NCBI RefSeq assembly: GCF_014243345.1
Contig: NZ_JACLZF010000001.1
Location: 1,302,001 to 1,366,000 of the forward strand
Source of the DNA: Robiginitalea sp. SC105
GTDB lineage: Bacteria > Bacteroidota > Bacteroidia > Flavobacteriales > Flavobacteriaceae
Length of the DNA stretch: 64,000 nucleotides
Direction: 5' to 3'
Below, in pieces: positions 1-64,000 of the stretch. Both the position numbers and the translations under genes were made by a program. The first letter of the stretch is position 1; every line of letters begins with the position of its first letter. The notes beneath the pieces were generated by a model. The model was not told where the DNA came from and searched no databases. It worked only from the letters and a program-made list of their open reading frames with translations.

Positions 1-371
1 ACGCCATCGCGCCCCTGATCAACCGGAATGCGATCAAGGCGGAATATTTCAATGCCAGTGCGCGCCAGGAGCAGGCGGTTTTCGAATATGAGAAGGCCAT
101 CCTCAATGCCTATATCGAGGTGGCCAACCAGTTGTCCAACCAGCGGAACCTGCAAAACAGCTATGCCCTCAAGGAAGGCCAGGTAGCTGCCCTGAATGAG
201 TCCATCGAAATTGCAGGCAGGTTGTTCCAGTCGGCCCGGGCCGATTACTGGGAGGTGCTGCTGACCCAGCGGGATGCCCTCGAGGCCCGAATGGAACTGG
301 TGGAAACCAAAAAAGACCAGTTGCTCGCCCGGGTGGCCCTCTACCGGGCCCTCGGGGGCGGCTGGAATTGA
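1..371 (+). CDS. TolC-family outer membrane efflux protein, C-terminal part (5' end outside window)
   Basis: The open frame runs in from the window edge (first full codon at base 3) and ends at TGA 369-371. About 122 residues are visible. They are helical and rich in Ala, Glu, Gln and Leu, with the pattern of the last long helices of TolC/OprM/NodT proteins, including a stretch with QRDALEAR followed by LVETKKDQLLARVALYRALGG. This is the usual end of the outer membrane factor of RND or similar efflux systems, where the final helical hairpin precedes a short tail. The protein would form a trimeric channel through the outer membrane and periplasm. A strong terminator follows 48 bases later, so this is the last gene of its operon; the pump and adaptor genes should lie upstream outside the window. 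Confidence 0.8.
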   Translation, partial: AIAPLINRNAIKAEYFNASARQEQAVFEYEKAILNAYIEVANQLSNQRNLQNSYALKEGQVAALNESIEIAGRLFQSARADYWEVLLTQRDALEARMELVETKKDQLLARVALYRALGGGWN

Positions 372-418
372 AGTAACAGGTAGTTCCCCCGTGGCTTTTG
401 TGAAAGCCCGTTAAACCG

Positions 419-451
419 GCCACCCTGCCCCACGGCAGGGTGGCTTTTTTT
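419..451 (+). terminator. Rho-independent terminator after TolC-like gene
   Basis: A perfect 11-bp GC-rich stem (419-429 with 434-444), a 4-base loop and a run of seven T (445-451). It closes the efflux operon. Confidence 0.9.
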
Positions 452-651
452 GTCCCGACGCAGGCCTTTTTTGCCCTCCGGACCCGGGCCTGGGGTTCGA
501 TCCGGCGTCCGTCATGGCCCCGGCCCGGGCTGGAAGGCTTGCTTCCAGGTAGCACAGGTCAGTGGAGCAGCTCCCTGTCGCCTGCGGGAGGTCCGGAAAG
601 TTTTCCCGCGCGCCCCTCCGCACACCCCCCTGTATAATTCGCCCCAAAAGA

Positions 652-659
652 TAAATTTG
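652..659 (+). promoter_or_regulatory. Candidate -7 box (TAAATTTG) upstream of DUF885 gene
   Basis: Exact match to the Bacteroidetes -7 consensus TAnnTTTG, about 80 bp before the ATG at 740. I see no TTG at the expected -33 distance, so the assignment is tentative. Confidence 0.35.
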
Positions 660-739
660 CACAGCTTCCATTTTAGGGATACATTCTCGCTGTTTTAACC
701 GTCCCGCGGTTATGCAATCGAACAACCAAATACATAAAC

Positions 740-2599
740 ATGATGCATCCCATCCGTAAAGCGCTCCAACCCGCCATTTTCCTGATGATCCTTTTCCTGC
801 TGCATGCCTGCGGGGAGGAGCCGGAAAGCCAACCCGACCAGAAAGAAGCCCTGGCCGAGTGGTTCGAAACCAAATATGAGGAAGAACTGCAGATGAGCCC
901 CCTTCGGCTGACGGTTCTTGGGCGGAAGGAGCAATACGATAAAATTGACGACCTGAGCCTGGAGGCCGAGGAAGCCCACCTTGCCTGGAAGGAAGCCAGT
1001 GTGGAGGAGCTCCGCTCAAAATTCGATTACGAAAGCCTGGACGCGGCCGACAGGACCTCCTACGACATCTGGGTCTACCAGTACGAACTGGAAAAGGAGG
1101 GAGCACAGTTCCAGGATATGGGATATATATTCGACCAGATGATGGGGCCGCACACCATGTTCCCGAACATGTTGATCAATTTCCACAAGGTGGACAGCCT
1201 CCCGGATATGGAAGCCTATATTTCCAGGGTTTTGGAAACCAGCAGGGCCATGGGGCAATTGCTCGAAAGGGCAAAGGCACAGGCTGCCAGGGGGATCATC
1301 CCCCCGAAGTTCGCCTTCGAAACCGTCCTGGTCCAGGCAAAGGCCCTGGTGGATGGCCAGCCGTTTACGGAATCGGATCGGGGTACCCCCCTGTGGGACG
1401 ATATGAACCGGAAGGTTCAGGCCTTGCAGGAGGCGGGCGAAATTGACCAGGCCCTTGCAGATTCCCTGCGCACGGCTTCCTCGGAGGCCCTGACCACTTC
1501 CTTCGGACCGGCGTACGACGACCTGATTGCCTGGCTGGAGGCGGAGTTGCCGAACGCAGAGGAGGCACCCACCGGGTACAGCAGGCACCCGGACGGGGAG
1601 GCCTATTACAACTATCGCCTGAAAGCCTCGACTACCACCGACCTGACCGCCGACGAGATCCACGAGATCGGTTTGTCCGAGGTAGCCCGGATCCGGGGCG
1701 AAATGGAGGCCATCAAGGAGCAGGTGGGATTTAAGGGCGACCTGCAGGCGTTTTTTAAGTTTGTCAACACGGATCCGCAGTTTTTCTACCCGAATACGGA
1801 CGAGGGTAGGCAGGCCTACCTGGACGATTCCAAAAAATACCTGGACGACCTGACGCTGAAGCTGCCGGAATATTTCGGCATCCTCCCCAAGGCCGGGCTG
1901 GAAGTCCGGCGGGTCGAGTCCTTCCGGGAACAGGACGGCGCCCCCCAGCATTACATGCCCGGAACACCGGACGGGTTGCGGGAAGGGACCTACTACGCCC
2001 ATTTGTCCGACATGTCAGCCATGCCCAAATCCACCATGGAAGGGGTAGCCTACCACGAGGGGATCCCGGGACACCACATGCAGATCTCCATTGCCCAGGA
2101 ACTCGAATCCGTACCCACCTTCCGGACCCAGGCCGGGTTTACCGCCTACAGCGAAGGGTGGGGGCTCTATTCCGAAACTCTTGCTAAGGAGATGGGCGGC
2201 TATGAGAACCCGTATTACGACTTTGGCCGGTTGGTGAATGAAATCTGGCGGGCCATCCGCCTGGTAGTGGATACCGGGGTGCACTCCAAAGGCTGGACGG
2301 AGGCGGACGGGATCGCCTATTTCGAGGATAATTCCTCCATTGCGCCCGGCGCTATCCGGGCCGAGGTGCAGCGCTATATGGTCTTCCCCGGGCAGGCCAC
2401 CGCCTACAAGATCGGGATGCTGAAAATCCAGGAACTCCGGCGGAAGGCCGAAACAGAGCTGGGCGACCAGTTCGATATCCGGGAATTCCACGACACCATC
2501 CTCGGGGGGGGCGCCATGCCGCTCGACCTGCTGGAACGACAGGTCGATGAATGGATCCAACAGAAGAAAACGGAAACCCCGCCCCTGCGGGAGGGCTAG
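740..2599 (+). CDS. DUF885 family lipoprotein, putative metallopeptidase
   Basis: This 619-residue protein begins with a lipoprotein signal (hydrophobic core, then LLHAC with the lipidated Cys at about 24), so it is probably anchored in the cell envelope. The body matches the DUF885 family, proteins of about 550-620 residues believed to be zinc-dependent peptidases. The hallmark YHEGIPGHHMQ is at residues 438-447; His439, Glu440 and His446 are the likely metal and catalytic residues. A second family block (FTAYSEGWGLYSE) follows about 30 residues later, supplying a further Glu. Two adjacent ATG codons (740 and 743) could both start it. It is followed after 15 bases by a DUF6090 gene, so the two are probably cotranscribed. 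Substrate is unknown; peptidase activity is family-level inference. Confidence 0.85.
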   Translation: MMHPIRKALQPAIFLMILFLLHACGEEPESQPDQKEALAEWFETKYEEELQMSPLRLTVLGRKEQYDKIDDLSLEAEEAHLAWKEASVEELRSKFDYESLDAADRTSYDIWVYQYELEKEGAQFQDMGYIFDQMMGPHTMFPNMLINFHKVDSLPDMEAYISRVLETSRAMGQLLERAKAQAARGIIPPKFAFETVLVQAKALVDGQPFTESDRGTPLWDDMNRKVQALQEAGEIDQALADSLRTASSEALTTSFGPAYDDLIAWLEAELPNAEEAPTGYSRHPDGEAYYNYRLKASTTTDLTADEIHEIGLSEVARIRGEMEAIKEQVGFKGDLQAFFKFVNTDPQFFYPNTDEGRQAYLDDSKKYLDDLTLKLPEYFGILPKAGLEVRRVESFREQDGAPQHYMPGTPDGLREGTYYAHLSDMSAMPKSTMEGVAYHEGIPGHHMQISIAQELESVPTFRTQAGFTAYSEGWGLYSETLAKEMGGYENPYYDFGRLVNEIWRAIRLVVDTGVHSKGWTEADGIAYFEDNSSIAPGAIRAEVQRYMVFPGQATAYKIGMLKIQELRRKAETELGDQFDIREFHDTILGGGAMPLDLLERQVDEWIQQKKTETPPLREG

Positions 2600-2614
2600 G
2601 AAGCAGTCTGAGGC

Positions 2615-3355
2615 ATGTTGCGATTTTTAAGGAACATACGCCGGCAGCTAATCGGCGGTAATAAGTTCAAAAAGTACCTGCTTTATGCGGTGGGTGAAAT
2701 CCTGTTGGTCGTGGTGGGCATCCTGATTGCCCTTTACCTGGACGACCTGCAGGCCCAGAAGCGGTTGGACGCCAGGGAACAGGCTTACCTGACCCGGTTT
2801 GAAAAGGAACTGGAGGCCAACCTGCTGGAGATGGACCGGTTGCTGGTTTCGTCGGACAGCACGCTGGTTCGCATCGACTCCCTGATTGCAGTCAGCCTCG
2901 GGGAACTGCCGCCGGTTTCCCATACCACGTTTAACAGGTTGGCCGTGGCGGCCCTGGATTACCTGGTCTTCATGGCTGCCGAGGCTACCGTAGAGGACCT
3001 CGTCGGCACGGGCGACCTGGATATCATCCGGGATCCCGACATCCGGGAGGCCATTGCCTCCTGGAAATCCGGACTGATGACCATAAGGTCCCTGGAAACC
3101 GACAATAAAAAGGCCTTTAACGACCTGCTGGAGTACTACCGCACCCACTCCGAGGTATACCGCATGTTGCGCGGAGGCCCGATCTTTGACGCCTCCATGC
3201 AGCAACAGGTCCTTGCCGACCCGGTATTCCTGAATTCACTTACCTATCATGCAATTCCCCTGCAATTGCTCCGGGAGGAGTATGTGCATAAAAAGTCGGA
3301 ATTCCGCGACCTGCACCGGAAGGTCGGGGAATATCTGGCCGGTCGGGCGGAGTAA
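2615..3355 (+). CDS. DUF6090 family membrane protein
   Basis: The 246-residue protein carries the hallmark DUF6090 N-terminus: a basic amphipathic segment (MLRFLRNIRRQ), KFKKYLLYAVGE, then one transmembrane helix at about residues 24-42 ending in an acidic DD motif. The remainder is a mostly helical soluble domain of about 200 residues with no motif I recognise. The family is common and multicopy in Flavobacteriia and has no known function. This is the most divergent of the five full copies in this window (YLDDL where the others have LQVNNWNE or similar), and it lies on GC-rich backbone behind the DUF885 gene, whereas the others lie in AT-rich DNA. Topology is probably N-in with the large domain in the periplasm (inference). 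Confidence 0.8.
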   Translation: MLRFLRNIRRQLIGGNKFKKYLLYAVGEILLVVVGILIALYLDDLQAQKRLDAREQAYLTRFEKELEANLLEMDRLLVSSDSTLVRIDSLIAVSLGELPPVSHTTFNRLAVAALDYLVFMAAEATVEDLVGTGDLDIIRDPDIREAIASWKSGLMTIRSLETDNKKAFNDLLEYYRTHSEVYRMLRGGPIFDASMQQQVLADPVFLNSLTYHAIPLQLLREEYVHKKSEFRDLHRKVGEYLAGRAE

Positions 3356-3370
3356 CAGGCCGGATGCCGC

Positions 3371-4459
3371 CTAATTCCCTATGGAGATCAGCGGCCCTAC
3401 CGAACCGGAGCCGTCATTGGCCATACTCATCAGGATCTGGATAACCGAAAAGGTGTTTTTGGATTTGACGTCCGTGTCTTCGATATAGTACCAGTGATCC
3501 CGGTATTTGATGGAAAGGTAAGCGCCATCCGGTTTGTTCGGGGCCACGCGTATGTGGATCAGGTCCGGGTCGTCCGGGATAAAGGTGGAATGGGTGCGTC
3601 CTTCGGCTACGTGTTCCGCAGGCACGTCGATATACCAGGAGATATTCGAAAGCATTTCCAGGATGGAATGGGTCTGTACCAGGATTTGGTTTCGCTCCTC
3701 CCGGACCACGCCATAGTTGATATCGAAGATATGCTGGTCGGGATCCAGGTCCAGGATCTGCTTGAAATGCGCAATGGAGCGGCGGATGGAATCCGTTCGC
3801 GGATTTGCCGGGAGCACGATATCCACATCTACCTTGGGCCAGTCCCCGTTAAAATGCATGCCCAATGCCCCGGCCCGTTGCAATTCGTGCAGGACCCCCA
3901 GTAGTTCCTTGAATTCCGGGTCGCCCTGGCGCCTTTCCCCCGGGGTCCCGATCTCGTTGTGGATCCCATTGATCATGGAATTGGTCAGGCGCATCAGCCG
4001 CTCGGCTGACCAGCCGGACTGTATGAGGAAAAAAATCACGGCGGGCGGAAGCGGGGTCAGCAGGCTCTGGGCAAAGGCCTGCCCCGACATGGGGGTATAG
4101 GTAATGGTAGGCCGGTCCGACCAGCTTGCCCCGGTATTCCCCACCAGGGAGCGGGTGGAATTGAAATCCCCCCCGATGCCGGCGGAACCGCTTCGGGAAT
4201 ACTGGCTGATCACGGAAGCCACATTCAGGAAACGGGGCATCTCCAGGTAGCGCAACCGGACAATGTTGAGCAGCAGTTGCTCGTTTTCCTGGTCGGCTAT
4301 CCGCTGGTTGTAATTGAAGCCGTCCGGCCTGATGGTCCGGGGCCCCATGGAGGAGCAGGATGCCAGTATGAGGGCCAGGCAAAAATAGAAAGCAGGTGCA
4401 AGGATGCGGATCCTGGCGAGGTTACCCCTACGATGGGAGTCGTTCGGTTTGTTGTACAT
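3371..4459 (-). CDS. Lipoprotein of unknown function, paralogue 1
   Basis: A 362-residue protein with a lipoprotein signal ending LILASCSSMGPRTI. The mature part starts with a conserved NYNQRIADQENEQLLLNIVRLRYLEMP region and continues with a long, largely shared core. I recognise no enzymatic motif; similar envelope lipoproteins with an ENEQLLLNIVRLRY-type segment occur widely in Gram-negative bacteria as hypothetical proteins. It is a tandem paralogue of the next gene on the same strand: both are exactly 362 residues with the starts chosen here and share the C-terminal end ILMSMANDGSGSVGPLISIG. The upstream sequence contains a TATATTTA-like box followed by CACCAACC, resembling the leader of its paralogue. 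Confidence 0.75.
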   Translation of the reverse strand: MYNKPNDSHRRGNLARIRILAPAFYFCLALILASCSSMGPRTIRPDGFNYNQRIADQENEQLLLNIVRLRYLEMPRFLNVASVISQYSRSGSAGIGGDFNSTRSLVGNTGASWSDRPTITYTPMSGQAFAQSLLTPLPPAVIFFLIQSGWSAERLMRLTNSMINGIHNEIGTPGERRQGDPEFKELLGVLHELQRAGALGMHFNGDWPKVDVDIVLPANPRTDSIRRSIAHFKQILDLDPDQHIFDINYGVVREERNQILVQTHSILEMLSNISWYIDVPAEHVAEGRTHSTFIPDDPDLIHIRVAPNKPDGAYLSIKYRDHWYYIEDTDVKSKNTFSVIQILMSMANDGSGSVGPLISIGN

Positions 4460-4595
4460 GCGGAAGTTGCGTTTGGTTGGTGATCCTAAATATACTCAAA
4501 GAAAGCATATTTCCGCACCCGTAACGGACAGGCCGCATGCACCTGCAATGGGGCTGTCTGCAACCGGCTTCCGGGGATATCCCTTCCAACCGCCG

Positions 4596-5684
4596 TCAAT
4601 TCCCGATCGAGATGAGCGGCCCCACGGACCCGGACCCGTCATTGGCCATGCTCATAAGGATTTCCATTACCGAAAAGGTGTTTTTGGATTTTGCATCCCG
4701 GTCGTCGATGTAGTACCAGTAGTCCCGGTATTGGATGGAGAGGAAGGCATCTTCCGGTCTGTTGGGGGAGACGTGGATGTGGATCAGGTCCGGATCGTCC
4801 GGGAAGAAGGTGGAATAGGTACGGCCTTCGGCAATGTGCGCTTCCGGGACATCGATGTACCAGGATATATTGGAGAGCATTTCCAGGATGGAATGCGTCT
4901 GCACCACAATATGGTTGGGGTGTTCTCGGACAACCCCGTATTCAATGTCGAAGATATGCTTGTCGGGATCCAGGCCAAGGATTTCCTTGAAGCGGGTAAC
5001 CGCCTGGTGGATGGAATCGGTCCGCGGGTTTTCGGGCAGTACGATGTCCACGTCCACCTTGGGCCAGTCCCCGTTGAAATGCATGCCCAGGGCTCCCTCG
5101 CGTTGAAGGCTGTGGATCACCTTGAGCAGTTCCCTGAATTCCGGGTCCTCCTGCCGCCGTTCGCCCGGTGTCCCCAATTCGTTGTGCAGGCCATTGATCA
5201 TGGAATTGGTCAGCCGCATCAGCCGCTCGGCCGACCAGCCGGACTGTATCAGGAAAAATACCACGGCAGGCGGGAGCGGGGTGAGCAGGCTCTGGGCAAA
5301 GGCCTGCCCGGACATGGGGGTATAGGTAATCGTAGGCCGGTCCGACCAGCTCGCCCCCGTATTCCCCACCAGGGAACGGGTGGAATTGAAATCGCCCCCG
5401 ATACCGGCGGAACCGCTGCGGGAATACTGGCTGATCACGGAGGCCACATTCAGGAAACGCGGCATTTCCAGGTAGCGCAGACGGACGATGTTCAGCAGCA
5501 TCTGTTCGTTTTCCTGGTCGGCGATGCGCTGGTTGTAATTGAACCCGTCCGGGGGGATGGTCCGGGGCCCCATGGAGGAACACGAAGCCAGGAACAATGC
5601 GAGGAAACTAAAGGACAGGAGTGTGATGCAGGGCCAGGGGATATCAATGCCTACCCGGCTGGGGCGGTGTGGGTGATTTTTCAT
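4596..5684 (-). CDS. Lipoprotein of unknown function, paralogue 2
   Basis: A tandem duplicate of the gene at 3371-4459. The open frame extends to 5726, but the ATG at 5684 gives 362 residues, the same length as the paralogue, and places the signal sequence and lipobox (LFLASC) at the same distance from the N-terminus, so I prefer it. The extra upstream codons would be the leader, which contains TATCTTTAAGGTAACCAACC, a sequence that looks like a promoter box followed by the leader also seen at DUF6090 genes. Differences from the paralogue concentrate in the middle and after residue 230, while the first 150 mature residues are nearly identical. Function unknown; probably attached to a membrane facing the periplasm. 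Confidence 0.75.
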   Translation of the reverse strand: MKNHPHRPSRVGIDIPWPCITLLSFSFLALFLASCSSMGPRTIPPDGFNYNQRIADQENEQMLLNIVRLRYLEMPRFLNVASVISQYSRSGSAGIGGDFNSTRSLVGNTGASWSDRPTITYTPMSGQAFAQSLLTPLPPAVVFFLIQSGWSAERLMRLTNSMINGLHNELGTPGERRQEDPEFRELLKVIHSLQREGALGMHFNGDWPKVDVDIVLPENPRTDSIHQAVTRFKEILGLDPDKHIFDIEYGVVREHPNHIVVQTHSILEMLSNISWYIDVPEAHIAEGRTYSTFFPDDPDLIHIHVSPNRPEDAFLSIQYRDYWYYIDDRDAKSKNTFSVMEILMSMANDGSGSVGPLISIGN

Positions 5685-5793
5685 TGTGAAGGTCAGGTTG
5701 GTTACCTTAAAGATAATCAATCGCAACCTTCATTGCACATTATCGTTCCGATATATTGACCAGTGATGCGTGGAACCCTCTGAAAAGCGCCTG

Positions 5794-6585
5794 CTATTTC
5801 GGGAAAAGCAGCGTCAGCCCGGCACGGATCCCCCAGGAATTGCTGCTGCCATTGCCATACGGGATGCGTGGCCCGGCAGACACCTGGGCTGCCTGCCCTC
5901 CCAGCTGGAGCACCTTGGACCCGGACAGGTTGATGGTTCCGGCCATGGCGTCAAAATCCCAGTTTTGCGAGATTTCCGTGTTCAGGGAGATGGCATACCC
6001 GCCCGGGAAGTTCCGGGCCACAAAAGGCTGGAAGAAGGTGGTGTTGACGTCGGCCCGGTCATCGGCGCCTGCCACGGACCAGATGTGGTTGACCAGCGCC
6101 CCGATGGTAAACAGGCCGGCCTGTTTCAGGACTACCCCGGTGGGACCGACCCCGAATTTTTCCGTCCCCAGCGCAATGTCTGTTGCGGTGGGCACCAGCA
6201 GCACCGGCCCGACGCCCCAGATCAGGCCACCAGGCCCTGGCTCCTTGGGCGAAAAGAACCCGCTGAGGACCATATCCCCCAAACCGGTTTGGCTGCCGCT
6301 GGGCCCGAAAACATCGTTCTGGGAAATAATAGGTACAATGGCCCGGGCAATCAGGTTCCAGTCCTCGCTGATGCCCATGGGGATCACCGGCTGGATATTC
6401 ATGGTCCAGCGGCTGCCGTCCGAGGGGTCAAAGCCAAAGTCGAAGTTGTTCTGGAAGGGCAAGCTGATCAGGTTGGCCACGGGGTTCTGCAATTGCTTGG
6501 CCAGCTGCTCTGCCTGGCTGCCGTCCTGCTGGGACAGGCCAAGGAGCGGAAGCAGCAGAAACAGGAGGGTTTGAATGCTTTTCAT
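5794..6585 (-). CDS. Outer-membrane-beta-barrel-like exported protein (neuromedin U/transporter-type annotation)
   Basis: The 263-residue protein starts at ATG 6585 with a clear signal peptide (MKSIQTLLFLLLPLLGLSQ); an upstream in-frame ATG (6612) would add nine non-signal residues. After the signal comes a segment with AEQLAKQLQNPVANLISLPFQ, followed by alternating short hydrophobic strands and turns (FDFGFDPSDGSRW, IQPVIPMGISEDWNLIAR) and an ending GIRAGLTLLFPK. This pattern fits the 'neuromedin U'-named bacterial family, thought to be outer-membrane barrels. The name is historical and says nothing about role. It is transcribed towards the lipoprotein pair with a 109-bp gap. Confidence 0.65.
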   Translation of the reverse strand: MKSIQTLLFLLLPLLGLSQQDGSQAEQLAKQLQNPVANLISLPFQNNFDFGFDPSDGSRWTMNIQPVIPMGISEDWNLIARAIVPIISQNDVFGPSGSQTGLGDMVLSGFFSPKEPGPGGLIWGVGPVLLVPTATDIALGTEKFGVGPTGVVLKQAGLFTIGALVNHIWSVAGADDRADVNTTFFQPFVARNFPGGYAISLNTEISQNWDFDAMAGTINLSGSKVLQLGGQAAQVSAGPRIPYGNGSSNSWGIRAGLTLLFPK

Positions 6586-6637
6586 GTGTACGTTTGTTTT
6601 AAAGATAATCAATTAGCTATTTGGATTTGTAAAATCG

Positions 6638-7318
6638 CTAAATGCGGTACCCGAGGATCAGGAGGAGCGCGCTGCTTTTTTCCCGTGTATCCACTATAAA
6701 AAAGGTTTCCACCTTAACCCCAAAAAATAGCTCATTGGAATTGGGCAGTTCGTGCAGGAAAAGCAGCCGGTAATCCCGTTCGTTGGGGAACCGCTCCAGA
6801 ATCGCGGGTAGGTCCACAAAATAATTTTCAAAGCCCAGCTGCTGGGACCAGCGTTCGCTTTCCCACAGTCGGAAGCCGAACCAGATTGCGTAGCGGAGCC
6901 GGTGGTAATTGATTGTTTCCCCCCCGCCTTCCTGGAAAAAGTTGCGCCATTCCGACCGCAACCGCTGTTTGACGTTTATTGTCCTGAAAAGCGGAAAAGT
7001 GTATTGAATGGCCACCCAGGGGCGCACCTCCCAGAAATTATCGATTTCCTTATTGAAGGTATAAAAAGTGCTTAACCCGCCCAGGAACCCCCAGTTGCCG
7101 GCCTTGCGGATCACCCCCCCGTCGAGCCCGAACTTCCTCCAGGCAACCTCGTCGTAGATATGTTTCCAGCTGGTCCTGGCCGCGACCTCCCAGCGTTCGT
7201 TCTCCCAAACGACGGTCTCAAGTTCCAGTTCGTGAAAGAACTCCTCCTGCGCGGCAAGGCTGCCTGATGCGAGCAGCAGCAGGCCCAGGATAAGGCCCCG
7301 CAGCGAAAACCGTCCCAT
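6638..7318 (-). CDS. DUF2490 family outer membrane protein
   Basis: I take ATG 7318 as the start: it gives a 226-residue product whose signal peptide (ending ASGSLAAQ) begins at residue 1; the frame is open further to 7420 but those 34 residues are polar and do not fit. The mature protein has alternating aromatic strands and ends in LLLILGYRI, consistent with a small outer-membrane beta-barrel, and resembles DUF2490 proteins of Bacteroidetes. It is the middle gene of three same-strand exported proteins. No function is known; barrel topology is inference from the strand pattern. Confidence 0.65.
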   Translation of the reverse strand: MGRFSLRGLILGLLLLASGSLAAQEEFFHELELETVVWENERWEVAARTSWKHIYDEVAWRKFGLDGGVIRKAGNWGFLGGLSTFYTFNKEIDNFWEVRPWVAIQYTFPLFRTINVKQRLRSEWRNFFQEGGGETINYHRLRYAIWFGFRLWESERWSQQLGFENYFVDLPAILERFPNERDYRLLFLHELPNSNELFFGVKVETFFIVDTREKSSALLLILGYRI

Positions 7319-7441
7319 GAGGTTCAAATAAAAAATGTTCCGGTCAGAGGTACGTTTCGCAATAGGACATTTTCGGGAAGTCTTGGTCATCGGGACTAAT
7401 TTGGTTCGAGCCACAGGCAATGCCTTCGGGCCATTCTAAAG

Positions 7442-8464
7442 TTAGTCAAAAGACCAGCCAAATCCGGAGGTTAAAATATAATCAAACTGGGACCCCTCGA
7501 CGATGGCCTGGTTGTCGTAGTTGAACTGGAAGCCCGTCTTTACGTAAAAGTCCCAGGGCAGGTCGTACTGCACGTCCAGGAGGTAGTCCGCCCGGATCCG
7601 CCCGCTTTCGGACAGGCTGGGGTAAAAATCCAGGCGGGTGTTCAGGCTGAAATCCCCGAAACCGTGCATGTTGAAATTCGTGGTGACAAAGGCCTCGGTC
7701 GATTCGATGTCGAATTCCTGCCCTGCGAAATTTTCGACGTTGTAGTTGATCCCTGCCCCGAGGCCCCAGACCAGCCGGTTGGAAATGGCCAGGAACCGGC
7801 CGGGTCCTGCCCGCAGGCTCCAGCGTCCGTCCAGTTGTTGCTCCGTATTGGACAAAAAGGCGGTGGAAGCCAGGACGTACCATTTGTCCGAAAGCAGGTA
7901 GGTCAGTGCCAGGGTACCTGAATTCCTTTCAACCTTGGCAACTTCGTCCCGCTCCGAACGCAGGGTGGAGACGTCAAAATCCCCAATCCACTTGACACCC
8001 CGGTAATGGATTCCGATAGAAGACGTGAATTGCCGGTTGTTATTAGCCTTGGTCAGGTTAAAACCCAGGTCTATGTAACCATCAAAGCGGTTCAGGAACC
8101 GCCTTTTGACCTGTTGCAGGCTGGTGAGCTCCTCCAGGGCAACCGTGAGGGTACCCTCTTCCTCGGTGCGGATGGTGACCTCCCCGTCCGCAGCGGAACG
8201 CAGGTTCCCCACCACGCGCCTGCCACCAGCCAGGATCACGATGCTCTGCCGCTCGAGGCTCAGGCCGGAGACCTCCTCGTAATCAATGGTGAAGTCGTCG
8301 TCCGAATACGGGGTTTCCATGGTAAGTACACCGGTTACAAGGCCCTTAATTTCCCCGTGGAGGACATTGCCGTTCTTCAGCCTCAGCGTGTCGTTCTGTG
8401 CCCTGGTGGAAACTGTTGCCAACCCCAGGAGGAGAGCCATCATAAAAATTTGGACTATTTTCAT
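7442..8464 (-). CDS. DUF481 family outer membrane protein
   Basis: A 340-residue protein with a signal peptide (MKIVQIFMMALLLGLATVSTRAQ). Residues 25-120 form a compact domain containing DTLRLKNGNVLHGEIKGL and a repeat-like region that resembles small SH3-like or surface domains found ahead of barrels. From about residue 125 (GYIDLGFNLTKANNNRQFT) to the end is a DUF481-type barrel with a C-terminal aromatic residue (GFGWSFD). DUF481 proteins are salt-induced outer-membrane proteins of unknown role. The gene lies upstream of the DUF2490 gene. Confidence 0.75.
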   Translation of the reverse strand: MKIVQIFMMALLLGLATVSTRAQNDTLRLKNGNVLHGEIKGLVTGVLTMETPYSDDDFTIDYEEVSGLSLERQSIVILAGGRRVVGNLRSAADGEVTIRTEEEGTLTVALEELTSLQQVKRRFLNRFDGYIDLGFNLTKANNNRQFTSSIGIHYRGVKWIGDFDVSTLRSERDEVAKVERNSGTLALTYLLSDKWYVLASTAFLSNTEQQLDGRWSLRAGPGRFLAISNRLVWGLGAGINYNVENFAGQEFDIESTEAFVTTNFNMHGFGDFSLNTRLDFYPSLSESGRIRADYLLDVQYDLPWDFYVKTGFQFNYDNQAIVEGSQFDYILTSGFGWSFD

Positions 8465-8693
8465 TGTAAGTATTGTGAAAGACGCTTAAATATAGGTATT
8501 TAGAGGTTTTGTGCATAATTACATCTCTTTTGTTCAACAGATTTTTTCGCCGGCCCGAATGCCACGTTGCACCTCAACCGCTGGAACCTATTGCAATAGC
8601 TCTAAACAGAGCCCTTCAGGTTCCAAAATTGCCTATATTTAGGATTAAACAAAACACGTGCCGGTACACCGGTTTCATAAGGGAATTCAGATC

Positions 8694-9698
8694 ATGCGAA
8701 TAAAAATTCTGTTTTTGTTTTTTACCCTCGGGGTGATTCTCAAACCCGTTGCCCAGGAAATTACCATCAAGGATTACCTGGTGCTGGGCGTGGAAGCCTC
8801 GGAAGCCATTTCCGAACGCTACCTGCAACCCGTTTCCAAGGGGTTGCTTTACGGGTTGTCCTCGGGGTGGTACCACGATGCCCGCGTCCCGGAACCCTGG
8901 AAGTTCCGTTTTTCGGTAGCCGCCAACGGCTCCTTTGTCCCTTCGGATGCCAAAAGCTTTGAACTGGATATCACCTCTTTTGAGAACCTCGACGTGGTTG
9001 GGGGCGGGCAGCGCGTCCGGATCCCGACGGTTTTGGGGAGCACGGATTCCGACGTTACCTTCGTGGCCACCCTGGAAGGGGAGACCTTTACCTTCAACGC
9101 CCCTACAGGCATTGGCCTGGTAGAACTCAACCTGCTGCCCACGGCATTCCTGCATGTGGGCATGGGCCTTCCCTGGAACAGTGAGGTGCAGTTCCGGTAT
9201 TTCCCGAAACTGGGGTTGGGTGACGGATCGGTGGGCGTGGTGGGCCTGGGGCTCAAACACCAGATCAACAGCGAAAACGGTCCATGGCAGTCTTTTCCCC
9301 TGGACCTGGCCGTAATGGCGGCCTATACCCGGTTGGATGCGGAATACAACCTGGAGGAAGGGGGGACGGTGACCGGTTCGGGCCAGCGGATCGAAGGGGC
9401 CATGAATGCCTGGCTGACTGAATTGCTGCTATCCACCCGCAATACCCACTGGAACCTCTTTGGGGGTTTTGGGTACGTATTCGGCAACTCCCTCTACGAA
9501 CTCCTGGGGAACTACCGCATCCAGCTTTCCGACCGCGCGGTGGAATTCAACGACCCGTTTGACGTGCGGGAAAACGTCTCGGGCCTTCGGCTGACGGCCG
9601 GCGGCAGCTATACCTACCGGCGTTTTTCCGTCCATTTAAGTTATACGCTGCAGGGATTCAACAACCTGGCTTTTGGCATGCATTACAACTTGTATTAA
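8694..9698 (+). CDS. DUF6588-like exported protein
   Basis: ATG 8694 starts directly on a signal peptide (MRIKILFLFFTLGVILKPVAQ) with AAGGGA upstream; the frame extends to 8658 but the extra residues are polar. The product is 334 residues. The early region (EAISERYLQPVSKGLLYGLSS then GWYHDAR) matches the pattern I associate with DUF6588 proteins of Flavobacteriia, and the rest alternates amphipathic strands and ends in FGMHYNLY, consistent with an outer-membrane barrel. It is followed 35 bp downstream by a lipoprotein gene and is divergent from the DUF481 gene. Confidence 0.65.
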   Translation: MRIKILFLFFTLGVILKPVAQEITIKDYLVLGVEASEAISERYLQPVSKGLLYGLSSGWYHDARVPEPWKFRFSVAANGSFVPSDAKSFELDITSFENLDVVGGGQRVRIPTVLGSTDSDVTFVATLEGETFTFNAPTGIGLVELNLLPTAFLHVGMGLPWNSEVQFRYFPKLGLGDGSVGVVGLGLKHQINSENGPWQSFPLDLAVMAAYTRLDAEYNLEEGGTVTGSGQRIEGAMNAWLTELLLSTRNTHWNLFGGFGYVFGNSLYELLGNYRIQLSDRAVEFNDPFDVRENVSGLRLTAGGSYTYRRFSVHLSYTLQGFNNLAFGMHYNLY

Positions 9699-9733
9699 AT
9701 TTGAATTGCCTTTTAAAAAAAAAGAACTGCGTT

Positions 9734-10363
9734 ATGAAAAAAATGATTTTCCTTCCTGTACTCCTGTTATTCCTGACCGGCTGCTCCACCTACCTGGCCC
9801 AATCGGAAAATATCAGCCAGCAGAAGAAATCCTACGATAAAATACTCGTTGTGGGAAGGACCAGCAGCACAGCCGCCCGGGTCCTTTTTGAACGGGAGGT
9901 TGCTTCCCAATTGCAGGCGAAGGGGGTATCGGCGGAGGCCTCAACGGACCACCTCAAGGAACTGCCACTGGGCGAAAACCCGGGTACCGGCGATCGCGGG
10001 GCCATTCGGGAAAGCCTGGTCAATGCGGGATATGACGGGGTAATCGTTACCAACCTGGTGGACACCCAGCAGTATACGGATGTGATCCCGGGGACTCCCA
10101 GGACCGCCTACGTCGGGGGCCGATACGGCAGGTTTGGTCAGTATTACGGCACTTACCCGATAACCACCTGGGGTCCGGATTACGTGGAAACGGGCACGCG
10201 CTACGTGTTCGAGAGCACGCTGTATTCCCTGGACGAGGCCAATGGGGGGTTGCAATGGGTCGGTACCTTCCGCCTTCAGGATCCCACCGATATCCGCAAG
10301 GCCGTGGGGAAATATGCCTCAGAGCTCACCGCAGCCCTGATGCTGGAAAGCATTGCGCCCTGA
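9734..10363 (+). CDS. Lipoprotein of unknown function
   Basis: A 209-residue product from ATG 9734, where a lipoprotein signal (FLPVLLLFLTGCSTY) begins; the frame is open further to 9701 without signal character. The mature region begins SENISQQKKSYDKILVVGRTSS and includes a segment of roughly 90 residues that looks like an alternating alpha/beta fold (FEREVASQLQAKGVSAEAS, GYDGVIVTNLVDTQ). It resembles small Gram-negative lipoproteins annotated only as hypothetical. It is likely cotranscribed with the DUF6588-like gene. Confidence 0.6.
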   Translation: MKKMIFLPVLLLFLTGCSTYLAQSENISQQKKSYDKILVVGRTSSTAARVLFEREVASQLQAKGVSAEASTDHLKELPLGENPGTGDRGAIRESLVNAGYDGVIVTNLVDTQQYTDVIPGTPRTAYVGGRYGRFGQYYGTYPITTWGPDYVETGTRYVFESTLYSLDEANGGLQWVGTFRLQDPTDIRKAVGKYASELTAALMLESIAP

Positions 10364-10425
10364 CCGGGGAGTTAGGATTCTTTCGGAGGCGCCTGATCCC
10401 TGTTCCGGGCTAATGTCCTCCGTCC

Positions 10426-11508
10426 CTAATCCCTTTCAGGACTAATATCCTTCACGCACCGGAAACCCGTGTGGCCAAAGGCCGAATCCGGGGTGGTGCG
10501 CATGCGGCGGGCCACCCGGTAACCACTGCAGTAGCTGTCGCTGCAGAGGAAGGAGCCGCCACGTACCACGTATTTCTCCGCCAGGGGTTCCGCCGGGTCG
10601 TAGGATTCCTCGGGACCCTTCGGGTCAAAGGCTTCGGAGCCCCCCTGTGACGTTTCGTAAGCATCCGCCCGGTACTTGTCCTGGCACCACTCCCATACAT
10701 TCCCGGCCATGTCGTACAGGCCATACCCGTTGGGCGGATAGGTTTTTACCGGGGCGGTACCCACATACCCGTCCGTCTCGTCGTTCCGGAAGGGGAAGAT
10801 CCCCTGCCAGAAATTGGCTTTCTGTGCGGCATCGGAGGTAGGGGTGTTCCCCCATGGGTACACCGGGTCTTCCAGCCCCCCCATGGCAGCCCATTCCCAT
10901 TCCGCCTCGGTGGGTAGCCGCTTGCCCGCCCATCGGGCATAGGCCTTTGCGTCCTCCAGCGCGATGTGGACCACCGGGTGGTCCATGCGGCCTTCCAGGT
11001 TGCTCCCGGGCCCGTCCGGTTGCCGCCAGTTGGCGCCCAGGGTCCATTCCCACCACTGGGACAGGTCCCTGAGGTCCACCGGGCCGTCCGTTTGCCGGAA
11101 TACCAGGGATCCCGGCTGGAGGATGGAATCCGGGGGCTTGGGGGTCCCCTCCGGCAATTCCTGTTTCATGACTTCCCAGTCCAGGGGGCGCTCGGCGATG
11201 GTGACATAGCCCGTAGCCTCCACAAAAGCTTCAAACTCCCAATTGGTCACCTCGGTGGCGTCCATGAAAAAGGCGGAGACCCCCACCTTCCGGCGGGGCA
11301 GTTCGTCCTGCTGGGCCTGCTCCGTTTTGCCCCCCATCAAAAAACTGCCCGAGGGGACATACACCATCCCGGCGGGTGCAGGGACTTCTGCCGCCGCTGC
11401 GATTTCGGTCTTTTGCTCCCCGCAGCCGCTGATGCAAATGGAAACGACCAGGGCGATCAGGGTGCGGACCGACCCGATGCCAACTAAGGCTTTTCTGAAT
11501 GGTTTCAT
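10426..11508 (-). CDS. Formylglycine-generating enzyme family (SUMF1) lipoprotein
   Basis: A 360-residue protein with a lipoprotein signal (SICISGC) and a full FGE-sulfatase domain from about residue 45 to the end: VPSGSFLMGG, the substrate-surface blocks, GYGLYDMAGNVWEWCQD, and the C-terminal block RGGSFLCSDSYCSGYRVARR. Cys322 and Cys327 in that block correspond to the two catalytic cysteines of true formylglycine-generating enzyme (the CxxxxC arrangement of the human protein), so it probably converts the sulfatase active-site Cys to formylglycine rather than being a bare structural relative. It lies downstream of two sulfatase genes that carry the target motif. An intervening terminator (11572-11602) suggests it has its own promoter or relies on readthrough. 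Confidence 0.85.
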   Translation of the reverse strand: MKPFRKALVGIGSVRTLIALVVSICISGCGEQKTEIAAAAEVPAPAGMVYVPSGSFLMGGKTEQAQQDELPRRKVGVSAFFMDATEVTNWEFEAFVEATGYVTIAERPLDWEVMKQELPEGTPKPPDSILQPGSLVFRQTDGPVDLRDLSQWWEWTLGANWRQPDGPGSNLEGRMDHPVVHIALEDAKAYARWAGKRLPTEAEWEWAAMGGLEDPVYPWGNTPTSDAAQKANFWQGIFPFRNDETDGYVGTAPVKTYPPNGYGLYDMAGNVWEWCQDKYRADAYETSQGGSEAFDPKGPEESYDPAEPLAEKYVVRGGSFLCSDSYCSGYRVARRMRTTPDSAFGHTGFRCVKDISPERD

Positions 11509-11571
11509 AGTCTTTACAATTTTAATGGGATTGCCGGGATTTTTACAAAGTTACAGGTTACTTGTGTCCTT

Positions 11572-11602
11572 TAAAAAAAACAGGCCCGAATCCGGGCCTG
11601 TT
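11572..11602 (-). terminator. Rho-independent terminator downstream of sulfatase gene
   Basis: Stem 11579-11588 with 11593-11602, four-base loop; reading the minus strand the stem is followed by a run of T (the A run at 11572-11580). It separates the sulfatases from the FGE gene. Confidence 0.8.
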
Positions 11603-11623
11603 CCATTAATGAATTCCTGAATG

Positions 11624-13180
11624 TTACTGTCTGGCTTTTGCCTTGAGAATCGCATCAATCGCCTTGTTGATATCCAGGGAAGCCGCTTCCTGCCTCGGCG
11701 GATAATCCTTGAAGGTGGAAAGGTGCTCATTAAGCAACCCGATGGCCGGCTGCATGACCCAGGATTTTTCCATGATCAGGTGGAAGCCCGTGATGTCATC
11801 GTAGTGCTCAAACGGGTCCTTCCGCAGGTTGAAGAGCTGTGGCATGGTATGGGAGACCATGTCGTCAAAATACCGCTCCTTGGTGGCGAAGTGCATTTTC
11901 CAAGGCCCCACGCGCATCGCAGTCAATCCGGATTCGTAGTAGTAGAAGAAATGGTTGCGGGCAGATTCGTCGGTTTTCCCGGTCCAGTAGTCCAGGTTGT
12001 TATAGCCGTCGATATACACCCGATAAGTCATGTCGCCAATTTTCTTCCCTTTCTTCAATTCCTCGGAAATATTCGGGTTGCCCACTGCGGCCATCAGGGT
12101 GGGGACCACATCCTCATGGGCTGAAATGCCATTGCGGATGAGGCCGGCAGGGATCTTGCCCGGCCACCGGACCAGAAAGGGCGACCGGAGCCCGCCTTCC
12201 CAGGTGGTCATTTTTTCGCCCCGGAACATGGTTACCCCGGCATGGGGGAAGGAGCTTTGTTCGGGCCCGTTGTCCGTGGTGTAGATGACAATGGTATTGT
12301 CGCTGATCCCCAGCTCCTCCATGTAATCGAGCAATTCCCCTACTTGCTGGTCATGCTCAATCAGGCCATGCCCGAAAAGGTCCATGTCCGTACTGATATC
12401 GGTGGCGAGGTTTTTACTCTCCTCCTTTAACCGGGTATAAACGTGCATCCTGCTCGTGGCATGCCAGATAAAGAAGGGCTTGTCCGCTTCCGAAGCCCGC
12501 TTCATAAAATCCTTGGACCGGCGCACCAGTTCGTCATCGAAGGTCTTCATGTCTTCGCTGGTCAGGGGGCCGGTATCGGTGACCCGCTGCTTGCCCACCA
12601 CGCCAAACCTGGGGTCCTCGGTGGCGTCAAACCGATCCGTGGCAAAGGATTCAATCACGCCCCGTGGCCCGTATTTGTTGGCGAATTCCGCAGATTTCGG
12701 GTAATCGGCCTGTTCGGGTTCTTCCGAAACGTTGAGGTGGTAGAGGTTCCCGTAGAATTCATCAAAACCGTGGACCGTGGGAAGGTGTTCGTTGCGGTCC
12801 CCCAGGTGGTTCTTGCCGAACTGACCGGTCATATAGCCCAGGGGTTTCAAGAGCTCCGCAAGGGTAGGGTCTTCCTTTTTCAGCCCCAGGGGGTTCCCCG
12901 GTTGCCCTACGGTGGTCAGCCCCGTACGCACGGGTTTCTGGCCGGTGATAAAGGCAGCCCGGCCGGCGGTACAGCTTGGTTGGGAATAGTGATCCGTAAA
13001 CAGGACACCTTCCCTGGCAATCCGATCGATGTTCGGAGTGGGATACTGCATGCCCATTGAATAGGCGCTCAGGGCATTGGGCGCCACATCATCCACCATG
13101 ATCACCAGGATGTTCGGCTTATCCTGGGCCGAAAGCGCCAGGCAAAAGCAGCCCAGAATCAGAAATAGTATTTTTTTCAT
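11624..13180 (-). CDS. Sulfatase (arylsulfatase A type), second of tandem pair
   Basis: A 518-residue exported protein (signal MKKILFLILGCFCLALSAQ). The alkaline-phosphatase-superfamily metal motif NILVIMVDD is at residues 23-31. The formylglycine motif is SCTAGRAAFITGQ with Cys70 as the residue to be oxidised, matching the C-x-A/P-x-R pattern of type I sulfatases. Further family signatures are GKNHLGDRNEHLP and VIYTTDNGPEQ. It should hydrolyse a sulfate ester in the periplasm; natural substrates for marine Bacteroidetes are usually algal polysaccharides or sulfated small molecules, but nothing here identifies it. It is a close paralogue of the gene upstream. Its start codon is preceded by an 8-bp tandem repeat (13183-13214). 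Confidence 0.9.
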   Translation of the reverse strand: MKKILFLILGCFCLALSAQDKPNILVIMVDDVAPNALSAYSMGMQYPTPNIDRIAREGVLFTDHYSQPSCTAGRAAFITGQKPVRTGLTTVGQPGNPLGLKKEDPTLAELLKPLGYMTGQFGKNHLGDRNEHLPTVHGFDEFYGNLYHLNVSEEPEQADYPKSAEFANKYGPRGVIESFATDRFDATEDPRFGVVGKQRVTDTGPLTSEDMKTFDDELVRRSKDFMKRASEADKPFFIWHATSRMHVYTRLKEESKNLATDISTDMDLFGHGLIEHDQQVGELLDYMEELGISDNTIVIYTTDNGPEQSSFPHAGVTMFRGEKMTTWEGGLRSPFLVRWPGKIPAGLIRNGISAHEDVVPTLMAAVGNPNISEELKKGKKIGDMTYRVYIDGYNNLDYWTGKTDESARNHFFYYYESGLTAMRVGPWKMHFATKERYFDDMVSHTMPQLFNLRKDPFEHYDDITGFHLIMEKSWVMQPAIGLLNEHLSTFKDYPPRQEAASLDINKAIDAILKAKARQ

Positions 13181-13182
13181 TT

Positions 13183-13214
13183 TTAAGGATTTAAGGATTT
13201 AAGGATTTAAGGAT
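13183..13214 (+). repeat. Tandem repeat, TTAAGGAT x4, in leader of sulfatase gene
   Basis: Four perfect copies of an 8-bp unit immediately upstream of the ATG at 13180 of the downstream sulfatase (minus strand). The array lies in the 5' leader, between the two sulfatase genes, so copy-number change by slippage would alter leader length but not the reading frame. Confidence 0.9.
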
Positions 13215-13251
13215 TTAACGACTTTTATATTGTTGAACAACTTAGGGCGGC

Positions 13252-14793
13252 CTACTGCTTCCCTTCCTGCAACTGTTCCACCAATTCGGAGAAATCCAGG
13301 GTGGCGGCCTTCTGTACCGGAGGATATTCGGCCAGTGACCTGATATGTTCCCCCAGGAGTTCCTGAACGGGCTCATTTAAAAACTGCTTCCGCTGCAAAA
13401 TGTCCGATCGGTCCGTCACGTTGTCAAAACTTTCGTAAGGGTCAAAATGAAGGTTGTAAATGATGGGGAATTTTTGCTTTTCATAGGGGGCATAATAGTC
13501 CTCGCTGGTTTGAAAATGCAGTTTCCACTGGTTGACCCGTACGGCCCGGATGTCGGATTCGTGGTAGTAAATGAAGTTGTTCCTGGCGCTTTGATCCGTT
13601 TTGCCCAACCAGTAATCCAGGTTGTTTACCCCGTCGATGTACTGCTTTCGTTCCCTTCGCATCTTTTCGGCAACGTTGTCAACACCCGCAGCGGCGGCCA
13701 AAGTCGTGAATATATCCATGTGGGACTGGATACCCCGGAGTACTTTTCCTTCGGGGATGTGGTTTTTCCACATGACCATCATGGGCACCCGTACCCCGCC
13801 TTCGTAGGTGGTCATTTTCTCGCCCCTGAAGGGGGTGGTGCCCCCGTGGAGCCGGGCACTGTGCTCCGGTCCGTTATCGGTGGAATAAATGACGATGGTG
13901 TTTTCTAGCACCCCCATTTTTTCGAGTTCCTCCAGGATCATGCCGACCTGCATGTCGTGCTCAATCATCCCGCTTCCGTAAAAATCGTGCTCTGTGGTAT
14001 AGGGGAGGGCCAGGTAGCGGCTTTCGGGCTTGAGGCGGGTGAACATATGCATCCGGCTCGGATTCAGCCAGACAAAGAACGGCTTGTCATCGCTTTGTGC
14101 CCTTTTCATAAAATCCAGGGAGGCATCGATAAATTCCTGGTCGACGGTTTCCATCCGCTCCCGCGACAATTGTCCGGTATCATCTATCCGCTGTTTGCCG
14201 ACCTTGCCAAAGCGGGGGTCCACGGTAGGGTCATCCACCGTGGTCGCATAGGTGTGGAGTACCCCGCGCGTACCATATTTCTTGAAAAATTCCGGATCCT
14301 GGGGATAATCCTTCTGTTGGTATTCCTCCTGCGTATTCAGGTGGTACAGGTTCCCGAAAAACTCATCGAACCCGTGTACGGTGGGGAGGTGTTCATTCCG
14401 GTCGCCGAGGTGGTTCTTTCCGAACTGACCGGTTGCATATCCCTGTGTTTTCAGGACTTCGGCCAGGGTGGGGGACTCCTTTTTCAGGCCCAGTTCGCCA
14501 CCAGGCCTTCCCACTGTGGTCATCCCGCTCCGTATCGGGTACTGTCCGGTAATCAGGGCGGCCCGTCCGGCAGTACAGGACGGCTGTGCATAGTGTTCAG
14601 TAAATAGTACGCCTTCCCTGCCAATCCGGTCAATGTTGGGCGTTGTATAGCCCATCACCCCATTTCCATAGGCACTTACGTTGCTCCAGCCCACATCATC
14701 CGGGAAGATGATCAGGATGTTTGGTTTCTCCTGGGCGGAAAGGGAAAGGCAAAGGCATGCCAAAGCAGTAAATATCAACTGTTTCATTTTCAA
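13252..14793 (-). CDS. Sulfatase (arylsulfatase A type), first of tandem pair
   Basis: A 513-residue exported protein with a signal peptide (LACLCLSLSAQ). It carries the metal site NILIIFPDD, the formylglycine motif SCTAGRAALITGQ (Cys73), GKNHLGDRNEHLP and VIYSTDNGPEH. It shares architecture and most motifs with the downstream sulfatase; the two probably arose by tandem duplication and then diverged in substrate-facing loops. ATG codons at residues 1 and 3 are both plausible starts. Substrate is not deducible from sequence. The locus has no SusC/SusD or glycoside hydrolase genes next to it, so I do not assign it to a polysaccharide utilisation locus. Confidence 0.9.
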   Translation of the reverse strand: MKMKQLIFTALACLCLSLSAQEKPNILIIFPDDVGWSNVSAYGNGVMGYTTPNIDRIGREGVLFTEHYAQPSCTAGRAALITGQYPIRSGMTTVGRPGGELGLKKESPTLAEVLKTQGYATGQFGKNHLGDRNEHLPTVHGFDEFFGNLYHLNTQEEYQQKDYPQDPEFFKKYGTRGVLHTYATTVDDPTVDPRFGKVGKQRIDDTGQLSRERMETVDQEFIDASLDFMKRAQSDDKPFFVWLNPSRMHMFTRLKPESRYLALPYTTEHDFYGSGMIEHDMQVGMILEELEKMGVLENTIVIYSTDNGPEHSARLHGGTTPFRGEKMTTYEGGVRVPMMVMWKNHIPEGKVLRGIQSHMDIFTTLAAAAGVDNVAEKMRRERKQYIDGVNNLDYWLGKTDQSARNNFIYYHESDIRAVRVNQWKLHFQTSEDYYAPYEKQKFPIIYNLHFDPYESFDNVTDRSDILQRKQFLNEPVQELLGEHIRSLAEYPPVQKAATLDFSELVEQLQEGKQ

Positions 14794-15103
14794 GTGTTTA
14801 ACCGTTAAAAATGCGTATGCTCTGGAAAGGTTGTTTGGTTGGAAACATCCCTAAGGGATGGAATTCCGGAGAGAAGATATAAAAATAATTGGAAAAAGAT
14901 ATCCGCCCCCCTAAAAAGACAGTGGCTTTACCAAATCATAACAGCAGGCATCAAGTTGTTGTATGGACAAGCTGAGCGGCCGGCTTCCTTTGAAACCCAT
15001 CTTTGTCTTTAGATAAGGCCGTGCTCTGGCCCTTAAATGATACAGGTCATTCCACAATTCGCTGCAAAAGACCATCTTTATCGTTCACTGTAAACCTGGG
15101 ATC
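14794..15103. other. Intergenic region, 310 bp
   Basis: Divergent upstream region of the sulfatase and of a small membrane protein gene. No RNA gene, no convincing promoter consensus and no repeat is seen. Confidence 0.5.
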
Positions 15104-15286
15104 ATGGCAAACAAAAAAGACGACAAGAGTACATGGGCCATTGGCGGGATGACCCTGGTAGGCCTGGGGGCCGGGCTTATTTTTATCCAGTCCTCTCCTA
15201 TTCTGATGGTGGCTTCCATCCTTATCGGGATTGGTCTGGGCCTGGTGATTACCTCCCTGATTTCTAACCGGCATCAAGGGATGTAG
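15104..15286 (+). CDS. Small membrane protein, hypothetical
   Basis: A 60-residue protein with two predicted membrane helices (about residues 11-29 and 31-53, rich in Gly, Leu, Ile, Val) and short polar ends. It has no recognisable family. The charged N-terminus (KKDDK) and the C-terminal SNRHQG suggest both ends face the cytoplasm. It ends 5 bp before the tail of the converging DUF302 gene. Real-gene support is its length, sensible composition and a clean ATG. Confidence 0.55.
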   Translation: MANKKDDKSTWAIGGMTLVGLGAGLIFIQSSPILMVASILIGIGLGLVITSLISNRHQGM

Positions 15287-15291
15287 GCATT

Positions 15292-15681
15292 TTACAGGCT
15301 CTGAATGACCTTTTTGAGTTTGTCGCGGACGGTTCCTGCAATGGCAGCAAGTTCATCATTCTCCACGGCCTGCATGGATGCCGAGGGGTCTACCGCGGCA
15401 ACTTCGATGTTGCCGGGGACTTTTTCCTGGACGATGACGTTGCAGGGCAGCATGGTACCGATCTTATCTTCCGACTGCAGGGCCCGATAGGCCAGGGGTG
15501 GGTTGCAGGCCCCCAGGATCTTGTAGTTGTGGAAATCCGCGTCCAGTTTTTTCTTCAGCGTGGCCCTGATATCGATTTCGGTCAACACCCCGAACCCCTC
15601 CTTTTTGAGCGCTTCCGTGGTTTCGTGGACCGCCTGGTCAAACGATTTGCCTTTGATTTGGGTAGCAAAATAGTAGCTCAT
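15292..15681 (-). CDS. DUF302 family protein
   Basis: Start ATG 15681 is preceded by an AAGGAAAG Shine-Dalgarno sequence and gives 129 residues; the frame stays open to 15858 but the added 59 residues have no family similarity. The protein starts MSYYFATQIKGKSFDQAV and contains the DUF302 core: FGVLTEIDIRATLKKKL, YKILGACNPPLAYRAL, IGTMLPCNVIVQE. DUF302 proteins are small cytoplasmic proteins of unknown function. It is divergent from upp. Confidence 0.85.
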   Translation of the reverse strand: MSYYFATQIKGKSFDQAVHETTEALKKEGFGVLTEIDIRATLKKKLDADFHNYKILGACNPPLAYRALQSEDKIGTMLPCNVIVQEKVPGNIEVAAVDPSASMQAVENDELAAIAGTVRDKLKKVIQSL

Positions 15682-15970
15682 ACTTTCCTTATTTACGATT
15701 ATTAAATATTGCCGATGGCTCCAGGCATTCAAACGAATGCTTCGCGAATCTGCCGAATGGTTGAGAATCCATTGGTAGGGGGCATCGACCTCTTTCCTTT
15801 TCACAGCCGGGTTGACGGCCAGTGTAATGATCTGGCACCTGAAATGGGTGTTTCCCATAAAGGTATCCCGGATCAGGCCAAATGCACATGATTATTGTCA
15901 TTGCTGCAGGGGTTCGCCCGGTATACATTCGCACCAAGGGCTTATGGGCCGCTTTGCTCAATATAGACAT

Positions 15971-16631
<661 letters not shown>

Positions 16632-16757
16632 GGCGGAGTCCTACCTTGTGAAGGTTTTAAAAGTATTGATAAATACGGTATTATCTTTTGCCGTTTTTGA
16701 CACAGGTCATTTTCTCCCGGCTCCGGCTGGAATACTTTTAAGGCAAATCCTGTAGTC

Positions 16758-17285
16758 ATGAAAACACTGCGGTTCCTGTCCATCCTTACCCTCGTTTTTA
16801 CAATGAACACGGCAAGTGCCCAAAAGGTAAAATCCTTCAAGGCCTGGGTGACCTTAACGGATAATACCCGATCCAAAGGAATCCTGTTTTTGGCGGATAG
16901 CGATTCACTTGTCATCATGGGGCAGGATTTGAACAAAATCAATATTGATCCCCGGATGATAAAAACCATCCAGATAAGAAGAAAGGGCAGTGTGGGGAAA
17001 GGATTATGGATCGGCGCACTGAGTGGCGCGGTTTTAGGCGCGGTTGGTGGTGCTGCCGGCGGGGACGATGAACCCGGCTTCTTTTCCATGACGGCTGAGG
17101 AAAAGGCACTTGGCGGGGCCATAATCACTTCTTTCCCGGCAGCCGGGTTGGGGGCTTTACTGGGTTCGGCAAGGGTGACGTATGCCATTGAGGGTAATTT
17201 GGCCGGTTATTTAAACGTCCTGCCAAAATTAGAGGGTTACGCCCTTCATAAAAAAGCAGAACGATTAAACGCTTCCAATTTTTAA
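16758..17285 (+). CDS. Exported glycine-zipper protein, family copy 1
   Basis: A 175-residue protein with a signal peptide (TMNTASAQ). The mature part begins KVKSFKAWVTLTDNTRSKGILFLADSDSLVIM, then a basic IQIRRKGSVGKG segment and a glycine-rich hydrophobic stretch (about residues 80-135) of G-x3-G type likely to insert in a membrane, then a tail ending in a leucine-rich helix. It is paralogous to the next gene (17394) and to 26235-26792; all three share AQ(K/M)xKxY/F, DNxxxKGxLYAA and LKLRRxGSIGKG-type blocks. Family and function unknown to me. Confidence 0.7.
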   Translation: MKTLRFLSILTLVFTMNTASAQKVKSFKAWVTLTDNTRSKGILFLADSDSLVIMGQDLNKINIDPRMIKTIQIRRKGSVGKGLWIGALSGAVLGAVGGAAGGDDEPGFFSMTAEEKALGGAIITSFPAAGLGALLGSARVTYAIEGNLAGYLNVLPKLEGYALHKKAERLNASNF

Positions 17286-17393
17286 GGTACTGCGGGGGGA
17301 ATGGCAAACCGAATGGTCAACGAACGGAATTTTTTTTACAAGCAATCAGCTTTTGGGTTAAAACTGAATTTCTGGGAATTATAAAGCCAAATC

Positions 17394-17888
17394 ATGAAAT
17401 CACTTCCTTTCCTTCCGGTCCTGGCGCTCATTTTTACCCTGTCAACCACCCATGCCCAAAAGGTGAAAACCTACGACGTCAGGGTATTCCTGATGGACAA
17501 TTCACAGGTTAAAGGCACCTTGTATGCTGCCCGCGAGAGTGAATTAGTGATCCTTCGGGAGGATTTGACCCCTGTAAAATATCTTCCGGAAAACATTCGC
17601 GCATTAAAGCTGAGAAGGGCGGGCAGCATTGGTAAAGGCGCATGGGTTGGGGCTGTGGGGGGCTGTATTGCAGGGGCGGTTGCCGGTTATGCCTCCGAGT
17701 CGGGAAGCGGATGGGAGGATGTTGGTGCAATAGGCGGAGCCATTGTCGGAACGCCCCTGGGTGCTATAGTCGGGGTGGTAATCGGATCAGGTAAAAAGAA
17801 ATACACCTTAAACGGGGACAAAGACCGTTACAACGCGCTGCTGCCAACGCTGGAAAAGTACACGCCTCAGAAAGGCCATAAATCATGA
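17394..17888 (+). CDS. Exported glycine-zipper protein, family copy 2
   Basis: A 164-residue paralogue of the preceding gene. Signal peptide (MKSLPFLPVLALIFTLSTTHAQ), then KVKTYDVRVFLMDNSQVKGTL, IRALKLRRAGSIGKG, a Gly-rich membrane-like stretch (VGAVGGCIAGAVAGYASESG), and a short C-terminal tail (YNALLPTLEKYTP). Its stop overlaps the ATG of the VVYH-type lipoprotein gene (17885) by 4 bp, an arrangement typical of translational coupling, which ties the two families together functionally. Confidence 0.7.
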   Translation: MKSLPFLPVLALIFTLSTTHAQKVKTYDVRVFLMDNSQVKGTLYAARESELVILREDLTPVKYLPENIRALKLRRAGSIGKGAWVGAVGGCIAGAVAGYASESGSGWEDVGAIGGAIVGTPLGAIVGVVIGSGKKKYTLNGDKDRYNALLPTLEKYTPQKGHKS

Positions 17889-18298
17889 ATGCAACTAGTA
17901 AATGGTTCAAAGCCATCGCACGAATCCTTGCAGTTTTGCTATTGTTCCAAAGCTGTGTAGTCTATCACAGGACCCCTACAACCCTGGAGAAAGCCGCCCG
18001 GGAGCAGATCAAAACAAAGGTTGCCAGTACCGGAGGGGAAACCTACAGGTTCGATTATATCACGTACGAGGATGGAAAATACTATGGAGTGAACAGGAGT
18101 TCCGGGGAATGGTTAAAGACCCCATTGGATCAAACAGTTATCACCCAGGCCTATCTGAAGAATAAACGGGCATCAACCTGGGCAACTTTGGCAACTATCT
18201 CGGTTCCCGTAATTGCCATAGCCCTGGCAATCATTATCCCTACGCTGCCCTGGGGAAATGATCCGATTTTCGTCTTTGAAGATTCGGATGCAACCTAA
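17885..18298 (+). CDS. VVYH-type lipoprotein with C-terminal membrane helix, copy 1
   Basis: A 137-residue protein with lipoprotein signal (LLLFQSCVVYH), a short soluble region (TPTTLEKAAREQIKTK and an FDYITYEDGKYYGVNRS segment), and a hydrophobic helix near residues 100-120. Three further copies lie at 23804, 24323 and 52958. The 4-bp overlap with the glycine-zipper gene suggests cotranslation. Function unknown; the shared lipobox-YHKTPVSL start followed by a YGV- or YFG-containing domain marks the family. Confidence 0.7.
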   Translation: MNATSKWFKAIARILAVLLLFQSCVVYHRTPTTLEKAAREQIKTKVASTGGETYRFDYITYEDGKYYGVNRSSGEWLKTPLDQTVITQAYLKNKRASTWATLATISVPVIAIALAIIIPTLPWGNDPIFVFEDSDAT

Positions 18299-19200
18299 TT
18301 CAGTAACCGGTACTCATTCGGGGAATACCCGACCTTCTTCTTGAAGAGGCGGGTGAAGTGCTGGGGATACCGGAACCCCAGGTCGTAGGCGATCTCACTG
18401 ATGGTCTTCTCATGGTTCAGGACCTGCTCCTTGGCGTATTCGATCATTTTTACCTGTATAAACTCCTGGGCGGATTTTCCGGTTTCCTTTTTAACCAAAT
18501 CCCCGAAATAATTGGGGGAGAGGTGTTGCTCATCCGCAAAATAGGAAACCGAAGGGGTACCAAGTTCCCGGGCCTTATCGGAGTTCAGGTAGTCTTTCAG
18601 GGAGGATTCAAAATTTTCGATCACACCCAGGTTGGCAGAATCCCGGGTGATGAATTGCCGGTCGTAGAAGCGGGTGCAGTAATTCAGGAACAGTTCGATG
18701 TTCGAAAGGATGAGCGCCTTGCTGTGCTTGTCGATCCCCTGGGAAAGTTCAAACTTGATTTTGTCAAAGCAGTCCAGGACGATCCCGCGTTCCTTTTCGG
18801 AAATATGCAGGGCTTCGCTCAAATCATAGGAAAAGAAGGAATAGGAATCCATCGTCTGCCCCAGGTGGCTGCCGCGAAGCAGGTCCGGGTGGAACATCAG
18901 GGCGTAGCCGGATGGAGCGGAATCGTGGTTTATGCCGGAAATGTCTACAGTTTGCCCGGGGCCGATAAAAACCAGGGTCCCGTCCTGGTAATCGTAGTTC
19001 TGGCGACCGTACCGAAGGGTGCAGTCCTGGCCCTGTTTCAGGAATACCCCATAGAAATGGTACCGCACCGACCGGGTGCCCTTCAGGGCAGGCCACCTGC
19101 CATCTGACAGGTCGACCATACTTACCATGGGATGCAGTGTAGTCAGGCCGAGTCCCCTGCAATAATCATTGACCGTGATCAGATCTATCATTTCCCCCAT
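18295..19200 (-). CDS. AraC-family transcriptional regulator
   Basis: A 301-residue protein. The N-terminal part (to about 170) resembles the cupin-like ligand domain of AraC regulators (YGVFLKQGQDCTLRYGRQ and FIGPGQTVDISG). The C-terminal 95 residues form two helix-turn-helix units (SVSYFADEQHLSPNYFGDLV and TISEIAYDLGFRYPQHFTRL, then the conserved FKKKVGYSPNEYR end). The gene is divergent from the NTF2/flavodoxin/oxidoreductase genes to its right, so it may regulate them (inference). Its stop overlaps the converging lipoprotein gene by 4 bp. The effector is unknown. Confidence 0.9.
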   Translation of the reverse strand: MGEMIDLITVNDYCRGLGLTTLHPMVSMVDLSDGRWPALKGTRSVRYHFYGVFLKQGQDCTLRYGRQNYDYQDGTLVFIGPGQTVDISGINHDSAPSGYALMFHPDLLRGSHLGQTMDSYSFFSYDLSEALHISEKERGIVLDCFDKIKFELSQGIDKHSKALILSNIELFLNYCTRFYDRQFITRDSANLGVIENFESSLKDYLNSDKARELGTPSVSYFADEQHLSPNYFGDLVKKETGKSAQEFIQVKMIEYAKEQVLNHEKTISEIAYDLGFRYPQHFTRLFKKKVGYSPNEYRLLN

Positions 19201-19330
19201 AGCAGTACTTTATCAATCCTTGAGTTAAAAGTACTAAGAGAATCGTGAAATGCCCGATGATTAATGGGAAATCCGTAAAAAGGGTAGGTAGAACCGTAAT
19301 GCGGGTAAGTCCAATGAAATGAGTGGTTTA

Positions 19331-19338
19331 TATCTTTG
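19331..19338 (+). promoter_or_regulatory. Candidate -7 box (TATCTTTG) before NTF2-like gene
   Basis: Exact TAnnTTTG match in the AraC-NTF2 intergenic region, 58 bp before the ATG at 19396; no well-spaced TTG seen. Confidence 0.4.
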
Positions 19339-19395
19339 GGAAGCCGGGAACTTAGAGCGGCTTAATTTTAAAAATAATAACAAAACAAAAGAAAC

Positions 19396-19854
19396 ATGAC
19401 ATCGTATTTAAGAGCACTGATGATTATTTGTCTGGGGTGCATCACGCAATGGACATTCGCACAGGATGCTTCCACGGAACAGGCCATTAAGGAACTTTCC
19501 AAAGCAAAGTGGGAATGGATGGCGGAAAAGAACGTGGAGGAACTCGCAAAGCTATTCCACGATCAATCCAAATTCGTCCATATGAGCGGGACCTGGAAGA
19601 AGGACCGGGAGCTCGAAATCATCGAAACCGGCAGCATCTGGTACAAACAAGCCGATGTGCACGATGTGGCCGTCGAGGTTTTCGGGGATACAGCCATCCT
19701 ATGGAACCGGATTACCCTTCTGGCCCATGTACGGGGAAATGATGTCTCCAATGAATTTACAGTGACCGAAGCCTACAAAAAGGAAGGGGACCAGTGGCAA
19801 CTGTTGGCCCTGACCTTCAGCAGCGTCCGGGATACCCATGAGATTGCGCATTAA
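19396..19854 (+). CDS. Exported NTF2-like (SnoaL/DUF4440-type) protein
   Basis: A 152-residue protein with signal peptide (CLGCITQWTFAQ). The mature part fits the small alpha+beta-barrel NTF2-like fold: AIKELSKAKWEWMAEKNVEEL, LFHDQSKFVHMSG, ETGSIWYKQADVHDVAVEVFG, and LLAHVRGNDVSNEFTVTEAY followed by WQLLALTFSS. The fold hosts enzymes and binding proteins, so no activity can be named. It has a tandem paralogue immediately downstream. Confidence 0.8.
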   Translation: MTSYLRALMIICLGCITQWTFAQDASTEQAIKELSKAKWEWMAEKNVEELAKLFHDQSKFVHMSGTWKKDRELEIIETGSIWYKQADVHDVAVEVFGDTAILWNRITLLAHVRGNDVSNEFTVTEAYKKEGDQWQLLALTFSSVRDTHEIAH

Positions 19855-19882
19855 CCCTTTTAAAAAATAGCTATTTAAGAAA

Positions 19883-20320
19883 ATGAAGACAATCATAAAG
19901 CTTATTATGATGGTACTTATGAGCCAGACATTCGCCCAAAACGATGCGATTGAGAAGGAAATCATGAAACTATCGAAGGACAAGTGGCAATGGATGGCTG
20001 AGAAGGATGTTGACAAGCTTGCAGATTTATTCCATAAAGATGCACAATTCGTTCATATGGGGGGATCCTGGGGAACAGATCGGGAATTGGCTGTTATTGA
20101 AAGCGGGGGCATCTGGTACAAGAAAGCCGATATCCACGAAGTAACGGTAAATATTATAGGCTCAACCGCCATTCTGTTGAACCGGATTGATCTGCTTGCC
20201 GAAGTCGGAGGAAACGAGGTGACCAATCCATTTATGGTAACAGAGGTCTATGTTCATGAGGCCAATGGCTGGAAACTGGCAGATTTGTCCTTTACCCGAT
20301 TGCTGACCCGGGACAATTAG
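19883..20320 (+). CDS. Exported NTF2-like protein, tandem paralogue
   Basis: A 145-residue paralogue of the previous gene, with signal peptide (MKTIIKLIMMVLMSQTFAQ). Shared blocks: MKLSKDKWQWMAEKDVDKL, LFHKDAQFVHMGGSWG, ESGGIWYKKADIHEV. The gap to the upstream copy is 28 bp, so they are likely cotranscribed with the flavodoxin-like gene that begins 12 bp later. Confidence 0.8.
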   Translation: MKTIIKLIMMVLMSQTFAQNDAIEKEIMKLSKDKWQWMAEKDVDKLADLFHKDAQFVHMGGSWGTDRELAVIESGGIWYKKADIHEVTVNIIGSTAILLNRIDLLAEVGGNEVTNPFMVTEVYVHEANGWKLADLSFTRLLTRDN

Positions 20321-20331
20321 GCACGTACCAG

Positions 20332-20955
20332 ATGAAATTTCATATCCTGTTGACCTGCCTGCTTGTTTGCGCTGCCGGATCCTTCGCTCAGGAAGGAAAC
20401 AGCCAGGGGATCAGGGAATGGCAACGGGATTCGGATTCCATACTGATCGTTTATCTCTCGAGAACCAATAATACCCGGGCTGTGGCCCAAATCATCCATC
20501 ATGAAGTGGGGGGTGAACTGCTGGCCCTGGAATTGAAAGATCCGTACCCGGAGGATTACGATGCGATTGTTCGGCAGGTGGCCCGGGAAAATGAAACGGG
20601 GTTCCTGCCGGAATTGAAGACCTGGGTGGATATCTCCCGATACAACCTCATATTTTTGGGTTTCCCAACCTGGGGGATGCAGTTGCCTCCTCCCATGAAG
20701 AGTTTTTTACATCAGTACGACTTCCGCGGTAAGACCCTTGTCCCGTTTAACACGAATGCGGGATATGGAATGGGCAGCAGCCTGGCCACAATCCGTAAGC
20801 TTGCCCCAGATAGTGAATTGTTGGAGGCTTTTTCCACCAAAGGCGGAATTGAGCGAGACGGGGTCCTTTTTGTGATGAAAGAATCCTATGGCGAATCGGT
20901 CAAACGGAATGTTATTGAATGGTTGGAAAAGATTAAAAGGGTAAAGCGTTTTTGA
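20332..20955 (+). CDS. Exported flavodoxin-like protein
   Basis: A 207-residue protein with a signal peptide (MKFHILLTCLLVCAAGSFAQ) followed by a flavodoxin-type FMN-binding fold: SILIVYLSRTNNTRAV is the phosphate-binding loop, NLIFLGFPTWGMQLPPPMKS and TLVPFNTNAGYGMGSSLATI are the later FMN-contact blocks. A secreted flavodoxin is unusual relative to the cytoplasmic electron carriers; the close iorA/B genes suggest possible periplasmic redox partnership (inference). Confidence 0.8.
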   Translation: MKFHILLTCLLVCAAGSFAQEGNSQGIREWQRDSDSILIVYLSRTNNTRAVAQIIHHEVGGELLALELKDPYPEDYDAIVRQVARENETGFLPELKTWVDISRYNLIFLGFPTWGMQLPPPMKSFLHQYDFRGKTLVPFNTNAGYGMGSSLATIRKLAPDSELLEAFSTKGGIERDGVLFVMKESYGESVKRNVIEWLEKIKRVKRF

Positions 20956-21062
20956 TAAAGAAAGAAAAGTTCCGAAAGCTGTCAGCAATTAAATTTCCTC
21001 CTGGTTAAGGGCCTTAGGCACTGTTCAAAAATTCAGTATATTAATATAAATCGGTTTAAATC

Positions 21063-21524
21063 ATGGCAAGTTATTCACTCAACATCAACGGAAAACAACT
21101 GGAAGTAGCAGCCGACCCGTCCACGCCCCTATTATGGGTGCTCAGAGACCACCTCAAACTGGTCGGCACCAAATACGGATGCGGGATCGCGCAATGCGGT
21201 GCCTGCACGGTGCATCTGGGCGATGTGGCCACCCGTTCCTGCATGTTGCCCGTTTCTTCAGTGGGCAACCAGCAGGTAACCACGATTGAGGGGCTGTCGG
21301 AAAACGGGGAGCATCCCGTCCAACAGGCCTGGCTGGAGGTGGATGTACCGCAATGCGGGTATTGCCAGGCGGGCCAGATCATGTCTGCAGCTGCGCTTCT
21401 CAAGAGCAATCCATCCCCGTCGGATGCGGATATCGAAGGGGCCATGAACGGGAACATCTGCCGCTGCGGCACGTATGTACGGATTAAAAAAGCCATCAAA
21501 CTCGCCGCACAGAATAACGCCTGA
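21063..21524 (+). CDS. iorA: (2Fe-2S)-binding subunit, isoquinoline 1-oxidoreductase alpha type
   Basis: A 153-residue protein with the N-terminal plant-type [2Fe-2S] motif at Cys40, Cys45, Cys48 and Cys60 ([15 protein letters not shown]) and the second cluster at Cys98, Cys101, Cys133 and Cys135 ([19 protein letters not shown]). This is the arrangement of the small subunit of isoquinoline oxidoreductase and related xanthine-oxidase-superfamily enzymes, which passes electrons from the molybdenum subunit. No signal peptide is visible; it probably exports piggyback with IorB, which carries a Tat signal. It lies 21 bp before the large subunit start. Confidence 0.9.
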
Positions 21525-21545
21525 ACTTGAAAAAAATTGGAACCC

Positions 21546-23807
21546 ATGACACCCATGAAGACACATATCGGAAGACGCGCATTTATACGGAACACCAGCC
21601 TGGCCGGTGGAGGCCTGGTTCTGGGGTTCAGCCTGTTCAATTCCTGCAAACCCGGGGAAGCCAAAGAAATGGCCGTGCGGGAAATGCCCAAAGAGTGGTT
21701 CGAGATCAATGCCTATCTGAAAATCGGGGACAACGGCTTGGTGACCATCATGGCTCCCAACCCGGAATTTGGACAAGGCGTCATTACGGCCATGCCCATG
21801 ATCGTGGCAGATGAACTCGATGTGGATTGGGAAGATGTGTTGGTGGAACAAGCCAATTTTGACCCGGAATCTTACGGCTGGCAGTTCACAGGGGGCAGCC
21901 AGGGCATCCGCCGCCGCTGGGAAGGCCTGCGCATGGCCGGGGCCACTGCCAAACAAATGCTGAAACAGGCGGCAGCACAGACCTGGCAGGTCCCGGTTGA
22001 GGAAATTGAGGTTTCCAATGGGGTAGTTGCACATGAGGCCTCCGGGAAAACGGCTGGTTTCGGCGAACTGGCTTCGCTGGCCGGCACCCTGGAGGTGCCC
22101 GAAGAGGTACCGCTGAAGGAAGTAAAGGACTTTACCATCGTTGGGACCTCCAAAAAAGACGTGGAAACCCGGAAAATCGTCACCGGTAAACCCCTATTCG
22201 GTGTTGATTATCAGTACGAAGACGCCCTTGTGGGCATGGTGATCCACCCGCCAGCTTTCGGTTTGCAATTGAAATCCTTCGATGCCACATCCGCCTTATC
22301 CATGCCCGGGGTGGTCGATGTGTTCCGGATCAAGACGCTGGAAGATAGCTTTACCCGGGGATACTTTGATGCGAACGCCTTCACGGACCTGGTCGCTGTC
22401 GTCGGCAAATCCACCTGGGAGGTTATGAATGCCAAAAAGGCCGTTCAGGCAGAATGGGAACCCATTTCTGATTACCGATTTACCATGGATCGCTTCGGGA
22501 ACCAGATGGAAGTAACCGTTCCCGGCGGCCTGGAGAGTACGGACGCGCATTATGCCGAAATGGAAAAGATGGCGTCCCGGTCCGGGACCACTGCCCGCAA
22601 AGACGGGAACCCGGAAAAGGCATTTGTGACGGCCGAAAAAGTACTGGAGCGTTCCTATACCTGTCCGTTCCTTGCCCATAACTGTATGGAGCCCATGAGC
22701 TTTTTTGCCCATGTGACCGGGGAAAAGGCTCATCTTGCAGGACCCCTGCAGGCCCCTGCCATTACCCGGCCCACTGTGGCGGCGCGCCTCGGGATCCCCG
22801 AGGAGCAGATCGACATCGAACTCACCCGGATGGGGGGTGGCTTCGGACGCAGGGCGTACGGGCACTATGCGGTTGAAGCCGCGCTGATTTCCCGTCAGGT
22901 GTCGGCACCGGTCAAGCTGGTGTACACCCGGGAGGATGACATGACCTGCGGTATTTACCGCCCATCTTACCAGGCCACCTACCGGGCAGCCCTGGACAAG
23001 GACAACAACCTGGTGGCCTTCCACGTAAAGGCAGGAGGTATCCCGGAGACGCCATTGTTTGCAAACCGGTTCCCGGCCGGGGCGGTGGACAACTACCTGG
23101 CCGAACAGTGGGAAATCAATTCCAACATTACCGTAGGCGCCTTCCGGGCCCCGCGGTCGAACTTCATGGCCGGGGTGGAACAGGCCTTCCTGGACGAAGT
23201 GGCTGAGCTGGCCGGAAAAGACCCGATCGCGTTCCGGTTGGAACTGATTGAACGCGCCAAGAACAACCCGGTGGGCGAAAACAACGACTACGACCCGGAC
23301 CGTTTGGCCGGCGTCCTGAAACTGGTCCGCGACAAATCGGATTGGGGGCAGACCCCTTCCGGGGTGCACCGCGGGGTGGCCGCCTACTTCTGCCACAACA
23401 GTTACGCCGCCCATGTGATCGACGTGGTGATGGAAGGTAACAAACCCAAGGTGGAACGCGTGGTCTGTGCCCTGGATTGTGGGATTGTGATCAACCCGGA
23501 TGCAGCCGCCAACATGGCCGAGGGGGCGATCGTGGATGGCGTGGGCAATGCGATGTACGGGGAACTGACCTTCCGCGACGGCCGCACGGACCAGACCAAT
23601 TTCGACACCTACAAAATCATCCGCCACAGTGAGGCCCCGAAGAATATCGAGGTCCACTTCGTGGAAAACGAAATTGACCCGACCGGATTGGGCGAACCGC
23701 CCTTCCCCCCGGTTACCGGTGCCCTGGCCAATGCCCTTTACAAGGCAACCGGCAGGAGGTATTACCGCCAGCCCTTTGCCACGGACCAGCCGCGGATTGT
23801 GGGTTAA
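21546..23807 (+). CDS. iorB: Molybdopterin-binding subunit, isoquinoline 1-oxidoreductase beta type
   Basis: About 753 residues, started at ATG 21546 (21555 is the alternative; the frame also opens upstream with a TTG). The N-terminus is a Tat signal (IGRRAFIRN, then a hydrophobic segment), so the enzyme is exported folded. The body is the xanthine-oxidase-superfamily molybdenum domain: MGGGFGRRAYGHYAVEAAL, GVHRGVAAYFCH, and the C-terminal GLGEPPFPPVTGAL that carries the catalytic Glu. It should hydroxylate an N-heterocycle or aldehyde; the substrate is not inferable. Its stop overlaps the converging lipoprotein gene by 4 bp. Confidence 0.9.
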   Translation: MTPMKTHIGRRAFIRNTSLAGGGLVLGFSLFNSCKPGEAKEMAVREMPKEWFEINAYLKIGDNGLVTIMAPNPEFGQGVITAMPMIVADELDVDWEDVLVEQANFDPESYGWQFTGGSQGIRRRWEGLRMAGATAKQMLKQAAAQTWQVPVEEIEVSNGVVAHEASGKTAGFGELASLAGTLEVPEEVPLKEVKDFTIVGTSKKDVETRKIVTGKPLFGVDYQYEDALVGMVIHPPAFGLQLKSFDATSALSMPGVVDVFRIKTLEDSFTRGYFDANAFTDLVAVVGKSTWEVMNAKKAVQAEWEPISDYRFTMDRFGNQMEVTVPGGLESTDAHYAEMEKMASRSGTTARKDGNPEKAFVTAEKVLERSYTCPFLAHNCMEPMSFFAHVTGEKAHLAGPLQAPAITRPTVAARLGIPEEQIDIELTRMGGGFGRRAYGHYAVEAALISRQVSAPVKLVYTREDDMTCGIYRPSYQATYRAALDKDNNLVAFHVKAGGIPETPLFANRFPAGAVDNYLAEQWEINSNITVGAFRAPRSNFMAGVEQAFLDEVAELAGKDPIAFRLELIERAKNNPVGENNDYDPDRLAGVLKLVRDKSDWGQTPSGVHRGVAAYFCHNSYAAHVIDVVMEGNKPKVERVVCALDCGIVINPDAAANMAEGAIVDGVGNAMYGELTFRDGRTDQTNFDTYKIIRHSEAPKNIEVHFVENEIDPTGLGEPPFPPVTGALANALYKATGRRYYRQPFATDQPRIVG

Positions 23808-24247
23808 TCATATAACCAATCCCCGGACGCAAAGTCTGTAATCATGTAAACCCATAAGCTAATAAGAGGTACACCTATAAGGATCCCGGTTAGCCAATTG
23901 GAAGCTTTTTTATTCCTTAGATTAACAGCATTGACTTCATCCGGTCGCAATGGTTCAGCGATCACTTCCTTTGGAGCTGAGCCGGTGGGTTTGTTATAGG
24001 CCGAAACAGGTCTTCTGGTCGGGGCCAATTTGACGGTCCTGATCCCAAAGTAGGCCTGATCCTTGTAAGTGATATATTTATATTTTACGATCCTGCAATC
24101 TGCCATAACAATCCTGGTCTTAGTGTCCGCTTCAGCAGCCTCCTTCAGGGATACGGATTGTTTTTGGTAAACGGTACAGCTTTGGAACAGGATCAACAGG
24201 CTCATGAACAGCACTGTGCAATCGAGATATTTCCTGATTACTTCCAT
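23804..24247 (-). CDS. VVYH-type lipoprotein, copy 2 (divergent variant)
   Basis: A 147-residue protein with lipobox ILFQSC (Cys24) then TVYQKQSVSLKEAAEADTK, matching the VVYH-type family in the first 40 residues, a KYKYITYKDQAYFG segment, and a C-terminal membrane helix (GILIGVPLISLWVYMI). It is the most divergent copy: an insertion with APTRRPVSAYNKPTG is absent from the others. Adjacent to the second copy at 24323 on the same strand. Confidence 0.65.
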   Translation of the reverse strand: MEVIRKYLDCTVLFMSLLILFQSCTVYQKQSVSLKEAAEADTKTRIVMADCRIVKYKYITYKDQAYFGIRTVKLAPTRRPVSAYNKPTGSAPKEVIAEPLRPDEVNAVNLRNKKASNWLTGILIGVPLISLWVYMITDFASGDWLYD

Positions 24248-24322
24248 TATTCTAGAGTATTAGAATTCAGTTGGCCCGCACAATAGTTGCGATTGTTTTA
24301 AGTAATTGGAAAAATCACGATG

Positions 24323-24706
24323 CTAGGTGGTGAAGTCTATCACCGGAATTACGATGCCAAAAACAAAAAAGCCAACTGCGACAGGGGCAAATATCAAACC
24401 GACGGTTGCCCAGTCGGATTTGGATTGATTCTTCAGGTAAACTTCGTTGCCTTGAGGGTCCTCAATACGTGTTTTTAATTGGACGCCCGCTTTTCTGTTG
24501 ACCCCAAAATATTCACTGTTCTCCAGCAGGATGTATTTATATCTGGCAATAGCTCCATCGGGAGTAACAACCATGCTGTTGGTTTTAGCCTGAGCAGCTA
24601 CTTCAAATGACACGGGCGTTTTATGGTATACCACGCAGCTCTGGAACAGGATCAGAGTGGTCATTAGTAGAGCGCAAATGTTGAGGTTTCCGGTTAGCTG
24701 TTTCAT
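24323..24706 (-). CDS. VVYH-type lipoprotein, copy 3
   Basis: A 127-residue protein: lipobox ILFQSC, then VVYHKTPVSFEVAAQ, RYKYILLENSEYFGVNRK, and a C-terminal helix (VGLIFAPVAVGFFVFGIVIP). It is divergent from the plus-strand small lipoprotein (24856), and the intergenic DNA resembles that beside copy 4 (52958), which is also divergent from an exported protein gene. Confidence 0.7.
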   Translation of the reverse strand: MKQLTGNLNICALLMTTLILFQSCVVYHKTPVSFEVAAQAKTNSMVVTPDGAIARYKYILLENSEYFGVNRKAGVQLKTRIEDPQGNEVYLKNQSKSDWATVGLIFAPVAVGFFVFGIVIPVIDFTT

Positions 24707-24855
24707 GGTGATTCATTTTCATAAATGAAGATAGCCAGGGGATTGCTCTGAGATGTCCGATATCCTGCTCAGAACAAAAATTCGGACAGTGAATATGCTT
24801 CACAGGGTTATATTGATTTTGGAATCCTATATCGATTATCTCAAAGAAATACAGA

Positions 24856-25011
24856 ATGCGCCACTACCCATGTATTTTGCTTTTAGCTTGTTTATTACTG
24901 CAAATTTCTTGTTCCAAGGGGTTTATAGATGGTTGGGAAATTCCTCTTTTTACATCCTTCAAAATGGAGATTCAGTTTGAACACAGGCATGGACGAATTT
25001 GCAATACTTGA
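24856..25011 (+). CDS. Possible small lipoprotein (51 residues), not a long ORF
   Basis: Read by eye: ATG at 24856 (a methionine in a different frame from the longer open frame at 24753), then MRHYPCILLLACLLLQISC, a lipoprotein-type signal with lipobox LQISC, then SKGFIDGWEIPLF, and a stop at 25009-25011. It occupies the position that the exported protein gene occupies beside the other divergent VVYH copy (53510), and the segment after the lipobox (SKGFIDGW) resembles VMDGFMDG in that protein. It may be a truncated relative. Confidence 0.35.
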   Translation: MRHYPCILLLACLLLQISCSKGFIDGWEIPLFTSFKMEIQFEHRHGRICNT

Positions 25012-25069
25012 ATCCAGAAGATTAAGGATATTTCGAGCTCATAACATTTTGCAATTAAAATCTTTAAGT

Positions 25070-25528
25070 ATGATCAAAACAAAATTCTATTCCAGGTTGT
25101 TGGTTTCGTTATCCTTCGTCATGGGTATTTCATGTTCAGACACGACCGAGGTTGAACCGAGAACAAATATTTCTTCGGCAATCAAAGGTGAATGGACCTT
25201 ACTTTCAACACAGGATTATCTGTGTGAGACAGGCGAAACAACAAATGAAGTTTTGGATGTCCAGGACATTGTGAGAAACCATTATGATTTTGGTGAATTT
25301 GAGGTCTATATAGAGGGAGAATTGGTCGAGGAACACAGTGGCACATATGAGGTTCTGGAAAACGACTATTACAGGTTCACCACTCCGAGGGAAACTTACA
25401 CTGTTAAAATTGAGGTTTCCGACGACCCGAATATTAGCATCATGTACTATGACGTGGATCAGGAATGTCGGGAAGTAAATGGAGAATTAAGATACACGTT
25501 CACCACCTGGTCAAGAACCATCTTTTGA
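25070..25528 (+). CDS. Lipoprotein of unknown function
   Basis: A 152-residue protein from ATG 25070, where the lipoprotein signal begins (LVSLSFVMGISCSD); the frame extends to 24929 without signal character. The mature part (SAIKGEWTLLST, LCETGETTNEVLDVQD, then a beta-rich region) resembles lipocalin-like or DUF-type immunity folds but I recognise no family. The CETxExxNE segment is also present in the exported protein at 53510. Confidence 0.55.
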   Translation: MIKTKFYSRLLVSLSFVMGISCSDTTEVEPRTNISSAIKGEWTLLSTQDYLCETGETTNEVLDVQDIVRNHYDFGEFEVYIEGELVEEHSGTYEVLENDYYRFTTPRETYTVKIEVSDDPNISIMYYDVDQECREVNGELRYTFTTWSRTIF

Positions 25529-25611
25529 TTGAGGGGCATAAATGTTATGTTAGTTCCAATCAACAGGTATAAAAACGGGGAAGACAGCTATCTAAACGAT
25601 CCCCATAAGTT

Positions 25612-26028
25612 TTAATTTATTTTCAGGTAGCGTTCTGGCATATTCAGTGGCTGGGCATTATCCCAGCTCATTTCCTGATCTGAAATCCTGGAGAAATCAA
25701 AGCGCCTGTCTGCAGATGTTTCGGAAGTAATGCGAATGGAATAAAAGCCTTGACTGTTAAACTCTTCTACGGTAACCTCTTCACCGGTTAACGCGGTAAG
25801 AAGAAAAAATCCGGCTAAAATATTTGTTTCATTGCCTTCTGCATCAATTTGCACTGCTGCACCAGCGGTAAATTTCCACCCTTTGTTTCCGGAAGCTTCA
25901 TCCTTATTGTTCCAACTGCCATGTAACCAGGCAGGGGGTGAGACCTTCAATTCATCTGCCTGTTCCTGTAGTTCCTTGGAACAGGATGAGGTAAGGACTG
26001 CCAGAAAAATTACCAGAACTTTTTTCAT
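25612..26028 (-). CDS. Lipoprotein of unknown function
   Basis: A 138-residue protein with lipoprotein signal (MKKVLVIFLAVLTSSC). The mature part includes PPAWLHGSWNNKDEASGNKG and a beta-rich region ending MPERYLKIN. WLHGSW-type segments are common in small Bacteroidetes lipoproteins with lipocalin-like folds. Function unknown. Confidence 0.6.
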   Translation of the reverse strand: MKKVLVIFLAVLTSSCSKELQEQADELKVSPPAWLHGSWNNKDEASGNKGWKFTAGAAVQIDAEGNETNILAGFFLLTALTGEEVTVEEFNSQGFYSIRITSETSADRRFDFSRISDQEMSWDNAQPLNMPERYLKIN

Positions 26029-26234
26029 ATTGTGATTGATATTAGCATTTTAAACAGGGTATTTCTGTGCATTAGAAATTAAGGATTTCTAAGCGTGAAA
26101 GCATTTTTTTGAAACCCAATTTAACCCTGGAAATGTTTTGCTATGTCCTGAATTTTGCTCCTGGCATTTAATCGGACACCCTTCTGATGGGATGGAGGTA
26201 TCTTGAATTTGTAATCGGAAATAATTCTGAGCAA

Positions 26235-26792
26235 ATGAAAACAATCGGAGAAAACCGGAGTGATTTCACAATCCTGGTGCTGATAGTCAGTTTCTTTTTG
26301 AACTCATGTGCCGTAAGTGCCCAGATGGCAAGAACCTATAAAGTCTGGGTTAGCTTGATCAACGAAACACAGGTCAAGGGAATGGCATACGCTGCAGATG
26401 AAAATGCATTTGTAGTACAGTCTAAGGATTCTGCCTTGATAAAATTAACCCCTGATGCCATTGAATTAATTAAAATACGGCGAAAAGGCAAAGTTGGCAG
26501 AGGTGCCCTGATTGGTGCTGGCAGTGGCGCGCTGGTGGGTGCAACCATTGGTTTTTTGGCCGGTGATGACTATGCAAGGGGATCCGGCTTTTTTTCTTTT
26601 TATGCCGAAGAAAAGGCAGCCATAGGAGCGATGGGCCTGGGGACCATAGGGGCTCTTATTGGAATACGTGCCGGTTCGGCAAAAAAGGAGTATATCATTA
26701 ATGGTGATACGGATACCTATTTGTCTTTCTTACCCGAAATCCAGAATTTCATCCGGTCACAAAAAACCGGCCAGAAAGAAGCCCGACACTGA
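26235..26792 (+). CDS. Exported glycine-zipper protein, family copy 3
   Basis: A 185-residue protein from ATG 26235 (frame open to 26187), with a signal ending FFLNSCAVSAQ. The mature part ARTYKVWVSLINETQVKGMAYAADENAFVVQ matches the first domain of the copies at 16758 and 17394, followed by IELIKIRRKGKVGRG and a Gly-rich membrane-like stretch (GAGSGALVGATIGFLAGDD). Unlike the pair at 17 kb it is not paired with a VVYH lipoprotein but precedes the DUF6090 genes. Confidence 0.65.
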   Translation: MKTIGENRSDFTILVLIVSFFLNSCAVSAQMARTYKVWVSLINETQVKGMAYAADENAFVVQSKDSALIKLTPDAIELIKIRRKGKVGRGALIGAGSGALVGATIGFLAGDDYARGSGFFSFYAEEKAAIGAMGLGTIGALIGIRAGSAKKEYIINGDTDTYLSFLPEIQNFIRSQKTGQKEARH

Positions 26793-26893
26793 TCCATATA
26801 GAAGTCCAGCCAAATCAACATGATTTTATCTCTAAAGCTTGACTTTCAAAATGATTTACCCTCTCTATTTCCCAATATCAAGCCGTTTGCTAC

Positions 26894-26928
26894 TTTTTCG
26901 TAATTTGATGAGGTAACCAACCTCAACC
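26894..26928 (+). promoter_or_regulatory. Shared leader before DUF6090 gene (copy a)
   Basis: TTTTTCGTAATTTGATGAGG followed by TAACCAACCTCAACC directly abuts the ATG at 26929. The same sequence precedes two other DUF6090 genes with at most one change. It contains TAATTTG, one base short of the TAnnTTTG box, so it may be promoter plus 5' leader. Confidence 0.6.
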
Positions 26929-27717
26929 ATGTTTCGTTTCTTCCGCCAAATTCGCCAAAGACTTCTAACTGATAATAAGTTCAGTAAGTACCTGGTGTAT
27001 GCTATAGGAGAAGTCTTATTAGTGGTAATAGGTATACTCCTGGCCCTCCAGGTGAATAACTGGAATGAAGACAGACTAAGGAGGGTGCAGGAAAGGGAAT
27101 TTCTGAATGGTTTTAAAGTTGATTTGGAAAATGACCTGGCAGCCATTGAAAAGGCACTTCCAGCGGCAAATTCATCTAAATCTTCGATAAACTATATTTT
27201 GGATTATATGAAGAGAGATCTGCCCTGGAATGATTCCCTGATGTACCATTTTGGCAATATTTCGGCAGATTGGAATACCCCTTTCACCTTTAGCGCTTAT
27301 GAATCGATTACTTCCAAAGACTGGAGTATTATTAGCAATAAAGAATTAAGACAAAATCTGATTGGTTATTACAGGACTTCGGACTTCACGACAAAACAAA
27401 GGGACATATATACCCGCGAATTGTTAGAAGCTTCCAGGAATGTTTGGAATACCCGGTTTGATGGATTTTGGGAATCAAACTATGAAGACTGGAAAGAAAG
27501 GAACAATTATGATAGCTGGGGCAATTTTAATCCGGGAGATCTGATAGGCTATGCCAGGCCCCTGGATTTTGAAAAATTAAAGAATGATTCCGAATACCAT
27601 TATTCCCTCATACGCATACGGAATATTTCGGGATGGTACAGGGAGATTACAATGATCAATATGCAAAAGAAAGCTGAGAGTATCCTGGGGGATATCAGAA
27701 AAGAATTGCAGGACTAA
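26929..27717 (+). CDS. DUF6090 family membrane protein, copy 2
   Basis: A 262-residue protein with the family N-terminus: MFRFFRQIRQRLLTDNKF, KYLVYAIGEVLLVVIGILLALQ as the single membrane helix (about residues 24-45), then VNNWNEDR. The following 200 residues are soluble and variable (many Trp and Asp). It is first of three DUF6090 genes in a row, each with 70-160 bp between, so they may be independently expressed from their own leaders. Confidence 0.8.
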   Translation: MFRFFRQIRQRLLTDNKFSKYLVYAIGEVLLVVIGILLALQVNNWNEDRLRRVQEREFLNGFKVDLENDLAAIEKALPAANSSKSSINYILDYMKRDLPWNDSLMYHFGNISADWNTPFTFSAYESITSKDWSIISNKELRQNLIGYYRTSDFTTKQRDIYTRELLEASRNVWNTRFDGFWESNYEDWKERNNYDSWGNFNPGDLIGYARPLDFEKLKNDSEYHYSLIRIRNISGWYREITMINMQKKAESILGDIRKELQD

Positions 27718-27839
27718 CATCTACTATTGTGCTAAAATTAACGACTTCCCCGGCCGTCTGTTGGGCTTGTATTATAGAGTAGCTAATTCAACCATGCCTG
27801 ATTGTAAGCGAGCAAAAACCCAACTGACACCCTCGACTA

Positions 27840-27874
27840 TTTTTCGTAATTTGATCAGGTAACCAACCTCAACC
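27840..27874 (+). promoter_or_regulatory. Shared leader before DUF6090 gene (copy b)
   Basis: Same 35-bp leader as at 26894-26928, one base different (GATCAGG for GATGAGG), ending at the ATG at 27875. Confidence 0.6.
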
Positions 27875-28636
27875 ATGCTCCGCTTTTTCCGCCAGCTCCG
27901 TCAACGCCTTCTTATTAAAAACAAGTTCAGCAAATATCTGCTATATGCGGTTGGGGAGATTCTTCTGGTGGTGATTGGGATTCTCATTGCCTTGCAGGTG
28001 AATAACTGGAATGAGGCCCGTTTGGAGAGGGAAAATGAAATTCTCATTGCAAGGGATGTCTATTTGGAGCTTTTGGAGAATAGGGACTATTTAAGAACCA
28101 CGCAGGAGGAGTGGGCACAGAGGGGTAAACACATCCGCGCCCTTTCGGACACGCTTGTTACCGAAAATCTACAGTTGGGGCAAAAGGTATTTGACAGCCT
28201 TTTGATTCGCGCGATCTATTTTAACAGCTTCAGCTTGAAACGGAAAAAACTGGACCGGGTCCTGAGTGTCGGAAGGTTCGAGTTCAGCGCTTCAAAAGAC
28301 CTGATAGGGAAAATGATGAATCTTGCGGGTTTATATGATGCCTTGGAGGAAGCCTTCAAATACAATCAGGATACCTGGACGCAGGCGGTGCAACCCTATT
28401 TAATTGCCCATTACTCCTTCAGGAACCTGAACCTGGCGCTTGGCGCCCATGATATAAATAAATCGCTGAAAATCAGCCACGAGCCCCTTTTGGTCGATCC
28501 GGTATTTGATAACCTTATAAACAATATGGGAGGAGAGGTTATGCCCTTTAACGTACTTCTCGAATTGAGTTTAGATAAGATCGGAGAGCTTCAGGAGCTG
28601 CTGAAAATCAATTATCCGAATATTAACCCCAACTAG
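27875..28636 (+). CDS. DUF6090 family membrane protein, copy 3
   Basis: A 253-residue protein: MLRFFRQLRQRLLIKNKF, KYLLYAVGEILLVVIGILIALQ as the membrane helix, then VNNWNEARLERENE. The remaining sequence is unrelated in detail to copy 2, with an Asp/Glu-rich helical character (LVTENLQLGQKVFDS). Pattern of nearly invariant N-terminus with a divergent remainder is a family trait. Confidence 0.8.
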   Translation: MLRFFRQLRQRLLIKNKFSKYLLYAVGEILLVVIGILIALQVNNWNEARLERENEILIARDVYLELLENRDYLRTTQEEWAQRGKHIRALSDTLVTENLQLGQKVFDSLLIRAIYFNSFSLKRKKLDRVLSVGRFEFSASKDLIGKMMNLAGLYDALEEAFKYNQDTWTQAVQPYLIAHYSFRNLNLALGAHDINKSLKISHEPLLVDPVFDNLINNMGGEVMPFNVLLELSLDKIGELQELLKINYPNINPN

Positions 28637-28713
28637 CGATCCTGGCGCCAAAAAGGGTCTCGTGCTGTCACTTTAGCCCGCTTACGGAACGCCTGAACAA
28701 AAAATTACATTTC

Positions 28714-29445
28714 ATGCTACGCTTCTTTCGCCAGCTCCGCCAGAGACTCCTTACTGAAAATAAGTTCCGCAAATACCTGCTGTATGCCATAGGGGAGATT
28801 CTACTAGTTGTTATTGGGATATTAATTGCACTTCAGATCAACAATGCGAATGAGTATTCCAAACAGAAACAACAATTATTGAAGTATGAACAAAACATTG
28901 TTTCAGAACTTAAGGAGGATTTAAAAATGTTGAATGGGCTGGATAGCTTAAATAGCGCTAAAGTTGGAACAATTCTTAGCTACATTAATTACTTTAAAAA
29001 TCCAACCAGAGATGCCGATACAGTAATTCAAAGAATGTATGACATTCAATATAATGGCGGCGTTTACAAAAGTATTGCCTATACGATTGATGAAATTATT
29101 AATACAGGAAACCTTTCACTCTTTAGTTCAGAGGCGAAAACAGCCATTCTGGAATTAAAAGCCATTCAGGAATTTTATGAAAAAAATAGAATAGAAGTAG
29201 AGCAAAAATGGGTGCTGAGCAATATTGAATTTGAAAATGCTATTGACTTAGTATCCTATAATGAATTTCCAACGGCTGAACTCAGAAACATGAAAGACTG
29301 GAGGTTTGATTTAGGGTCGGATCAATACAGATTATTCAATAATAAAACTCTGGCAGAATTGCGAGTCTTTTATTTTCGAACTGACCAGAACAATAAGATG
29401 AGGACTCACTCGGAAAAACTGCTGAATCTATTGGAAAAAAATTGA
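28714..29445 (+). CDS. DUF6090 family membrane protein, copy 4
   Basis: A 243-residue protein: MLRFFRQLRQRLLTENKF, KYLLYAIGEILLVVIGILIALQ, INNANEYSKQKQ. The upstream region lacks the shared leader of copies 2, 3 and 5. The soluble part (VSELKEDLKMLNGLDSLN) is again divergent. It is the last gene before the att-like site at 29533-29610. Confidence 0.8.
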   Translation: MLRFFRQLRQRLLTENKFRKYLLYAIGEILLVVIGILIALQINNANEYSKQKQQLLKYEQNIVSELKEDLKMLNGLDSLNSAKVGTILSYINYFKNPTRDADTVIQRMYDIQYNGGVYKSIAYTIDEIINTGNLSLFSSEAKTAILELKAIQEFYEKNRIEVEQKWVLSNIEFENAIDLVSYNEFPTAELRNMKDWRFDLGSDQYRLFNNKTLAELRVFYFRTDQNNKMRTHSEKLLNLLEKN

Positions 29446-29834
29446 AGGGATAAACAAACGAACGTTCAACACTGAGTATTATATCCTTGCAGCCTAATTC
29501 GGGATGACCTAATCCCAAAATATCTGACTCTTGTTACTATTTGTGACCAATAAAAAAATAAAACCTACAAAATCAATTGATTATGGGCGTTAACAGTAAC
29601 CGGGACGGGAAGTAAACTATTCTACTTCTATACAACTACAGATACTTGTACGGCTGTAAAATCCAGGTAATTGAATCAATTTGTATTTGAGCACACGTAG
29701 GGAAACGTATGCACGTTGTACCGGAATTGTTACATGACCTCAATTTTGGAATATGCCTTTGGACTCGGTTGAAATTTAAAAAGAAATACCTTTCAATTTA
29801 AAATGCTTTTTTAAAGAAAACCCGTCTATGGATT
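29446..29834. other. Intergenic region, 389 bp
   Basis: Holds the att-like sequence at 29533-29610; the rest is AT-rich without a supported gene. Confidence 0.5.
29533..29610 (+). repeat. att-like site remnant (left end of island A)
   Basis: 29533-29555 (GTTACTATTTGTGACCAATA) matches the segment before the integrase (38948) and after the GIY-YIG gene (58780). 29561-29610 is 46/50 identical to 38468-38517 and roughly 40/51 identical to 58809-58859, which is the terminator and 3' end of tRNA-Leu. It therefore resembles the 3' flank of the tRNA gene without the tRNA. Confidence 0.65.
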
Positions 29835-31238
29835 CTAGTTCTCCTTAAGGTTATCCACCTTGTTGTCTATAAATGGAATTTCAAGACCAACTACAAATTG
29901 CCATCTGCTCAGGGTAATTTTACCGTATTCATCAGTGGTATCTGAAGCATCCACACTGGTCAAATTCTTCGGTTTCAGGAAATCAGTAGCGCCTCTGCTA
30001 TAGGTTGTCCCAATGAAAAAACTAGCCCAGCTGAATTTTCGGTCAAAACCAAAACTCATGTGATAATAGTCCTCCCCGGTATTAATGTCTTTGGCTCCTT
30101 CACTTGATAAATCGAGGATGCTCGCGTTGGAAACATATCCGTTAAAATCGGTTGAAAAACTCAGATAACTTTGGAAGCGTTCGGTTAAGAAAATATTTGC
30201 GCCAACACCAAAGTTAATGATGTTCTTTCTTTCTTCATCGAACAATACTGGGGTGGGTGCGGCACCTCCTATGTCTATGGCCGGAATATCAATTCGGGAG
30301 TACTTCTTGATGCTACTTACATAATCCAGGTTCAGATGGAGTTTGCTCCTGTTAATCGGAATACCTGCTCCGACCGACACTCCGAATGGTTCTTTCCGGT
30401 CAGATTCCAGGGCATCGAAATTGTAGTCATAAAAATTATCGGTATCTGCATCGATACCCGCCAACACCTCGCTGTAATTATACCGGCCTTTTTGATACAG
30501 TTCCAAATAGGGTAAATTGACATTTATCCCTAAATCCCATTTGGGCAATTTGTAGTTGGCCCCCAATTTCAGGATCAGGCCGTACGAACTCTGTCTGAAT
30601 TCAATGACGTTTTCGTAATAGGCTACCGAATTGTCTATAGTTTGCAGGGTATAGTTTAAATCGCTCCCGCCTCTGTATTCATATATGGAGCCAAAGGCCG
30701 AAATACCAAAACTGAACCTCTCGCTTAATTTCGTCGCCCAGGTGAGCCCAATCCATTCGTCTTTCACCTTGCTGTTCAGGCGTACTTGCGTCTTGTATTT
30801 TTCTGCATCAGGAAAAACTTCCTGGATTTTAGCCGGGATTTCATCCGTATTATACCGCAAATTGATATCAATCCGTGAACGGGACAAAAAGGAATACGCA
30901 AAACGTTCTCCAAACATACTGAACGTGCCTCCGGCCATGGTGGGGATACCATCAAAATCGGTGGAGCTCAAGGTAGACTCGTCAATTACAACGCCTTCAA
31001 GCTTGACAGTAGACAATTGGTAGGCTTTGGCATTTATGGCAAACTTTGTATTCTCTACTTCAGTCAGGCGCCCAGGATTGTAATAGGTTACGCCCAGATC
31101 ATCCACACTACCCGTCACATTGCCCGAAAGCAAAATGGAACGATTACCAAAATTCACATACTTATAATTCGCCTGTTGCGCCTGGCAAAGACCGTTAAAA
31201 CACAGATAGATAAACACAATACGTATTGCTACGGTCAT
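29835..31238 (-). CDS. OmpP1/FadL-type outer membrane protein
   Basis: A 467-residue exported protein (signal ending CFNGLCQAQQ). Early motifs NYKYVNFGNRSILLSGNVTG and SVDDLGVTYYNPGRL resemble the N-terminal hatch of OmpP1/FadL/TodX barrels, which take up hydrophobic compounds, and the rest alternates amphipathic strands (GLTWATKLSERFSFGISAFG, SRWQFVVGLEIPF). It lies just right of the left att-like site. The match is at the level of overall pattern; a DUF5723-type barrel is also possible. Confidence 0.6.
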   Translation of the reverse strand: MTVAIRIVFIYLCFNGLCQAQQANYKYVNFGNRSILLSGNVTGSVDDLGVTYYNPGRLTEVENTKFAINAKAYQLSTVKLEGVVIDESTLSSTDFDGIPTMAGGTFSMFGERFAYSFLSRSRIDINLRYNTDEIPAKIQEVFPDAEKYKTQVRLNSKVKDEWIGLTWATKLSERFSFGISAFGSIYEYRGGSDLNYTLQTIDNSVAYYENVIEFRQSSYGLILKLGANYKLPKWDLGINVNLPYLELYQKGRYNYSEVLAGIDADTDNFYDYNFDALESDRKEPFGVSVGAGIPINRSKLHLNLDYVSSIKKYSRIDIPAIDIGGAAPTPVLFDEERKNIINFGVGANIFLTERFQSYLSFSTDFNGYVSNASILDLSSEGAKDINTGEDYYHMSFGFDRKFSWASFFIGTTYSRGATDFLKPKNLTSVDASDTTDEYGKITLSRWQFVVGLEIPFIDNKVDNLKEN

Positions 31239-31258
31239 ATTACGGATGAATTGCCATA

Positions 31259-31528
31259 TTGGCGGACCCTGTTCACACCCCCTTAATCATGGATCACCTG
31301 AATTTGGATTTCCTAATAGCCGGAGCCGGAGCTGGATTCTACAAATTTAAATTAAGAGATGTTATTCCGCCACCGGATCAATTTTATGAGGACTTAAATT
31401 CCGCTTTGGAGAAATATAGTTTTTTGGGCTTGTTTAATCCGGACTTCGAATTTAAAGCCACCGACCTGAAAGAGAAATTAGTCCTGCCTTCATTTCGCTA
31501 TGGTATAAGCGTTTGTTACTCTTTCTAA
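31259..31528 (+). pseudogene. Remnant of an outer-membrane protein gene (C-terminal part)
   Basis: An open frame of 89 residues; ATG at 31289 gives MDHLNLDFLIAGAGAGFY. Ending SFRYGISVCYSF has the aromatic C-terminus of a beta-barrel, and there is no signal sequence. A good terminator follows at 31558-31580, which fits the tail of a real gene whose N-terminal part was lost. I consider it a remnant, and its real start may be absent. Confidence 0.4.
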
Positions 31529-31554
31529 GATTATTCTTTAAACAATATTATATA

Positions 31555-31580
31555 AAAGGCTGTATAAAACAGCCCTTTTA
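31555..31580 (+). terminator. Rho-independent terminator after OMP remnant
   Basis: GGCTGT (31558-31563) pairs with ACAGCC (31569-31574), five-base loop, followed by a T-rich tract. Confidence 0.65.
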
Positions 31581-32345
31581 TTTTTAGACATTTAATTCCA
31601 TATATATTCTGGATTGATCACTTGAATACTAATTAGAGTTTAGTTGGTGTCGGAGGTTTTGTAGCATTTGGGAATCGAGAGACCGTTGGTACCTTATTAA
31701 ATTAGGTGGGGTTCAAATTGCAAGGGAAAACGGGATTTTTGAAGGGGGAGGGGTTAATAATTTCCAATGTTCTAATAAAAATTTTGACAATCTTACATTC
31801 TAGCTCTAGTGGTTTGCATCGTTATAGATCAAAATAGGGGCAAAAATAAATTTTGGTGGAAAATGTGTGGAAAACAAAAGTATATAAAAAAATAACCTCC
31901 TCTATATCAATTAGATATAAAAGAGGTTAGTACCCCGAACGCTCCCATTCTCGAACTATTTTATGAGAATGTCCGTGAAATCAATAACCTCCGTGAAATC
32001 CTTACGAACAAGGGATATATCGACAAAGGCCTAACAGCACCAACTCTCACAGGGAGACAATCGAAATCAATAATACATCTCAGGAATTAAACGCATCTGC
32101 TACTTCAGAATTGGTTTTAGAAAACTTAGACAAAAATTAATTATATTTCACAGAGAAACCCCCTTTTGATTAAGTAAATTAAGGCCAACAGGTTTATGCC
32201 ATAGCGGCAGATCCTGGCTATTTCAACATTATTTTTAAATGCCGAGCAAGTCCGGATGCCAGGGAATGACTTTGAATGGCTAGTTGTCATGGCAACCAGT
32301 TTGTATGAAAACGCCCCCCTTTTTATTCACCCAATTTAGAAGCTA
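31581..32345. other. Gene-poor AT-rich stretch before the DUF3604 genes
   Basis: Holds an imperfect hairpin (31894-31927, AACCTC...GAGGTT with an ATATC inner stem) and a start-less open frame (31911 to about 32086) reading EVSTPNAPILELFYENVREI and on to a GYIDKG segment, perhaps a degraded gene. The last 190 bp (32159-32345) duplicates the region before the second DUF3604 gene. No functional gene is supported. Confidence 0.45.
32159..32345 (+). repeat. Duplicated upstream region of DUF3604 genes, copy 1
   Basis: Nearly colinear with 34484-34666: both contain GGCCAACAGG, CCAGTTT followed by TATGAAAACGCCC and TTTTTATTCACCCAATTTAG before the ATG. The duplication includes the promoter and the first 40 codons. 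Confidence 0.75.
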
Positions 32346-34244
32346 ATGATTAAACGAAATTTTACCGGAATTTTCCTGAGCTCTTTTTTATTCCTGTTTA
32401 CAGGATGCGGGGAAGACAAAAAACCGGAGGCGTCAGATGGGGCCATGACGGGGAGTGAAGGCACCCCGGGAGCGGTCAGCGTGAACCCGAACAGGGAGGT
32501 TTACTGGGGGGATACGCATAACCATACCGGGAATTCCTTTGACGTTTTCTTATTCGGCACCCCGAATTCCACCCCGGAGATCGCCTACCGTTTTGCGAAG
32601 GGGGAGGAAGTGGAGAGTCCCACAACGGGCCGGCCCATGAAGCTCAGTAAGCCGCTTGATTTCCTGGTGGTGGCAGACCACGCCGAGCTGCTGGGGGCAA
32701 TACCCTTGATGTATGCAAATACACCGGGTATAACGGACACCAAAACGGGTGAGACCTTTTTAAAGATTGCCCCCGATAAATCCGAGGAGGGGCTTCAAAA
32801 GATTTACGACATACTCCAATATGCGGCGTTTGATCAGCCCAATGAAGCAAACCTCGGGAGCAAGGACCTGATCGGGGACCTTGGAGGTGATAAGCGGAAG
32901 GAAGCGTGGTTGCGTTATGTTGAAACCGCAGAGAAGCACCACGACCCTGGAACCTTTACGACGCTTATCGGTTGGGAGTGGTCCTCCAACAACAGGGGAG
33001 CGAACCTGCACCGTGTGGTGTTCATGCCCCAGGGAGGTGAGGTGGCAAAACAGTTCCTGCCCTACAGCGCGCTGAGCAGCGATAACCCTGAGGACTTGTG
33101 GGCGTGGCTGGAGCAAACCAGCACGCGGTTGGATGCAGAGTTTGTAGCCATACCACATAACCCCAATATCAGTCTGGGCCTTATGTTCCCCGAAACACGT
33201 CTGAATGGCGAACCGATAGACCGGGAATATGCCGAAATGCGGATGAAGTGGGAACGGTCTGTGGAAGTTACCCAGATAAAGGGTGATTCCGAAACCCACC
33301 CGGCCTTATCCCCCAACGATGAATTTGCTGATTTTGAAACCTATGATTTTGCAATTACACCAGACGGCAGTAGGCCTGCACCTACGGAAGCAGATTACGT
33401 GCGTTCGGGCCTCAGGCGGGGCCTGGCCCTGGAAAGCAAAATCGGGGTCAACCCCTATAAGGTGGGTATGGTGGGCAGTTCGGATTCCCATACCGGAATG
33501 TCCTCCATCGAAGAGACCAATTTTGCAGGCAAGGGGCAACATGATGCGCTTCCCGAGAAACGTCCGCATCCAACGGGTATAGGGTCTTCCAAGGGCTGGG
33601 ACATGGGCGCCGCCGGATGGGTGGGTGTCTGGGCCGAAAGCAATACGCGCCAGAGCCTGGTTGATGCTTTTCAGCGGAAGGAGGTTTACGCCACAACCGG
33701 TCCGCGTATGACCCTGCGCTTCTTCGGCGGATTTGATTTCTCCGAGGACGACATGAGCGGTGACATGGTAGCCTCCGGATACGAACGAGGTGTGCCCATG
33801 GGAGGGGATCTTGACCCGAATGGGGGACCGGCTCCAACATTCATGATCCGGGCCTTAAAAGACCCCGATGCGGCGAACCTGGACAGGATACAGGTGGTAA
33901 AAGGCTGGTTGGAGCCGGATGGCGAAACCATGGAGCGGGTCTATGACGTTGCCCTTTCCGACGGGCGTACGCATGGATCGGTAGCGGTGGGCAACACCGT
34001 GGACCTGGCAACCGGCCAGTACACCAATACCATTGGTGACCCGGAACTCCGGGTCGTATGGACCGATCCGGATTTTGACCCATCAAAAAGTGCTTTTTAC
34101 TATGTCCGCGTTCTGGAAATCCCCACCCCCAGGTATTCCCTTCTGGATGCTATAGAGCTGGGTATCCCGGTGGAGGAAACGGGGCATCCGGCCACCATTC
34201 AGGAACGGGTCTACTCATCCCCGATCTGGTACAACCCGGATTGA
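32346..34244 (+). CDS. DUF3604 family lipoprotein (PHP-like), copy 1
   Basis: A 632-residue lipoprotein (lipobox LFLFTGC, Cys21). It has the DUF3604 hallmarks: VYWGDTHNHTG with the H-x-H metal motif at His58-His60, DFLVVADHAE, GSSDSHTG, and GPRMTLRFF. These match PHP-phosphoesterase-like metal sites, so it is presumed a metallohydrolase in the cell envelope, with unknown substrate. It heads a likely operon with DUF3604 copy 2, a PPIase and a HupE/UreJ gene, a combination I know recurs in marine Bacteroidetes and Proteobacteria. Confidence 0.85.
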   Translation: MIKRNFTGIFLSSFLFLFTGCGEDKKPEASDGAMTGSEGTPGAVSVNPNREVYWGDTHNHTGNSFDVFLFGTPNSTPEIAYRFAKGEEVESPTTGRPMKLSKPLDFLVVADHAELLGAIPLMYANTPGITDTKTGETFLKIAPDKSEEGLQKIYDILQYAAFDQPNEANLGSKDLIGDLGGDKRKEAWLRYVETAEKHHDPGTFTTLIGWEWSSNNRGANLHRVVFMPQGGEVAKQFLPYSALSSDNPEDLWAWLEQTSTRLDAEFVAIPHNPNISLGLMFPETRLNGEPIDREYAEMRMKWERSVEVTQIKGDSETHPALSPNDEFADFETYDFAITPDGSRPAPTEADYVRSGLRRGLALESKIGVNPYKVGMVGSSDSHTGMSSIEETNFAGKGQHDALPEKRPHPTGIGSSKGWDMGAAGWVGVWAESNTRQSLVDAFQRKEVYATTGPRMTLRFFGGFDFSEDDMSGDMVASGYERGVPMGGDLDPNGGPAPTFMIRALKDPDAANLDRIQVVKGWLEPDGETMERVYDVALSDGRTHGSVAVGNTVDLATGQYTNTIGDPELRVVWTDPDFDPSKSAFYYVRVLEIPTPRYSLLDAIELGIPVEETGHPATIQERVYSSPIWYNPD

Positions 34245-34666
34245 GTTATGGGATAGGGCATGTAAAACTTCTGAATCTTTTTCAATTGAATAAAAGGCTG
34301 ATTTTAGTACTCATAATCTGAGCTGCCTGTATCTTCGGTTGCCGAACTGATCAAAAAGCTGAAGATTCACGGGCGGGTTAGCACTGTTTCAGCATCTTAA
34401 ATGGTTATCTACAATTCCTGGATCAAAGATCCGGTTTAGAAAAACTTGAACAGAAAATTACTATATTTCCTAATAAAAGCCCCCTTTTGTTTAAGTAAAA
34501 ACAGGCCAACAGGCTTAGTGCCATTGCAGAGATCCTGGTTAATTCAAAAGTGTTTTGAATTGCCGTTAAAGTCCGGATGCGAAGGAACGGCGTTGAATGG
34601 CTAGCAGTCATGGCGACCAGTTTATATGAAAACGCCCACCTTTTTATTCACCCAATTTAGAAGCTA
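34245..34666. other. Intergenic region between DUF3604 genes
   Basis: Its right half (34484-34666) is the duplicated upstream region. The left half is AT-rich, with no gene seen. Confidence 0.5.
34484..34666 (+). repeat. Duplicated upstream region of DUF3604 genes, copy 2
   Basis: Matches 32159-32345 across nearly its whole length. Confidence 0.75.
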
Positions 34667-36547
34667 ATGATTAAACAAAATTTTACCAGAATATTCCTGA
34701 TCTCATTTTTATTCCTGTTTACGGGATGCGGGGAAGACAAAAAACCGGAGGCGTCAGATGGGGCCATGACGGGGAGTGAAGGCACCCCGGGAGTGGTTAG
34801 CATAAACCCGAACAAGGACGTATTTTTTGGCAACCTTCACGTACATACCAAGTGGTCTTTTGATGCCTTTATCAATGGGGCCGCATCTGGTCCCGAGGAA
34901 GCCTACAGGTGGGCAAAGGGAGAGACCATCCCGGGTGGCGGAGATGGGACGCCCCTTAAAATTAAAACGCCACTGGACTGGTATGTGGTTGCAGACCATG
35001 CCGAATTCATGGGGGCCCTGCCCATGATGAACGACCCCAACAGTGCCGCTAGCAAACACCCCCTTGCAGCCGATATCATCGGAGACGACCCCGTTAAATC
35101 ATTCAATGCGTACACCGCAATCCTCGACGATATTTCGAACCGGAGAAACGACAGCATCCTCGGAAGCCCCGAGTTGCAGCGAAGTGTCTGGTCAGATATC
35201 GTAAGCATTGCAGACCAGCATTACGCCCCCGGCAGTTTTACAACTTTTGCAGGCTACGAGTGGACCTCCAACCCGGATTGGCAAAACCTGCACCGGATCG
35301 TCCTGTTCAGGGATACCGACCATGTCCCGGAGTTGCCCTTTTCGGCCATTGACTCGGATGTGCCGGAAAGGCTATGGGAATGGATGGACAATCAGCGTCA
35401 GTCCGGAAATGAAGTACTGGCCATACCGCACAATGGCAACGCCAGTGACGGTTTGATGTTCCCTGAAGAGAAATCCTATGGTGGCAGTGCTATTAACAAG
35501 GAATATGCCTCCACCCGGATGAGGAACGAACCGGTCTACGAGCTTACGCAAATCAAAGGTACTTCGGAAACGCATCCTGAACTTTCCCCGAATGACGAAT
35601 TCGCCTCTTTTGAACTATGGGATTATACACTGGCGTCCACGGCGACTCCTCCGGAGAACAAAAAGGGCGGCTACATGCGGGAGGCCCTTATCCGTTCGCT
35701 CAAATATGACATGGAGGGAAAGGGCAACCCTTTCAAGTACGGGTTTATCGGCGATTCGGACACCCATAATTCCGCATCTCCGGTAGAGGAAGACAATTAT
35801 TCCGGGAAATTCGGTTTTGAGAATGATCCCAAACATCGCCTGGACGGACCTCCGGGCGTCAGCGAGGCCGCGGCCAAACAGGTAAGGGAATTCAGTTCGG
35901 CAGGCATTGCGGCCGTCTGGGCAGTTTCAAACACGAGAGAAGCAATCTTTGAAGCAATAAAAAACAAGGAAACTTATGCCACTTCCGGTCCCCGGATGAA
36001 GGTGCGCTTCTTCGCTGGTTACGACTACCCGGAAAATCTGCTTGATATGTCTGGCTGGTTGGAAACCGCCTATGCCAGTGGCGTCCCCATGGGCGGTGAT
36101 CTTTCACCCGCCAGTGACGGAAAAGTACCGGTTTTTGCTATCCAGGCCGTCAAGGAAGCCGACGGAGCCAACCTGGACCGCATCCAGGTAATCAAGGGTT
36201 GGGTGGATGCAGGCGGCGCAACGCATGAAAAAATATACAATGTCGCCCTATCGGATAACCGCATGGCAGATGCAGCCGGAAATGTACCGGCCGTGGGGAA
36301 TACCGTGGATGCGGCCAATGCTTCCTATACCAACGATATCGGGGATGTGGAATTAATGGCCCTCTGGTCTGACCCGGACTTTGATCCGGCCCAGCATGCC
36401 GTATACTATGTCCGGGTCCTGCAGATCCCTACGCCACGATGGAGCACCTATGATGCCAAAACCCTGGGGAGGCAACCCAGGGAAGACCTGCCGGTGAGCA
36501 TACAGGAACGTGCCTGGAGCAGCCCGATCTGGTACAATCCCAATTGA
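34667..36547 (+). CDS. DUF3604 family lipoprotein (PHP-like), copy 2
   Basis: A 626-residue paralogue. The first 42 residues are almost identical to copy 1 (signal, lipobox, KPEASDGAMTGSEGTPG). The metal motif is here NLHVHTK (His58, His60) versus DTHNHTG in copy 1, so the H-x-H is kept but neighbours changed. DWYVVADHAEFMG and GDSDTHN are conserved, GPRMKVRFF matches. Overall the two differ enough to suspect different substrates. The gene is followed by the PPIase start 5 bp after its stop, so they are cotranscribed. Confidence 0.85.
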   Translation: MIKQNFTRIFLISFLFLFTGCGEDKKPEASDGAMTGSEGTPGVVSINPNKDVFFGNLHVHTKWSFDAFINGAASGPEEAYRWAKGETIPGGGDGTPLKIKTPLDWYVVADHAEFMGALPMMNDPNSAASKHPLAADIIGDDPVKSFNAYTAILDDISNRRNDSILGSPELQRSVWSDIVSIADQHYAPGSFTTFAGYEWTSNPDWQNLHRIVLFRDTDHVPELPFSAIDSDVPERLWEWMDNQRQSGNEVLAIPHNGNASDGLMFPEEKSYGGSAINKEYASTRMRNEPVYELTQIKGTSETHPELSPNDEFASFELWDYTLASTATPPENKKGGYMREALIRSLKYDMEGKGNPFKYGFIGDSDTHNSASPVEEDNYSGKFGFENDPKHRLDGPPGVSEAAAKQVREFSSAGIAAVWAVSNTREAIFEAIKNKETYATSGPRMKVRFFAGYDYPENLLDMSGWLETAYASGVPMGGDLSPASDGKVPVFAIQAVKEADGANLDRIQVIKGWVDAGGATHEKIYNVALSDNRMADAAGNVPAVGNTVDAANASYTNDIGDVELMALWSDPDFDPAQHAVYYVRVLQIPTPRWSTYDAKTLGRQPREDLPVSIQERAWSSPIWYNPN

Positions 36548-36551
36548 AAAA

Positions 36552-37421
36552 ATGAAAAAGCTCCTTAAAGAACCTTTGGTCCATTTCCTGCTGATCGGGC
36601 TTGGAATCTTCCTCCTGTACAGTGTTATATCCTCAGATAAGGATTCCAGGGATGAGATCGTGATCTCGGACAGCGACTTAAGACACATGCAGGAAATCTA
36701 CAAACTCACCTGGCAACGGGAACCTACGGAAGAAGAACTTGTCGGGATAGTCAGTTCGGCAATCCGGGAGGAGATCCTTTACCGGGAAGCCCTGAAAATG
36801 AACCTGGACCATGATGACGAGGTCGTTAAACGGCGGTTGGCCCAGAAAATGGACTTCCTGTCCAACGACATCTCGGCTATCATTAATGACCCGTCGGAAA
36901 ATGACCTCCGGGAATATTACCAGGCCAATGCGGATAAATACCGGCTACCGGCCAGGTATACGCTGCGCCAGGTCGCTTTTACCTTTGACAACCATTCCGA
37001 CCCCAGAAAGCAGGCGGAAAAGGTGCTGGGCCAAATTCAGGCAGGACAGGTGGACCCTGTTAATGCCGGAGATGCCCTGTCCCTCCCCGGACGGTTTACA
37101 GGTATCTATGCCGATAGATTACAGCATGAACTCGGCGGGGATTTCAGTGAGGCCATCAGTGGACTGCCTGCCCAAAAGTGGGCGGGCCCTGTCCGGTCCG
37201 GGTATGGCTGGCACCTCATCTATATAGAGGAAAAAGAGGCGCCCCGGCTGCCCGGCCTGGAAGAGGTACGGGGGGACCTGGAAAGGGACTACGCCTACGA
37301 AAAGGAACGGGAAAGCCAGCAGCGCATCTATGAGCAGTTGCGCAACGGATATGATATCGAACTTCAGGCCAATTTGTCCCCGGGACTCGCTGAAAAGATA
37401 ATAGCAAAGATCAATGGGTAA
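36552..37421 (+). CDS. Peptidylprolyl isomerase, parvulin (PpiC) type
   Basis: Start ATG 36552 gives 289 residues beginning MKKLLKEPLVHFLLIGLGIF, a membrane anchor of about 18 residues; the frame is open upstream into the previous gene's stop region. A helical N-terminal domain is followed by a parvulin domain at about residues 130-235 with ARYTLRQVAFTF and WAGPVRSGYGWHLIYIEE, the typical closing block. It would catalyse proline isomerisation in periplasmic proteins. The C-terminal coiled stretch ends at 37421, overlapping the HupE start by 8 bp. In DUF3604 operons this gene is presumably a folding helper (inference). Confidence 0.8.
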   Translation: MKKLLKEPLVHFLLIGLGIFLLYSVISSDKDSRDEIVISDSDLRHMQEIYKLTWQREPTEEELVGIVSSAIREEILYREALKMNLDHDDEVVKRRLAQKMDFLSNDISAIINDPSENDLREYYQANADKYRLPARYTLRQVAFTFDNHSDPRKQAEKVLGQIQAGQVDPVNAGDALSLPGRFTGIYADRLQHELGGDFSEAISGLPAQKWAGPVRSGYGWHLIYIEEKEAPRLPGLEEVRGDLERDYAYEKERESQQRIYEQLRNGYDIELQANLSPGLAEKIIAKING

Positions 37422-38415
37422 CCGCAACCTCCCGGGCCGGAAGGCCTTCTGGTGCTTTTTTCTCACTGCCTGGCTGACCGCCGGTGCGTTCGCCCATGAA
37501 ATGCGGCCCGCCTACCTGCAGGTGGACCAGATAACCGAAACCACCTACCAGGTAATCTGGAAGATCCCGAGGAGAGGCGAAATGGTGATCCGGCTCCAGC
37601 CGGTTTTCCCCGGTGCCGATGCACTGCTCAATACCTCCGTACCGAAACCCGTGGACGGGGCAATGCTGTACTCCTTTGAACTGAAATCCGGCCAGCCCCT
37701 CCCGGGGCAGCAGGTGTATATTGACGGTTTGGAGCGCACCATGGTCGACGTACTTGTAACGGTTTCGTACCTCAACGGCGACAAGGGCTCGTTTATGCTC
37801 AAACCGGATGCGAACCTTGGAAACTTCCCGGAAACTGCCGATAAGCTGAGCATCGTCCGGGCGTACACCCTATTGGGAATTGAACATATTTTGTTCGGTA
37901 TGGACCACCTGTTGTTCGTGCTTGCCCTGATCATCATCACCCGGGGGTTTGGCAAAATCATCAGGACGATCACGGCCTTCACCATTGCCCACAGCATAAC
38001 GCTCAGCCTGGCCGTGCTGGGAATCGTACAATTCCCGGGCCCTCCTATAGAAGCGGTAATCGCACTGAGCATCCTGTTTCTGGCCACTGAGATCCTCAAG
38101 GTCCAACAGGGTTCCGAAACGCTGACCAGCCGAAAACCCTGGCTGGTTGCCTTCACATTCGGGTTATTGCACGGACTGGGATTCGCAGGGGCACTTGCTG
38201 AGGTGGGCCTCCCGCAGAATGAGATTCCCCTGGCCCTGGCCTTCTTCAATATTGGCGTTGAATTGGGGCAGATTGCCTTTGTTCTGGCGGTCGTCCTGGC
38301 CATGCGGTTGCTGGCGGTTAAAATATCCTGGCCGGTGCTCCTGAAAAAGGCTCCAACCTATGCCATCGGTTCCCTCGCTGCTTTCTGGCTGATAGAGCGC
38401 ATTGTCGCCTTTTGA
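37414..38415 (+). CDS. HupE/UreJ family membrane protein
   Basis: A 333-residue protein with a signal-like N-terminus, an extracytoplasmic region of about 110 residues (MRPAYLQVDQITETTYQVIW), and six or so membrane helices in the C-terminal part. The family motif is YTLLGIEHILFGMDHLLFVL with the two His residues that are thought to bind nickel or cobalt in HupE-type transporters. A further GFGKIIRTITAFTIAHS block is conserved. Metal import or export is family-level inference. It overlaps the PPIase gene and is the last gene before the second direct repeat. Confidence 0.8.
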   Translation: MGNRNLPGRKAFWCFFLTAWLTAGAFAHEMRPAYLQVDQITETTYQVIWKIPRRGEMVIRLQPVFPGADALLNTSVPKPVDGAMLYSFELKSGQPLPGQQVYIDGLERTMVDVLVTVSYLNGDKGSFMLKPDANLGNFPETADKLSIVRAYTLLGIEHILFGMDHLLFVLALIIITRGFGKIIRTITAFTIAHSITLSLAVLGIVQFPGPPIEAVIALSILFLATEILKVQQGSETLTSRKPWLVAFTFGLLHGLGFAGALAEVGLPQNEIPLALAFFNIGVELGQIAFVLAVVLAMRLLAVKISWPVLLKKAPTYAIGSLAAFWLIERIVAF

Positions 38416-38467
38416 GGTGGGAAGGATCAGCGAAATTCAGGCCAGTATAAATGGATTCGGAATTTGA

Positions 38468-38517
38468 AAACCTACAAAATCAATTGATTAAGGGCGTTAA
38501 CAGTTCCCGGGATGGGA
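38468..38517 (+). repeat. Direct repeat closing island A (46/50 identical to 29561-29610)
   Basis: Differs from the left copy at four positions. With it, it brackets the 8.9-kb DUF3604 island. It is also like the tRNA-Leu 3' flank at 58809-58859. Confidence 0.75.
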
Positions 38518-38539
38518 ACGGCCTCGTTTGCTGCCTCAG

Positions 38540-38679
38540 GAGTCCCGCCCGAAAGGCCCTGCCTTCCATCATGCGGGAATTACCTCCTGCTGCGCAGTCG
38601 GTGAGTCCCGCCCGAAAGACCCCTGCCTTCCATCATGCGGGAATTACCTCGCCTTTCGGCTCGGTGAGTCCCGCCCGAA
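38540..38679 (+). repeat. 63-bp tandem repeat, two copies plus 14 bp
   Basis: Unit starts at 38540, 38603 and 38666 (GAGTCCCGCCCGAA each time) with CCTTCCATCATGCGGGAATT conserved inside. The two copies differ mainly in the last 15 bases. It is not a CRISPR: the units are contiguous and only two. Confidence 0.85.
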
Positions 38680-38774
38680 CGTTTTGAAAGAGGAAAAGCC
38701 TGCCCGCATGGCGGGCCGTTCTTTTTTGTTTTTCGCCCATTCGCTCAGGCAAGCCTGGCTCAGGTCTTAAAAAC

Positions 38775-38804
38775 AAAAAAGTCAGAGCAATCGCTCTGAC
38801 TTTT
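38775..38804. terminator. Bidirectional terminator-like hairpin before att
   Basis: GTCAGAGC (38781-38788) pairs with GCTCTGAC (38793-38800), loop AATC, with A's on the left and T's on the right. Confidence 0.75.
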
Positions 38805-38814
38805 CCTCTTATCC

Positions 38815-38828
38815 GTACTCGGGACGGG
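38815..38828 (+). other. attachment site, integrase-proximal end of island B
   Basis: GTACTCGGGACGGG is identical to 58845-58858, the acceptor/T-stem 3' end of the tRNA-Leu gene. The two direct copies enclose about 20 kb with a tyrosine recombinase at one end. Confidence 0.7.
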
Positions 38829-38996
38829 TACAAAACCTTGAAATCAAAGGAAACCTTCTGAAAACTAATATTACTGTAATTCAATTACATATACAATTAT
38901 ATTCTATCATTCTTTTCTCTTTATTTCCTATTTTTACTGTACAAACCGTTACTATTTTGTGACTAATAAAATGATGGTGAAAACATCAGGATATAA

Positions 38997-40049
38997 ATGG
39001 GAGTAAAATTAAGGGAACGAAAACTAAAAAATGGTAGAAAACGATATTACCTCGATATCTACCATAATGGGGTAAGGAGTTATGAATGGCTTCATGCAGT
39101 AGAGAAGAATGATGACAAGAAACAGAAAAAGCAACTAGCTGAAACCATTAGAGCTGCCAGATCCCTGGAACTCGAAAGTGAGGGTACCAACTTTATCCCA
39201 AAGCACAAGAAAAAAGTCACTGTTTCAAAATACTTTGACCACTATCTGCAAAACTATAAACAAAGGGATATTAGAAGTATCCGTAACGCCATAAACAAAT
39301 TCCAGGAATTTCTTCAACGCCCGAACTTTACATTAAGTAACCTCAGTCAAATCCATCTAGAAAAATTCAAGTACTATTTGGTTCATGAGGCTGGGCTAAA
39401 AGGAGAAACTCCATATAGCTATTGGAAGCGATTCAAAAAAGTCCTGATCAATGCCGAAAGGGAAGGCTACATAAAAGATACGGTATATAAAAGAGTTAGG
39501 TGGGAGTCAAGCAACAAGAAAGCAGAAACAACTTTAACCAAGCAAATCCTTACCGAGGATGAAATACAGGCTTTAAAAAGCACCTATTGCGGGAATGAGA
39601 ACGTAAAGCGAGCCTTTCTTTTCGCATGTTATACAGGACTCGGATACGCCGAATTTAAAAGTCTGACTTGGAAGAATATCGTAAATGACAGACTAGTTAT
39701 TGATCGCATTAAAACTAGAAGGGAAATAAACATCAAGTTAAGCCCATTTGCCCAGGAACTATTGGGCGAGCCCGGTAATGGACTGATTTTCGATTTAAAG
39801 CATAAGGGCAAATTTCTTTCAGAGGTAGCTATCAAAAAGAACCTAACTAATATGATGAGAAGGGCTGGTATTGATAAGAACATTACCTTTTATTGCGGCA
39901 GACATACGTTTGCAGTAAGACTTCTATCCAATGGTGCAAACCTAAAAACTGTGGCGGATGCTCTTGGTCATAGTGGGACGGCACATACAATTAAATATTT
40001 GAACTATGTAAACAGCATTAAGGATGATGCTACTTCAAGTCTGGACTAG
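38997..40049 (+). CDS. int: Tyrosine-type recombinase/integrase
   Basis: A 350-residue protein: N-terminal arm-binding and SAM-like domain to about 170, catalytic domain after. The first catalytic motif, near residue 212, reads YTGLGYAEFKSL, where the usual Arg is absent (as in IntDOT-type integrases). The later motif is YCGRHTFAVRLLS (Arg and His at about 303-304), then LGHSGTAHTIKYLNYVN with the second His and the nucleophile Tyr. It would integrate and excise the element at the tRNA-Leu site. It is the first gene of the element and is transcribed inwards. Confidence 0.9.
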   Translation: MGVKLRERKLKNGRKRYYLDIYHNGVRSYEWLHAVEKNDDKKQKKQLAETIRAARSLELESEGTNFIPKHKKKVTVSKYFDHYLQNYKQRDIRSIRNAINKFQEFLQRPNFTLSNLSQIHLEKFKYYLVHEAGLKGETPYSYWKRFKKVLINAEREGYIKDTVYKRVRWESSNKKAETTLTKQILTEDEIQALKSTYCGNENVKRAFLFACYTGLGYAEFKSLTWKNIVNDRLVIDRIKTRREINIKLSPFAQELLGEPGNGLIFDLKHKGKFLSEVAIKKNLTNMMRRAGIDKNITFYCGRHTFAVRLLSNGANLKTVADALGHSGTAHTIKYLNYVNSIKDDATSSLD

Positions 40050-40065
40050 ATTAATTAATTAAAGA

Positions 40066-40740
40066 ATGAGCGAAAAACTTTATATAATATTAGATGAGTA
40101 TAAGGCAGATTTCGATGGACTAAGCTCAAGATTTAAAGCCAAATATAATACTGAAGATCACGAGGAATTTCTTAGAGAAGAACTAAAAAAGTATGTTGAA
40201 TATTTGGCCTACTTGGAAGGCAAAAAAGTTAACAATCCGGATCGGAGTTTTATGGATTTTTACTTTGACTTTAAAACGGCATATTCCGATTTATCAAGGG
40301 ACTACAAAAGGGAGCACGAATTACCAATATTTGATAGTACTCCGGGATTCTCTGCGACAGAACCCTTTGATAAAACTTTCCTAAGGATTAGACTTAATGA
40401 AATAGTTCACTTTCTTCAGTCAAAGATGTCTTCCGTTGCCTCATCGAACAGTAACCTACAGCCATTAGATTTCAATCTCAATCAAACAGATCTTGTTCAC
40501 TTCTTTGATTTGCTGGTTGACGCAGATATTGTTAAGGAGCCCTCTGATGTAACACATAAAAATGGCGGCTTCTATCCTAAATTGGCAAAATTCTTTACCG
40601 CAAGGGGAAAGGCCATTAACCCGAACAGTGCAAAATCTACCAAAACGAATAAGAAGGATAAAGCCATCAAATATTCGAAATCATACTATCAGATGCTCAG
40701 AGGGCTAAAGAGGACTATTGAGGATAAATTGAGCGAATAA
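40066..40740 (+). CDS. Hypothetical protein of the mobile element
   Basis: A 224-residue, charged, helical protein (YNTEDHEEFLREELKKYVEYL). It lies 16 bp after the integrase. The C-terminal third is basic and ends YYQMLRGLKRTIEDKLSE, which might bind nucleic acid. I recognise no domain; similar genes beside Bacteroidetes integrases are annotated as hypothetical. Confidence 0.6.
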   Translation: MSEKLYIILDEYKADFDGLSSRFKAKYNTEDHEEFLREELKKYVEYLAYLEGKKVNNPDRSFMDFYFDFKTAYSDLSRDYKREHELPIFDSTPGFSATEPFDKTFLRIRLNEIVHFLQSKMSSVASSNSNLQPLDFNLNQTDLVHFFDLLVDADIVKEPSDVTHKNGGFYPKLAKFFTARGKAINPNSAKSTKTNKKDKAIKYSKSYYQMLRGLKRTIEDKLSE

Positions 40741-40856
40741 AGTTTACTGTAAACCTACAGTAACCAATCTTTTCTTTCTTTTCCATGTAATCTTTGTCAT
40801 GTAGTTACATTACAGGATAGCGCTATCCATTTTTATTAATAATAAATACGATAAAA

Positions 40857-41096
40857 ATGGTCAAGGAAATTTTAAATCTGGAGGAAGCAGCCAAATATAC
40901 AGGCTACAGTAAAAGTCATCTATACAAACTCACGCATTACCGGAAAATCGACCACTATAAGCCGAACGGTAAGACGGTTTTCTTTAAAAAAGAGGATCTA
41001 AACGCCTATCTACTTCAAGGTAAGCGGGAAGCCATAAATTCGGAAGACGTGGAGGTGCAAGCAGCCAATTATCTTCTTGGTAAAAAGAGAATGTGA
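40857..41096 (+). CDS. Helix-turn-helix excisionase-type protein
   Basis: A 79-residue protein with a MerR/excisionase HTH: LEEAAKYTGYSKSHLYKLTH, then HYKPNGKTVFFKKEDLNAYL. This is the classic AlpA/Xis-like DNA-binding pattern of integrative elements, and its position after int fits a directionality or regulatory factor. It overlaps the next gene (TGATG). Confidence 0.8.
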   Translation: MVKEILNLEEAAKYTGYSKSHLYKLTHYRKIDHYKPNGKTVFFKKEDLNAYLLQGKREAINSEDVEVQAANYLLGKKRM

Positions 41097-41719
41097 TGGC
41101 CGCCGACAAAGCATCATTTCTACTGTATAGTGACCTAATTCATACGGTGAATAAACTTACGGATGAACAGGCAGGACAGCTTTTTAAACATATCCTGGCC
41201 TATGTTAATGACGAGAATCCAGTTTTGGAAAACCAGTTGCTGGAGGTTGCCTTCGAGCCCATAAAACAAGGACTAAGAAGGGATTTGAAGAAATGGGAAC
41301 AAAAACGTGAACAAGCCCGACAAGCGGGCCGAAAGGGAGGGCTAAAGAGAGCTGAGAATTTGAAGGGATCCCAAGCGGATGTAGCGACCGCTAAAAACGC
41401 TAAGCGACCCTTAGCGGATCAAGCTGTTAGTGCTAGCGTATATGTAAACGCTATTAATAATAGACAGTACATAGACATCCTAAAAGAAAAAAAGAATACA
41501 GATTATGCGCCGTGGCTGGATGGGATTTGTCGCAAGCATGGGCTGAGGTCGACAAGGATCTGGCGAGTCTTGGACAAATTCCTGGAGCATCTTAAGGCCA
41601 CCGAAAAAGAACACGATGGTCTAGGCAGCTTCAAACAGCACTTTGTGCACTGGCTGGATAAACAAGATCAGCATCAGATGTTGGAGGAATACAAAACCCG
41701 AAAAATTGGTGCGCTATGA
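41096..41719 (+). CDS. DUF6291 domain protein
   Basis: A 207-residue protein from ATG 41096 (GTG 41093 is the alternative). FLLYSDLIHTVNKLTDEQ and AGQLFKHILAYVNDENP plus EPIKQGLRRDLKKWEQKR mark a DUF6291 domain, common in Bacteroidetes phages and mobile elements. The C-terminal half has a second helical region (WLDGICRKHGLRSTRIWRVL) reminiscent of replication-initiator helices. It probably works with the downstream ATPase in element replication or maintenance (inference). Confidence 0.75.
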   Translation: MAADKASFLLYSDLIHTVNKLTDEQAGQLFKHILAYVNDENPVLENQLLEVAFEPIKQGLRRDLKKWEQKREQARQAGRKGGLKRAENLKGSQADVATAKNAKRPLADQAVSASVYVNAINNRQYIDILKEKKNTDYAPWLDGICRKHGLRSTRIWRVLDKFLEHLKATEKEHDGLGSFKQHFVHWLDKQDQHQMLEEYKTRKIGAL

Positions 41720-42153
41720 AACTAGGAGAAGCTGAAAAGTATGTCAGATGGCGTTTTAGTTCCTGCCCAAAAATTGTGGTTAACGAAAAAGATAGGGAGG
41801 CCATAAGCACGATTCTAGAATATGCCACACACCATTACGATGACGAGGTTGGTTTCAAGGCGTTTTGTCGGCTTTGGTTATCGCAAATGTTGCATTATAA
41901 AACCGAGCCTACTGATAGGATTATCCAGAAAGAGTTCGTTCGAAGTTTAGCAAAACCAACTTCAGAAACCATGGATTCTATTTCCCGTTCCTTGCGAAGT
42001 GCAGCCTTAGACCGCTATACAGAGACGAAAACGATTCGCTCCTTTCACGATTTAGCCTATCTAGACCAACTCAAAACATTTTATAGACCAGAAGAGCTTG
42101 ATTGGAATCTTAGGCAATTGTACGCGCAAATAAAATTCATGTGTAATGTTTGA
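41716..42153 (+). CDS. Hypothetical protein of the mobile element
   Basis: A 145-residue protein that overlaps both neighbours (4 bp before, 8 bp after), so it is an integral part of the cassette. Helical, with FKAFCRLWLSQMLHYK and RPEELDWNLRQLYAQIKFM. No recognisable domain. Confidence 0.65.
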   Translation: MKLGEAEKYVRWRFSSCPKIVVNEKDREAISTILEYATHHYDDEVGFKAFCRLWLSQMLHYKTEPTDRIIQKEFVRSLAKPTSETMDSISRSLRSAALDRYTETKTIRSFHDLAYLDQLKTFYRPEELDWNLRQLYAQIKFMCNV

Positions 42154-42955
42154 GCCTATAGTTCCAAATGGTATCGAAAAGCAGGACTACGTGTCCCTAC
42201 AAAAAAAATTCTTTGTCAATCTCAATGAAACTATAGAAAGGCAACCCGTAGCGATTAGTATTGGAACATCACCAGGAGGGTATCCGATTCCTTTTGGGAG
42301 TTATGGTGACTTTAGTTGTATCGTTGGTGCTAGCAAGAGTATGAAGACATACCTAAAATCGGCATTAATAGCGGGATATATAGGAGGTAAGGCCACTAAT
42401 TATTTTATCGATTTTAAAGGCCATGAAACGAACGAAAAGTTTGTATTGGATATTGACACAGAGCAATCCCGATATCACGTTCACAGGGCCTCAAAACGAG
42501 TTCTAACCATGATAGGGGCCGACTATGATCATTACAAACCATTCGCTTTACGGGAGGAGACCCCGAAAATCCGCAGGGAGTTCATCGAATATCTATTGCT
42601 GGAATCAGAATACCGGAATCATATTGGGCTTGTTGCCATAGATGGAGCAGCGGATCTGTTGGATAATGTTAATGACCTTGAAGCGTCGAATCAATTAGCG
42701 CAAAAGTTCATGTCTTGGACCTCAACGGCAAGTTGCCACATAATCACCATTCTTCATAAAAACCACGGTACCCAAAAGCCCACAGGACATCTGGGGAGTG
42801 CAATACTAAAAAAGGCCGAAACAGTCGCATTTGTTGATCGGGAGAATGACCTTGTTCGAGTGTCGCCAGAGTACACCAGAAACTATCCTTTTATGGAATT
42901 TTCGTTTCGGATTAATGATCAAAATTTACCTGTAGAAGAGAATACCGCATTTTAA
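42146..42955 (+). CDS. RecA-like/RepA-type ATPase
   Basis: A 269-residue protein with a P-loop variant GASKSMKT at residues 61-68 (Walker A) and LVAIDGAADLL (Walker B) at about 161-171. The rest (ATNYFIDFKGHE, FMSWTSTASCHIITILHKNHG) resembles RepA/DnaB-like RecA-fold ATPases found in mobile element replication modules. It overlaps the next gene by one base (TAATG). Confidence 0.7.
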   Translation: MFEPIVPNGIEKQDYVSLQKKFFVNLNETIERQPVAISIGTSPGGYPIPFGSYGDFSCIVGASKSMKTYLKSALIAGYIGGKATNYFIDFKGHETNEKFVLDIDTEQSRYHVHRASKRVLTMIGADYDHYKPFALREETPKIRREFIEYLLLESEYRNHIGLVAIDGAADLLDNVNDLEASNQLAQKFMSWTSTASCHIITILHKNHGTQKPTGHLGSAILKKAETVAFVDRENDLVRVSPEYTRNYPFMEFSFRINDQNLPVEENTAF

Positions 42956-43653
42956 TGAAAAAGGAAAAAGGGTTACAAAAGGCTACAGATTTCAGTGGCA
43001 TAAAGACGATTGACGACTTGCACCAGCATTTGAAAACAAATCCCGATGATGCGGATGAGCTAGGAGAGCATTTCATTACAAAACTCAATAATGCCTATGC
43101 AGAAAAGAACAAGACCGAAAGTGACTATGAAGATTTGTTAGTTGCATTGGATGAATGGGAGGAGAAACCAGAGGCAGCATCAAAAATCAGAAATACTACC
43201 TATGAGGCCAATTACCTGATTATTGGAGCATGCATACATAACCACATCGTAAATAATATTTGTTTTCCAGGGGTAACCGCGATACAGCGAGAAACGGGTC
43301 TATCTAGGACTACCATTTACAGGCACCTAAAATTAGACGATTTCAGGCCTTATGATAAACTGATACGGGGAAAGCACGAGCTGATGGCTAAAAGGGCCCT
43401 AGAACACCTTTATTATATTGGCGTGGTGGATAGAAATGCAGGTGCCTTGAAGACTTTTATTGAATTAACAGGATTTTCAAAGAAATCCTCAGCTTCCAAC
43501 ATAAACAACTACATTCAGATCAATAATCTTAAGATAACCAGGGAAGAATTAGACCAGTTGCCAAAAGAAATAACCGAGCAGATTGCGGAGCTAATTTCAG
43601 AAGGCCTACAAGCAAAGGATTGTGACAAAAAAATGGAAGACATGACTACTTGA
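42955..43653 (+). CDS. HTH protein of the mobile element
   Basis: A 232-residue protein with an HTH in the middle (FPGVTAIQRETGLSRTTIYRH, about residues 101-121) and acidic flanks. It closes the cassette and would be a replication accessory or regulator. Tail-to-tail overlap of 8 bp with the next minus-strand gene. Confidence 0.7.
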   Translation: MKKEKGLQKATDFSGIKTIDDLHQHLKTNPDDADELGEHFITKLNNAYAEKNKTESDYEDLLVALDEWEEKPEAASKIRNTTYEANYLIIGACIHNHIVNNICFPGVTAIQRETGLSRTTIYRHLKLDDFRPYDKLIRGKHELMAKRALEHLYYIGVVDRNAGALKTFIELTGFSKKSSASNINNYIQINNLKITREELDQLPKEITEQIAELISEGLQAKDCDKKMEDMTT

Positions 43654-43951
43654 AAGTCAATTTTTCTAACTCCCATGCACTCTCCTTCACCAGTCTAACT
43701 TTACAATAAAAATAAAGTCTTTCAGTACCTCCAAATCCATTTTTCGCATCCACATAACAGTCAGTCTCCCAACCATTATCTGAAGTTTTTGTCATTTCAC
43801 ATAATCCGAAATCAGCGGATCCTGGGTCTCTCAAATTATCTTTGACAAATTGCCAAACCATTACTCTTGCATTGTCTCCATGATTGCCGTCAATTTCACC
43901 ACATGAAAAGAATATTAGACATATAATTATTGATAATTTTCTTTCCATCAA
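43646..43951 (-). CDS. Lipoprotein of unknown function
   Basis: A 101-residue protein with signal IIICLIFFSC, then GEIDGNHGDNARVMVWQFVK, LRDPGSADFG and a beta-rich end. The DPGSADFG segment resembles small exported domains found in many bacterial genomes. Function unknown. Confidence 0.55.
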   Translation of the reverse strand: MMERKLSIIICLIFFSCGEIDGNHGDNARVMVWQFVKDNLRDPGSADFGLCEMTKTSDNGWETDCYVDAKNGFGGTERLYFYCKVRLVKESAWELEKLTFK

Positions 43952-44117
43952 CTTTTGAGTTTCAATTAATCGAAAAATTATTTTCTCAAGGAAATATGAA
44001 ATTCATTAATTCACGGCAGGCCAACATTATTATTTCCAAACTATCACAACCACATCTTAGATATTCGACCGTAAAATAATTTTCACCTCTAATGGAATGT
44101 TTTTGGGGAAACCCAAT

Positions 44118-46790
44118 TTAATTACAATCCAATGAATAAACATCTTCTGGATCTTTGATCCAATTTGCCGGGATATTATCTAATTGTTCTTGAGTGACCT
44201 GAATACAGGATAATGGATTATTAGTAACATTGAATTGCGTCAGGTTCGAAAATGGGCTAGCATCAAAACTTGAGAAATTACAATTGGAAATATCAATCTG
44301 AAACAGATTCGGGTAAGTCAATTCTGAGAGTCCGAATCCAATAGAATTTAGTTTTGGATTGTTAGTTGCCAAAACTTCCTCCAAACCACTTGCCCCAGGA
44401 GAAGAAGGATCAAAACTAAAGGATTCTAAATTCAAGTTATTTGTAATAGTACACCTTCGAACACCTTGCAATGCTATTCCAGATGCTGGTAGTGAAATAG
44501 TAGACGGGTTATTAGAAAAAGTTAAGGAAGCAGAATAACCATCAAATAATTCAAGATTCTCAAAAGCCGAATTATTAATTATTTCCAATTCTTGGAAACT
44601 TGTTTCTACCATGAACAAGTCTATCAGATTCGGATTATTCGAAATGTTCACTATATCTGTATCAAAATCAGTGAAATAAACTATTTCCAAATTATCATTG
44701 TTGGAAATAACAATCGGATCAGTTTGGAAAGAGACATTACCGTTAAAATCAACTCTCCTCAGTTGAGCAAGTCCATTTAGAGTGAGTCCTCCTTTATATA
44801 TAATGCTTCCAGTAAAACTCAAGGAAGCCAGTGATATACAGTCCTCGATACCTGTAAAATCAACTTCTACCGGGTATGGTCCTGGAAACTGAATAGCACT
44901 TATTGCCAAGCTCTCAATTGATCTCATGTTCTGAGTTAAAACATAATCGTCCAAAACATCATCGTATCCATTATCTATCAAAAATTGCTCGAATTTATCA
45001 TCCGGAACAAAAGTTACCTGACACCCTTCATTATTTACCGTTGCCCCTGACTCCGTCCCGGCACAGGCATCTATGTCATCTGCTATGCCATCACCATCCG
45101 AATCCTTCTGGCTATCGGAGCATCCATCCGCATCAACAATTTCGCCACTGGGTGTATCGGGGCATAAATCATCATCATTATTTACCCCATCCCCATCTGA
45201 GTCTATTTGGGAAGAAGAGCAACCTTGAGGATTTACAGTTGCACCTGATGGGGTTCCCGGACACTCATCAATGCTGTCTGCAACACCATCGCCATCAGCA
45301 TCTTTCTGACTTTCTGAACACCCATTGGTGTCAACTGATTCGCCAGTAGGAGTGTTGGGGCATTGATCGTTATCATCTGCCACGCCATCTCCGTCTTCGT
45401 CCAGTTGGCTCTGTGAACATCCAACTCCATTGACTGCCTCCCCTGAGGGAGTCCCGGGACATTGATCAAGATCATTGCTAACGCCATCATTATCCGAGTC
45501 TTTTTGACTATCTGAACACCCATTGGCATCTACACTCTCTCCCGTTGGTGTACCCGAGCAATTATCCCGGTCATCGGTAACCCCGTCTCCATCTGTATCC
45601 TTTTGCCCATCAGAACAACCGTTGGCATCCACCGATGCTCCTGATGGAGTATTGGGACATTGGTCGATATTGTCTTTTACCCCATCATTATCGCTATCCT
45701 TTTGGGCATCGGAACATCCATCTGCATCAACCACAGCCCCATCGGCAGTATTAGGACATATATCGTCTTCGTCTAACACTCCATCTCCATCAGAGTCTTT
45801 TTGGCTATCGGAACAGCCGTTTTCATCAACCGTTTCTCCCTCAGGAGTCCCAGGGCATTGATCCAGATCATTGGTAACTCCATCACCATCTCCATCGGTT
45901 TCGGACGCAGAGCATCCAAACTCATCCACATCTTCTCCTTCAGGCGTATCCGCACATTGATCTATATCATCGGTAACCCCATCCCCGTCAGTATCCTTTT
46001 GACTTGGAGCGCACCCCTGGAGATCCACATTGGAGCCAACGGGGGTGTCGGGACATTCATCAACACTATCAATTACGCCATCTCCATCTGTGTCAATTTG
46101 CGAATCGGAACACCCATTCTCATCTACAGTTGCGCCTTCTGGAGTGCCTGGACATTGATCCAGACTATTAACCACTCCATCACCGTCTGTATCTTTCTGG
46201 CTCTCGGAGCATCCATTGCCATCAACCTCTTCACCCGAAGGTGTATCCGGGCAGAGGTCCAAGCTGTTGAAAACCCCGTCTACATCATCATCTAACTGGC
46301 TTTCAGAGCAGCCATCAGAATTTACTGTTTCCCCTTCTGGAGTTTCGCCGCAAAGATCATTGTTGTCATTAATTCCATCTCCATCAGAATCTGACTGTCG
46401 AACAGAACAGCCGTTTTCGTCAACCTCTTCACCGGGTTGGGTATTTGGGCATTGATCGACTTCATTAGCGACCCCGTCGCCATCCAGATCTTCCCTTACA
46501 AATACTGCGGTGACTTCAGTGTCTTTGGTGATTGTAAACTCCAGCGGATTAGAAGTGCCGTTGATATCGCCGATCCACCTTTCAAAATCATATCCGCCTG
46601 ATGGAATTGCTGAGAGCGTAAGCTTTGTTCCTGTTTCGTAACTGCCAGAGGTCGGGTTTATAGAACCTCCTTCTTCTGGAGAAACATCAATGGATAGGGC
46701 GAATTTTTCCGGTGGTTCTTTGGTACAGCCCAGATAAAGGATTGAAGCAAATCCAATAAGGAAAAATGATAGGAGTAATTGTCTTTTCAT
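44118..46790 (-). CDS. Large lipoprotein with 15 thrombospondin type-3 repeats
   Basis: An 890-residue protein: lipoprotein signal (ASILYLGC), an InlB-type B-repeat domain (about residues 28-95, SPEEGGSINPTSGSYETGTK), then 15 contiguous 33-residue repeats (about 97-595). Each repeat has D-x-D-x-D-G-D-G calcium-binding loops, one Cys before and one after (DQCPGTP...DENGCSDSQ). The last 290 residues are leucine-rich-repeat-like (NNDNLEIVYFTDFDTD) with regular N-L spacing. Such proteins are adhesins or surface scaffolds requiring calcium. The repeats are in-frame 99-bp units, so the gene could change repeat number by recombination. It sits in the island cargo. Confidence 0.85.
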   Translation of the reverse strand: MKRQLLLSFFLIGFASILYLGCTKEPPEKFALSIDVSPEEGGSINPTSGSYETGTKLTLSAIPSGGYDFERWIGDINGTSNPLEFTITKDTEVTAVFVREDLDGDGVANEVDQCPNTQPGEEVDENGCSVRQSDSDGDGINDNNDLCGETPEGETVNSDGCSESQLDDDVDGVFNSLDLCPDTPSGEEVDGNGCSESQKDTDGDGVVNSLDQCPGTPEGATVDENGCSDSQIDTDGDGVIDSVDECPDTPVGSNVDLQGCAPSQKDTDGDGVTDDIDQCADTPEGEDVDEFGCSASETDGDGDGVTNDLDQCPGTPEGETVDENGCSDSQKDSDGDGVLDEDDICPNTADGAVVDADGCSDAQKDSDNDGVKDNIDQCPNTPSGASVDANGCSDGQKDTDGDGVTDDRDNCSGTPTGESVDANGCSDSQKDSDNDGVSNDLDQCPGTPSGEAVNGVGCSQSQLDEDGDGVADDNDQCPNTPTGESVDTNGCSESQKDADGDGVADSIDECPGTPSGATVNPQGCSSSQIDSDGDGVNNDDDLCPDTPSGEIVDADGCSDSQKDSDGDGIADDIDACAGTESGATVNNEGCQVTFVPDDKFEQFLIDNGYDDVLDDYVLTQNMRSIESLAISAIQFPGPYPVEVDFTGIEDCISLASLSFTGSIIYKGGLTLNGLAQLRRVDFNGNVSFQTDPIVISNNDNLEIVYFTDFDTDIVNISNNPNLIDLFMVETSFQELEIINNSAFENLELFDGYSASLTFSNNPSTISLPASGIALQGVRRCTITNNLNLESFSFDPSSPGASGLEEVLATNNPKLNSIGFGLSELTYPNLFQIDISNCNFSSFDASPFSNLTQFNVTNNPLSCIQVTQEQLDNIPANWIKDPEDVYSLDCN

Positions 46791-47181
46791 ACAGAATTAT
46801 TGGGATAGCAGAAGAAATCGGAACTGAAATGAGCACCGATGGAGTTACCCAAGGCCATTTAAGAAAGGGGAAAGGAATTTAAGAATTATTAACAAGGGAA
46901 CATTGTACTATTCCGTAAACAGTAAAAAATACAGTATGAATAGCTTATCTGTTTTATAGTAGGTAACAATAAAAAGCAGGGTCTAAAATCGCATATTGAG
47001 GCGATTACAAGAGTTACTCTTGACCATTTAGCGACGATCTCCCCTGAAAGGTAGCTGAGGTCCACTCCGTATGAGATAATGCCTAAATGGGCAGACCGTG
47101 TACGATGATATTGCACCTCAGCACTTGGTCATGTATGGAATTTGCCAGGATTACCTTTAATTATCCCGAGGACAGCCGGGA
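46791..47181. other. Intergenic region, 391 bp
   Basis: Holds the first 67-bp repeat (47024-47090) preceded by TAGTAGGTAACAATAAAAAGC, also found before the fourth repeat. No gene. Confidence 0.6.
47024..47090 (+). repeat. 67-bp dispersed repeat, copy 1
   Basis: Ends CCATTTAG and CTAAATGG are inverted copies; inside are GATCTCC, GGTAGCTGAGGTCCACTCC and GAGATAATGC. Same orientation as the other three copies. Confidence 0.85.
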
Positions 47182-48210
47182 TTACTCCAGCGACAATACT
47201 TCCATTGTGGTAAGCTCCGGTGTCCCGCCGCGGTTGCCGCATCCCGAAGCGGTATACAAGTCTCCCTCAAATACGATCAGTCCGGTTCCGTGCCGTCCCT
47301 GGTTAAAATTCGGATAGGATTTCCATTCCCCGGTATCGGGGTGCACGCCTTCCACTTCGGCATGCGCCTTTTCCTGAACGGGGGATTCCCCGCCTGCCAC
47401 CAGGATGTGTCCGTCATATACCGTCGAGAAGGTTCCGGCACGTTCGGTCGGAATGGGGTGTGGCAGGGTAGTCCAGGTATTGCTGGCTATGTCATAGGCA
47501 TCTATTTCCGCGATCGTGCCCCCGAATGGAGTATCCGACGATCCGGTATTCCTACCGCCCAGGGCATAGATTTTACCGTTGTGCAAGGCGGCCTGAAAAT
47601 GGTCGCGCGTGCGCGGGGCGTCCGCCAGGACTTCCCAGGCACCGCTAGTCAGATCATAACTATCTGCCCACTTCTTATGGTCCCCGATATGTCCGTTTTT
47701 AATACCGCAGAACAGGTAGATTTTGTCTCCCATCACGATATTGCCGGTGGAGCCCCTTTGTCGGTCTTCCGGGATGGCATCCCCCATGTTCCAGGTATTG
47801 GTTTCCGTATCGTATATGTAGATATGATCGATGGGGTATTCCTCGGGCCAGCCCCCTGTCAAGGCTCCCACGATATAGACCTTGGTGCCGACCACAACCG
47901 GCTGAAAATGGTGCATTTCAATGGGGGGTTCCGGCCCTTTGGACCAGGTACCGGTTTGGGTATCATAGATGCTCACAGGGCGGATGCCGCGGCCGCCGAG
48001 CAGGTAGAATTTGTCGGCGACCCCCACAAAGGCGGCTTCATGCCGGGCGACAGGCTCGCTGCCGTCTGAGCTTTCCACGAAATGCCAGGCGGGATTACGG
48101 ATAGCCTGAGCGGTATCTACAGAGTTTTGCCGGGTATCGCCCTGATTTTTACAGGACAACAGGGATAGTGCCAGCAGCAGGGTGATATTGAGTGTTTGGA
48201 TGCGGGTCAT
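47182..48210 (-). CDS. Kelch-repeat lipoprotein
   Basis: A 342-residue protein with lipobox LLSC (Cys20) and a six-bladed Kelch propeller: repeats with GG preceded by a hydrophobic strand and WxxLPxxP-type ends (KFYLLGGRGIRPVSIYD, KIYALGGRNTGSS, HILVAGGESPV). Kelch lipoproteins bind proteins or sugars at the cell surface. It is GC-richer than its neighbours, suggesting a separate origin inside the island. It faces the first 67-bp repeat with its 3' end. Confidence 0.8.
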   Translation of the reverse strand: MTRIQTLNITLLLALSLLSCKNQGDTRQNSVDTAQAIRNPAWHFVESSDGSEPVARHEAAFVGVADKFYLLGGRGIRPVSIYDTQTGTWSKGPEPPIEMHHFQPVVVGTKVYIVGALTGGWPEEYPIDHIYIYDTETNTWNMGDAIPEDRQRGSTGNIVMGDKIYLFCGIKNGHIGDHKKWADSYDLTSGAWEVLADAPRTRDHFQAALHNGKIYALGGRNTGSSDTPFGGTIAEIDAYDIASNTWTTLPHPIPTERAGTFSTVYDGHILVAGGESPVQEKAHAEVEGVHPDTGEWKSYPNFNQGRHGTGLIVFEGDLYTASGCGNRGGTPELTTMEVLSLE

Positions 48211-48415
48211 AGCAAATGAATTTATCTATACAAAGGATCAAAGGGAAGAGATTTTAAAATACGTATTTTTCTCCGATCCTGGCTATGGTAACTACCCAAA
48301 GCCTATAATTCCTCATATCGAAAAGACGGGGTGGATTACCTGGAGTTAAATGCCTCTCAGAAATATGGCATGGAAAGGGATGGCCCCAGATTCTATATTT
48401 AAGTACCCGTATGGA

Positions 48416-48482
48416 CCATTTAGCCACGATCTTCTCTAAAAGGTGGCTGAGGCCCACTCCGATCGAGATGATGTCTAAATGG
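48416..48482 (+). repeat. 67-bp dispersed repeat, copy 2
   Basis: CCATTTAG and CTAAATGG inverted ends; about 80 percent like copy 1 by eye. Confidence 0.85.
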
Positions 48483-48541
48483 GCAGAGCGTAATCCGAAT
48501 CCTGTCCCTGGTTCTCAATCCTTTGAGCAGGAGAACAACAA

Positions 48542-48575
48542 TTTTCGTAATTTGATGAGGTAACCAACCTCAACC
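48542..48575 (+). promoter_or_regulatory. Shared leader before DUF6090 gene (copy c)
   Basis: TTTTCGTAATTTGATGAGG then TAACCAACCTCAACC, ending at ATG 48576, identical to the leader at 26894-26928 apart from the first base. Confidence 0.65.
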
Positions 48576-49298
48576 ATGTTCCGCTTCTTCCGCCAAATTC
48601 GTCAGCATCTCTTGTCTGATAACAAATTCAGCAAATACCTGCTGTATGCCATTGGAGAGGTCATTTTGGTGATGATAGGAATCCTACTGGCACTCCAGGT
48701 GAATAACTGGAACGAGACCAAAAGAACCAGGCGTTTGGAAAGGTCAACATTGATTGAAATTTCCAATGCCTTGCAGGCGGATCATGTTCAATTGGAAAGC
48801 TGGATATCCATAAAGCAGCTACAAGATTCTAATATTACTCGGATTCTCGATTATTTGCAGGACAAAGCGCCTTATACCGAAGAGCTGGATAATTCATGGC
48901 AATCGGGATTTTTGCGCCCTGTTTATTCTTTCAATACCTCGCCCTATGAATTACTCAAATCGAGAGGCTTTGAGATTATCGAAAATGACTCCTTGCGAAA
49001 GGACTTGCAGTACCACTATGATATTTCCATCCCGAACATGATTGATTACCTCGACAGGAATTATGAGTTGATGAGTTCATTCCGGAGTGAGTATTTAAGC
49101 CATTTTCATAAGAAGCCAAAGGGCCTATTGGGCCGATTCGCTCCCTCAAATATGGAAGCCCTTCGTTCGGAAGAGATATTGAACGGGCTTTCTGTTCTGG
49201 GTTTTTGGCACGAACACTCCCAGGAATGGCTGGGGAACTTGAAAAAAGAGACCGAAAAACTGAATGCCGGGATTTTAGAATACCTTAAAACACGTTAG
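48576..49298 (+). CDS. DUF6090 family membrane protein, copy 5
   Basis: A 240-residue protein: MFRFFRQIRQHLLSDNKF, KYLLYAIGEVILVMIGILLALQ membrane helix, VNNWNETKRTRRLER. The N-terminus is closest to copy 2 (26929), including the identical leader, so the two are recent duplicates at their 5' ends, while the C-terminal halves differ. Island cargo. Confidence 0.8.
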   Translation: MFRFFRQIRQHLLSDNKFSKYLLYAIGEVILVMIGILLALQVNNWNETKRTRRLERSTLIEISNALQADHVQLESWISIKQLQDSNITRILDYLQDKAPYTEELDNSWQSGFLRPVYSFNTSPYELLKSRGFEIIENDSLRKDLQYHYDISIPNMIDYLDRNYELMSSFRSEYLSHFHKKPKGLLGRFAPSNMEALRSEEILNGLSVLGFWHEHSQEWLGNLKKETEKLNAGILEYLKTR

Positions 49299-49312
49299 AC
49301 CGTCGGATATAG

Positions 49313-49444
49313 ATGATATCATTTTTTCGCCAGCTCCGCCAAAGACTCCTCACAGAAAACCGGTTCAGTAAATACTTGCTGTATGCTGTTGGTGAAATGA
49401 CATTCAAATTACGAATTGAAATAAGGATCAAGCAATTAGGGTGA
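49313..49444 (+). pseudogene. Truncated DUF6090 gene
   Basis: ATG 49313 opens with MISFFRQLRQRLLTENRF, SKYLLYAVGEM, the family N-terminus with the membrane helix cut after the GEM; the frame continues with unrelated KLRIEIRIKQLG and a stop at 49442-49444. It lies 14 bp after the complete DUF6090 gene, so it is a decayed sixth copy. Confidence 0.7.
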
Positions 49445-49506
49445 TCTTATTATGCGAGAAGTAAATTCAGAAAAAGTGTTTAGGGATAATTAAAATATAA
49501 GTTCCT

Positions 49507-49959
49507 ATGTCTAAATTTAATATTGCGCAGACCATTAGTGTATTAGCTAACGTAGCTGTACTTGGAGGACTCATTTTCTTAGCTTACGAAACTCGGCAAA
49601 ATACGACTCAGTTACGAGCAGCTGCATCATATTCCTTTACCGAAGCATTATACAATCTCAATTCAAGTGTTTATGATAATCAGCAACTGGCGGGTATAAT
49701 CACCCGGGGAGAACAAGACCTAGTTTTGCTGGATTCTATAGAGCTCGTGCAATTTGTGGCATACCAACTCGATAGAGTCAATCTGGCAATTCACATGAAA
49801 GTACTTGAGAGTGAAGGAGTTGTTGATGTTCAGTTTCCTTATGATGAATTTCTAATTCAAGAATTTCACAGAAAACCAGGGTTACAGCAGTTCATGGTAA
49901 TGATGGAAGGCAAATGGGTCGGAGCATCCGAACTATACAAAGAACTTCGACTCGATTAG
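49507..49959 (+). CDS. Small membrane-anchored protein of unknown function
   Basis: A 150-residue protein with one membrane helix (about 9-27, ISVLANVAVLGGLIFLAYE) followed by a soluble helical domain (TRQNTTQLRAAASYSFTEAL, a pattern seen in several bacterial hypothetical membrane proteins). The arrangement (short membrane N-terminus, helical tail) resembles DUF6090 proteins but the sequence does not. Confidence 0.6.
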   Translation: MSKFNIAQTISVLANVAVLGGLIFLAYETRQNTTQLRAAASYSFTEALYNLNSSVYDNQQLAGIITRGEQDLVLLDSIELVQFVAYQLDRVNLAIHMKVLESEGVVDVQFPYDEFLIQEFHRKPGLQQFMVMMEGKWVGASELYKELRLD

Positions 49960-50040
49960 CAATTGAAACTATGCCAGAAAGTCTAAAGAAGCTACCTGCT
50001 TAGATATTATTGATGTTGAGAATTTAGGTTCCCGTATCTA

Positions 50041-50107
50041 CCAATTAGCCGCGATCTCCTCCAAAAGGTAGCTGAGGTCCACTCCAATCGAGATAATGGC
50101 TAAATGG
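50041..50107 (+). repeat. 67-bp dispersed repeat, copy 3
   Basis: CCAATTAG (one mismatch) and CTAAATGG ends. Lies 106 bp before the leader of the cyclase gene. Confidence 0.85.
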
Positions 50108-50212
50108 GCAGGCCGTATCACCAATAGTCCGACCTCATTCCAATATTTTCCGCTCACTTTTACAATACTTGCGTCATTCTGATACTCAGTACATTGTAGT
50201 GTTGAAAGACTA

Positions 50213-50248
50213 TTTTTCGTATTTTGAAAAGGCATTCAACCACAACCA
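50213..50248 (+). promoter_or_regulatory. Leader of cyclase gene, resembles DUF6090 leader
   Basis: TTTTTCGTATTTTGAAAAGG followed by CATTCAACCACAACCA to ATG 50249; same layout as the DUF6090 leaders (TTTTTCGTA, TTTG, AGG, AACC). Suggests common regulation. Confidence 0.5.
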
Positions 50249-52204
50249 ATGTCGTTTCTTATTCCAAGACCTTATTTTTTACTTCTTCTAATAGCCCTAT
50301 CCTATTCGGTTGTGGGAAATGCTCAACTTTCTGATTGGGAGTCTGGAGAAATTGTAATTCAGGAAACCGATACAAACTATATCAAGAAGCTTATAAGTAA
50401 GGCTGAAGAGTTATCATTTTCCAACCCAGATTCTTCATTGATTGCTTCTGAAAAGGCACTTGAGCTTTCTGAAAGGCTTGGATATGATTTAGGCAAAGCT
50501 CAAAGCCTTAAGAATATTGGGATTGTCAGCTATTACAGAAGTGAATTTTTTATAGCTGAACAACATTTTCAGCAATCGTTGGAAGTATTTCAAAAGTCCG
50601 GAGATATCCTTGGCATCAGTAATTTGCAAAGCAACATAGGATCTGTTTATCTATCCATGGGGGATGATCCCAAAGCATTGGACCATTTTTTTGAGTCTTT
50701 GCGTAATGCAGAAATCGTCGATGACCCTATGCGCATCGGGACGGCCTATGTAAATATCGGCACGGTTTACAAAAATGACGAGCTGACCTATGACCCGGCG
50801 ATTGAATATTACCAGAAATCCGTGCCTTACTTTGAAGAAATTAATTATTCCATGGGGCTGGCTGCAGCCAATGTAAATCTCGGGGAACTCTATCTCGAAC
50901 TAGAAAAACCTGAATCCTCTCTGCCTTACCTGAATGATGCCCTGGATCACTTTAGGGAACTCGGGTTTGATCCGGCGACACCCCTTAATTTTATAGGTGC
51001 CGCTTACCTCAAAATGGAAGATTTTGCCAATGCAGAGGAATTTTACAAGCAGGCGCTGGCATCTTCTGTTGAAAAAAGTACCAAGTTCGAAGAAGCCGAA
51101 GCATATCTCGGCCTCGGTAATGTTGCTTTGCAACAACAAAACCCAGCTCTTGCGGTCAGTAGTTTTATCAGTGGGTTGGAAGTAGCCCAGAATGAGGGAC
51201 TGCTCCAGCAAACCAGAGATGCATATTTGGGGCTCTCAGAAGCTTATGCGCTGCAGAACGATTACCAGAATGCCTATGAGACGTACCAAAGGTTAAATGC
51301 TGCCGAGGATTCCCTCCGCAACAATGAACATGCAACAGTGCTGTCCCAACTCCGGTCAATTACGCATTCGAGGGAACGTACGTATGAAAATCAAAAGATA
51401 CAATATGAATTAGAAAGGAGTTTGGAAAAGGAAAAGGAGGAGCAAGCTAGACTACTTTTGTTTATAGGTTTGGGAGTTTTTGTTTTAATATCACTTGGAT
51501 TGCTAAATCGATTCATGTTTATACGCAAAGCCAGGAATAGAATAGCTGAAGAAAAAGATCGGTCTGATGAAATACTATTAAATATACTTCCTGAAGAAAC
51601 CGCTGATGAACTGAAGAAAAATGGCTCCATAAAAGCCAAGCAATTCAATGAAATCACTGTATTATTTACAGATTTCAAAGGATTTTCACTAATTGCCGAA
51701 CAATTATCCCCAGAGCAATTGGTGGAAAGCGTGGATTACTATTTCAGGTACTTTGATACGATCATAGAGAAGTATGGTCTCGAAAAAATCAAAACTATCG
51801 GAGATGCATATATGTGTGCTGCAGGCATACCCAGGCCGAGTGAAACACATGCTGAAGATGCATTAAAGGCTGCCATAGATATGCGCGACTTCGTGGAGAA
51901 GACAAAAGAGAATCCTCCTAAGAATATTTATCCTTTTGAAGTTCGCGTAGGTCTAAACTCAGGCCCCGTTGTAGCTGGTGTAGTAGGCACAAAGAAGTTT
52001 GCCTATGACATATGGGGAAGCACGGTAAACTTTGCCGCCAGGATGGAATCAAAATCAGAACCAGGAAGGATCAATGTCTCTGAAAGCACGTATAATCTCT
52101 TAAAAGACAAATATGACTTTACCTACCGTGGGGAAGTTGAGGTTAAGAATGGACAGTTGCTGAAGATGTATTTTGCAGAAGTAGAGTATGAACAGATCGC
52201 CTAA
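50249..52204 (+). CDS. TPR-containing membrane adenylate cyclase (class III)
   Basis: A 651-residue protein: signal sequence, about seven TPR units between residues 60 and 370, a coiled-coil and one membrane helix (about 397-418), then a class III cyclase domain (about 465-645). Metal-binding Asp475 (VLFTDFKGF) and Asp519 (IGDAYM) are present; Lys515 and Asp587 (KTIGDA and YDIWGSTVNFAARM) are the pair that specifies ATP over GTP. It should make cAMP, with the periplasmic TPR domain as sensor. Cyclases of this layout are frequent in Bacteroidetes, but their role there is not established. Confidence 0.85.
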   Translation: MSFLIPRPYFLLLLIALSYSVVGNAQLSDWESGEIVIQETDTNYIKKLISKAEELSFSNPDSSLIASEKALELSERLGYDLGKAQSLKNIGIVSYYRSEFFIAEQHFQQSLEVFQKSGDILGISNLQSNIGSVYLSMGDDPKALDHFFESLRNAEIVDDPMRIGTAYVNIGTVYKNDELTYDPAIEYYQKSVPYFEEINYSMGLAAANVNLGELYLELEKPESSLPYLNDALDHFRELGFDPATPLNFIGAAYLKMEDFANAEEFYKQALASSVEKSTKFEEAEAYLGLGNVALQQQNPALAVSSFISGLEVAQNEGLLQQTRDAYLGLSEAYALQNDYQNAYETYQRLNAAEDSLRNNEHATVLSQLRSITHSRERTYENQKIQYELERSLEKEKEEQARLLLFIGLGVFVLISLGLLNRFMFIRKARNRIAEEKDRSDEILLNILPEETADELKKNGSIKAKQFNEITVLFTDFKGFSLIAEQLSPEQLVESVDYYFRYFDTIIEKYGLEKIKTIGDAYMCAAGIPRPSETHAEDALKAAIDMRDFVEKTKENPPKNIYPFEVRVGLNSGPVVAGVVGTKKFAYDIWGSTVNFAARMESKSEPGRINVSESTYNLLKDKYDFTYRGEVEVKNGQLLKMYFAEVEYEQIA

Positions 52205-52302
52205 AATGCCTGACATTCCATCTCAATTAGACCTTATTTGAGACAGTACAACGTAAATCAAAAATTGGCCTGTTCTTTTTTCATGCCTTGGGCAGGAACC
52301 GC

Positions 52303-52593
52303 TTAGTTTTCCAGCGCTGCCAATCGAATCACCAGCCGCTCCCGCTTTTCAAGCAATACCAGATATTCGTTCTCCAGGTTTTTGACAATGGGGTTTTCCG
52401 AAGAGGAAGACCTAAGCAAACGCGTCATTTCCTGACCTAAATCCTCCAAGCGTTCAGTTAGGACTACCAGGGATTGTTCCAGACTGTCCCGGACCTGAAC
52501 GGTCTGAGTCGTTTCGGGTGCTATAACAGGTTCGGTTTGTGCCAGGCAATTGGAAGTCAGGGCGAAGGATAGAATGACCAATAGTTTTTTCAT
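52303..52593 (-). CDS. Small exported coiled-coil protein
   Basis: A 96-residue protein: signal peptide (MKKLLVILSFALTSNCLAQ) then a helical coiled-coil (LEQSLVVLTERLEDLGQEM, LENEYLVLLEKRERLVIRLA). Function unknown. Confidence 0.6.
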   Translation of the reverse strand: MKKLLVILSFALTSNCLAQTEPVIAPETTQTVQVRDSLEQSLVVLTERLEDLGQEMTRLLRSSSSENPIVKNLENEYLVLLEKRERLVIRLAALEN

Positions 52594-52957
52594 ATAAATG
52601 GGCTTTTTGGGAAGATGTTGGTTTAAGTCACAAGGATAGGCAAACTGGCCCAGGATTCCTTACAGCTATGCACAAATGACCTAAGAAACTGTGTCGCTGG
52701 TTCTATTCGTAGCCCCGTTAGAGATAAAACGTAAATTAAATACGTATCTGAAGTTCAGGTTACTCCAACAAAATCAACCATTCTCATTGTACGAACATAT
52801 AAGAAACTGGAAGATCGTTGCGGGGGTTGGCAAAAACAGCCTTAAAATATTTTAGTGGACCTATCCTACCTCTGGAAAGAAATCGTGGCTTAAATCCTGA
52901 ACGGTTACACGAATAAGAGCAAATAAAACCAGAAGGAGATAAAATGCATCACTAGTC
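52594..52957. other. Intergenic region, 364 bp
   Basis: AT-rich with no gene, repeat or terminator that I can support. Confidence 0.5.
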
Positions 52958-53362
52958 CTAAATAGATATAAAACCAAAACCACCAGAATAGATATCACCA
53001 GAAAATGAAATATACATAGCAGCAATAACAATAATTCCAACACCTGTGAAAAGCAGAACCGTTCTAATTGTGGAGGCATTTTTGTTCTTAAGGTAAATCT
53101 GTGTGTCAGGTGAGTCCTCAATTGGTATCCTCAGTTCATTCCCCAATTCCATTTTGACCCCGTAAAACCTGCCATTACTCTCGGTAAAAAATGCATAGTC
53201 ATCAACTGTCTTGCCAGCGGTAACTACTTTACCCCTGGCTCTGCCCTGTGCTGCCTGATGCAAAGACACAGGCGTTTTGTGGTAGACCACACAACTCTGG
53301 AACAAGATCAGGGAGTTCAATAGTAGTGCGCAAATTCTGAGGTTCTTCGATATTGGTTTCAT
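52958..53362 (-). CDS. VVYH-type lipoprotein, copy 4
   Basis: A 134-residue protein: lipobox LILFQSC, VVYHKTPVSLHQAAQ, a YAFFTESNGRFYGVKME segment, and a C-terminal membrane helix. Closest to copy 3 (24323). Like that copy, it is divergent from a gene for an exported protein, and the intergenic DNA is similar (AGGGGA, TGTCC, TTTTTCGGAC or ATTCGGAC). Confidence 0.7.
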   Translation of the reverse strand: MKPISKNLRICALLLNSLILFQSCVVYHKTPVSLHQAAQGRARGKVVTAGKTVDDYAFFTESNGRFYGVKMELGNELRIPIEDSPDTQIYLKNKNASTIRTVLLFTGVGIIVIAAMYISFSGDIYSGGFGFISI

Positions 53363-53509
53363 GCCTCTGGATTTATCTTAAACTAAAATAGACAGGGGAC
53401 TAGATAAGTGTGTCCAGTATTTTGCCGATGACAAGTTTTCGGACGTTCTACTACAGTTCCATGACTAAATTGATAGTATCCAATGGGGATAACCTTAAAG
53501 AAGTACTGT

Positions 53510-54067
53510 ATGCACATTTTCCGACTTTTTACGTATTCACTGATTGTGTTAATTCAAACCTCTTGTGTCATGGACGGATTTATGGATGGGGCTAATGATG
53601 TTCCCATGGGAGGGAATTGGGGTTTTGACTATGGAAATGAGCAAGAAAGAGCCCCAACTTTTTCGGGTTTCGATGCCGAACATGATTTCTTTTGTGAGAC
53701 ATCAGAAATTGCAAACGAAAATTGGCTTCCTGGCGATGTAGGTGTCTACTTTGATAGTGCCAAAAATGAATTTACGGTTAGTTTGATTCAATCAGACGGC
53801 GAATTATATGAGACCCATCAGAAAAATGTTTTTTACGATACGGACGGTAGGACCGGGACATATGAAATAATAGGTATATCCCCAATTTCGCGAACCTATA
53901 GGATGGTATATACAATCGATGGCAAAGAGCAAGTTGATATAGTAATTGGAGAACATGTTCCTGCGCAAAATGCGTCATACAACAAATGGATAGTTCCGGT
54001 AAATTGTAGGGATCAGGATGGGATATCACTATGGAGCGAAGTGTGGACCCAATATCAGTCTTTTTGA
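53510..54067 (+). CDS. Lipoprotein of unknown function
   Basis: ATG 53510 (or 53483) gives 185 residues with a lipoprotein signal (LFTYSLIVLIQTSC), then VMDGFMDGANDVPMG and DFFCETSEIANEN. The CETxExxNE segment and beta-rich rest resemble the lipoprotein at 25070. It is the divergent partner of VVYH copy 4. Confidence 0.55.
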   Translation: MHIFRLFTYSLIVLIQTSCVMDGFMDGANDVPMGGNWGFDYGNEQERAPTFSGFDAEHDFFCETSEIANENWLPGDVGVYFDSAKNEFTVSLIQSDGELYETHQKNVFYDTDGRTGTYEIIGISPISRTYRMVYTIDGKEQVDIVIGEHVPAQNASYNKWIVPVNCRDQDGISLWSEVWTQYQSF

Positions 54068-54171
54068 TTAAAACCTAACTTTCTTCTCTCTCCCTTAGTA
54101 GGTAACAATAAAAAGCGAGTTCGGTTAAAGGCCAAGGCCGTTGTAAAGGTTACCGTATCGACTATTTAGCC

Positions 54172-54238
54172 ACGATCTCCCTAAAAAGATAGCTGAGGTA
54201 CATCCCAAGAGAGATAATGCCTAAATGGGCATACGGTT
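54172..54238 (+). repeat. 67-bp dispersed repeat, copy 4
   Basis: CTATTTAG and CTAAATGG ends. Preceded by TAGTAGGTAACAATAAAAAGC (54098-54118), as copy 1. Most diverged copy. Confidence 0.8.
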
Positions 54239-54303
54239 ATTTTAATAATCCAACTGCATCGGAGTATTAAAAGCAGCATTTTTACTGCTATGTCAAAATA
54301 TTC

Positions 54304-54993
54304 TTAAACCTTGTATTCCCAATTATCACTTGATTCTACACCGCGAAGAATATCCAGGATCATTCTAAAATCCTTTGCAAATTCTTCATCGCTTTGATTG
54401 TATATTTCCGAACCGCTATACCTCAACATATCCCATCCAGAACTTTTTAAATCCCTTGTTCGTGCATTGTCCCTCTTTATCTGATCTTTGGTTGAATGAA
54501 AAGCATGTCCATCGCATTCAATTCCCAAAAAGTACCTTTTATTTGATTTGCCGAAGTGATTCCTGAAATCCAGTATTAAACCAACATCAACACTGTAGAA
54601 TTTCTCCGATTTTTTGCAATAAACCTTTCTCTGAGGAATAACTTCCAGAAAGGCTCTGACTGATTCTGGAGTATTAAGAAATTCAACATCTTGAATAGGT
54701 TGATTGATAAAACTAGCATTTATTATGTATCGTCCTATATAGGCCTTAGGTTCTATTCCTTTTACTTTCGCCTGGTACTTAAAGTCCATTTCAGCAACCT
54801 CATATGATTCCTCAAAACTCCAATTGTAAAATGAATAATCTTGGCTTCTTTCTGATTCAATAAAATTCAATATCCTTAAAAGGAACAATCTTTCAATAGG
54901 AGAGTCAGAAGCGTTAAGAAAGGAATCAATCCTACTACGGACACCTGCTAATATTTGCTCCATTTTATTTGAATTTTTTTCATCTATATTCAT
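54304..54993 (-). CDS. PD-(D/E)XK-like nuclease (DUF559/Vsr-type)
   Basis: A 229-residue protein. The C-terminal half shows the nuclease-fold signature VDVGLILDF then FLGIECDGHAFHSTKDQ and DNARTRDLKSSGWDMLRYS, which is the pattern of DUF559/Vsr-type endonuclease-like proteins (active-site Asp and Glu-x-Asp-His). The N-terminal 100 residues are helical. It could act in DNA repair or defence; cargo position suggests the latter but the sequence does not prove it. Confidence 0.7.
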   Translation of the reverse strand: MNIDEKNSNKMEQILAGVRSRIDSFLNASDSPIERLFLLRILNFIESERSQDYSFYNWSFEESYEVAEMDFKYQAKVKGIEPKAYIGRYIINASFINQPIQDVEFLNTPESVRAFLEVIPQRKVYCKKSEKFYSVDVGLILDFRNHFGKSNKRYFLGIECDGHAFHSTKDQIKRDNARTRDLKSSGWDMLRYSGSEIYNQSDEEFAKDFRMILDILRGVESSDNWEYKV

Positions 54994-55018
54994 AAACAGA
55001 AGGTAATAAAATTAAGGG

Positions 55019-55261
55019 TTGGATTTTTTCACAAGACACGAGGCATTTTTTGAAATAACTTCAGGCTACTCAGAAGATGGAGTGCTATTTTATCAATCTG
55101 TTCTATTTAAAAATAAGAAGGGGGCGGCTTATGCAATTTATGAGAAGATCGACGATGAAGATGGGTTTTATAGAAGAATTAATGCAGAAGGCGCACATTC
55201 TTTAAAATGGTTTCCATCATTTGATGAATGCATAAAACATCATGGGGCAGATATTATTTAG
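55019..55261 (+). CDS. Possible small protein, TTG start
   Basis: An 80-residue open frame with TTG as the only possible start and a stop just upstream (55013). The composition (FFEITSGYSEDGVLFYQSVL, EDGFYRRINAEGAHSLKWF) looks protein-like. It is short and lacks a good ribosome site. Confidence 0.4.
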   Translation: MDFFTRHEAFFEITSGYSEDGVLFYQSVLFKNKKGAAYAIYEKIDDEDGFYRRINAEGAHSLKWFPSFDECIKHHGADII

Positions 55262-55416
55262 GCTCAGCACACAATTATATTAGGTGTTAACAAAATGAAA
55301 TTGGATGCTCTGAATAGTATCCAAGGGATGTTTTGTAGAGTTTTCTTATTGCTAAGTTCCAATTACACAATCCTCTCGCCTTAGTAGATAGCAAAAAAAT
55401 TAAGTTTAAGTTTCAA

Positions 55417-56070
55417 TCAAAACATCTTATTTCTTTTAATATCGCCGTCATCCTTCATGTTTTTTGATTTCCGACGTTCTTCCCTGGCTTTACGTCTCGC
55501 ATCGCGCTCCGCCTCCTTGGCTTGACGCAACTTATATTCCTCAATGGCTCCTTCTAGGTACCTCCGAGTCATTAATCGCATGCGCATCTCTGAGTTAATG
55601 GCACTTTCAAAATTTCCGGTAGGTCCCGTCCAGGAGAATACAGGGATTCCCAAAGCGGATTGAACGTAGGTAACCTCCCATTCTCCCAAATTTACAGTTC
55701 CTCCTGTTTTTGTCTTCTGACGTTCCTCGATCCAAACTTTTAGGGCTTCGAGTTCATCATAGGTGGCTTCAAATTCTACCTTATGAGTTTCTCTATCATA
55801 TGCCATGAAAATATTATCTGACCCTGTAGCTTCAAGGTCAATTATTTTCCAACTAAGAGCCAACCGATCAGGTCCAATCTCTGTGATATGGGCATTTATA
55901 TTGCCTATTTGACCAATACTTATCTGTTCTTTATCCGGCTCTTCGAAAGCTATTTGTCCAAAGGCTAGAGATGGATGAATAAGATATATAGAAAGGAATG
56001 TCAAAAATTTTATCCCTAATCGGATTTTCGGGATATGATCTGAGGTATTTAGTAACTTAAATGCAAACAT
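55417..56070 (-). CDS. Exported hypothetical protein
   Basis: A 217-residue protein with signal-like segment (LTFLSIYLIHPSLAFGQ), a globular part (GNINAHITEIGPDRLALSWK, WEVTYVQSALGIPVF) and a highly basic, Lys/Arg/Glu C-terminal helix (EAERDARRKAREERRKSKNM). Function unknown. Confidence 0.55.
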   Translation of the reverse strand: MFAFKLLNTSDHIPKIRLGIKFLTFLSIYLIHPSLAFGQIAFEEPDKEQISIGQIGNINAHITEIGPDRLALSWKIIDLEATGSDNIFMAYDRETHKVEFEATYDELEALKVWIEERQKTKTGGTVNLGEWEVTYVQSALGIPVFSWTGPTGNFESAINSEMRMRLMTRRYLEGAIEEYKLRQAKEAERDARRKAREERRKSKNMKDDGDIKRNKMF

Positions 56071-56079
56071 TATGAATAG

Positions 56080-56319
56080 ATGTATTTTACGATGATAAGG
56101 AAAGAAATGGAATTTAATGAATTTGCAGAAAACGAACTTATGAAGTGTATGCGCTTAAAACTCATATGGAAGAGTACTACAAATCCGAAGATCAAAAGCA
56201 GAGCTTTCTTTGCCTGGTGTATTAAGCGTTTCCAGCTTCAACAGATTCATATCTATTCTGCGGAAGGGATGACACCATATAATCGCTATAGTATGAATGA
56301 GGCAGTTGGGTATTTTTAA
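56080..56319 (+). CDS. Possible small hypothetical protein
   Basis: A 79-residue open frame starting 10 bp from the divergent gene. No domain. Many Lys and Met residues; ATG 56092 is an alternative start. Real-gene support is weak. Confidence 0.3.
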   Translation: MYFTMIRKEMEFNEFAENELMKCMRLKLIWKSTTNPKIKSRAFFAWCIKRFQLQQIHIYSAEGMTPYNRYSMNEAVGYF

Positions 56320-56362
56320 ATACCTATTTTGATTTAATCTTATGTTTTTTAAAGAAAACTAA

Positions 56363-56476
56363 ATGCTAAATAATCCAAAAGAAGCAGGAGGAATACTTTT
56401 GCTAATGTCAGTTTCTATAATCGTAGGAATATTAATAGGGATAGCTGTTGGAGCAAATTTGTATGGTTGCTCCTAA
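56363..56476 (+). CDS. Possible 37-residue membrane peptide
   Basis: ATG 56363 reads MLNNPKEAGGILLLMSVSII then VGILIGIAVGANLYGCS, one membrane helix. No family; low support beyond composition. Confidence 0.3.
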   Translation: MLNNPKEAGGILLLMSVSIIVGILIGIAVGANLYGCS

Positions 56477-56704
56477 ATCTGATACCCCAATTCTATGACA
56501 CTTTGAATCCAATATCGGAGGTCTCTGATCGGAGTTATTTATAGGCTTAATTATGCTGCAAGGCCTTTGCAGGTCAAATTAAGTTATTAGCAAAGTGTTT
56601 GATGTTTTGTAACTCATTCTAAAGTTCGGAAAATCGACTTCAAACCTATCCCCATTTCTTATTTACTGCTATATTACTATAATTAATTGTTAAAATACTC
56701 GTTT

Positions 56705-56728
56705 AATATAGTAATATTACTATATTTG
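56705..56728 (+). promoter_or_regulatory. hicAB promoter and palindromic operator
   Basis: A perfect 22-bp palindrome (56705-56726, AATATAGTAAT and its reverse) overlaps the exact -7 box TATATTTG (56721-56728), 21 bp before the hicA ATG. HicB-type antitoxins with a DNA-binding end typically autoregulate through such sites. Confidence 0.65.
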
Positions 56729-56749
56729 AATTAGTGAACTTGAGTATTA

Positions 56750-56929
56750 ATGAAATGCAATGAATTTATAAGACTTATTAAAAAGAATGGTTGGCAATTC
56801 TTGAGGCAAGGGAAAGGAAGCCATGAAATTTATACAAAAGATGGAAAGAAAGTGCCCATACCTAATCATGGTTCCAAGGAACTTGGTAAGGGATTAGAAA
56901 TGAAGCTTAAAAAGGAAATGGGGCTCTGA
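56750..56929 (+). CDS. hicA: HicA-type mRNA interferase toxin
   Basis: A 59-residue protein not in most long-frame views: MKCNEFIRLIKKNGW, FLRQGKGSHEIYTK, KVPIPNHGSKELGKG. The catalytic GSH (His25) and the closing GSKELGKGL are the HicA hallmarks. It would cleave mRNA when the antitoxin is missing. Gap to hicB is 24 bp. Confidence 0.9.
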   Translation: MKCNEFIRLIKKNGWQFLRQGKGSHEIYTKDGKKVPIPNHGSKELGKGLEMKLKKEMGL

Positions 56930-56953
56930 TAAGAGTTGTAAAATAGCATCGAG

Positions 56954-57346
56954 ATGGAGACAATTAGAATTATTATTGAGAAAACGAAAGATGGTTATTC
57001 CGCTTATGCAGATAATGTTGAGGGAATCTATGCCATGGGAGATTCCGTTGCAGAAGTAAAACAATCAGTCAAAGATTCGATTGAAACAATTATGGAGTTT
57101 GGTGATGATATTCCTGATGTTTTGAAAGGCGATTATACCATCTTATATAAATTTGATATGGAAAGCCTTCTCAATTATTTTAGAGGAATAATTGGTTTTG
57201 CAGGATTAGAAGCTCTTACTGGAATCCATCAAAAACAATTACAACATTATTCTTCTGGCCTTCATAAGCCAAGAGAAAAAACCAAAGAGAAAATCGAACA
57301 CTCATTACACAGATTTGGAGAAGATTTGCTTTCTATTGAATTGTAG
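56954..57346 (+). CDS. hicB: HicB-type antitoxin
   Basis: A 130-residue protein: RNase-H-like N-terminal domain (TIRIIIEKTKDGYSAYADNV, YAMGDSVAEVKQSVKDSIE) and C-terminal HTH (GLEALTGIHQKQLQHYSSGL) for operator binding. It should neutralise HicA and repress the operon. Confidence 0.9.
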   Translation: METIRIIIEKTKDGYSAYADNVEGIYAMGDSVAEVKQSVKDSIETIMEFGDDIPDVLKGDYTILYKFDMESLLNYFRGIIGFAGLEALTGIHQKQLQHYSSGLHKPREKTKEKIEHSLHRFGEDLLSIEL

Positions 57347-57379
57347 TTTTACCCGAATGCTTTTTAAAGCAAAATTTAT

Positions 57380-57408
57380 ATGCCGCCATTTAGGCGGCAT
57401 TTTTTTTC
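57380..57408 (+). terminator. Rho-independent terminator after hicB
   Basis: TGCCGCC (57381-57387) pairs with GGCGGCA (57393-57399), followed by eight or more T. Confidence 0.85.
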
Positions 57409-57471
57409 AGAATGTTTATCTTATTTGAGATAAGAGCTTCTTAACAAAAAAGGAGTCAAAACCTATTTTCG

Positions 57472-58770
57472 ATGGACTTGTTTAAAAACAAAAAACTAAA
57501 ACAATGTGAAAGAGAAAAGCAATCTCTATTAGATAAGTACTCTGAAATTATTGATTTAGAAGATGAAATAGAAAAAGTAAACAAACAACTTTCTGAAATT
57601 CAGTCAGAACGTGCTAGGATTGCTGTAGATTACGAAAGAGGCAAGAAAAAGTTGGAGGATCTTGTAGAGGAAACTAAGGTTTATGAAAGTAAGTTGGACC
57701 TTGTTTCATTTGGTCACTATGACCCGATTTTCAATTTTGATGATTCAGATAGTTACAAGAGAAAAATTGAAGAAATTGTAGCACAACAAAAATCAATGAT
57801 AAAATCGGGCCTGGCCTGTTACGAAGTTGAGGGCCATGAATGGAAGTCAAGAAAAGCCTTCATTTCAATCGTAAAAACTATGATGAAAGCTTTTAATGGA
57901 GAATGCAATAATTTGATTTCCCGAGTTAAATGGAACAATATTTTGACATTTCAAAAGCGAATAGAAAAAGAATATAACTCCATCAACAGAATTAATAAAA
58001 ACAATAACATAGAGATTAAACCACTTTACAAAAAGCTCAAAATTGATGAGTTAAGGGCTACATATGAACATCGGTTAAAAAAGCACCAGGAGAAAGAAAA
58101 GCAAAGGGAGGAAAGAGCTAGAATAAGAGAAGAAGAACGAGCCCAAAGGGATTTTGAAATAGCAAGAAAAAAGGCCGAAAAAGAGGAAGCTTTTTATCAA
58201 ATGGCACTTGAAAAAGCTAAAAAGGACTTAGGCCTTGTGAGTGGTGAAAAATTAAGTGAACTGGAGAGTCAAATAACAAATTTGGAAGAAAAATTAAAAT
58301 TTGCCCACGAACAAAGAGAAAGGGCAATTTCCATGGCACAACAAACCAAATCTGGTTATGTCTATGTGATTTCTAATGTAGGCTCCTTTGGAGAGGATAT
58401 ATATAAAATTGGCCTAACTCGAAGGTTAGAACCTTTAGACCGTGTCAGAGAGCTTGGCGATTCTTCTGTTCCTTTTAGATTTGATGTGCATGCCATGATT
58501 TACTCCAATGATGCTCCAGCCTTGGAATATGAGCTTCATCAAACCTTTAAAGACAAGAGTCTTAATCTAGTAAATTTCCGAAAAGAGTTTTTTAAGGTTT
58601 CCCTGGATGAAATAGAAAGAGCGGTAAACAAAATAGTAGAAAACGAAGTAGAGTTTGTTCGTGTAAAAGAAGCGCAAGAGTATAGAGAGTCAATTTCTAT
58701 TCGTGAAAAAGTTAATGAAGAGCGAGAAAAGGAAATTGATCTCCCCAGATTTCCCAATAGTATCTTTTAA
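57472..58770 (+). CDS. DUF4041/GIY-YIG (T5orf172) protein
   Basis: A 432-residue protein: N-terminal coiled-coil (about 10-80), a DUF4041 region (about 85-180, including ACYEVEGHEWKSRKAFISIV), a second charged coiled-coil (200-290), and a C-terminal T5orf172/MUG113-type GIY-YIG-related domain (YVYVISNVGSFGEDIYKIGL, about 300-400). Such proteins are common in phages and mobile elements and are suspected of nuclease or defence roles; the domain here lacks a clearly complete catalytic set that I can confirm. It is the last gene of the island. Confidence 0.8.
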   Translation: MDLFKNKKLKQCEREKQSLLDKYSEIIDLEDEIEKVNKQLSEIQSERARIAVDYERGKKKLEDLVEETKVYESKLDLVSFGHYDPIFNFDDSDSYKRKIEEIVAQQKSMIKSGLACYEVEGHEWKSRKAFISIVKTMMKAFNGECNNLISRVKWNNILTFQKRIEKEYNSINRINKNNNIEIKPLYKKLKIDELRATYEHRLKKHQEKEKQREERARIREEERAQRDFEIARKKAEKEEAFYQMALEKAKKDLGLVSGEKLSELESQITNLEEKLKFAHEQRERAISMAQQTKSGYVYVISNVGSFGEDIYKIGLTRRLEPLDRVRELGDSSVPFRFDVHAMIYSNDAPALEYELHQTFKDKSLNLVNFRKEFFKVSLDEIERAVNKIVENEVEFVRVKEAQEYRESISIREKVNEEREKEIDLPRFPNSIF

Positions 58771-58807
58771 ATCTAATTTGTTACTATATCGTTACTGAAA
58801 AAATGAT

Positions 58808-58841
58808 AAAACCCTCAAAATCAAAAGATTATGAGGGTTTT
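58808..58841. terminator. Hairpin between GIY-YIG gene and tRNA-Leu
   Basis: Stem 58808-58817 with 58832-58841 (AAAACCCTCA/TGAGGGTTTT) and inner AATC/GATT; T-rich on the minus side. Terminates tRNA-Leu and possibly the plus-strand gene. Confidence 0.75.
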
Positions 58842-58844
58842 AAT

Positions 58845-58858
58845 GTACTCGGGACGGG
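58845..58858 (+). other. attachment site, tRNA end of island B
   Basis: GTACTCGGGACGGG within the tRNA-Leu 3' end, identical to 38815-38828. Confidence 0.7.
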
Positions 58859-58930
58859 ACTTGAACCCGTACGGCCGCAATGGCCATTGGATTTTAAGTC
58901 CAACGTGTCTACCAATTCCACCACCCGAGC
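58846..58930 (-). tRNA. tRNA-Leu (anticodon UAA)
   Basis: 85 nt without encoded CCA. Acceptor stem GCTCGGG pairs with CCCGAGT (G-U at the end), D-arm TGGTGGAATTGGTAGACACG, anticodon loop CTTAAAA (UAA), long variable arm, T-arm with GTTCAAGT. Intact despite the insertion, so the element regenerated the tRNA 3' end. Confidence 0.95.
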
Positions 58931-58942
58931 AGGGCGCGAACA

Positions 58943-58969
58943 AAAAAACGCTGACGGGCAGCGTTTTTT
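58943..58969. terminator. Bidirectional hairpin between tRNA-Leu and tRNA-Gly
   Basis: AAAAAACGCTG (58943-58953) pairs with CAGCGTTTTTT (58959-58969), loop ACGGG. May uncouple or punctuate the two tRNAs. Confidence 0.7.
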
Positions 58970-58974
58970 GTGCG

Positions 58975-59050
58975 TGGAGCGAAAAACGGGATTCGAACCC
59001 GCGACCTCCACCTTGGCAAGGTGGCGCTCTACCAACTGAGCTATTTTCGC
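58975..59050 (-). tRNA. tRNA-Gly (anticodon GCC)
   Basis: 76 nt with CCA encoded. Acceptor GCGAAAA with TTTTTCGC, D-arm TAGCTCAGTTGGTAGAGC, anticodon loop TTGCCAA, T-arm GGGTTCGAATCCC, discriminator U as expected for Gly. Confidence 0.95.
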
Positions 59051-59088
59051 AATAAAATGTGAACGTGCATCCCCTTTGGATGCGGAGG

Positions 59089-59117
59089 CAAATTTAATAC
59101 ATTTTGGTGAAAAGCAA
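59089..59117 (-). promoter_or_regulatory. Promoter of the tRNA-Gly/tRNA-Leu genes
   Basis: On the minus strand TTG (59117-59115), an 18-bp spacer and TAAATTTG (59096-59089), matching TTG-N18-TAnnTTTG, 38 bp before the tRNA-Gly start. Confidence 0.65.
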
Positions 59118-59243
59118 AGAACTTTTTGGCGAAAAAGGGGAGGGGAACCCACTACAAAAGTCAGGTTTGCTCCCACGGAAACCGTTGGGCAAAAAGCAGT
59201 CATTTGCAGGGCCCAAGAGCCCGGGTCGCCGGGAAGGGGCGCC

Positions 59244-60941
59244 TCAGTAACCGGCCGCCTGCCCGTCCTTGCGGGACTCCGAGGCCCCGGTGTACACCTT
59301 GTTGGGCAGGTCCACTTTGATGGCCTGGTAGCCGCCGTAGATGCCCACGGCAAAGGTCACGTCGTGGCCTTTTTTCTCCAGCTCCCGGATGGTTTTATAA
59401 TCGAAGCCGCTTTCCAGGTTCAGGGTTCCGCCGTTGGTCATTTTGGAGCCGGTCGGCTGCGAACTGCCGCTGTGGCGCATACGGGGGGCATCGCCCGCTT
59501 CCTGCAGGTTCATGCCAAAATCCACGATGTTCACCACGATCTGGGTATGGCCCTGGGGCTGTACGGCCCCACCCATCAGGCCAAAGCTCATCACTGGCTT
59601 GCCGTTTTGGGTCATGAACGCAGGGATGATGGTGTGGAAGGGCCGCTTCCCGGGTTCGATCGCATTGGCGTGGTCCGGGTCCTGGACGTTGAACATCTGT
59701 CCCCGGTTCTGGAGCACAAAGCCCAAACCGTCCGGGACCATCCCGGAGGCAAATTCCGAATAGATGCTCTGGATCAGGGACACCATGTTCCCGTCCTTGT
59801 CCGCAACGGTAAGGTAGGTGGTATTCCCGGATTCGATCTCCATATCCCCGGCGGGGTAGGAGTCCGCTGCCTTGTCCGGGTCGATCAGGGCACGGCGCTG
59901 GGCGGCGTAGGCATCGGAAAGGAGTTCCTCCAGGGGGATGTCGTTGAAGGCCGGGTCCGCATAGAATTTGGCCCGGTCCTCATAGGCCAGTTTTTTGGCC
60001 TCCGTGAGCACGTGGAGGTATTCCGCGCTCCCGAAGCCCATCGAAGCGATGTCGTAACCCTCAAGGATATTGAGCATCTGCAGGGCTGCCGTCCCCTGTC
60101 CGTTCGGGGGGAGTTCCCATATGTCGTACCCCCGGTAGTTGATGCTGACGGGCTCCACCCAGTTGGAGGTATGGGCGGCCAGGTCCTCATAGGACAGGAA
60201 GCCCCCGTGTTTTTTCATATAGGTGTCGATGGTGCGGGCAATATCCCCCTTGTAGAATGCATCCCGCCCTCCTTCGGCGATTTTTTCATAGGTATTGGAG
60301 AGGTTGGGGTTTTTAAAGACCTCCCCCTTTTTCGGCGGCCGCCCGAGCGGCATGTAGGTTTCGGCAAAGCCGGGCTGGTCCTCGGAGTACTTGTAGGAGC
60401 TGGCCATTTCATAGGCGATGACCTCGGATACCGGGAAACCTTCCCGCCCGTAGTCAATGGCGGGCTGCAGCAACTCCTTCATGGGCAGTTTGCCGAATTT
60501 GCCGTGGAGCGCAAACCACCCGTCCACGCAGCCGGGGACGGTCACCGGCAGGGGCCCCGAAAAGGGGACGTATTTCATGCCCTGTTCCATGAAGTAGTCG
60601 ATAGAGATGGATTTGGGGGCGCGCCCGCTCCCGTTGAACCCGTAGAGTTTCTGCTCGTCCGCATCCCAGACGATGGCGAAGATATCGCCGCCAATCCCGC
60701 AGCTGGCAGGCTCCACCAGGCCCAACATGGCGTTGGCCGCGATGGCGGCATCCATGGCGGTGCCCCCCTTTTTGAGGACGTCCAGGGCCACCTGGGTGGC
60801 CAGGGGCTGGCTCGTGGCGGCCATGCCGTGGCGGGCTAGCACCTCCGAGCGGGTGGTGTGGGTTTCCCCTGTGAGGCGGTCCTGGGCAGCCAGGGTAGTG
60901 CAGCAGAAAATGAAGATCAGGAAGGTGTACAGTTTTTTCAT
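59244..60941 (-). CDS. ggt: Gamma-glutamyltransferase
   Basis: ATG 60941 gives 565 residues with a signal peptide (MKKLYTFLIFIFCCTTLAAQ); the frame is open to 61010. Periplasmic enzyme that transfers or hydrolyses gamma-glutamyl groups of glutathione. Autocatalytic cleavage should occur before the catalytic Thr374 in NTTYLTVADKDGN, which starts the small subunit. Substrate loops GGTAMDAAIAANAMLGLVEP and the QPQGHTQIVVNIVDFGMN block are intact, ending in GGYQAIKVD. Lies between tRNA-Gly and mutS, all minus strand. Confidence 0.9.
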   Translation of the reverse strand: MKKLYTFLIFIFCCTTLAAQDRLTGETHTTRSEVLARHGMAATSQPLATQVALDVLKKGGTAMDAAIAANAMLGLVEPASCGIGGDIFAIVWDADEQKLYGFNGSGRAPKSISIDYFMEQGMKYVPFSGPLPVTVPGCVDGWFALHGKFGKLPMKELLQPAIDYGREGFPVSEVIAYEMASSYKYSEDQPGFAETYMPLGRPPKKGEVFKNPNLSNTYEKIAEGGRDAFYKGDIARTIDTYMKKHGGFLSYEDLAAHTSNWVEPVSINYRGYDIWELPPNGQGTAALQMLNILEGYDIASMGFGSAEYLHVLTEAKKLAYEDRAKFYADPAFNDIPLEELLSDAYAAQRRALIDPDKAADSYPAGDMEIESGNTTYLTVADKDGNMVSLIQSIYSEFASGMVPDGLGFVLQNRGQMFNVQDPDHANAIEPGKRPFHTIIPAFMTQNGKPVMSFGLMGGAVQPQGHTQIVVNIVDFGMNLQEAGDAPRMRHSGSSQPTGSKMTNGGTLNLESGFDYKTIRELEKKGHDVTFAVGIYGGYQAIKVDLPNKVYTGASESRKDGQAAGY

Positions 60942-61025
60942 GGGGTCGGTAAATAGGGTTTGCCTAAAGCTATTAAAAAAAGGTGGTAATTGTACCTTGG
61001 GGCCAGGCATTGACGGGCAGGAGCT

Positions 61026-63608
61026 TCAGGAAGAGGCCTTCTTGTTGGCCTTCAGCAGCCGCTTGATCTCGTTGAGCTTCATCAATGCCTCCACAGGGGT
61101 AAGCGTATCGATGTCCAGGTCCAGGATTTCTTCGCGTATCTGTTCCAGCAGCGGGTCGTCCAGGTTGAAAAAGCTGAGCTGCATGTCCTCCTTCACCGCG
61201 TGCAGGCCCTCGGTGAGCTCTTCCCCTGCATGGGATTTTTCGAGCTGCACCAGGATCTTCTGGGCCTTGCGGACCACTTCCTGGGGCATGCCCGCCATGC
61301 GCGCCACATGGATGCCGAAACTGTGGTGGCTGCCGCCGGGGACCAGTTTTCTCAGGAAAAGCACCTTGTCCTTCAGCTCTTTGACGGACACGTTGAAATT
61401 CTTGATGCGGGCAAAGCTGCCGGCCATCTCGTTGAGTTCGTGGTAGTGGGTGGCGAACAGCGTCTTGGCCCGGGCCGGGTGCTGGTGGAGGTACTCCGCG
61501 ATGGCCCAGGCGATGGAAATACCGTCGTAGGTGCTGGTGCCCCGGCCAATCTCGTCGAGCAGGATCAGGCTGCGCTCCGACAGGTTGTTCAGGATGGACG
61601 CGGCCTCGTTCATCTCCACCATGAAGGTGGATTCGCCCATGGAGATGTTGTCGCTGGCGCCCACCCGGGTAAAGATCTTGTCGGTGACGCCCAGGCGGGC
61701 GGCACGGGCAGGGACAAAACTGCCGATCTGCGCCAGCAGGACGATCAGTGCCGTCTGCCTTAGGATGGCCGATTTCCCGCTCATGTTGGGCCCGGTGATC
61801 ATGATGATCTGCTGCTGGTCCCGGTCCAGGTGCAGGTCGTTGGGCACGTAAGCCTCCCCTGGTGGCAGCTGCCGCTCGATCACCGGGTGGCGCCCCTGTT
61901 CGATGCGCAGGTCGGTGGCATCGGTCATCTCCGGGCAGACGTAGTCGTGCTGCAGGGCCAGGCTGGCAAAGCCGCTCAGGCAATCCAGCTCGGCGAGGAT
62001 GCGGGCGTTTTGCTGGACGGTGGCGATGTACTCCTGCATCCAGACCACCAGCTGGGAGAACAGTTGCTGCTCCAGGTCAAGGATGCGTTCTTCGGCCCCC
62101 AGTATCTTTCCTTCATATTCCTTGAGTTCCTCGGTGATGTAGCGCTCGGCGCTGACCAGGGTCTGCTTCCGGATCCATTCCGGGGGGACCTTGTCCTTGT
62201 GGGTGTTGCGGACCTCGATGTAATAGCCGAACACATTGTTGGAGGCGATCTTCAGGGAAGTGATCCCGGTCCGTTCCTGCTCCCGCCGGAGCATCTGGTC
62301 CAGGTAGTCCTTGCCCGATCCGGCCAGGCCCCGTAGCTCGTCCAGTTCTTCCGAATACCCAGGGGCGATGGTGCGCCCTTTGCCGATGATTGCCGGGGCC
62401 TCTTCCAGCAGGACGGCCTTGATCCGCTCCCGTAGCGGGACGCACTGGTCGAGCCGGCCGGAGAGCTCCTCCAGGGCGGGCTCCCCGGAACCGGCCGTGC
62501 GGCTTTTGACGGGGACCACGGCTTCCAGGGCGTTTTTTAAATGCACCGTATCCCGGGGGGTGATCTTGCCGGCGGCCACCTTGGCAATGAGCCGTTCCAA
62601 ATCGCCCATCTGCCGGAGTTGTTCCCGGATCGGGGACAGCAGGTCGGGTTGGCTGCAAAAGTGGGCCACCACCCGGTGCCGCCTCCGGATGGGCTCCAGG
62701 TCCTTGAGCGGGAGGGCCAGCCATTGACGCAGCAGGCGCCCCCCCATGGGCGACCGCGTGTGGTCTGTCACATCCAGCAGGGAAACCCCGCCGGGGTCCC
62801 GGGTGCGGAACAGTTCCAGGTTTTGCATGGTGAAGCGGTCCATCCAGACATAGTCCTCGGAAGCGAGCCGGCGGATGCCCCCGATGTGCCCGAGCTGCCG
62901 GTGCTGGGTCTCCCCCAGGTAATGCAGGATGGCACCGGCGGCCAGGATGCCGGCCGGCTGCCCTTCCACCCCGAAACCTTTCAGGCCGGTGGTCTTGAAA
63001 TGGTTGGTCAGGGTTTCCCGGGCGTAGTTTTCCTGGAATACCCAGTCCTCCAGGCAAAAGGTATGGTATCCCGGGCCGAATTGCTCCCGGAAATCCGTCC
63101 GGTGCTTTTTGGAGATCAGGATTTCCTTGGGGCCGAAATTCTGCAGCCACTTGTCCGTGGTTTCCCGGTTTCCCTCCGAGAGGAAAAATTCCCCCGTGGA
63201 CACATCCAGGAAGGAAACCCCCATCCGCGCCCCGCCAAAATGCACGGCGGCCAGGAAGTTGTTCGCCTTGGCCTGCAGCATGTCGTCCCCCAGGGCAACT
63301 CCCGGGGTCACCAGTTCAGTGACACCCCGCTTCACGATGGTCTTGGTCTGTTTCGGGTCTTCCAGCTGGTCGCAGATGGCCACCCGCTGCCCGGCTTTCA
63401 CGAGTTTGGGCAGGTAGGTGTTCAGGGCGTGGTGCGGAAACCCGGCCAGGGCTGTCTGGTCGCCCCCGTTGTTGCGCTGGGTGAGCACAATGTCCAGGAT
63501 TTCGGCCGCCTTCTCGGCATCGGCGCCGAAGGTCTCGTAAAAATCGCCCACGCGGAACAACAGCAATGCATCCGGATATCGTTTTTTGATACCGTTGTAC
63601 TGCTGCAT
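61026..63608 (-). CDS. mutS: DNA mismatch repair protein MutS
   Basis: ATG 63608 gives 860 residues. Mismatch-binding domain I with RVGDFYETFGADAEKA, connector, lever and clamp domains, and the ABC ATPase with Walker A ITGPNMSGKSAIL, Walker B LILLDEIGRGTSTYDG and ATHYHELNEM. It recognises mispairs and starts repair with MutL. The homologues I know start about ten residues earlier (M-A-x-K-K-K-E-T-P-L-M); the same residues occur here in frame as AAKKKKETPLM after a CTG codon (63639-63641), so CTG 63641 may be the true start. Confidence 0.95.
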   Translation of the reverse strand: MQQYNGIKKRYPDALLLFRVGDFYETFGADAEKAAEILDIVLTQRNNGGDQTALAGFPHHALNTYLPKLVKAGQRVAICDQLEDPKQTKTIVKRGVTELVTPGVALGDDMLQAKANNFLAAVHFGGARMGVSFLDVSTGEFFLSEGNRETTDKWLQNFGPKEILISKKHRTDFREQFGPGYHTFCLEDWVFQENYARETLTNHFKTTGLKGFGVEGQPAGILAAGAILHYLGETQHRQLGHIGGIRRLASEDYVWMDRFTMQNLELFRTRDPGGVSLLDVTDHTRSPMGGRLLRQWLALPLKDLEPIRRRHRVVAHFCSQPDLLSPIREQLRQMGDLERLIAKVAAGKITPRDTVHLKNALEAVVPVKSRTAGSGEPALEELSGRLDQCVPLRERIKAVLLEEAPAIIGKGRTIAPGYSEELDELRGLAGSGKDYLDQMLRREQERTGITSLKIASNNVFGYYIEVRNTHKDKVPPEWIRKQTLVSAERYITEELKEYEGKILGAEERILDLEQQLFSQLVVWMQEYIATVQQNARILAELDCLSGFASLALQHDYVCPEMTDATDLRIEQGRHPVIERQLPPGEAYVPNDLHLDRDQQQIIMITGPNMSGKSAILRQTALIVLLAQIGSFVPARAARLGVTDKIFTRVGASDNISMGESTFMVEMNEAASILNNLSERSLILLDEIGRGTSTYDGISIAWAIAEYLHQHPARAKTLFATHYHELNEMAGSFARIKNFNVSVKELKDKVLFLRKLVPGGSHHSFGIHVARMAGMPQEVVRKAQKILVQLEKSHAGEELTEGLHAVKEDMQLSFFNLDDPLLEQIREEILDLDIDTLTPVEALMKLNEIKRLLKANKKASS

Positions 63609-63757
63609 CAGCGGGGTCTCTTTTTTCTTTTTTGCTGCCAGGGTGTTGCGGTTCTGGGATGTGAGAAACGAAAATAAGGGATTCCCCCTGTGCGCCCAAT
63701 GGATGTTGATATTTAAGGATAACTTCGGCCCGGGCGGGCCCCCTGCCGGATTTGTGG

Positions 63758-63765
63758 TATTTTTG
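63758..63765 (+). promoter_or_regulatory. Candidate -7 box of RNA methyltransferase gene
   Basis: TATTTTTG matches TAnnTTTG, 22 bp before the ATG at 63787; no TTG at -33. Confidence 0.4.
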
Positions 63766-63786
63766 GGCCGATTAGCCCCCTGACCC

Positions 63787-64000
63787 ATGCGCAAACTCAA
63801 AAATGAGGAACTCGGCCGCCTGGACGTGGCCTCGTTTAAGGAGGCCCGCAAAACGCCGGCCGTCCTGATACTCGACAATGTCCGGAGCCTGCACAACGTG
63901 GGTTCCGTATTCCGGACAGCCGACGCCTTCCGGATCGAAAAGATCTGGCTTTGCGGCATCACGGCCCGCCCGCCCCACAAGGATATCCGCAAGACGGCCC
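63787..64000 (+). CDS. SpoU/TrmH-family RNA methyltransferase, N-terminal part
   Basis: Runs off the window end after 71 residues. The segment KTPAVLILDNVRSLHNVGSV followed by FRTADAFRIEKIWLCG is the SpoU motif 1 region (asparagine-rich N-V-G-S-V-F-R-T-A). It would methylate 2'-O-ribose in tRNA or rRNA. Divergent from mutS, with the promoter box at 63758. Confidence 0.9.
   Translation, partial: MRKLKNEELGRLDVASFKEARKTPAVLILDNVRSLHNVGSVFRTADAFRIEKIWLCGITARPPHKDIRKTA

Follow-up and report, generated by a model that had tools for sequence, protein, structure and literature searches.

A one-orientation repeat family between gene modules in two clusters of Robiginitalea sp. SC105, possibly the seams of cassette-like arrays

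The repeat and its island

The window, a 64,000-nt stretch of the Robiginitalea sp. SC105 genome, carries an island with an integrase gene and four copies of a short repeat (Table 1). The tRNA-Leu match beside the integrase is probably the left end of this island, and the tRNA-Leu(taa) gene would be the attachment site at its right end. Another part of the same tRNA-Leu query gave a chance 13-nt match at 51387. The repeats separate modules of 1–4 mostly unrelated genes on either strand.

Table 1. Coordinates of the features in the window (64,000 nt).
Feature	Coordinates	Strand	Remarks
14-nt match to tRNA-Leu 3′ end	38815–38828		beside integrase
Tyrosine integrase of window island (phage type)	38997–40049	+	
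Short repeat AGTAGGTAACAATAAAAAGC, left-flank type U1	46957–46991	+	before w1; direct repeats D6, D9
Repeat copy w1, 96-nt unit	47010–47105	+	67-nt core 47024–47090; profile match 100.4 bits
Module gene, Kelch-repeat protein	47182–48210	-	79% DNA identity to C2 407975–408870
Repeat copy w2, unit	48402–48497	+	core 48416–48482; 98.3 bits
Module gene, DUF6090 protein	48576–49298	+	
Module gene, 150-aa protein	49507–49959	+	no Pfam match
Repeat copy w3, unit	50027–50122	+	core 50041–50107; 102.7 bits
Module gene, TPR and adenylate/guanylate cyclase domain	50249–52204	+	
Module gene, 96-aa protein	52303–52593	-	no Pfam match
Possible degenerate inverted repeat copy	52823–52909	-	right block lost; 13.7 bits, E 0.36; also inverted repeats I1/I2
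Module gene, 134-aa lipoprotein-like	52958–53362	-	homologues in C2 cluster
Module gene, 194-aa protein	53483–54067	+	resembles 210-aa protein before C2 copy b1 (by eye)
U1 short repeat	54088–54122	+	before w4; direct repeats D6, D9
Repeat copy w4, unit	54148–54243	+	core 54162–54228; 91.2 bits
tRNA-Leu(taa)	58845–58930	-	

When w3 was used as a BLAST query against the whole genome, the other three window copies were found at E = 5e-24, 3e-18 and 6e-18. Judged from these alignments, the similarity of the four copies is far beyond chance. By BLAST, repeat copies are about 74–86% alike. An alignment of 11 copies over 96 nt shows conserved blocks with variable spacers between them, and the spacer length is fixed in 10 of the 11. 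The imperfect inverted arms are paired in 73.9% of cells over 23 pairs. Conservation spans about columns 7–90, and the repeat unit is about 84–96 bp.

These data agree with much of a sequence-only reading, in which four same-orientation copies of constant 67-nt length were described and a unit length of about 90 bp was suggested. The number of copies, their strand, the first three starts, the core length (4/4) and the approximate unit length all stand. The fourth core had been placed at 54172–54238, 10 nt off. Conservation of the inverted ends had also been claimed. All four copies have an exact right end CTAAATGG, but an exact left end CCATTTAG occurs in only two, the remaining two having CCAATTAG and CTATTTAG. 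The internal core GGTAGCTGAGGTCCAC is likewise exact in two copies and reads GGTGGCTGAGGCCCAC and GATAGCTGAGGTACAT in the others. The similarity on the opposite strand at 52823–52909 is weak, and only suggestive of a further copy.

Distribution of the repeat

In the whole genome (3.6 Mb), 16 copies are detectable at E ≤ 0.0015, all on the same strand: the four in the window and 12 on contig C2 (409180–428177). No copy was found outside these two clusters at this threshold. The profile search of the genome scored 69 of 844 first-look candidates; BLAST scored 18 of 18. The repeat had been described as confined to the island cargo, which is correct within the window but overlooks the larger C2 cluster. 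Both clusters are low in GC (0.401 for the window island and 0.415 for the C2 array, compared with 0.495–0.606 in adjoining stretches) and lie largely within tRNA-borne islands. GC skew is too small to speak for or against replication bias as the cause of repeat orientation. Around the 16 copies, neighbouring gene strands scored by eye were (-,-) in 7, (-,+) in 3, (+,+) in 3 and (+,-) in 3.

The two clusters also share genes. A 520-bp block at 52223–52742, which holds the 96-aa gene, is 93.8% identical to C2 410923–411440 and by this identity is a recent exchange between the clusters. The right flank of w2 is the leader of the DUF6090 gene, and the same leader lies behind three C2 copies.

The search for further copies that the sequence-only reading had proposed thus succeeded in this genome, but in relatives it yielded none that is convincing. 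A profile search with strict filters found no convincing copy in 298 other genomes of the family, nor did the plasmid, phage, viral and GTDB searches. Two of the 298 genomes gave matches, one of 26.5 bits (per-genome E 0.014) and one of 24.5 bits (0.037); both were rejected as chance, about 11 being expected at the latter level. In one of the two (G209), 33 nt are about 82% identical to the right half of the repeat and score above all of its 100 shuffles, so this stretch may be a remnant. Weak model matches in 7 of 59 other relatives (E 0.13–0.95) were set aside as chance. Against eight stretches around relatives of the 134-aa protein, the repeat model gave no match below E 2.7. Direct repeats in those stretches are mainly intragenic by coordinates (L066), within DUF6090 genes (L070) or isolated pairs (L066, L073). 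In four islands that carry related integrases there are two isolated repeat pairs and no repeat family. We found no description of the repeat in the literature, which does not prove that none exists.

Explanations for the repeat family

The sequence-only reading suggested a MITE/REP-like element or a structured RNA, and neither suggestion fared well. Like MITE/REP extragenic repeats, the copies are short, intergenic, imperfectly palindromic and without coding signal. A short non-autonomous element of the MITE kind would have entered permissive islands on repeated occasions, favouring one orientation, as single-strand transposition might do. Its constant length, imperfect inverted ends and intergenic sites fit this origin, as do flanks that are unrelated for part of the copies and an exact TTAC at the same left place in 4 of 11 copies (by eye). 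We nevertheless consider it unlikely, since such an element would not be expected in just two clusters in 3.6 Mb with 16/16 copies on one strand, nor to lack convincing copies in relatives, phages and plasmids. The reassortment of left and right flank families described below also speaks against it. For target-site duplications of k = 4–6 in 11 copies, no boundary choice beat permuted flanks, although old copies may have lost the duplication. A Y1 (RAYT-type) transposase (PF01797) gave 0 matches in the genome at E ≤ 0.01; 6 of 14 control genomes were positive.

That the repeat is a structured RNA, or a cis-regulatory element preceding or following each gene, is highly improbable. The left block can pair with the internal core (92.6% of cells) or, alternatively, with the right block (73.9%), and the bottom strand of w4 folds better than its shuffles. 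However, covariation did not exceed shuffles for either pairing in 11 copies. Bottom-strand fold z-scores of the four window copies were -0.12, -0.81, +0.63 and -2.81, and 7 of 10 fold z-scores were within 1 of zero. Position and strand of the repeat relative to genes are not fixed. The earlier reading had recognised no known family in the repeat, and an Rfam search agrees for the four window copies, its only listed hit (E 2.4) lying at 50898–50923, away from each of them. That reading had named a lack of both further copies and covariation, together with randomly diverged termini, as counting against it; further copies exist and covariation is absent. Coding signal is likewise absent. Most copies have one open reverse frame. 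Its stops (4 observed, 4.1 expected) and its synonymous changes are nevertheless as in a neutral simulation of 10 of the 11 copies, b7 being left out for its gap, and a coding peptide was rejected.

The flanks of the copies were compared at a threshold given by the shuffle maximum, 25 over 400 shuffles. On the left, w1, w4, b3, b4, b7 and d421 form one family and w2 and b1 another. On the right, w2, k409, b4 and d428 group together, w3 more weakly, and f411 and b6 group weakly; the right-flank pairing of b2 and b7 is at chance level against shuffles. Scores outside these neat families include w1–d428 (left, 31), b5–b7 (left, 26) and w2/b1–d421 (left, 29). The left and right groupings are discordant, so that flank families reassort across the repeat, which matches the expectation for recombination seams.

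Homologous recombination could account for this pattern with no dedicated system. Segmental duplication would first have multiplied an intergenic spacer; genes would then have been deleted, duplicated and swapped as direct copies, and also the two islands, recombined with each other. Recombination between direct repeats preserves one orientation, gene blocks are common to both clusters at 79–94%, four places show the DUF6090 leader duplicated along with the repeat, a clear left-flank relative exists for 8 of 16 copies, and truncated copies end at different columns. Still, we regard this account as rather doubtful. Tandem duplication alone does not give the mostly unrelated genes between repeats. 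Of the 16 copies, 6 lack any relative above the shuffle maximum on the left flank and 9 on the right, and copies as diverged as these would be poor substrates for homologous recombination today.

The explanation that we tentatively place first, at somewhat less than even chances, sees in the repeats the seams of a cassette-like array, attC-like in role. Recombination at the repeat or close to it would have joined, removed and exchanged modules, and the repeat would play the part that attC plays in an integron array. The occurrence of 16 copies on one strand, in two clusters and between modules, is consistent with such seams, as are the tRNA-end duplications at the islands. Several observations weigh against them: the mixed gene strands, the several genes in some modules and the one possible opposite-strand copy. 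The genome encodes five tyrosine recombinases (one in the window island, none in the C2 cluster), none of them tied to the repeat, and no serine recombinase; we found no related genome in which the same array shows module gain or loss. The recombinase responsible and any present activity of the seams are matters of speculation. Truncated and degenerate copies suggest that the repeats are decaying. Even decayed seams would show how island cargo is reassorted.

Where modules might have been exchanged was examined with a partial-correlation scan of 14 windows, in which the last columns border the right flank and parts of three truncated copies had been masked manually. The right flank predicts repeat identity only at columns 81–94 (p 0.001). 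The left flank predicts it weakly, in only four of the 14 windows (p 0.026–0.05), the last at columns 57–70 and none beyond. Since left-linked similarity extends to about column 70 and right-linked similarity is confined to 81–94, the scan gives a hint that exchange took place close to the repeat's 3′ end. Pairs picked by hand in a previous comparison gave a less distinct picture, those with a common right flank standing out only at columns 91–96, and the similarity of k409 and d428 breaks instead at the left edge of the repeat. No empty sites lacking the repeat were seen in a limited look.

Relation to integron arrays

If the repeats are seams, integron arrays are the closest comparison. Like chromosomal-integron cassette arrays, including CALIN, the clusters have repeats between genes that measure about 100 bp, carry inverted ends and share one orientation, with small accessory genes between sites (16/16 sites in the same orientation, two clusters) and, on C2, no tyrosine recombinase gene. 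They differ in having genes on both strands and some multi-gene modules. The sites differ as well. In attC sites the R-box pair is made up of a 5′-terminal AAC and a 3′-terminal GTT. Flavobacterial attC-like sites have this AAC...GTT motif, whereas neither strand of the 11-copy repeat alignment does; its left end is GTTACC-like and its right end ACCGT(G). A further attC criterion is a stable bottom-strand hairpin, for which the four window copies gave the bottom-strand z-scores listed above.

An attC model, R2, was built from 45 of 77 pattern-found sites with at most two per locus; a first pattern had been too strict (6 sites) and the second gave the 77. Two rule-based attC scanners were dropped as they failed to tell the integron apart from control regions. 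On ten stretches of the genome, R2 gave 6 matches (four at E < 1e-5, two at 0.03–0.08), all in the genome's own separate integron at C2:250000–260350, and none in the window or the C2 array. On the whole genome it gave 5, four in this integron and one at C1:522924, again none in either repeat array. On the R2 results and the missing boxes, the repeat was rejected as a flavobacterial attC.

It is quite unlikely, though conceivable, that the repeat is the site of a second, non-integron cassette system, in which a tyrosine recombinase would swap modules at a site of about 90 bp that lacks GTT boxes, with the cut close to the 3′ end of this site. Candidate enzymes would be, for example, the island integrase or the genome's Xer/IntI-like enzyme. 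Were the seams working now or recently, bacteria would stockpile gene modules in a way not covered by the usual integron criteria.

As a side result, 80 loci, mostly from Flavobacteriaceae (L095–L174), chosen around relatives of an integrase without the IntI-specific insert, together contain 219 attC-like sites, every one of them on the strand of the integrase. These arrays share with the repeat clusters the bacterial group, same-orientation sites between genes and similar-looking cargo of lipoproteins, DUF6090-like and SnoaL-like proteins (by eye only for the integron). Sites in these loci and in the C2 integron are mostly about 132 nt long with ends AACAMCGTGTATAATTAATTGC...GTT, unlike the repeat in both length and ends, and the repeat model found no match better than E 2.6 in the 80 loci. 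The IntegronFinder 2.0 survey names one complete integron in Bacteroidetes (PMC9024848). From these loci, flavobacteria appear to carry many integron-like arrays with relatives of this integrase, an observation that may matter more than the repeat itself.

Copies of the repeat and their islands

Four same-strand copies of one repeat, here called the main repeat, lie in the window (w1–w4), with 67-nt cores starting at 47024, 48416, 50041 and 54162. The sequence-only reading had the first three starts right and placed the fourth ten bases off, at 54172. The conserved unit measures about 84–96 nt. That reading had proposed a whole-genome search, and this search (3.58 Mb, three contigs, the window being positions 1302001–1366000 of contig C1) returned further copies. 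At E ≤ 0.0015 there are 16 same-strand matches, four in the window and 12 on a second contig, C2, at 409180–428177 (among them k409, f411, b1–b7, d421 and d428). Of the 12 C2 copies, five are truncated or degenerate, with scores under 50 bits. On the opposite strand, the near-palindromic w4 matches itself and accounts for a 17th match (E 0.06).

The main repeat was not found in plasmid and phage records (one query), in IMG/VR contigs (two patterns), in GTDB contigs (one degenerate pattern, in a set from which near relatives may be missing) or by DNA search in 118 other relatives. In a model search of 59 other relatives no match fell below E 0.1, and seven weak ones lay at E 0.13–0.95. Applied to 298 other genomes of the family, the same approach yielded two single matches, both weak and not above the chance expectation at that E-value; one of them, in G209, resembles the right half of the main repeat over 33 nt and may be a remnant. 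In other genomes, four islands that carry related integrases contained no such repeat array.

The window cluster is located inside an island of about 20 kb (Table). On C2, the tRNA-Arg lies at 429275 and its 3′ end is duplicated, the copy ending at 411545. The stretch between the two contains most of the C2 cluster, with k409 outside it to the left; the match surrounding the duplicated end extends over 138 bp at 88%. The window island has a GC content of 0.401 and the C2 array one of 0.415, compared with 0.495–0.606 in adjoining stretches. Blocks common to the two clusters are 79% identical over 896 bp for a Kelch gene, 83% over 165 bp for the region of a lipoprotein-like gene, and 93.8% for a 520-bp block that includes a 96-aa gene.

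Several other genes were observed in the window. The gene at 57472–58770, on the island's right end, encodes a protein with T5orf172/MUG113 domains that strongly matches PD-Lambda-1, an anti-phage defence family of PADLOC (E 9e-153). The MTES_1575/DUF559 endonuclease-like protein of 54304–54993 resembles large defence proteins, Hhe among them, in their C-terminal part, with a score far under the curated cut-off. On the minus strand, 44118–46790 encodes an 890-aa protein with 14–15 repeats of 99 bp in a run, which give weak TSP3-like matches under curated cut-offs. A tandem gene pair (32346–34244 and 34667–36547; 632 and 626 aa), which we take to be DUF3604-like, has both starts inside a stretch of about 388 bp that is 86% identical.

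Features located in the window and on C2
Feature	Location	Strand
Second short repeat (CTTAGTAGGTAACAATAAAAAGC...)	window 46957–46991, 54088–54122; C2 414877, 418256, 419303, 421180, 426938	+
Tyrosine integrase of window island	window 38997–40049	
tRNA-Leu 3′ end, 14-nt match	window 38815	
tRNA-Leu	window 58845–58930	
Possible degenerate inverted copy of main repeat (weak match)	window 52823–52909	other
Xer/IntI-like recombinase, 410 aa	C2:259114–260346 (9114–10346 of the fetched locus L080)	reverse

Flanks and a possible exchange point

Read by eye, the gene strands beside the 16 copies are (-,-) for seven and (-,+), (+,+) and (+,-) for three each. Since adjoining genes occur on either strand, the direction of the repeat is not fixed by gene direction.

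We compared the 150-bp flanks of the 16 copies against a shuffle maximum of 25. Above this level, six copies have no left relative and nine have no right relative. The remaining copies group in families, and the left and right families disagree. On the left, the families are {w1, w4, b3, b4, b7, d421} and {w2, b1}. On the right, {w2, k409, b4, d428} corresponds to the leader of DUF6090 genes and is joined more weakly by w3; f411/b6 score just above chance and b2/b7 at chance level. For example, w2 and b4 are alike on the right side and unlike on the left. Scores outside the neat families also occur (w1–d428, b5–b7, and both w2 and b1 with d421). Left and right families that disagree in this way are the signature of recombination at the repeat or close to it.

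A partial-correlation scan (14 windows, 28 tests) was applied to the 16 copies, three truncated ones partly blanked, along a 96-nt alignment. Right-flank kinship predicted identity at columns 81–94 only (p 0.001). Left-flank kinship predicted it weakly in four windows (p 0.026–0.05), the last covering columns 57–70, and in none beyond. These results hint that exchange took place close to the 3′ end, but the 28 tests cover few copies and the last columns adjoin the flank. An earlier hand-picked pair comparison was less clear than the scan, and in the pair k409/d428 similarity breaks at the left edge, not the 3′ end.

Based on the layout and the reassorting flanks, we tentatively favour the main repeats as possible recombination seams between modules. 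A less likely rival explanation is that spacers spread by duplication and then underwent homologous recombination with one another. The sequence-only reading had suggested a MITE/REP-like element or a structured RNA of no known family. No target duplication exceeded permuted controls (11 copies), and neither a Y1 transposase nor a serine recombinase was present in the genome; none of its five tyrosine recombinases lies in the C2 cluster or is tied to the main repeat. An oriented insertion element appears improbable. No base pairing covaried above shuffles in 11 copies, which speaks against the structured RNA. Rfam gave no match at the four window copies, in agreement with the lack of a known family. 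In a test on 10 of the 11 copies, no open frame showed detectable selection.

Of the seven plus-strand matches of the second short repeat, six lie before main-repeat copies, and two weaker opposite-strand matches occur elsewhere on C2. DUF6090-like genes, mostly recognised by eye, are present in many copies (window 26894–28853; C2 398396–401640, 410099, 416400 and 417399; locus L070). Their first ~110–190 bp are strongly conserved and the remainder is variable, with a leader of ~31 bp common to several. The gene start is perhaps another recombination anchor.

Comparison with an integron-like locus

The same genome contains a separate integron-like locus at C2:250000–260350. Small genes follow its 410-aa recombinase on the same strand, and the intervening hairpin sites end in GTT boxes (by eye); six sites were found by model. 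The recombinase scores above the NF040815 cut-off and below that of the integron-integrase model TIGR02249. Its alignment to the V. cholerae integrase 2a3v, made for the integrase of this genome, is in two pieces and skips chain residues 206–245, presumably the region of the IntI-specific insert.

Relatives in GTDB contigs were represented by the best 80 of 311 loci, mostly from Flavobacteriaceae; the closest among named loci are from Robiginitalea and Eudoraea, which suggests a host in or near Robiginitalea. A covariance model was trained on 45 attC-like sites of these loci, which match by construction. At E ≤ 0.001 the 80 loci together gave 219 attC-like sites, every one on the integrase strand.

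The main-repeat clusters resemble an integron cassette array in layout but are not an attC array of known sort, because the models fail in both directions. The attC-like model detected the six sites of this genome's integron, which were outside the training set, and none in the window or C2 main-repeat arrays. The main-repeat model gave nothing better than E 2.6 on the 80 loci.

In the IntegronFinder 2.0 paper (PMC9024848), one complete integron is named in Bacteroidetes, so integron-like arrays of this flavobacterial kind may be widely missed.
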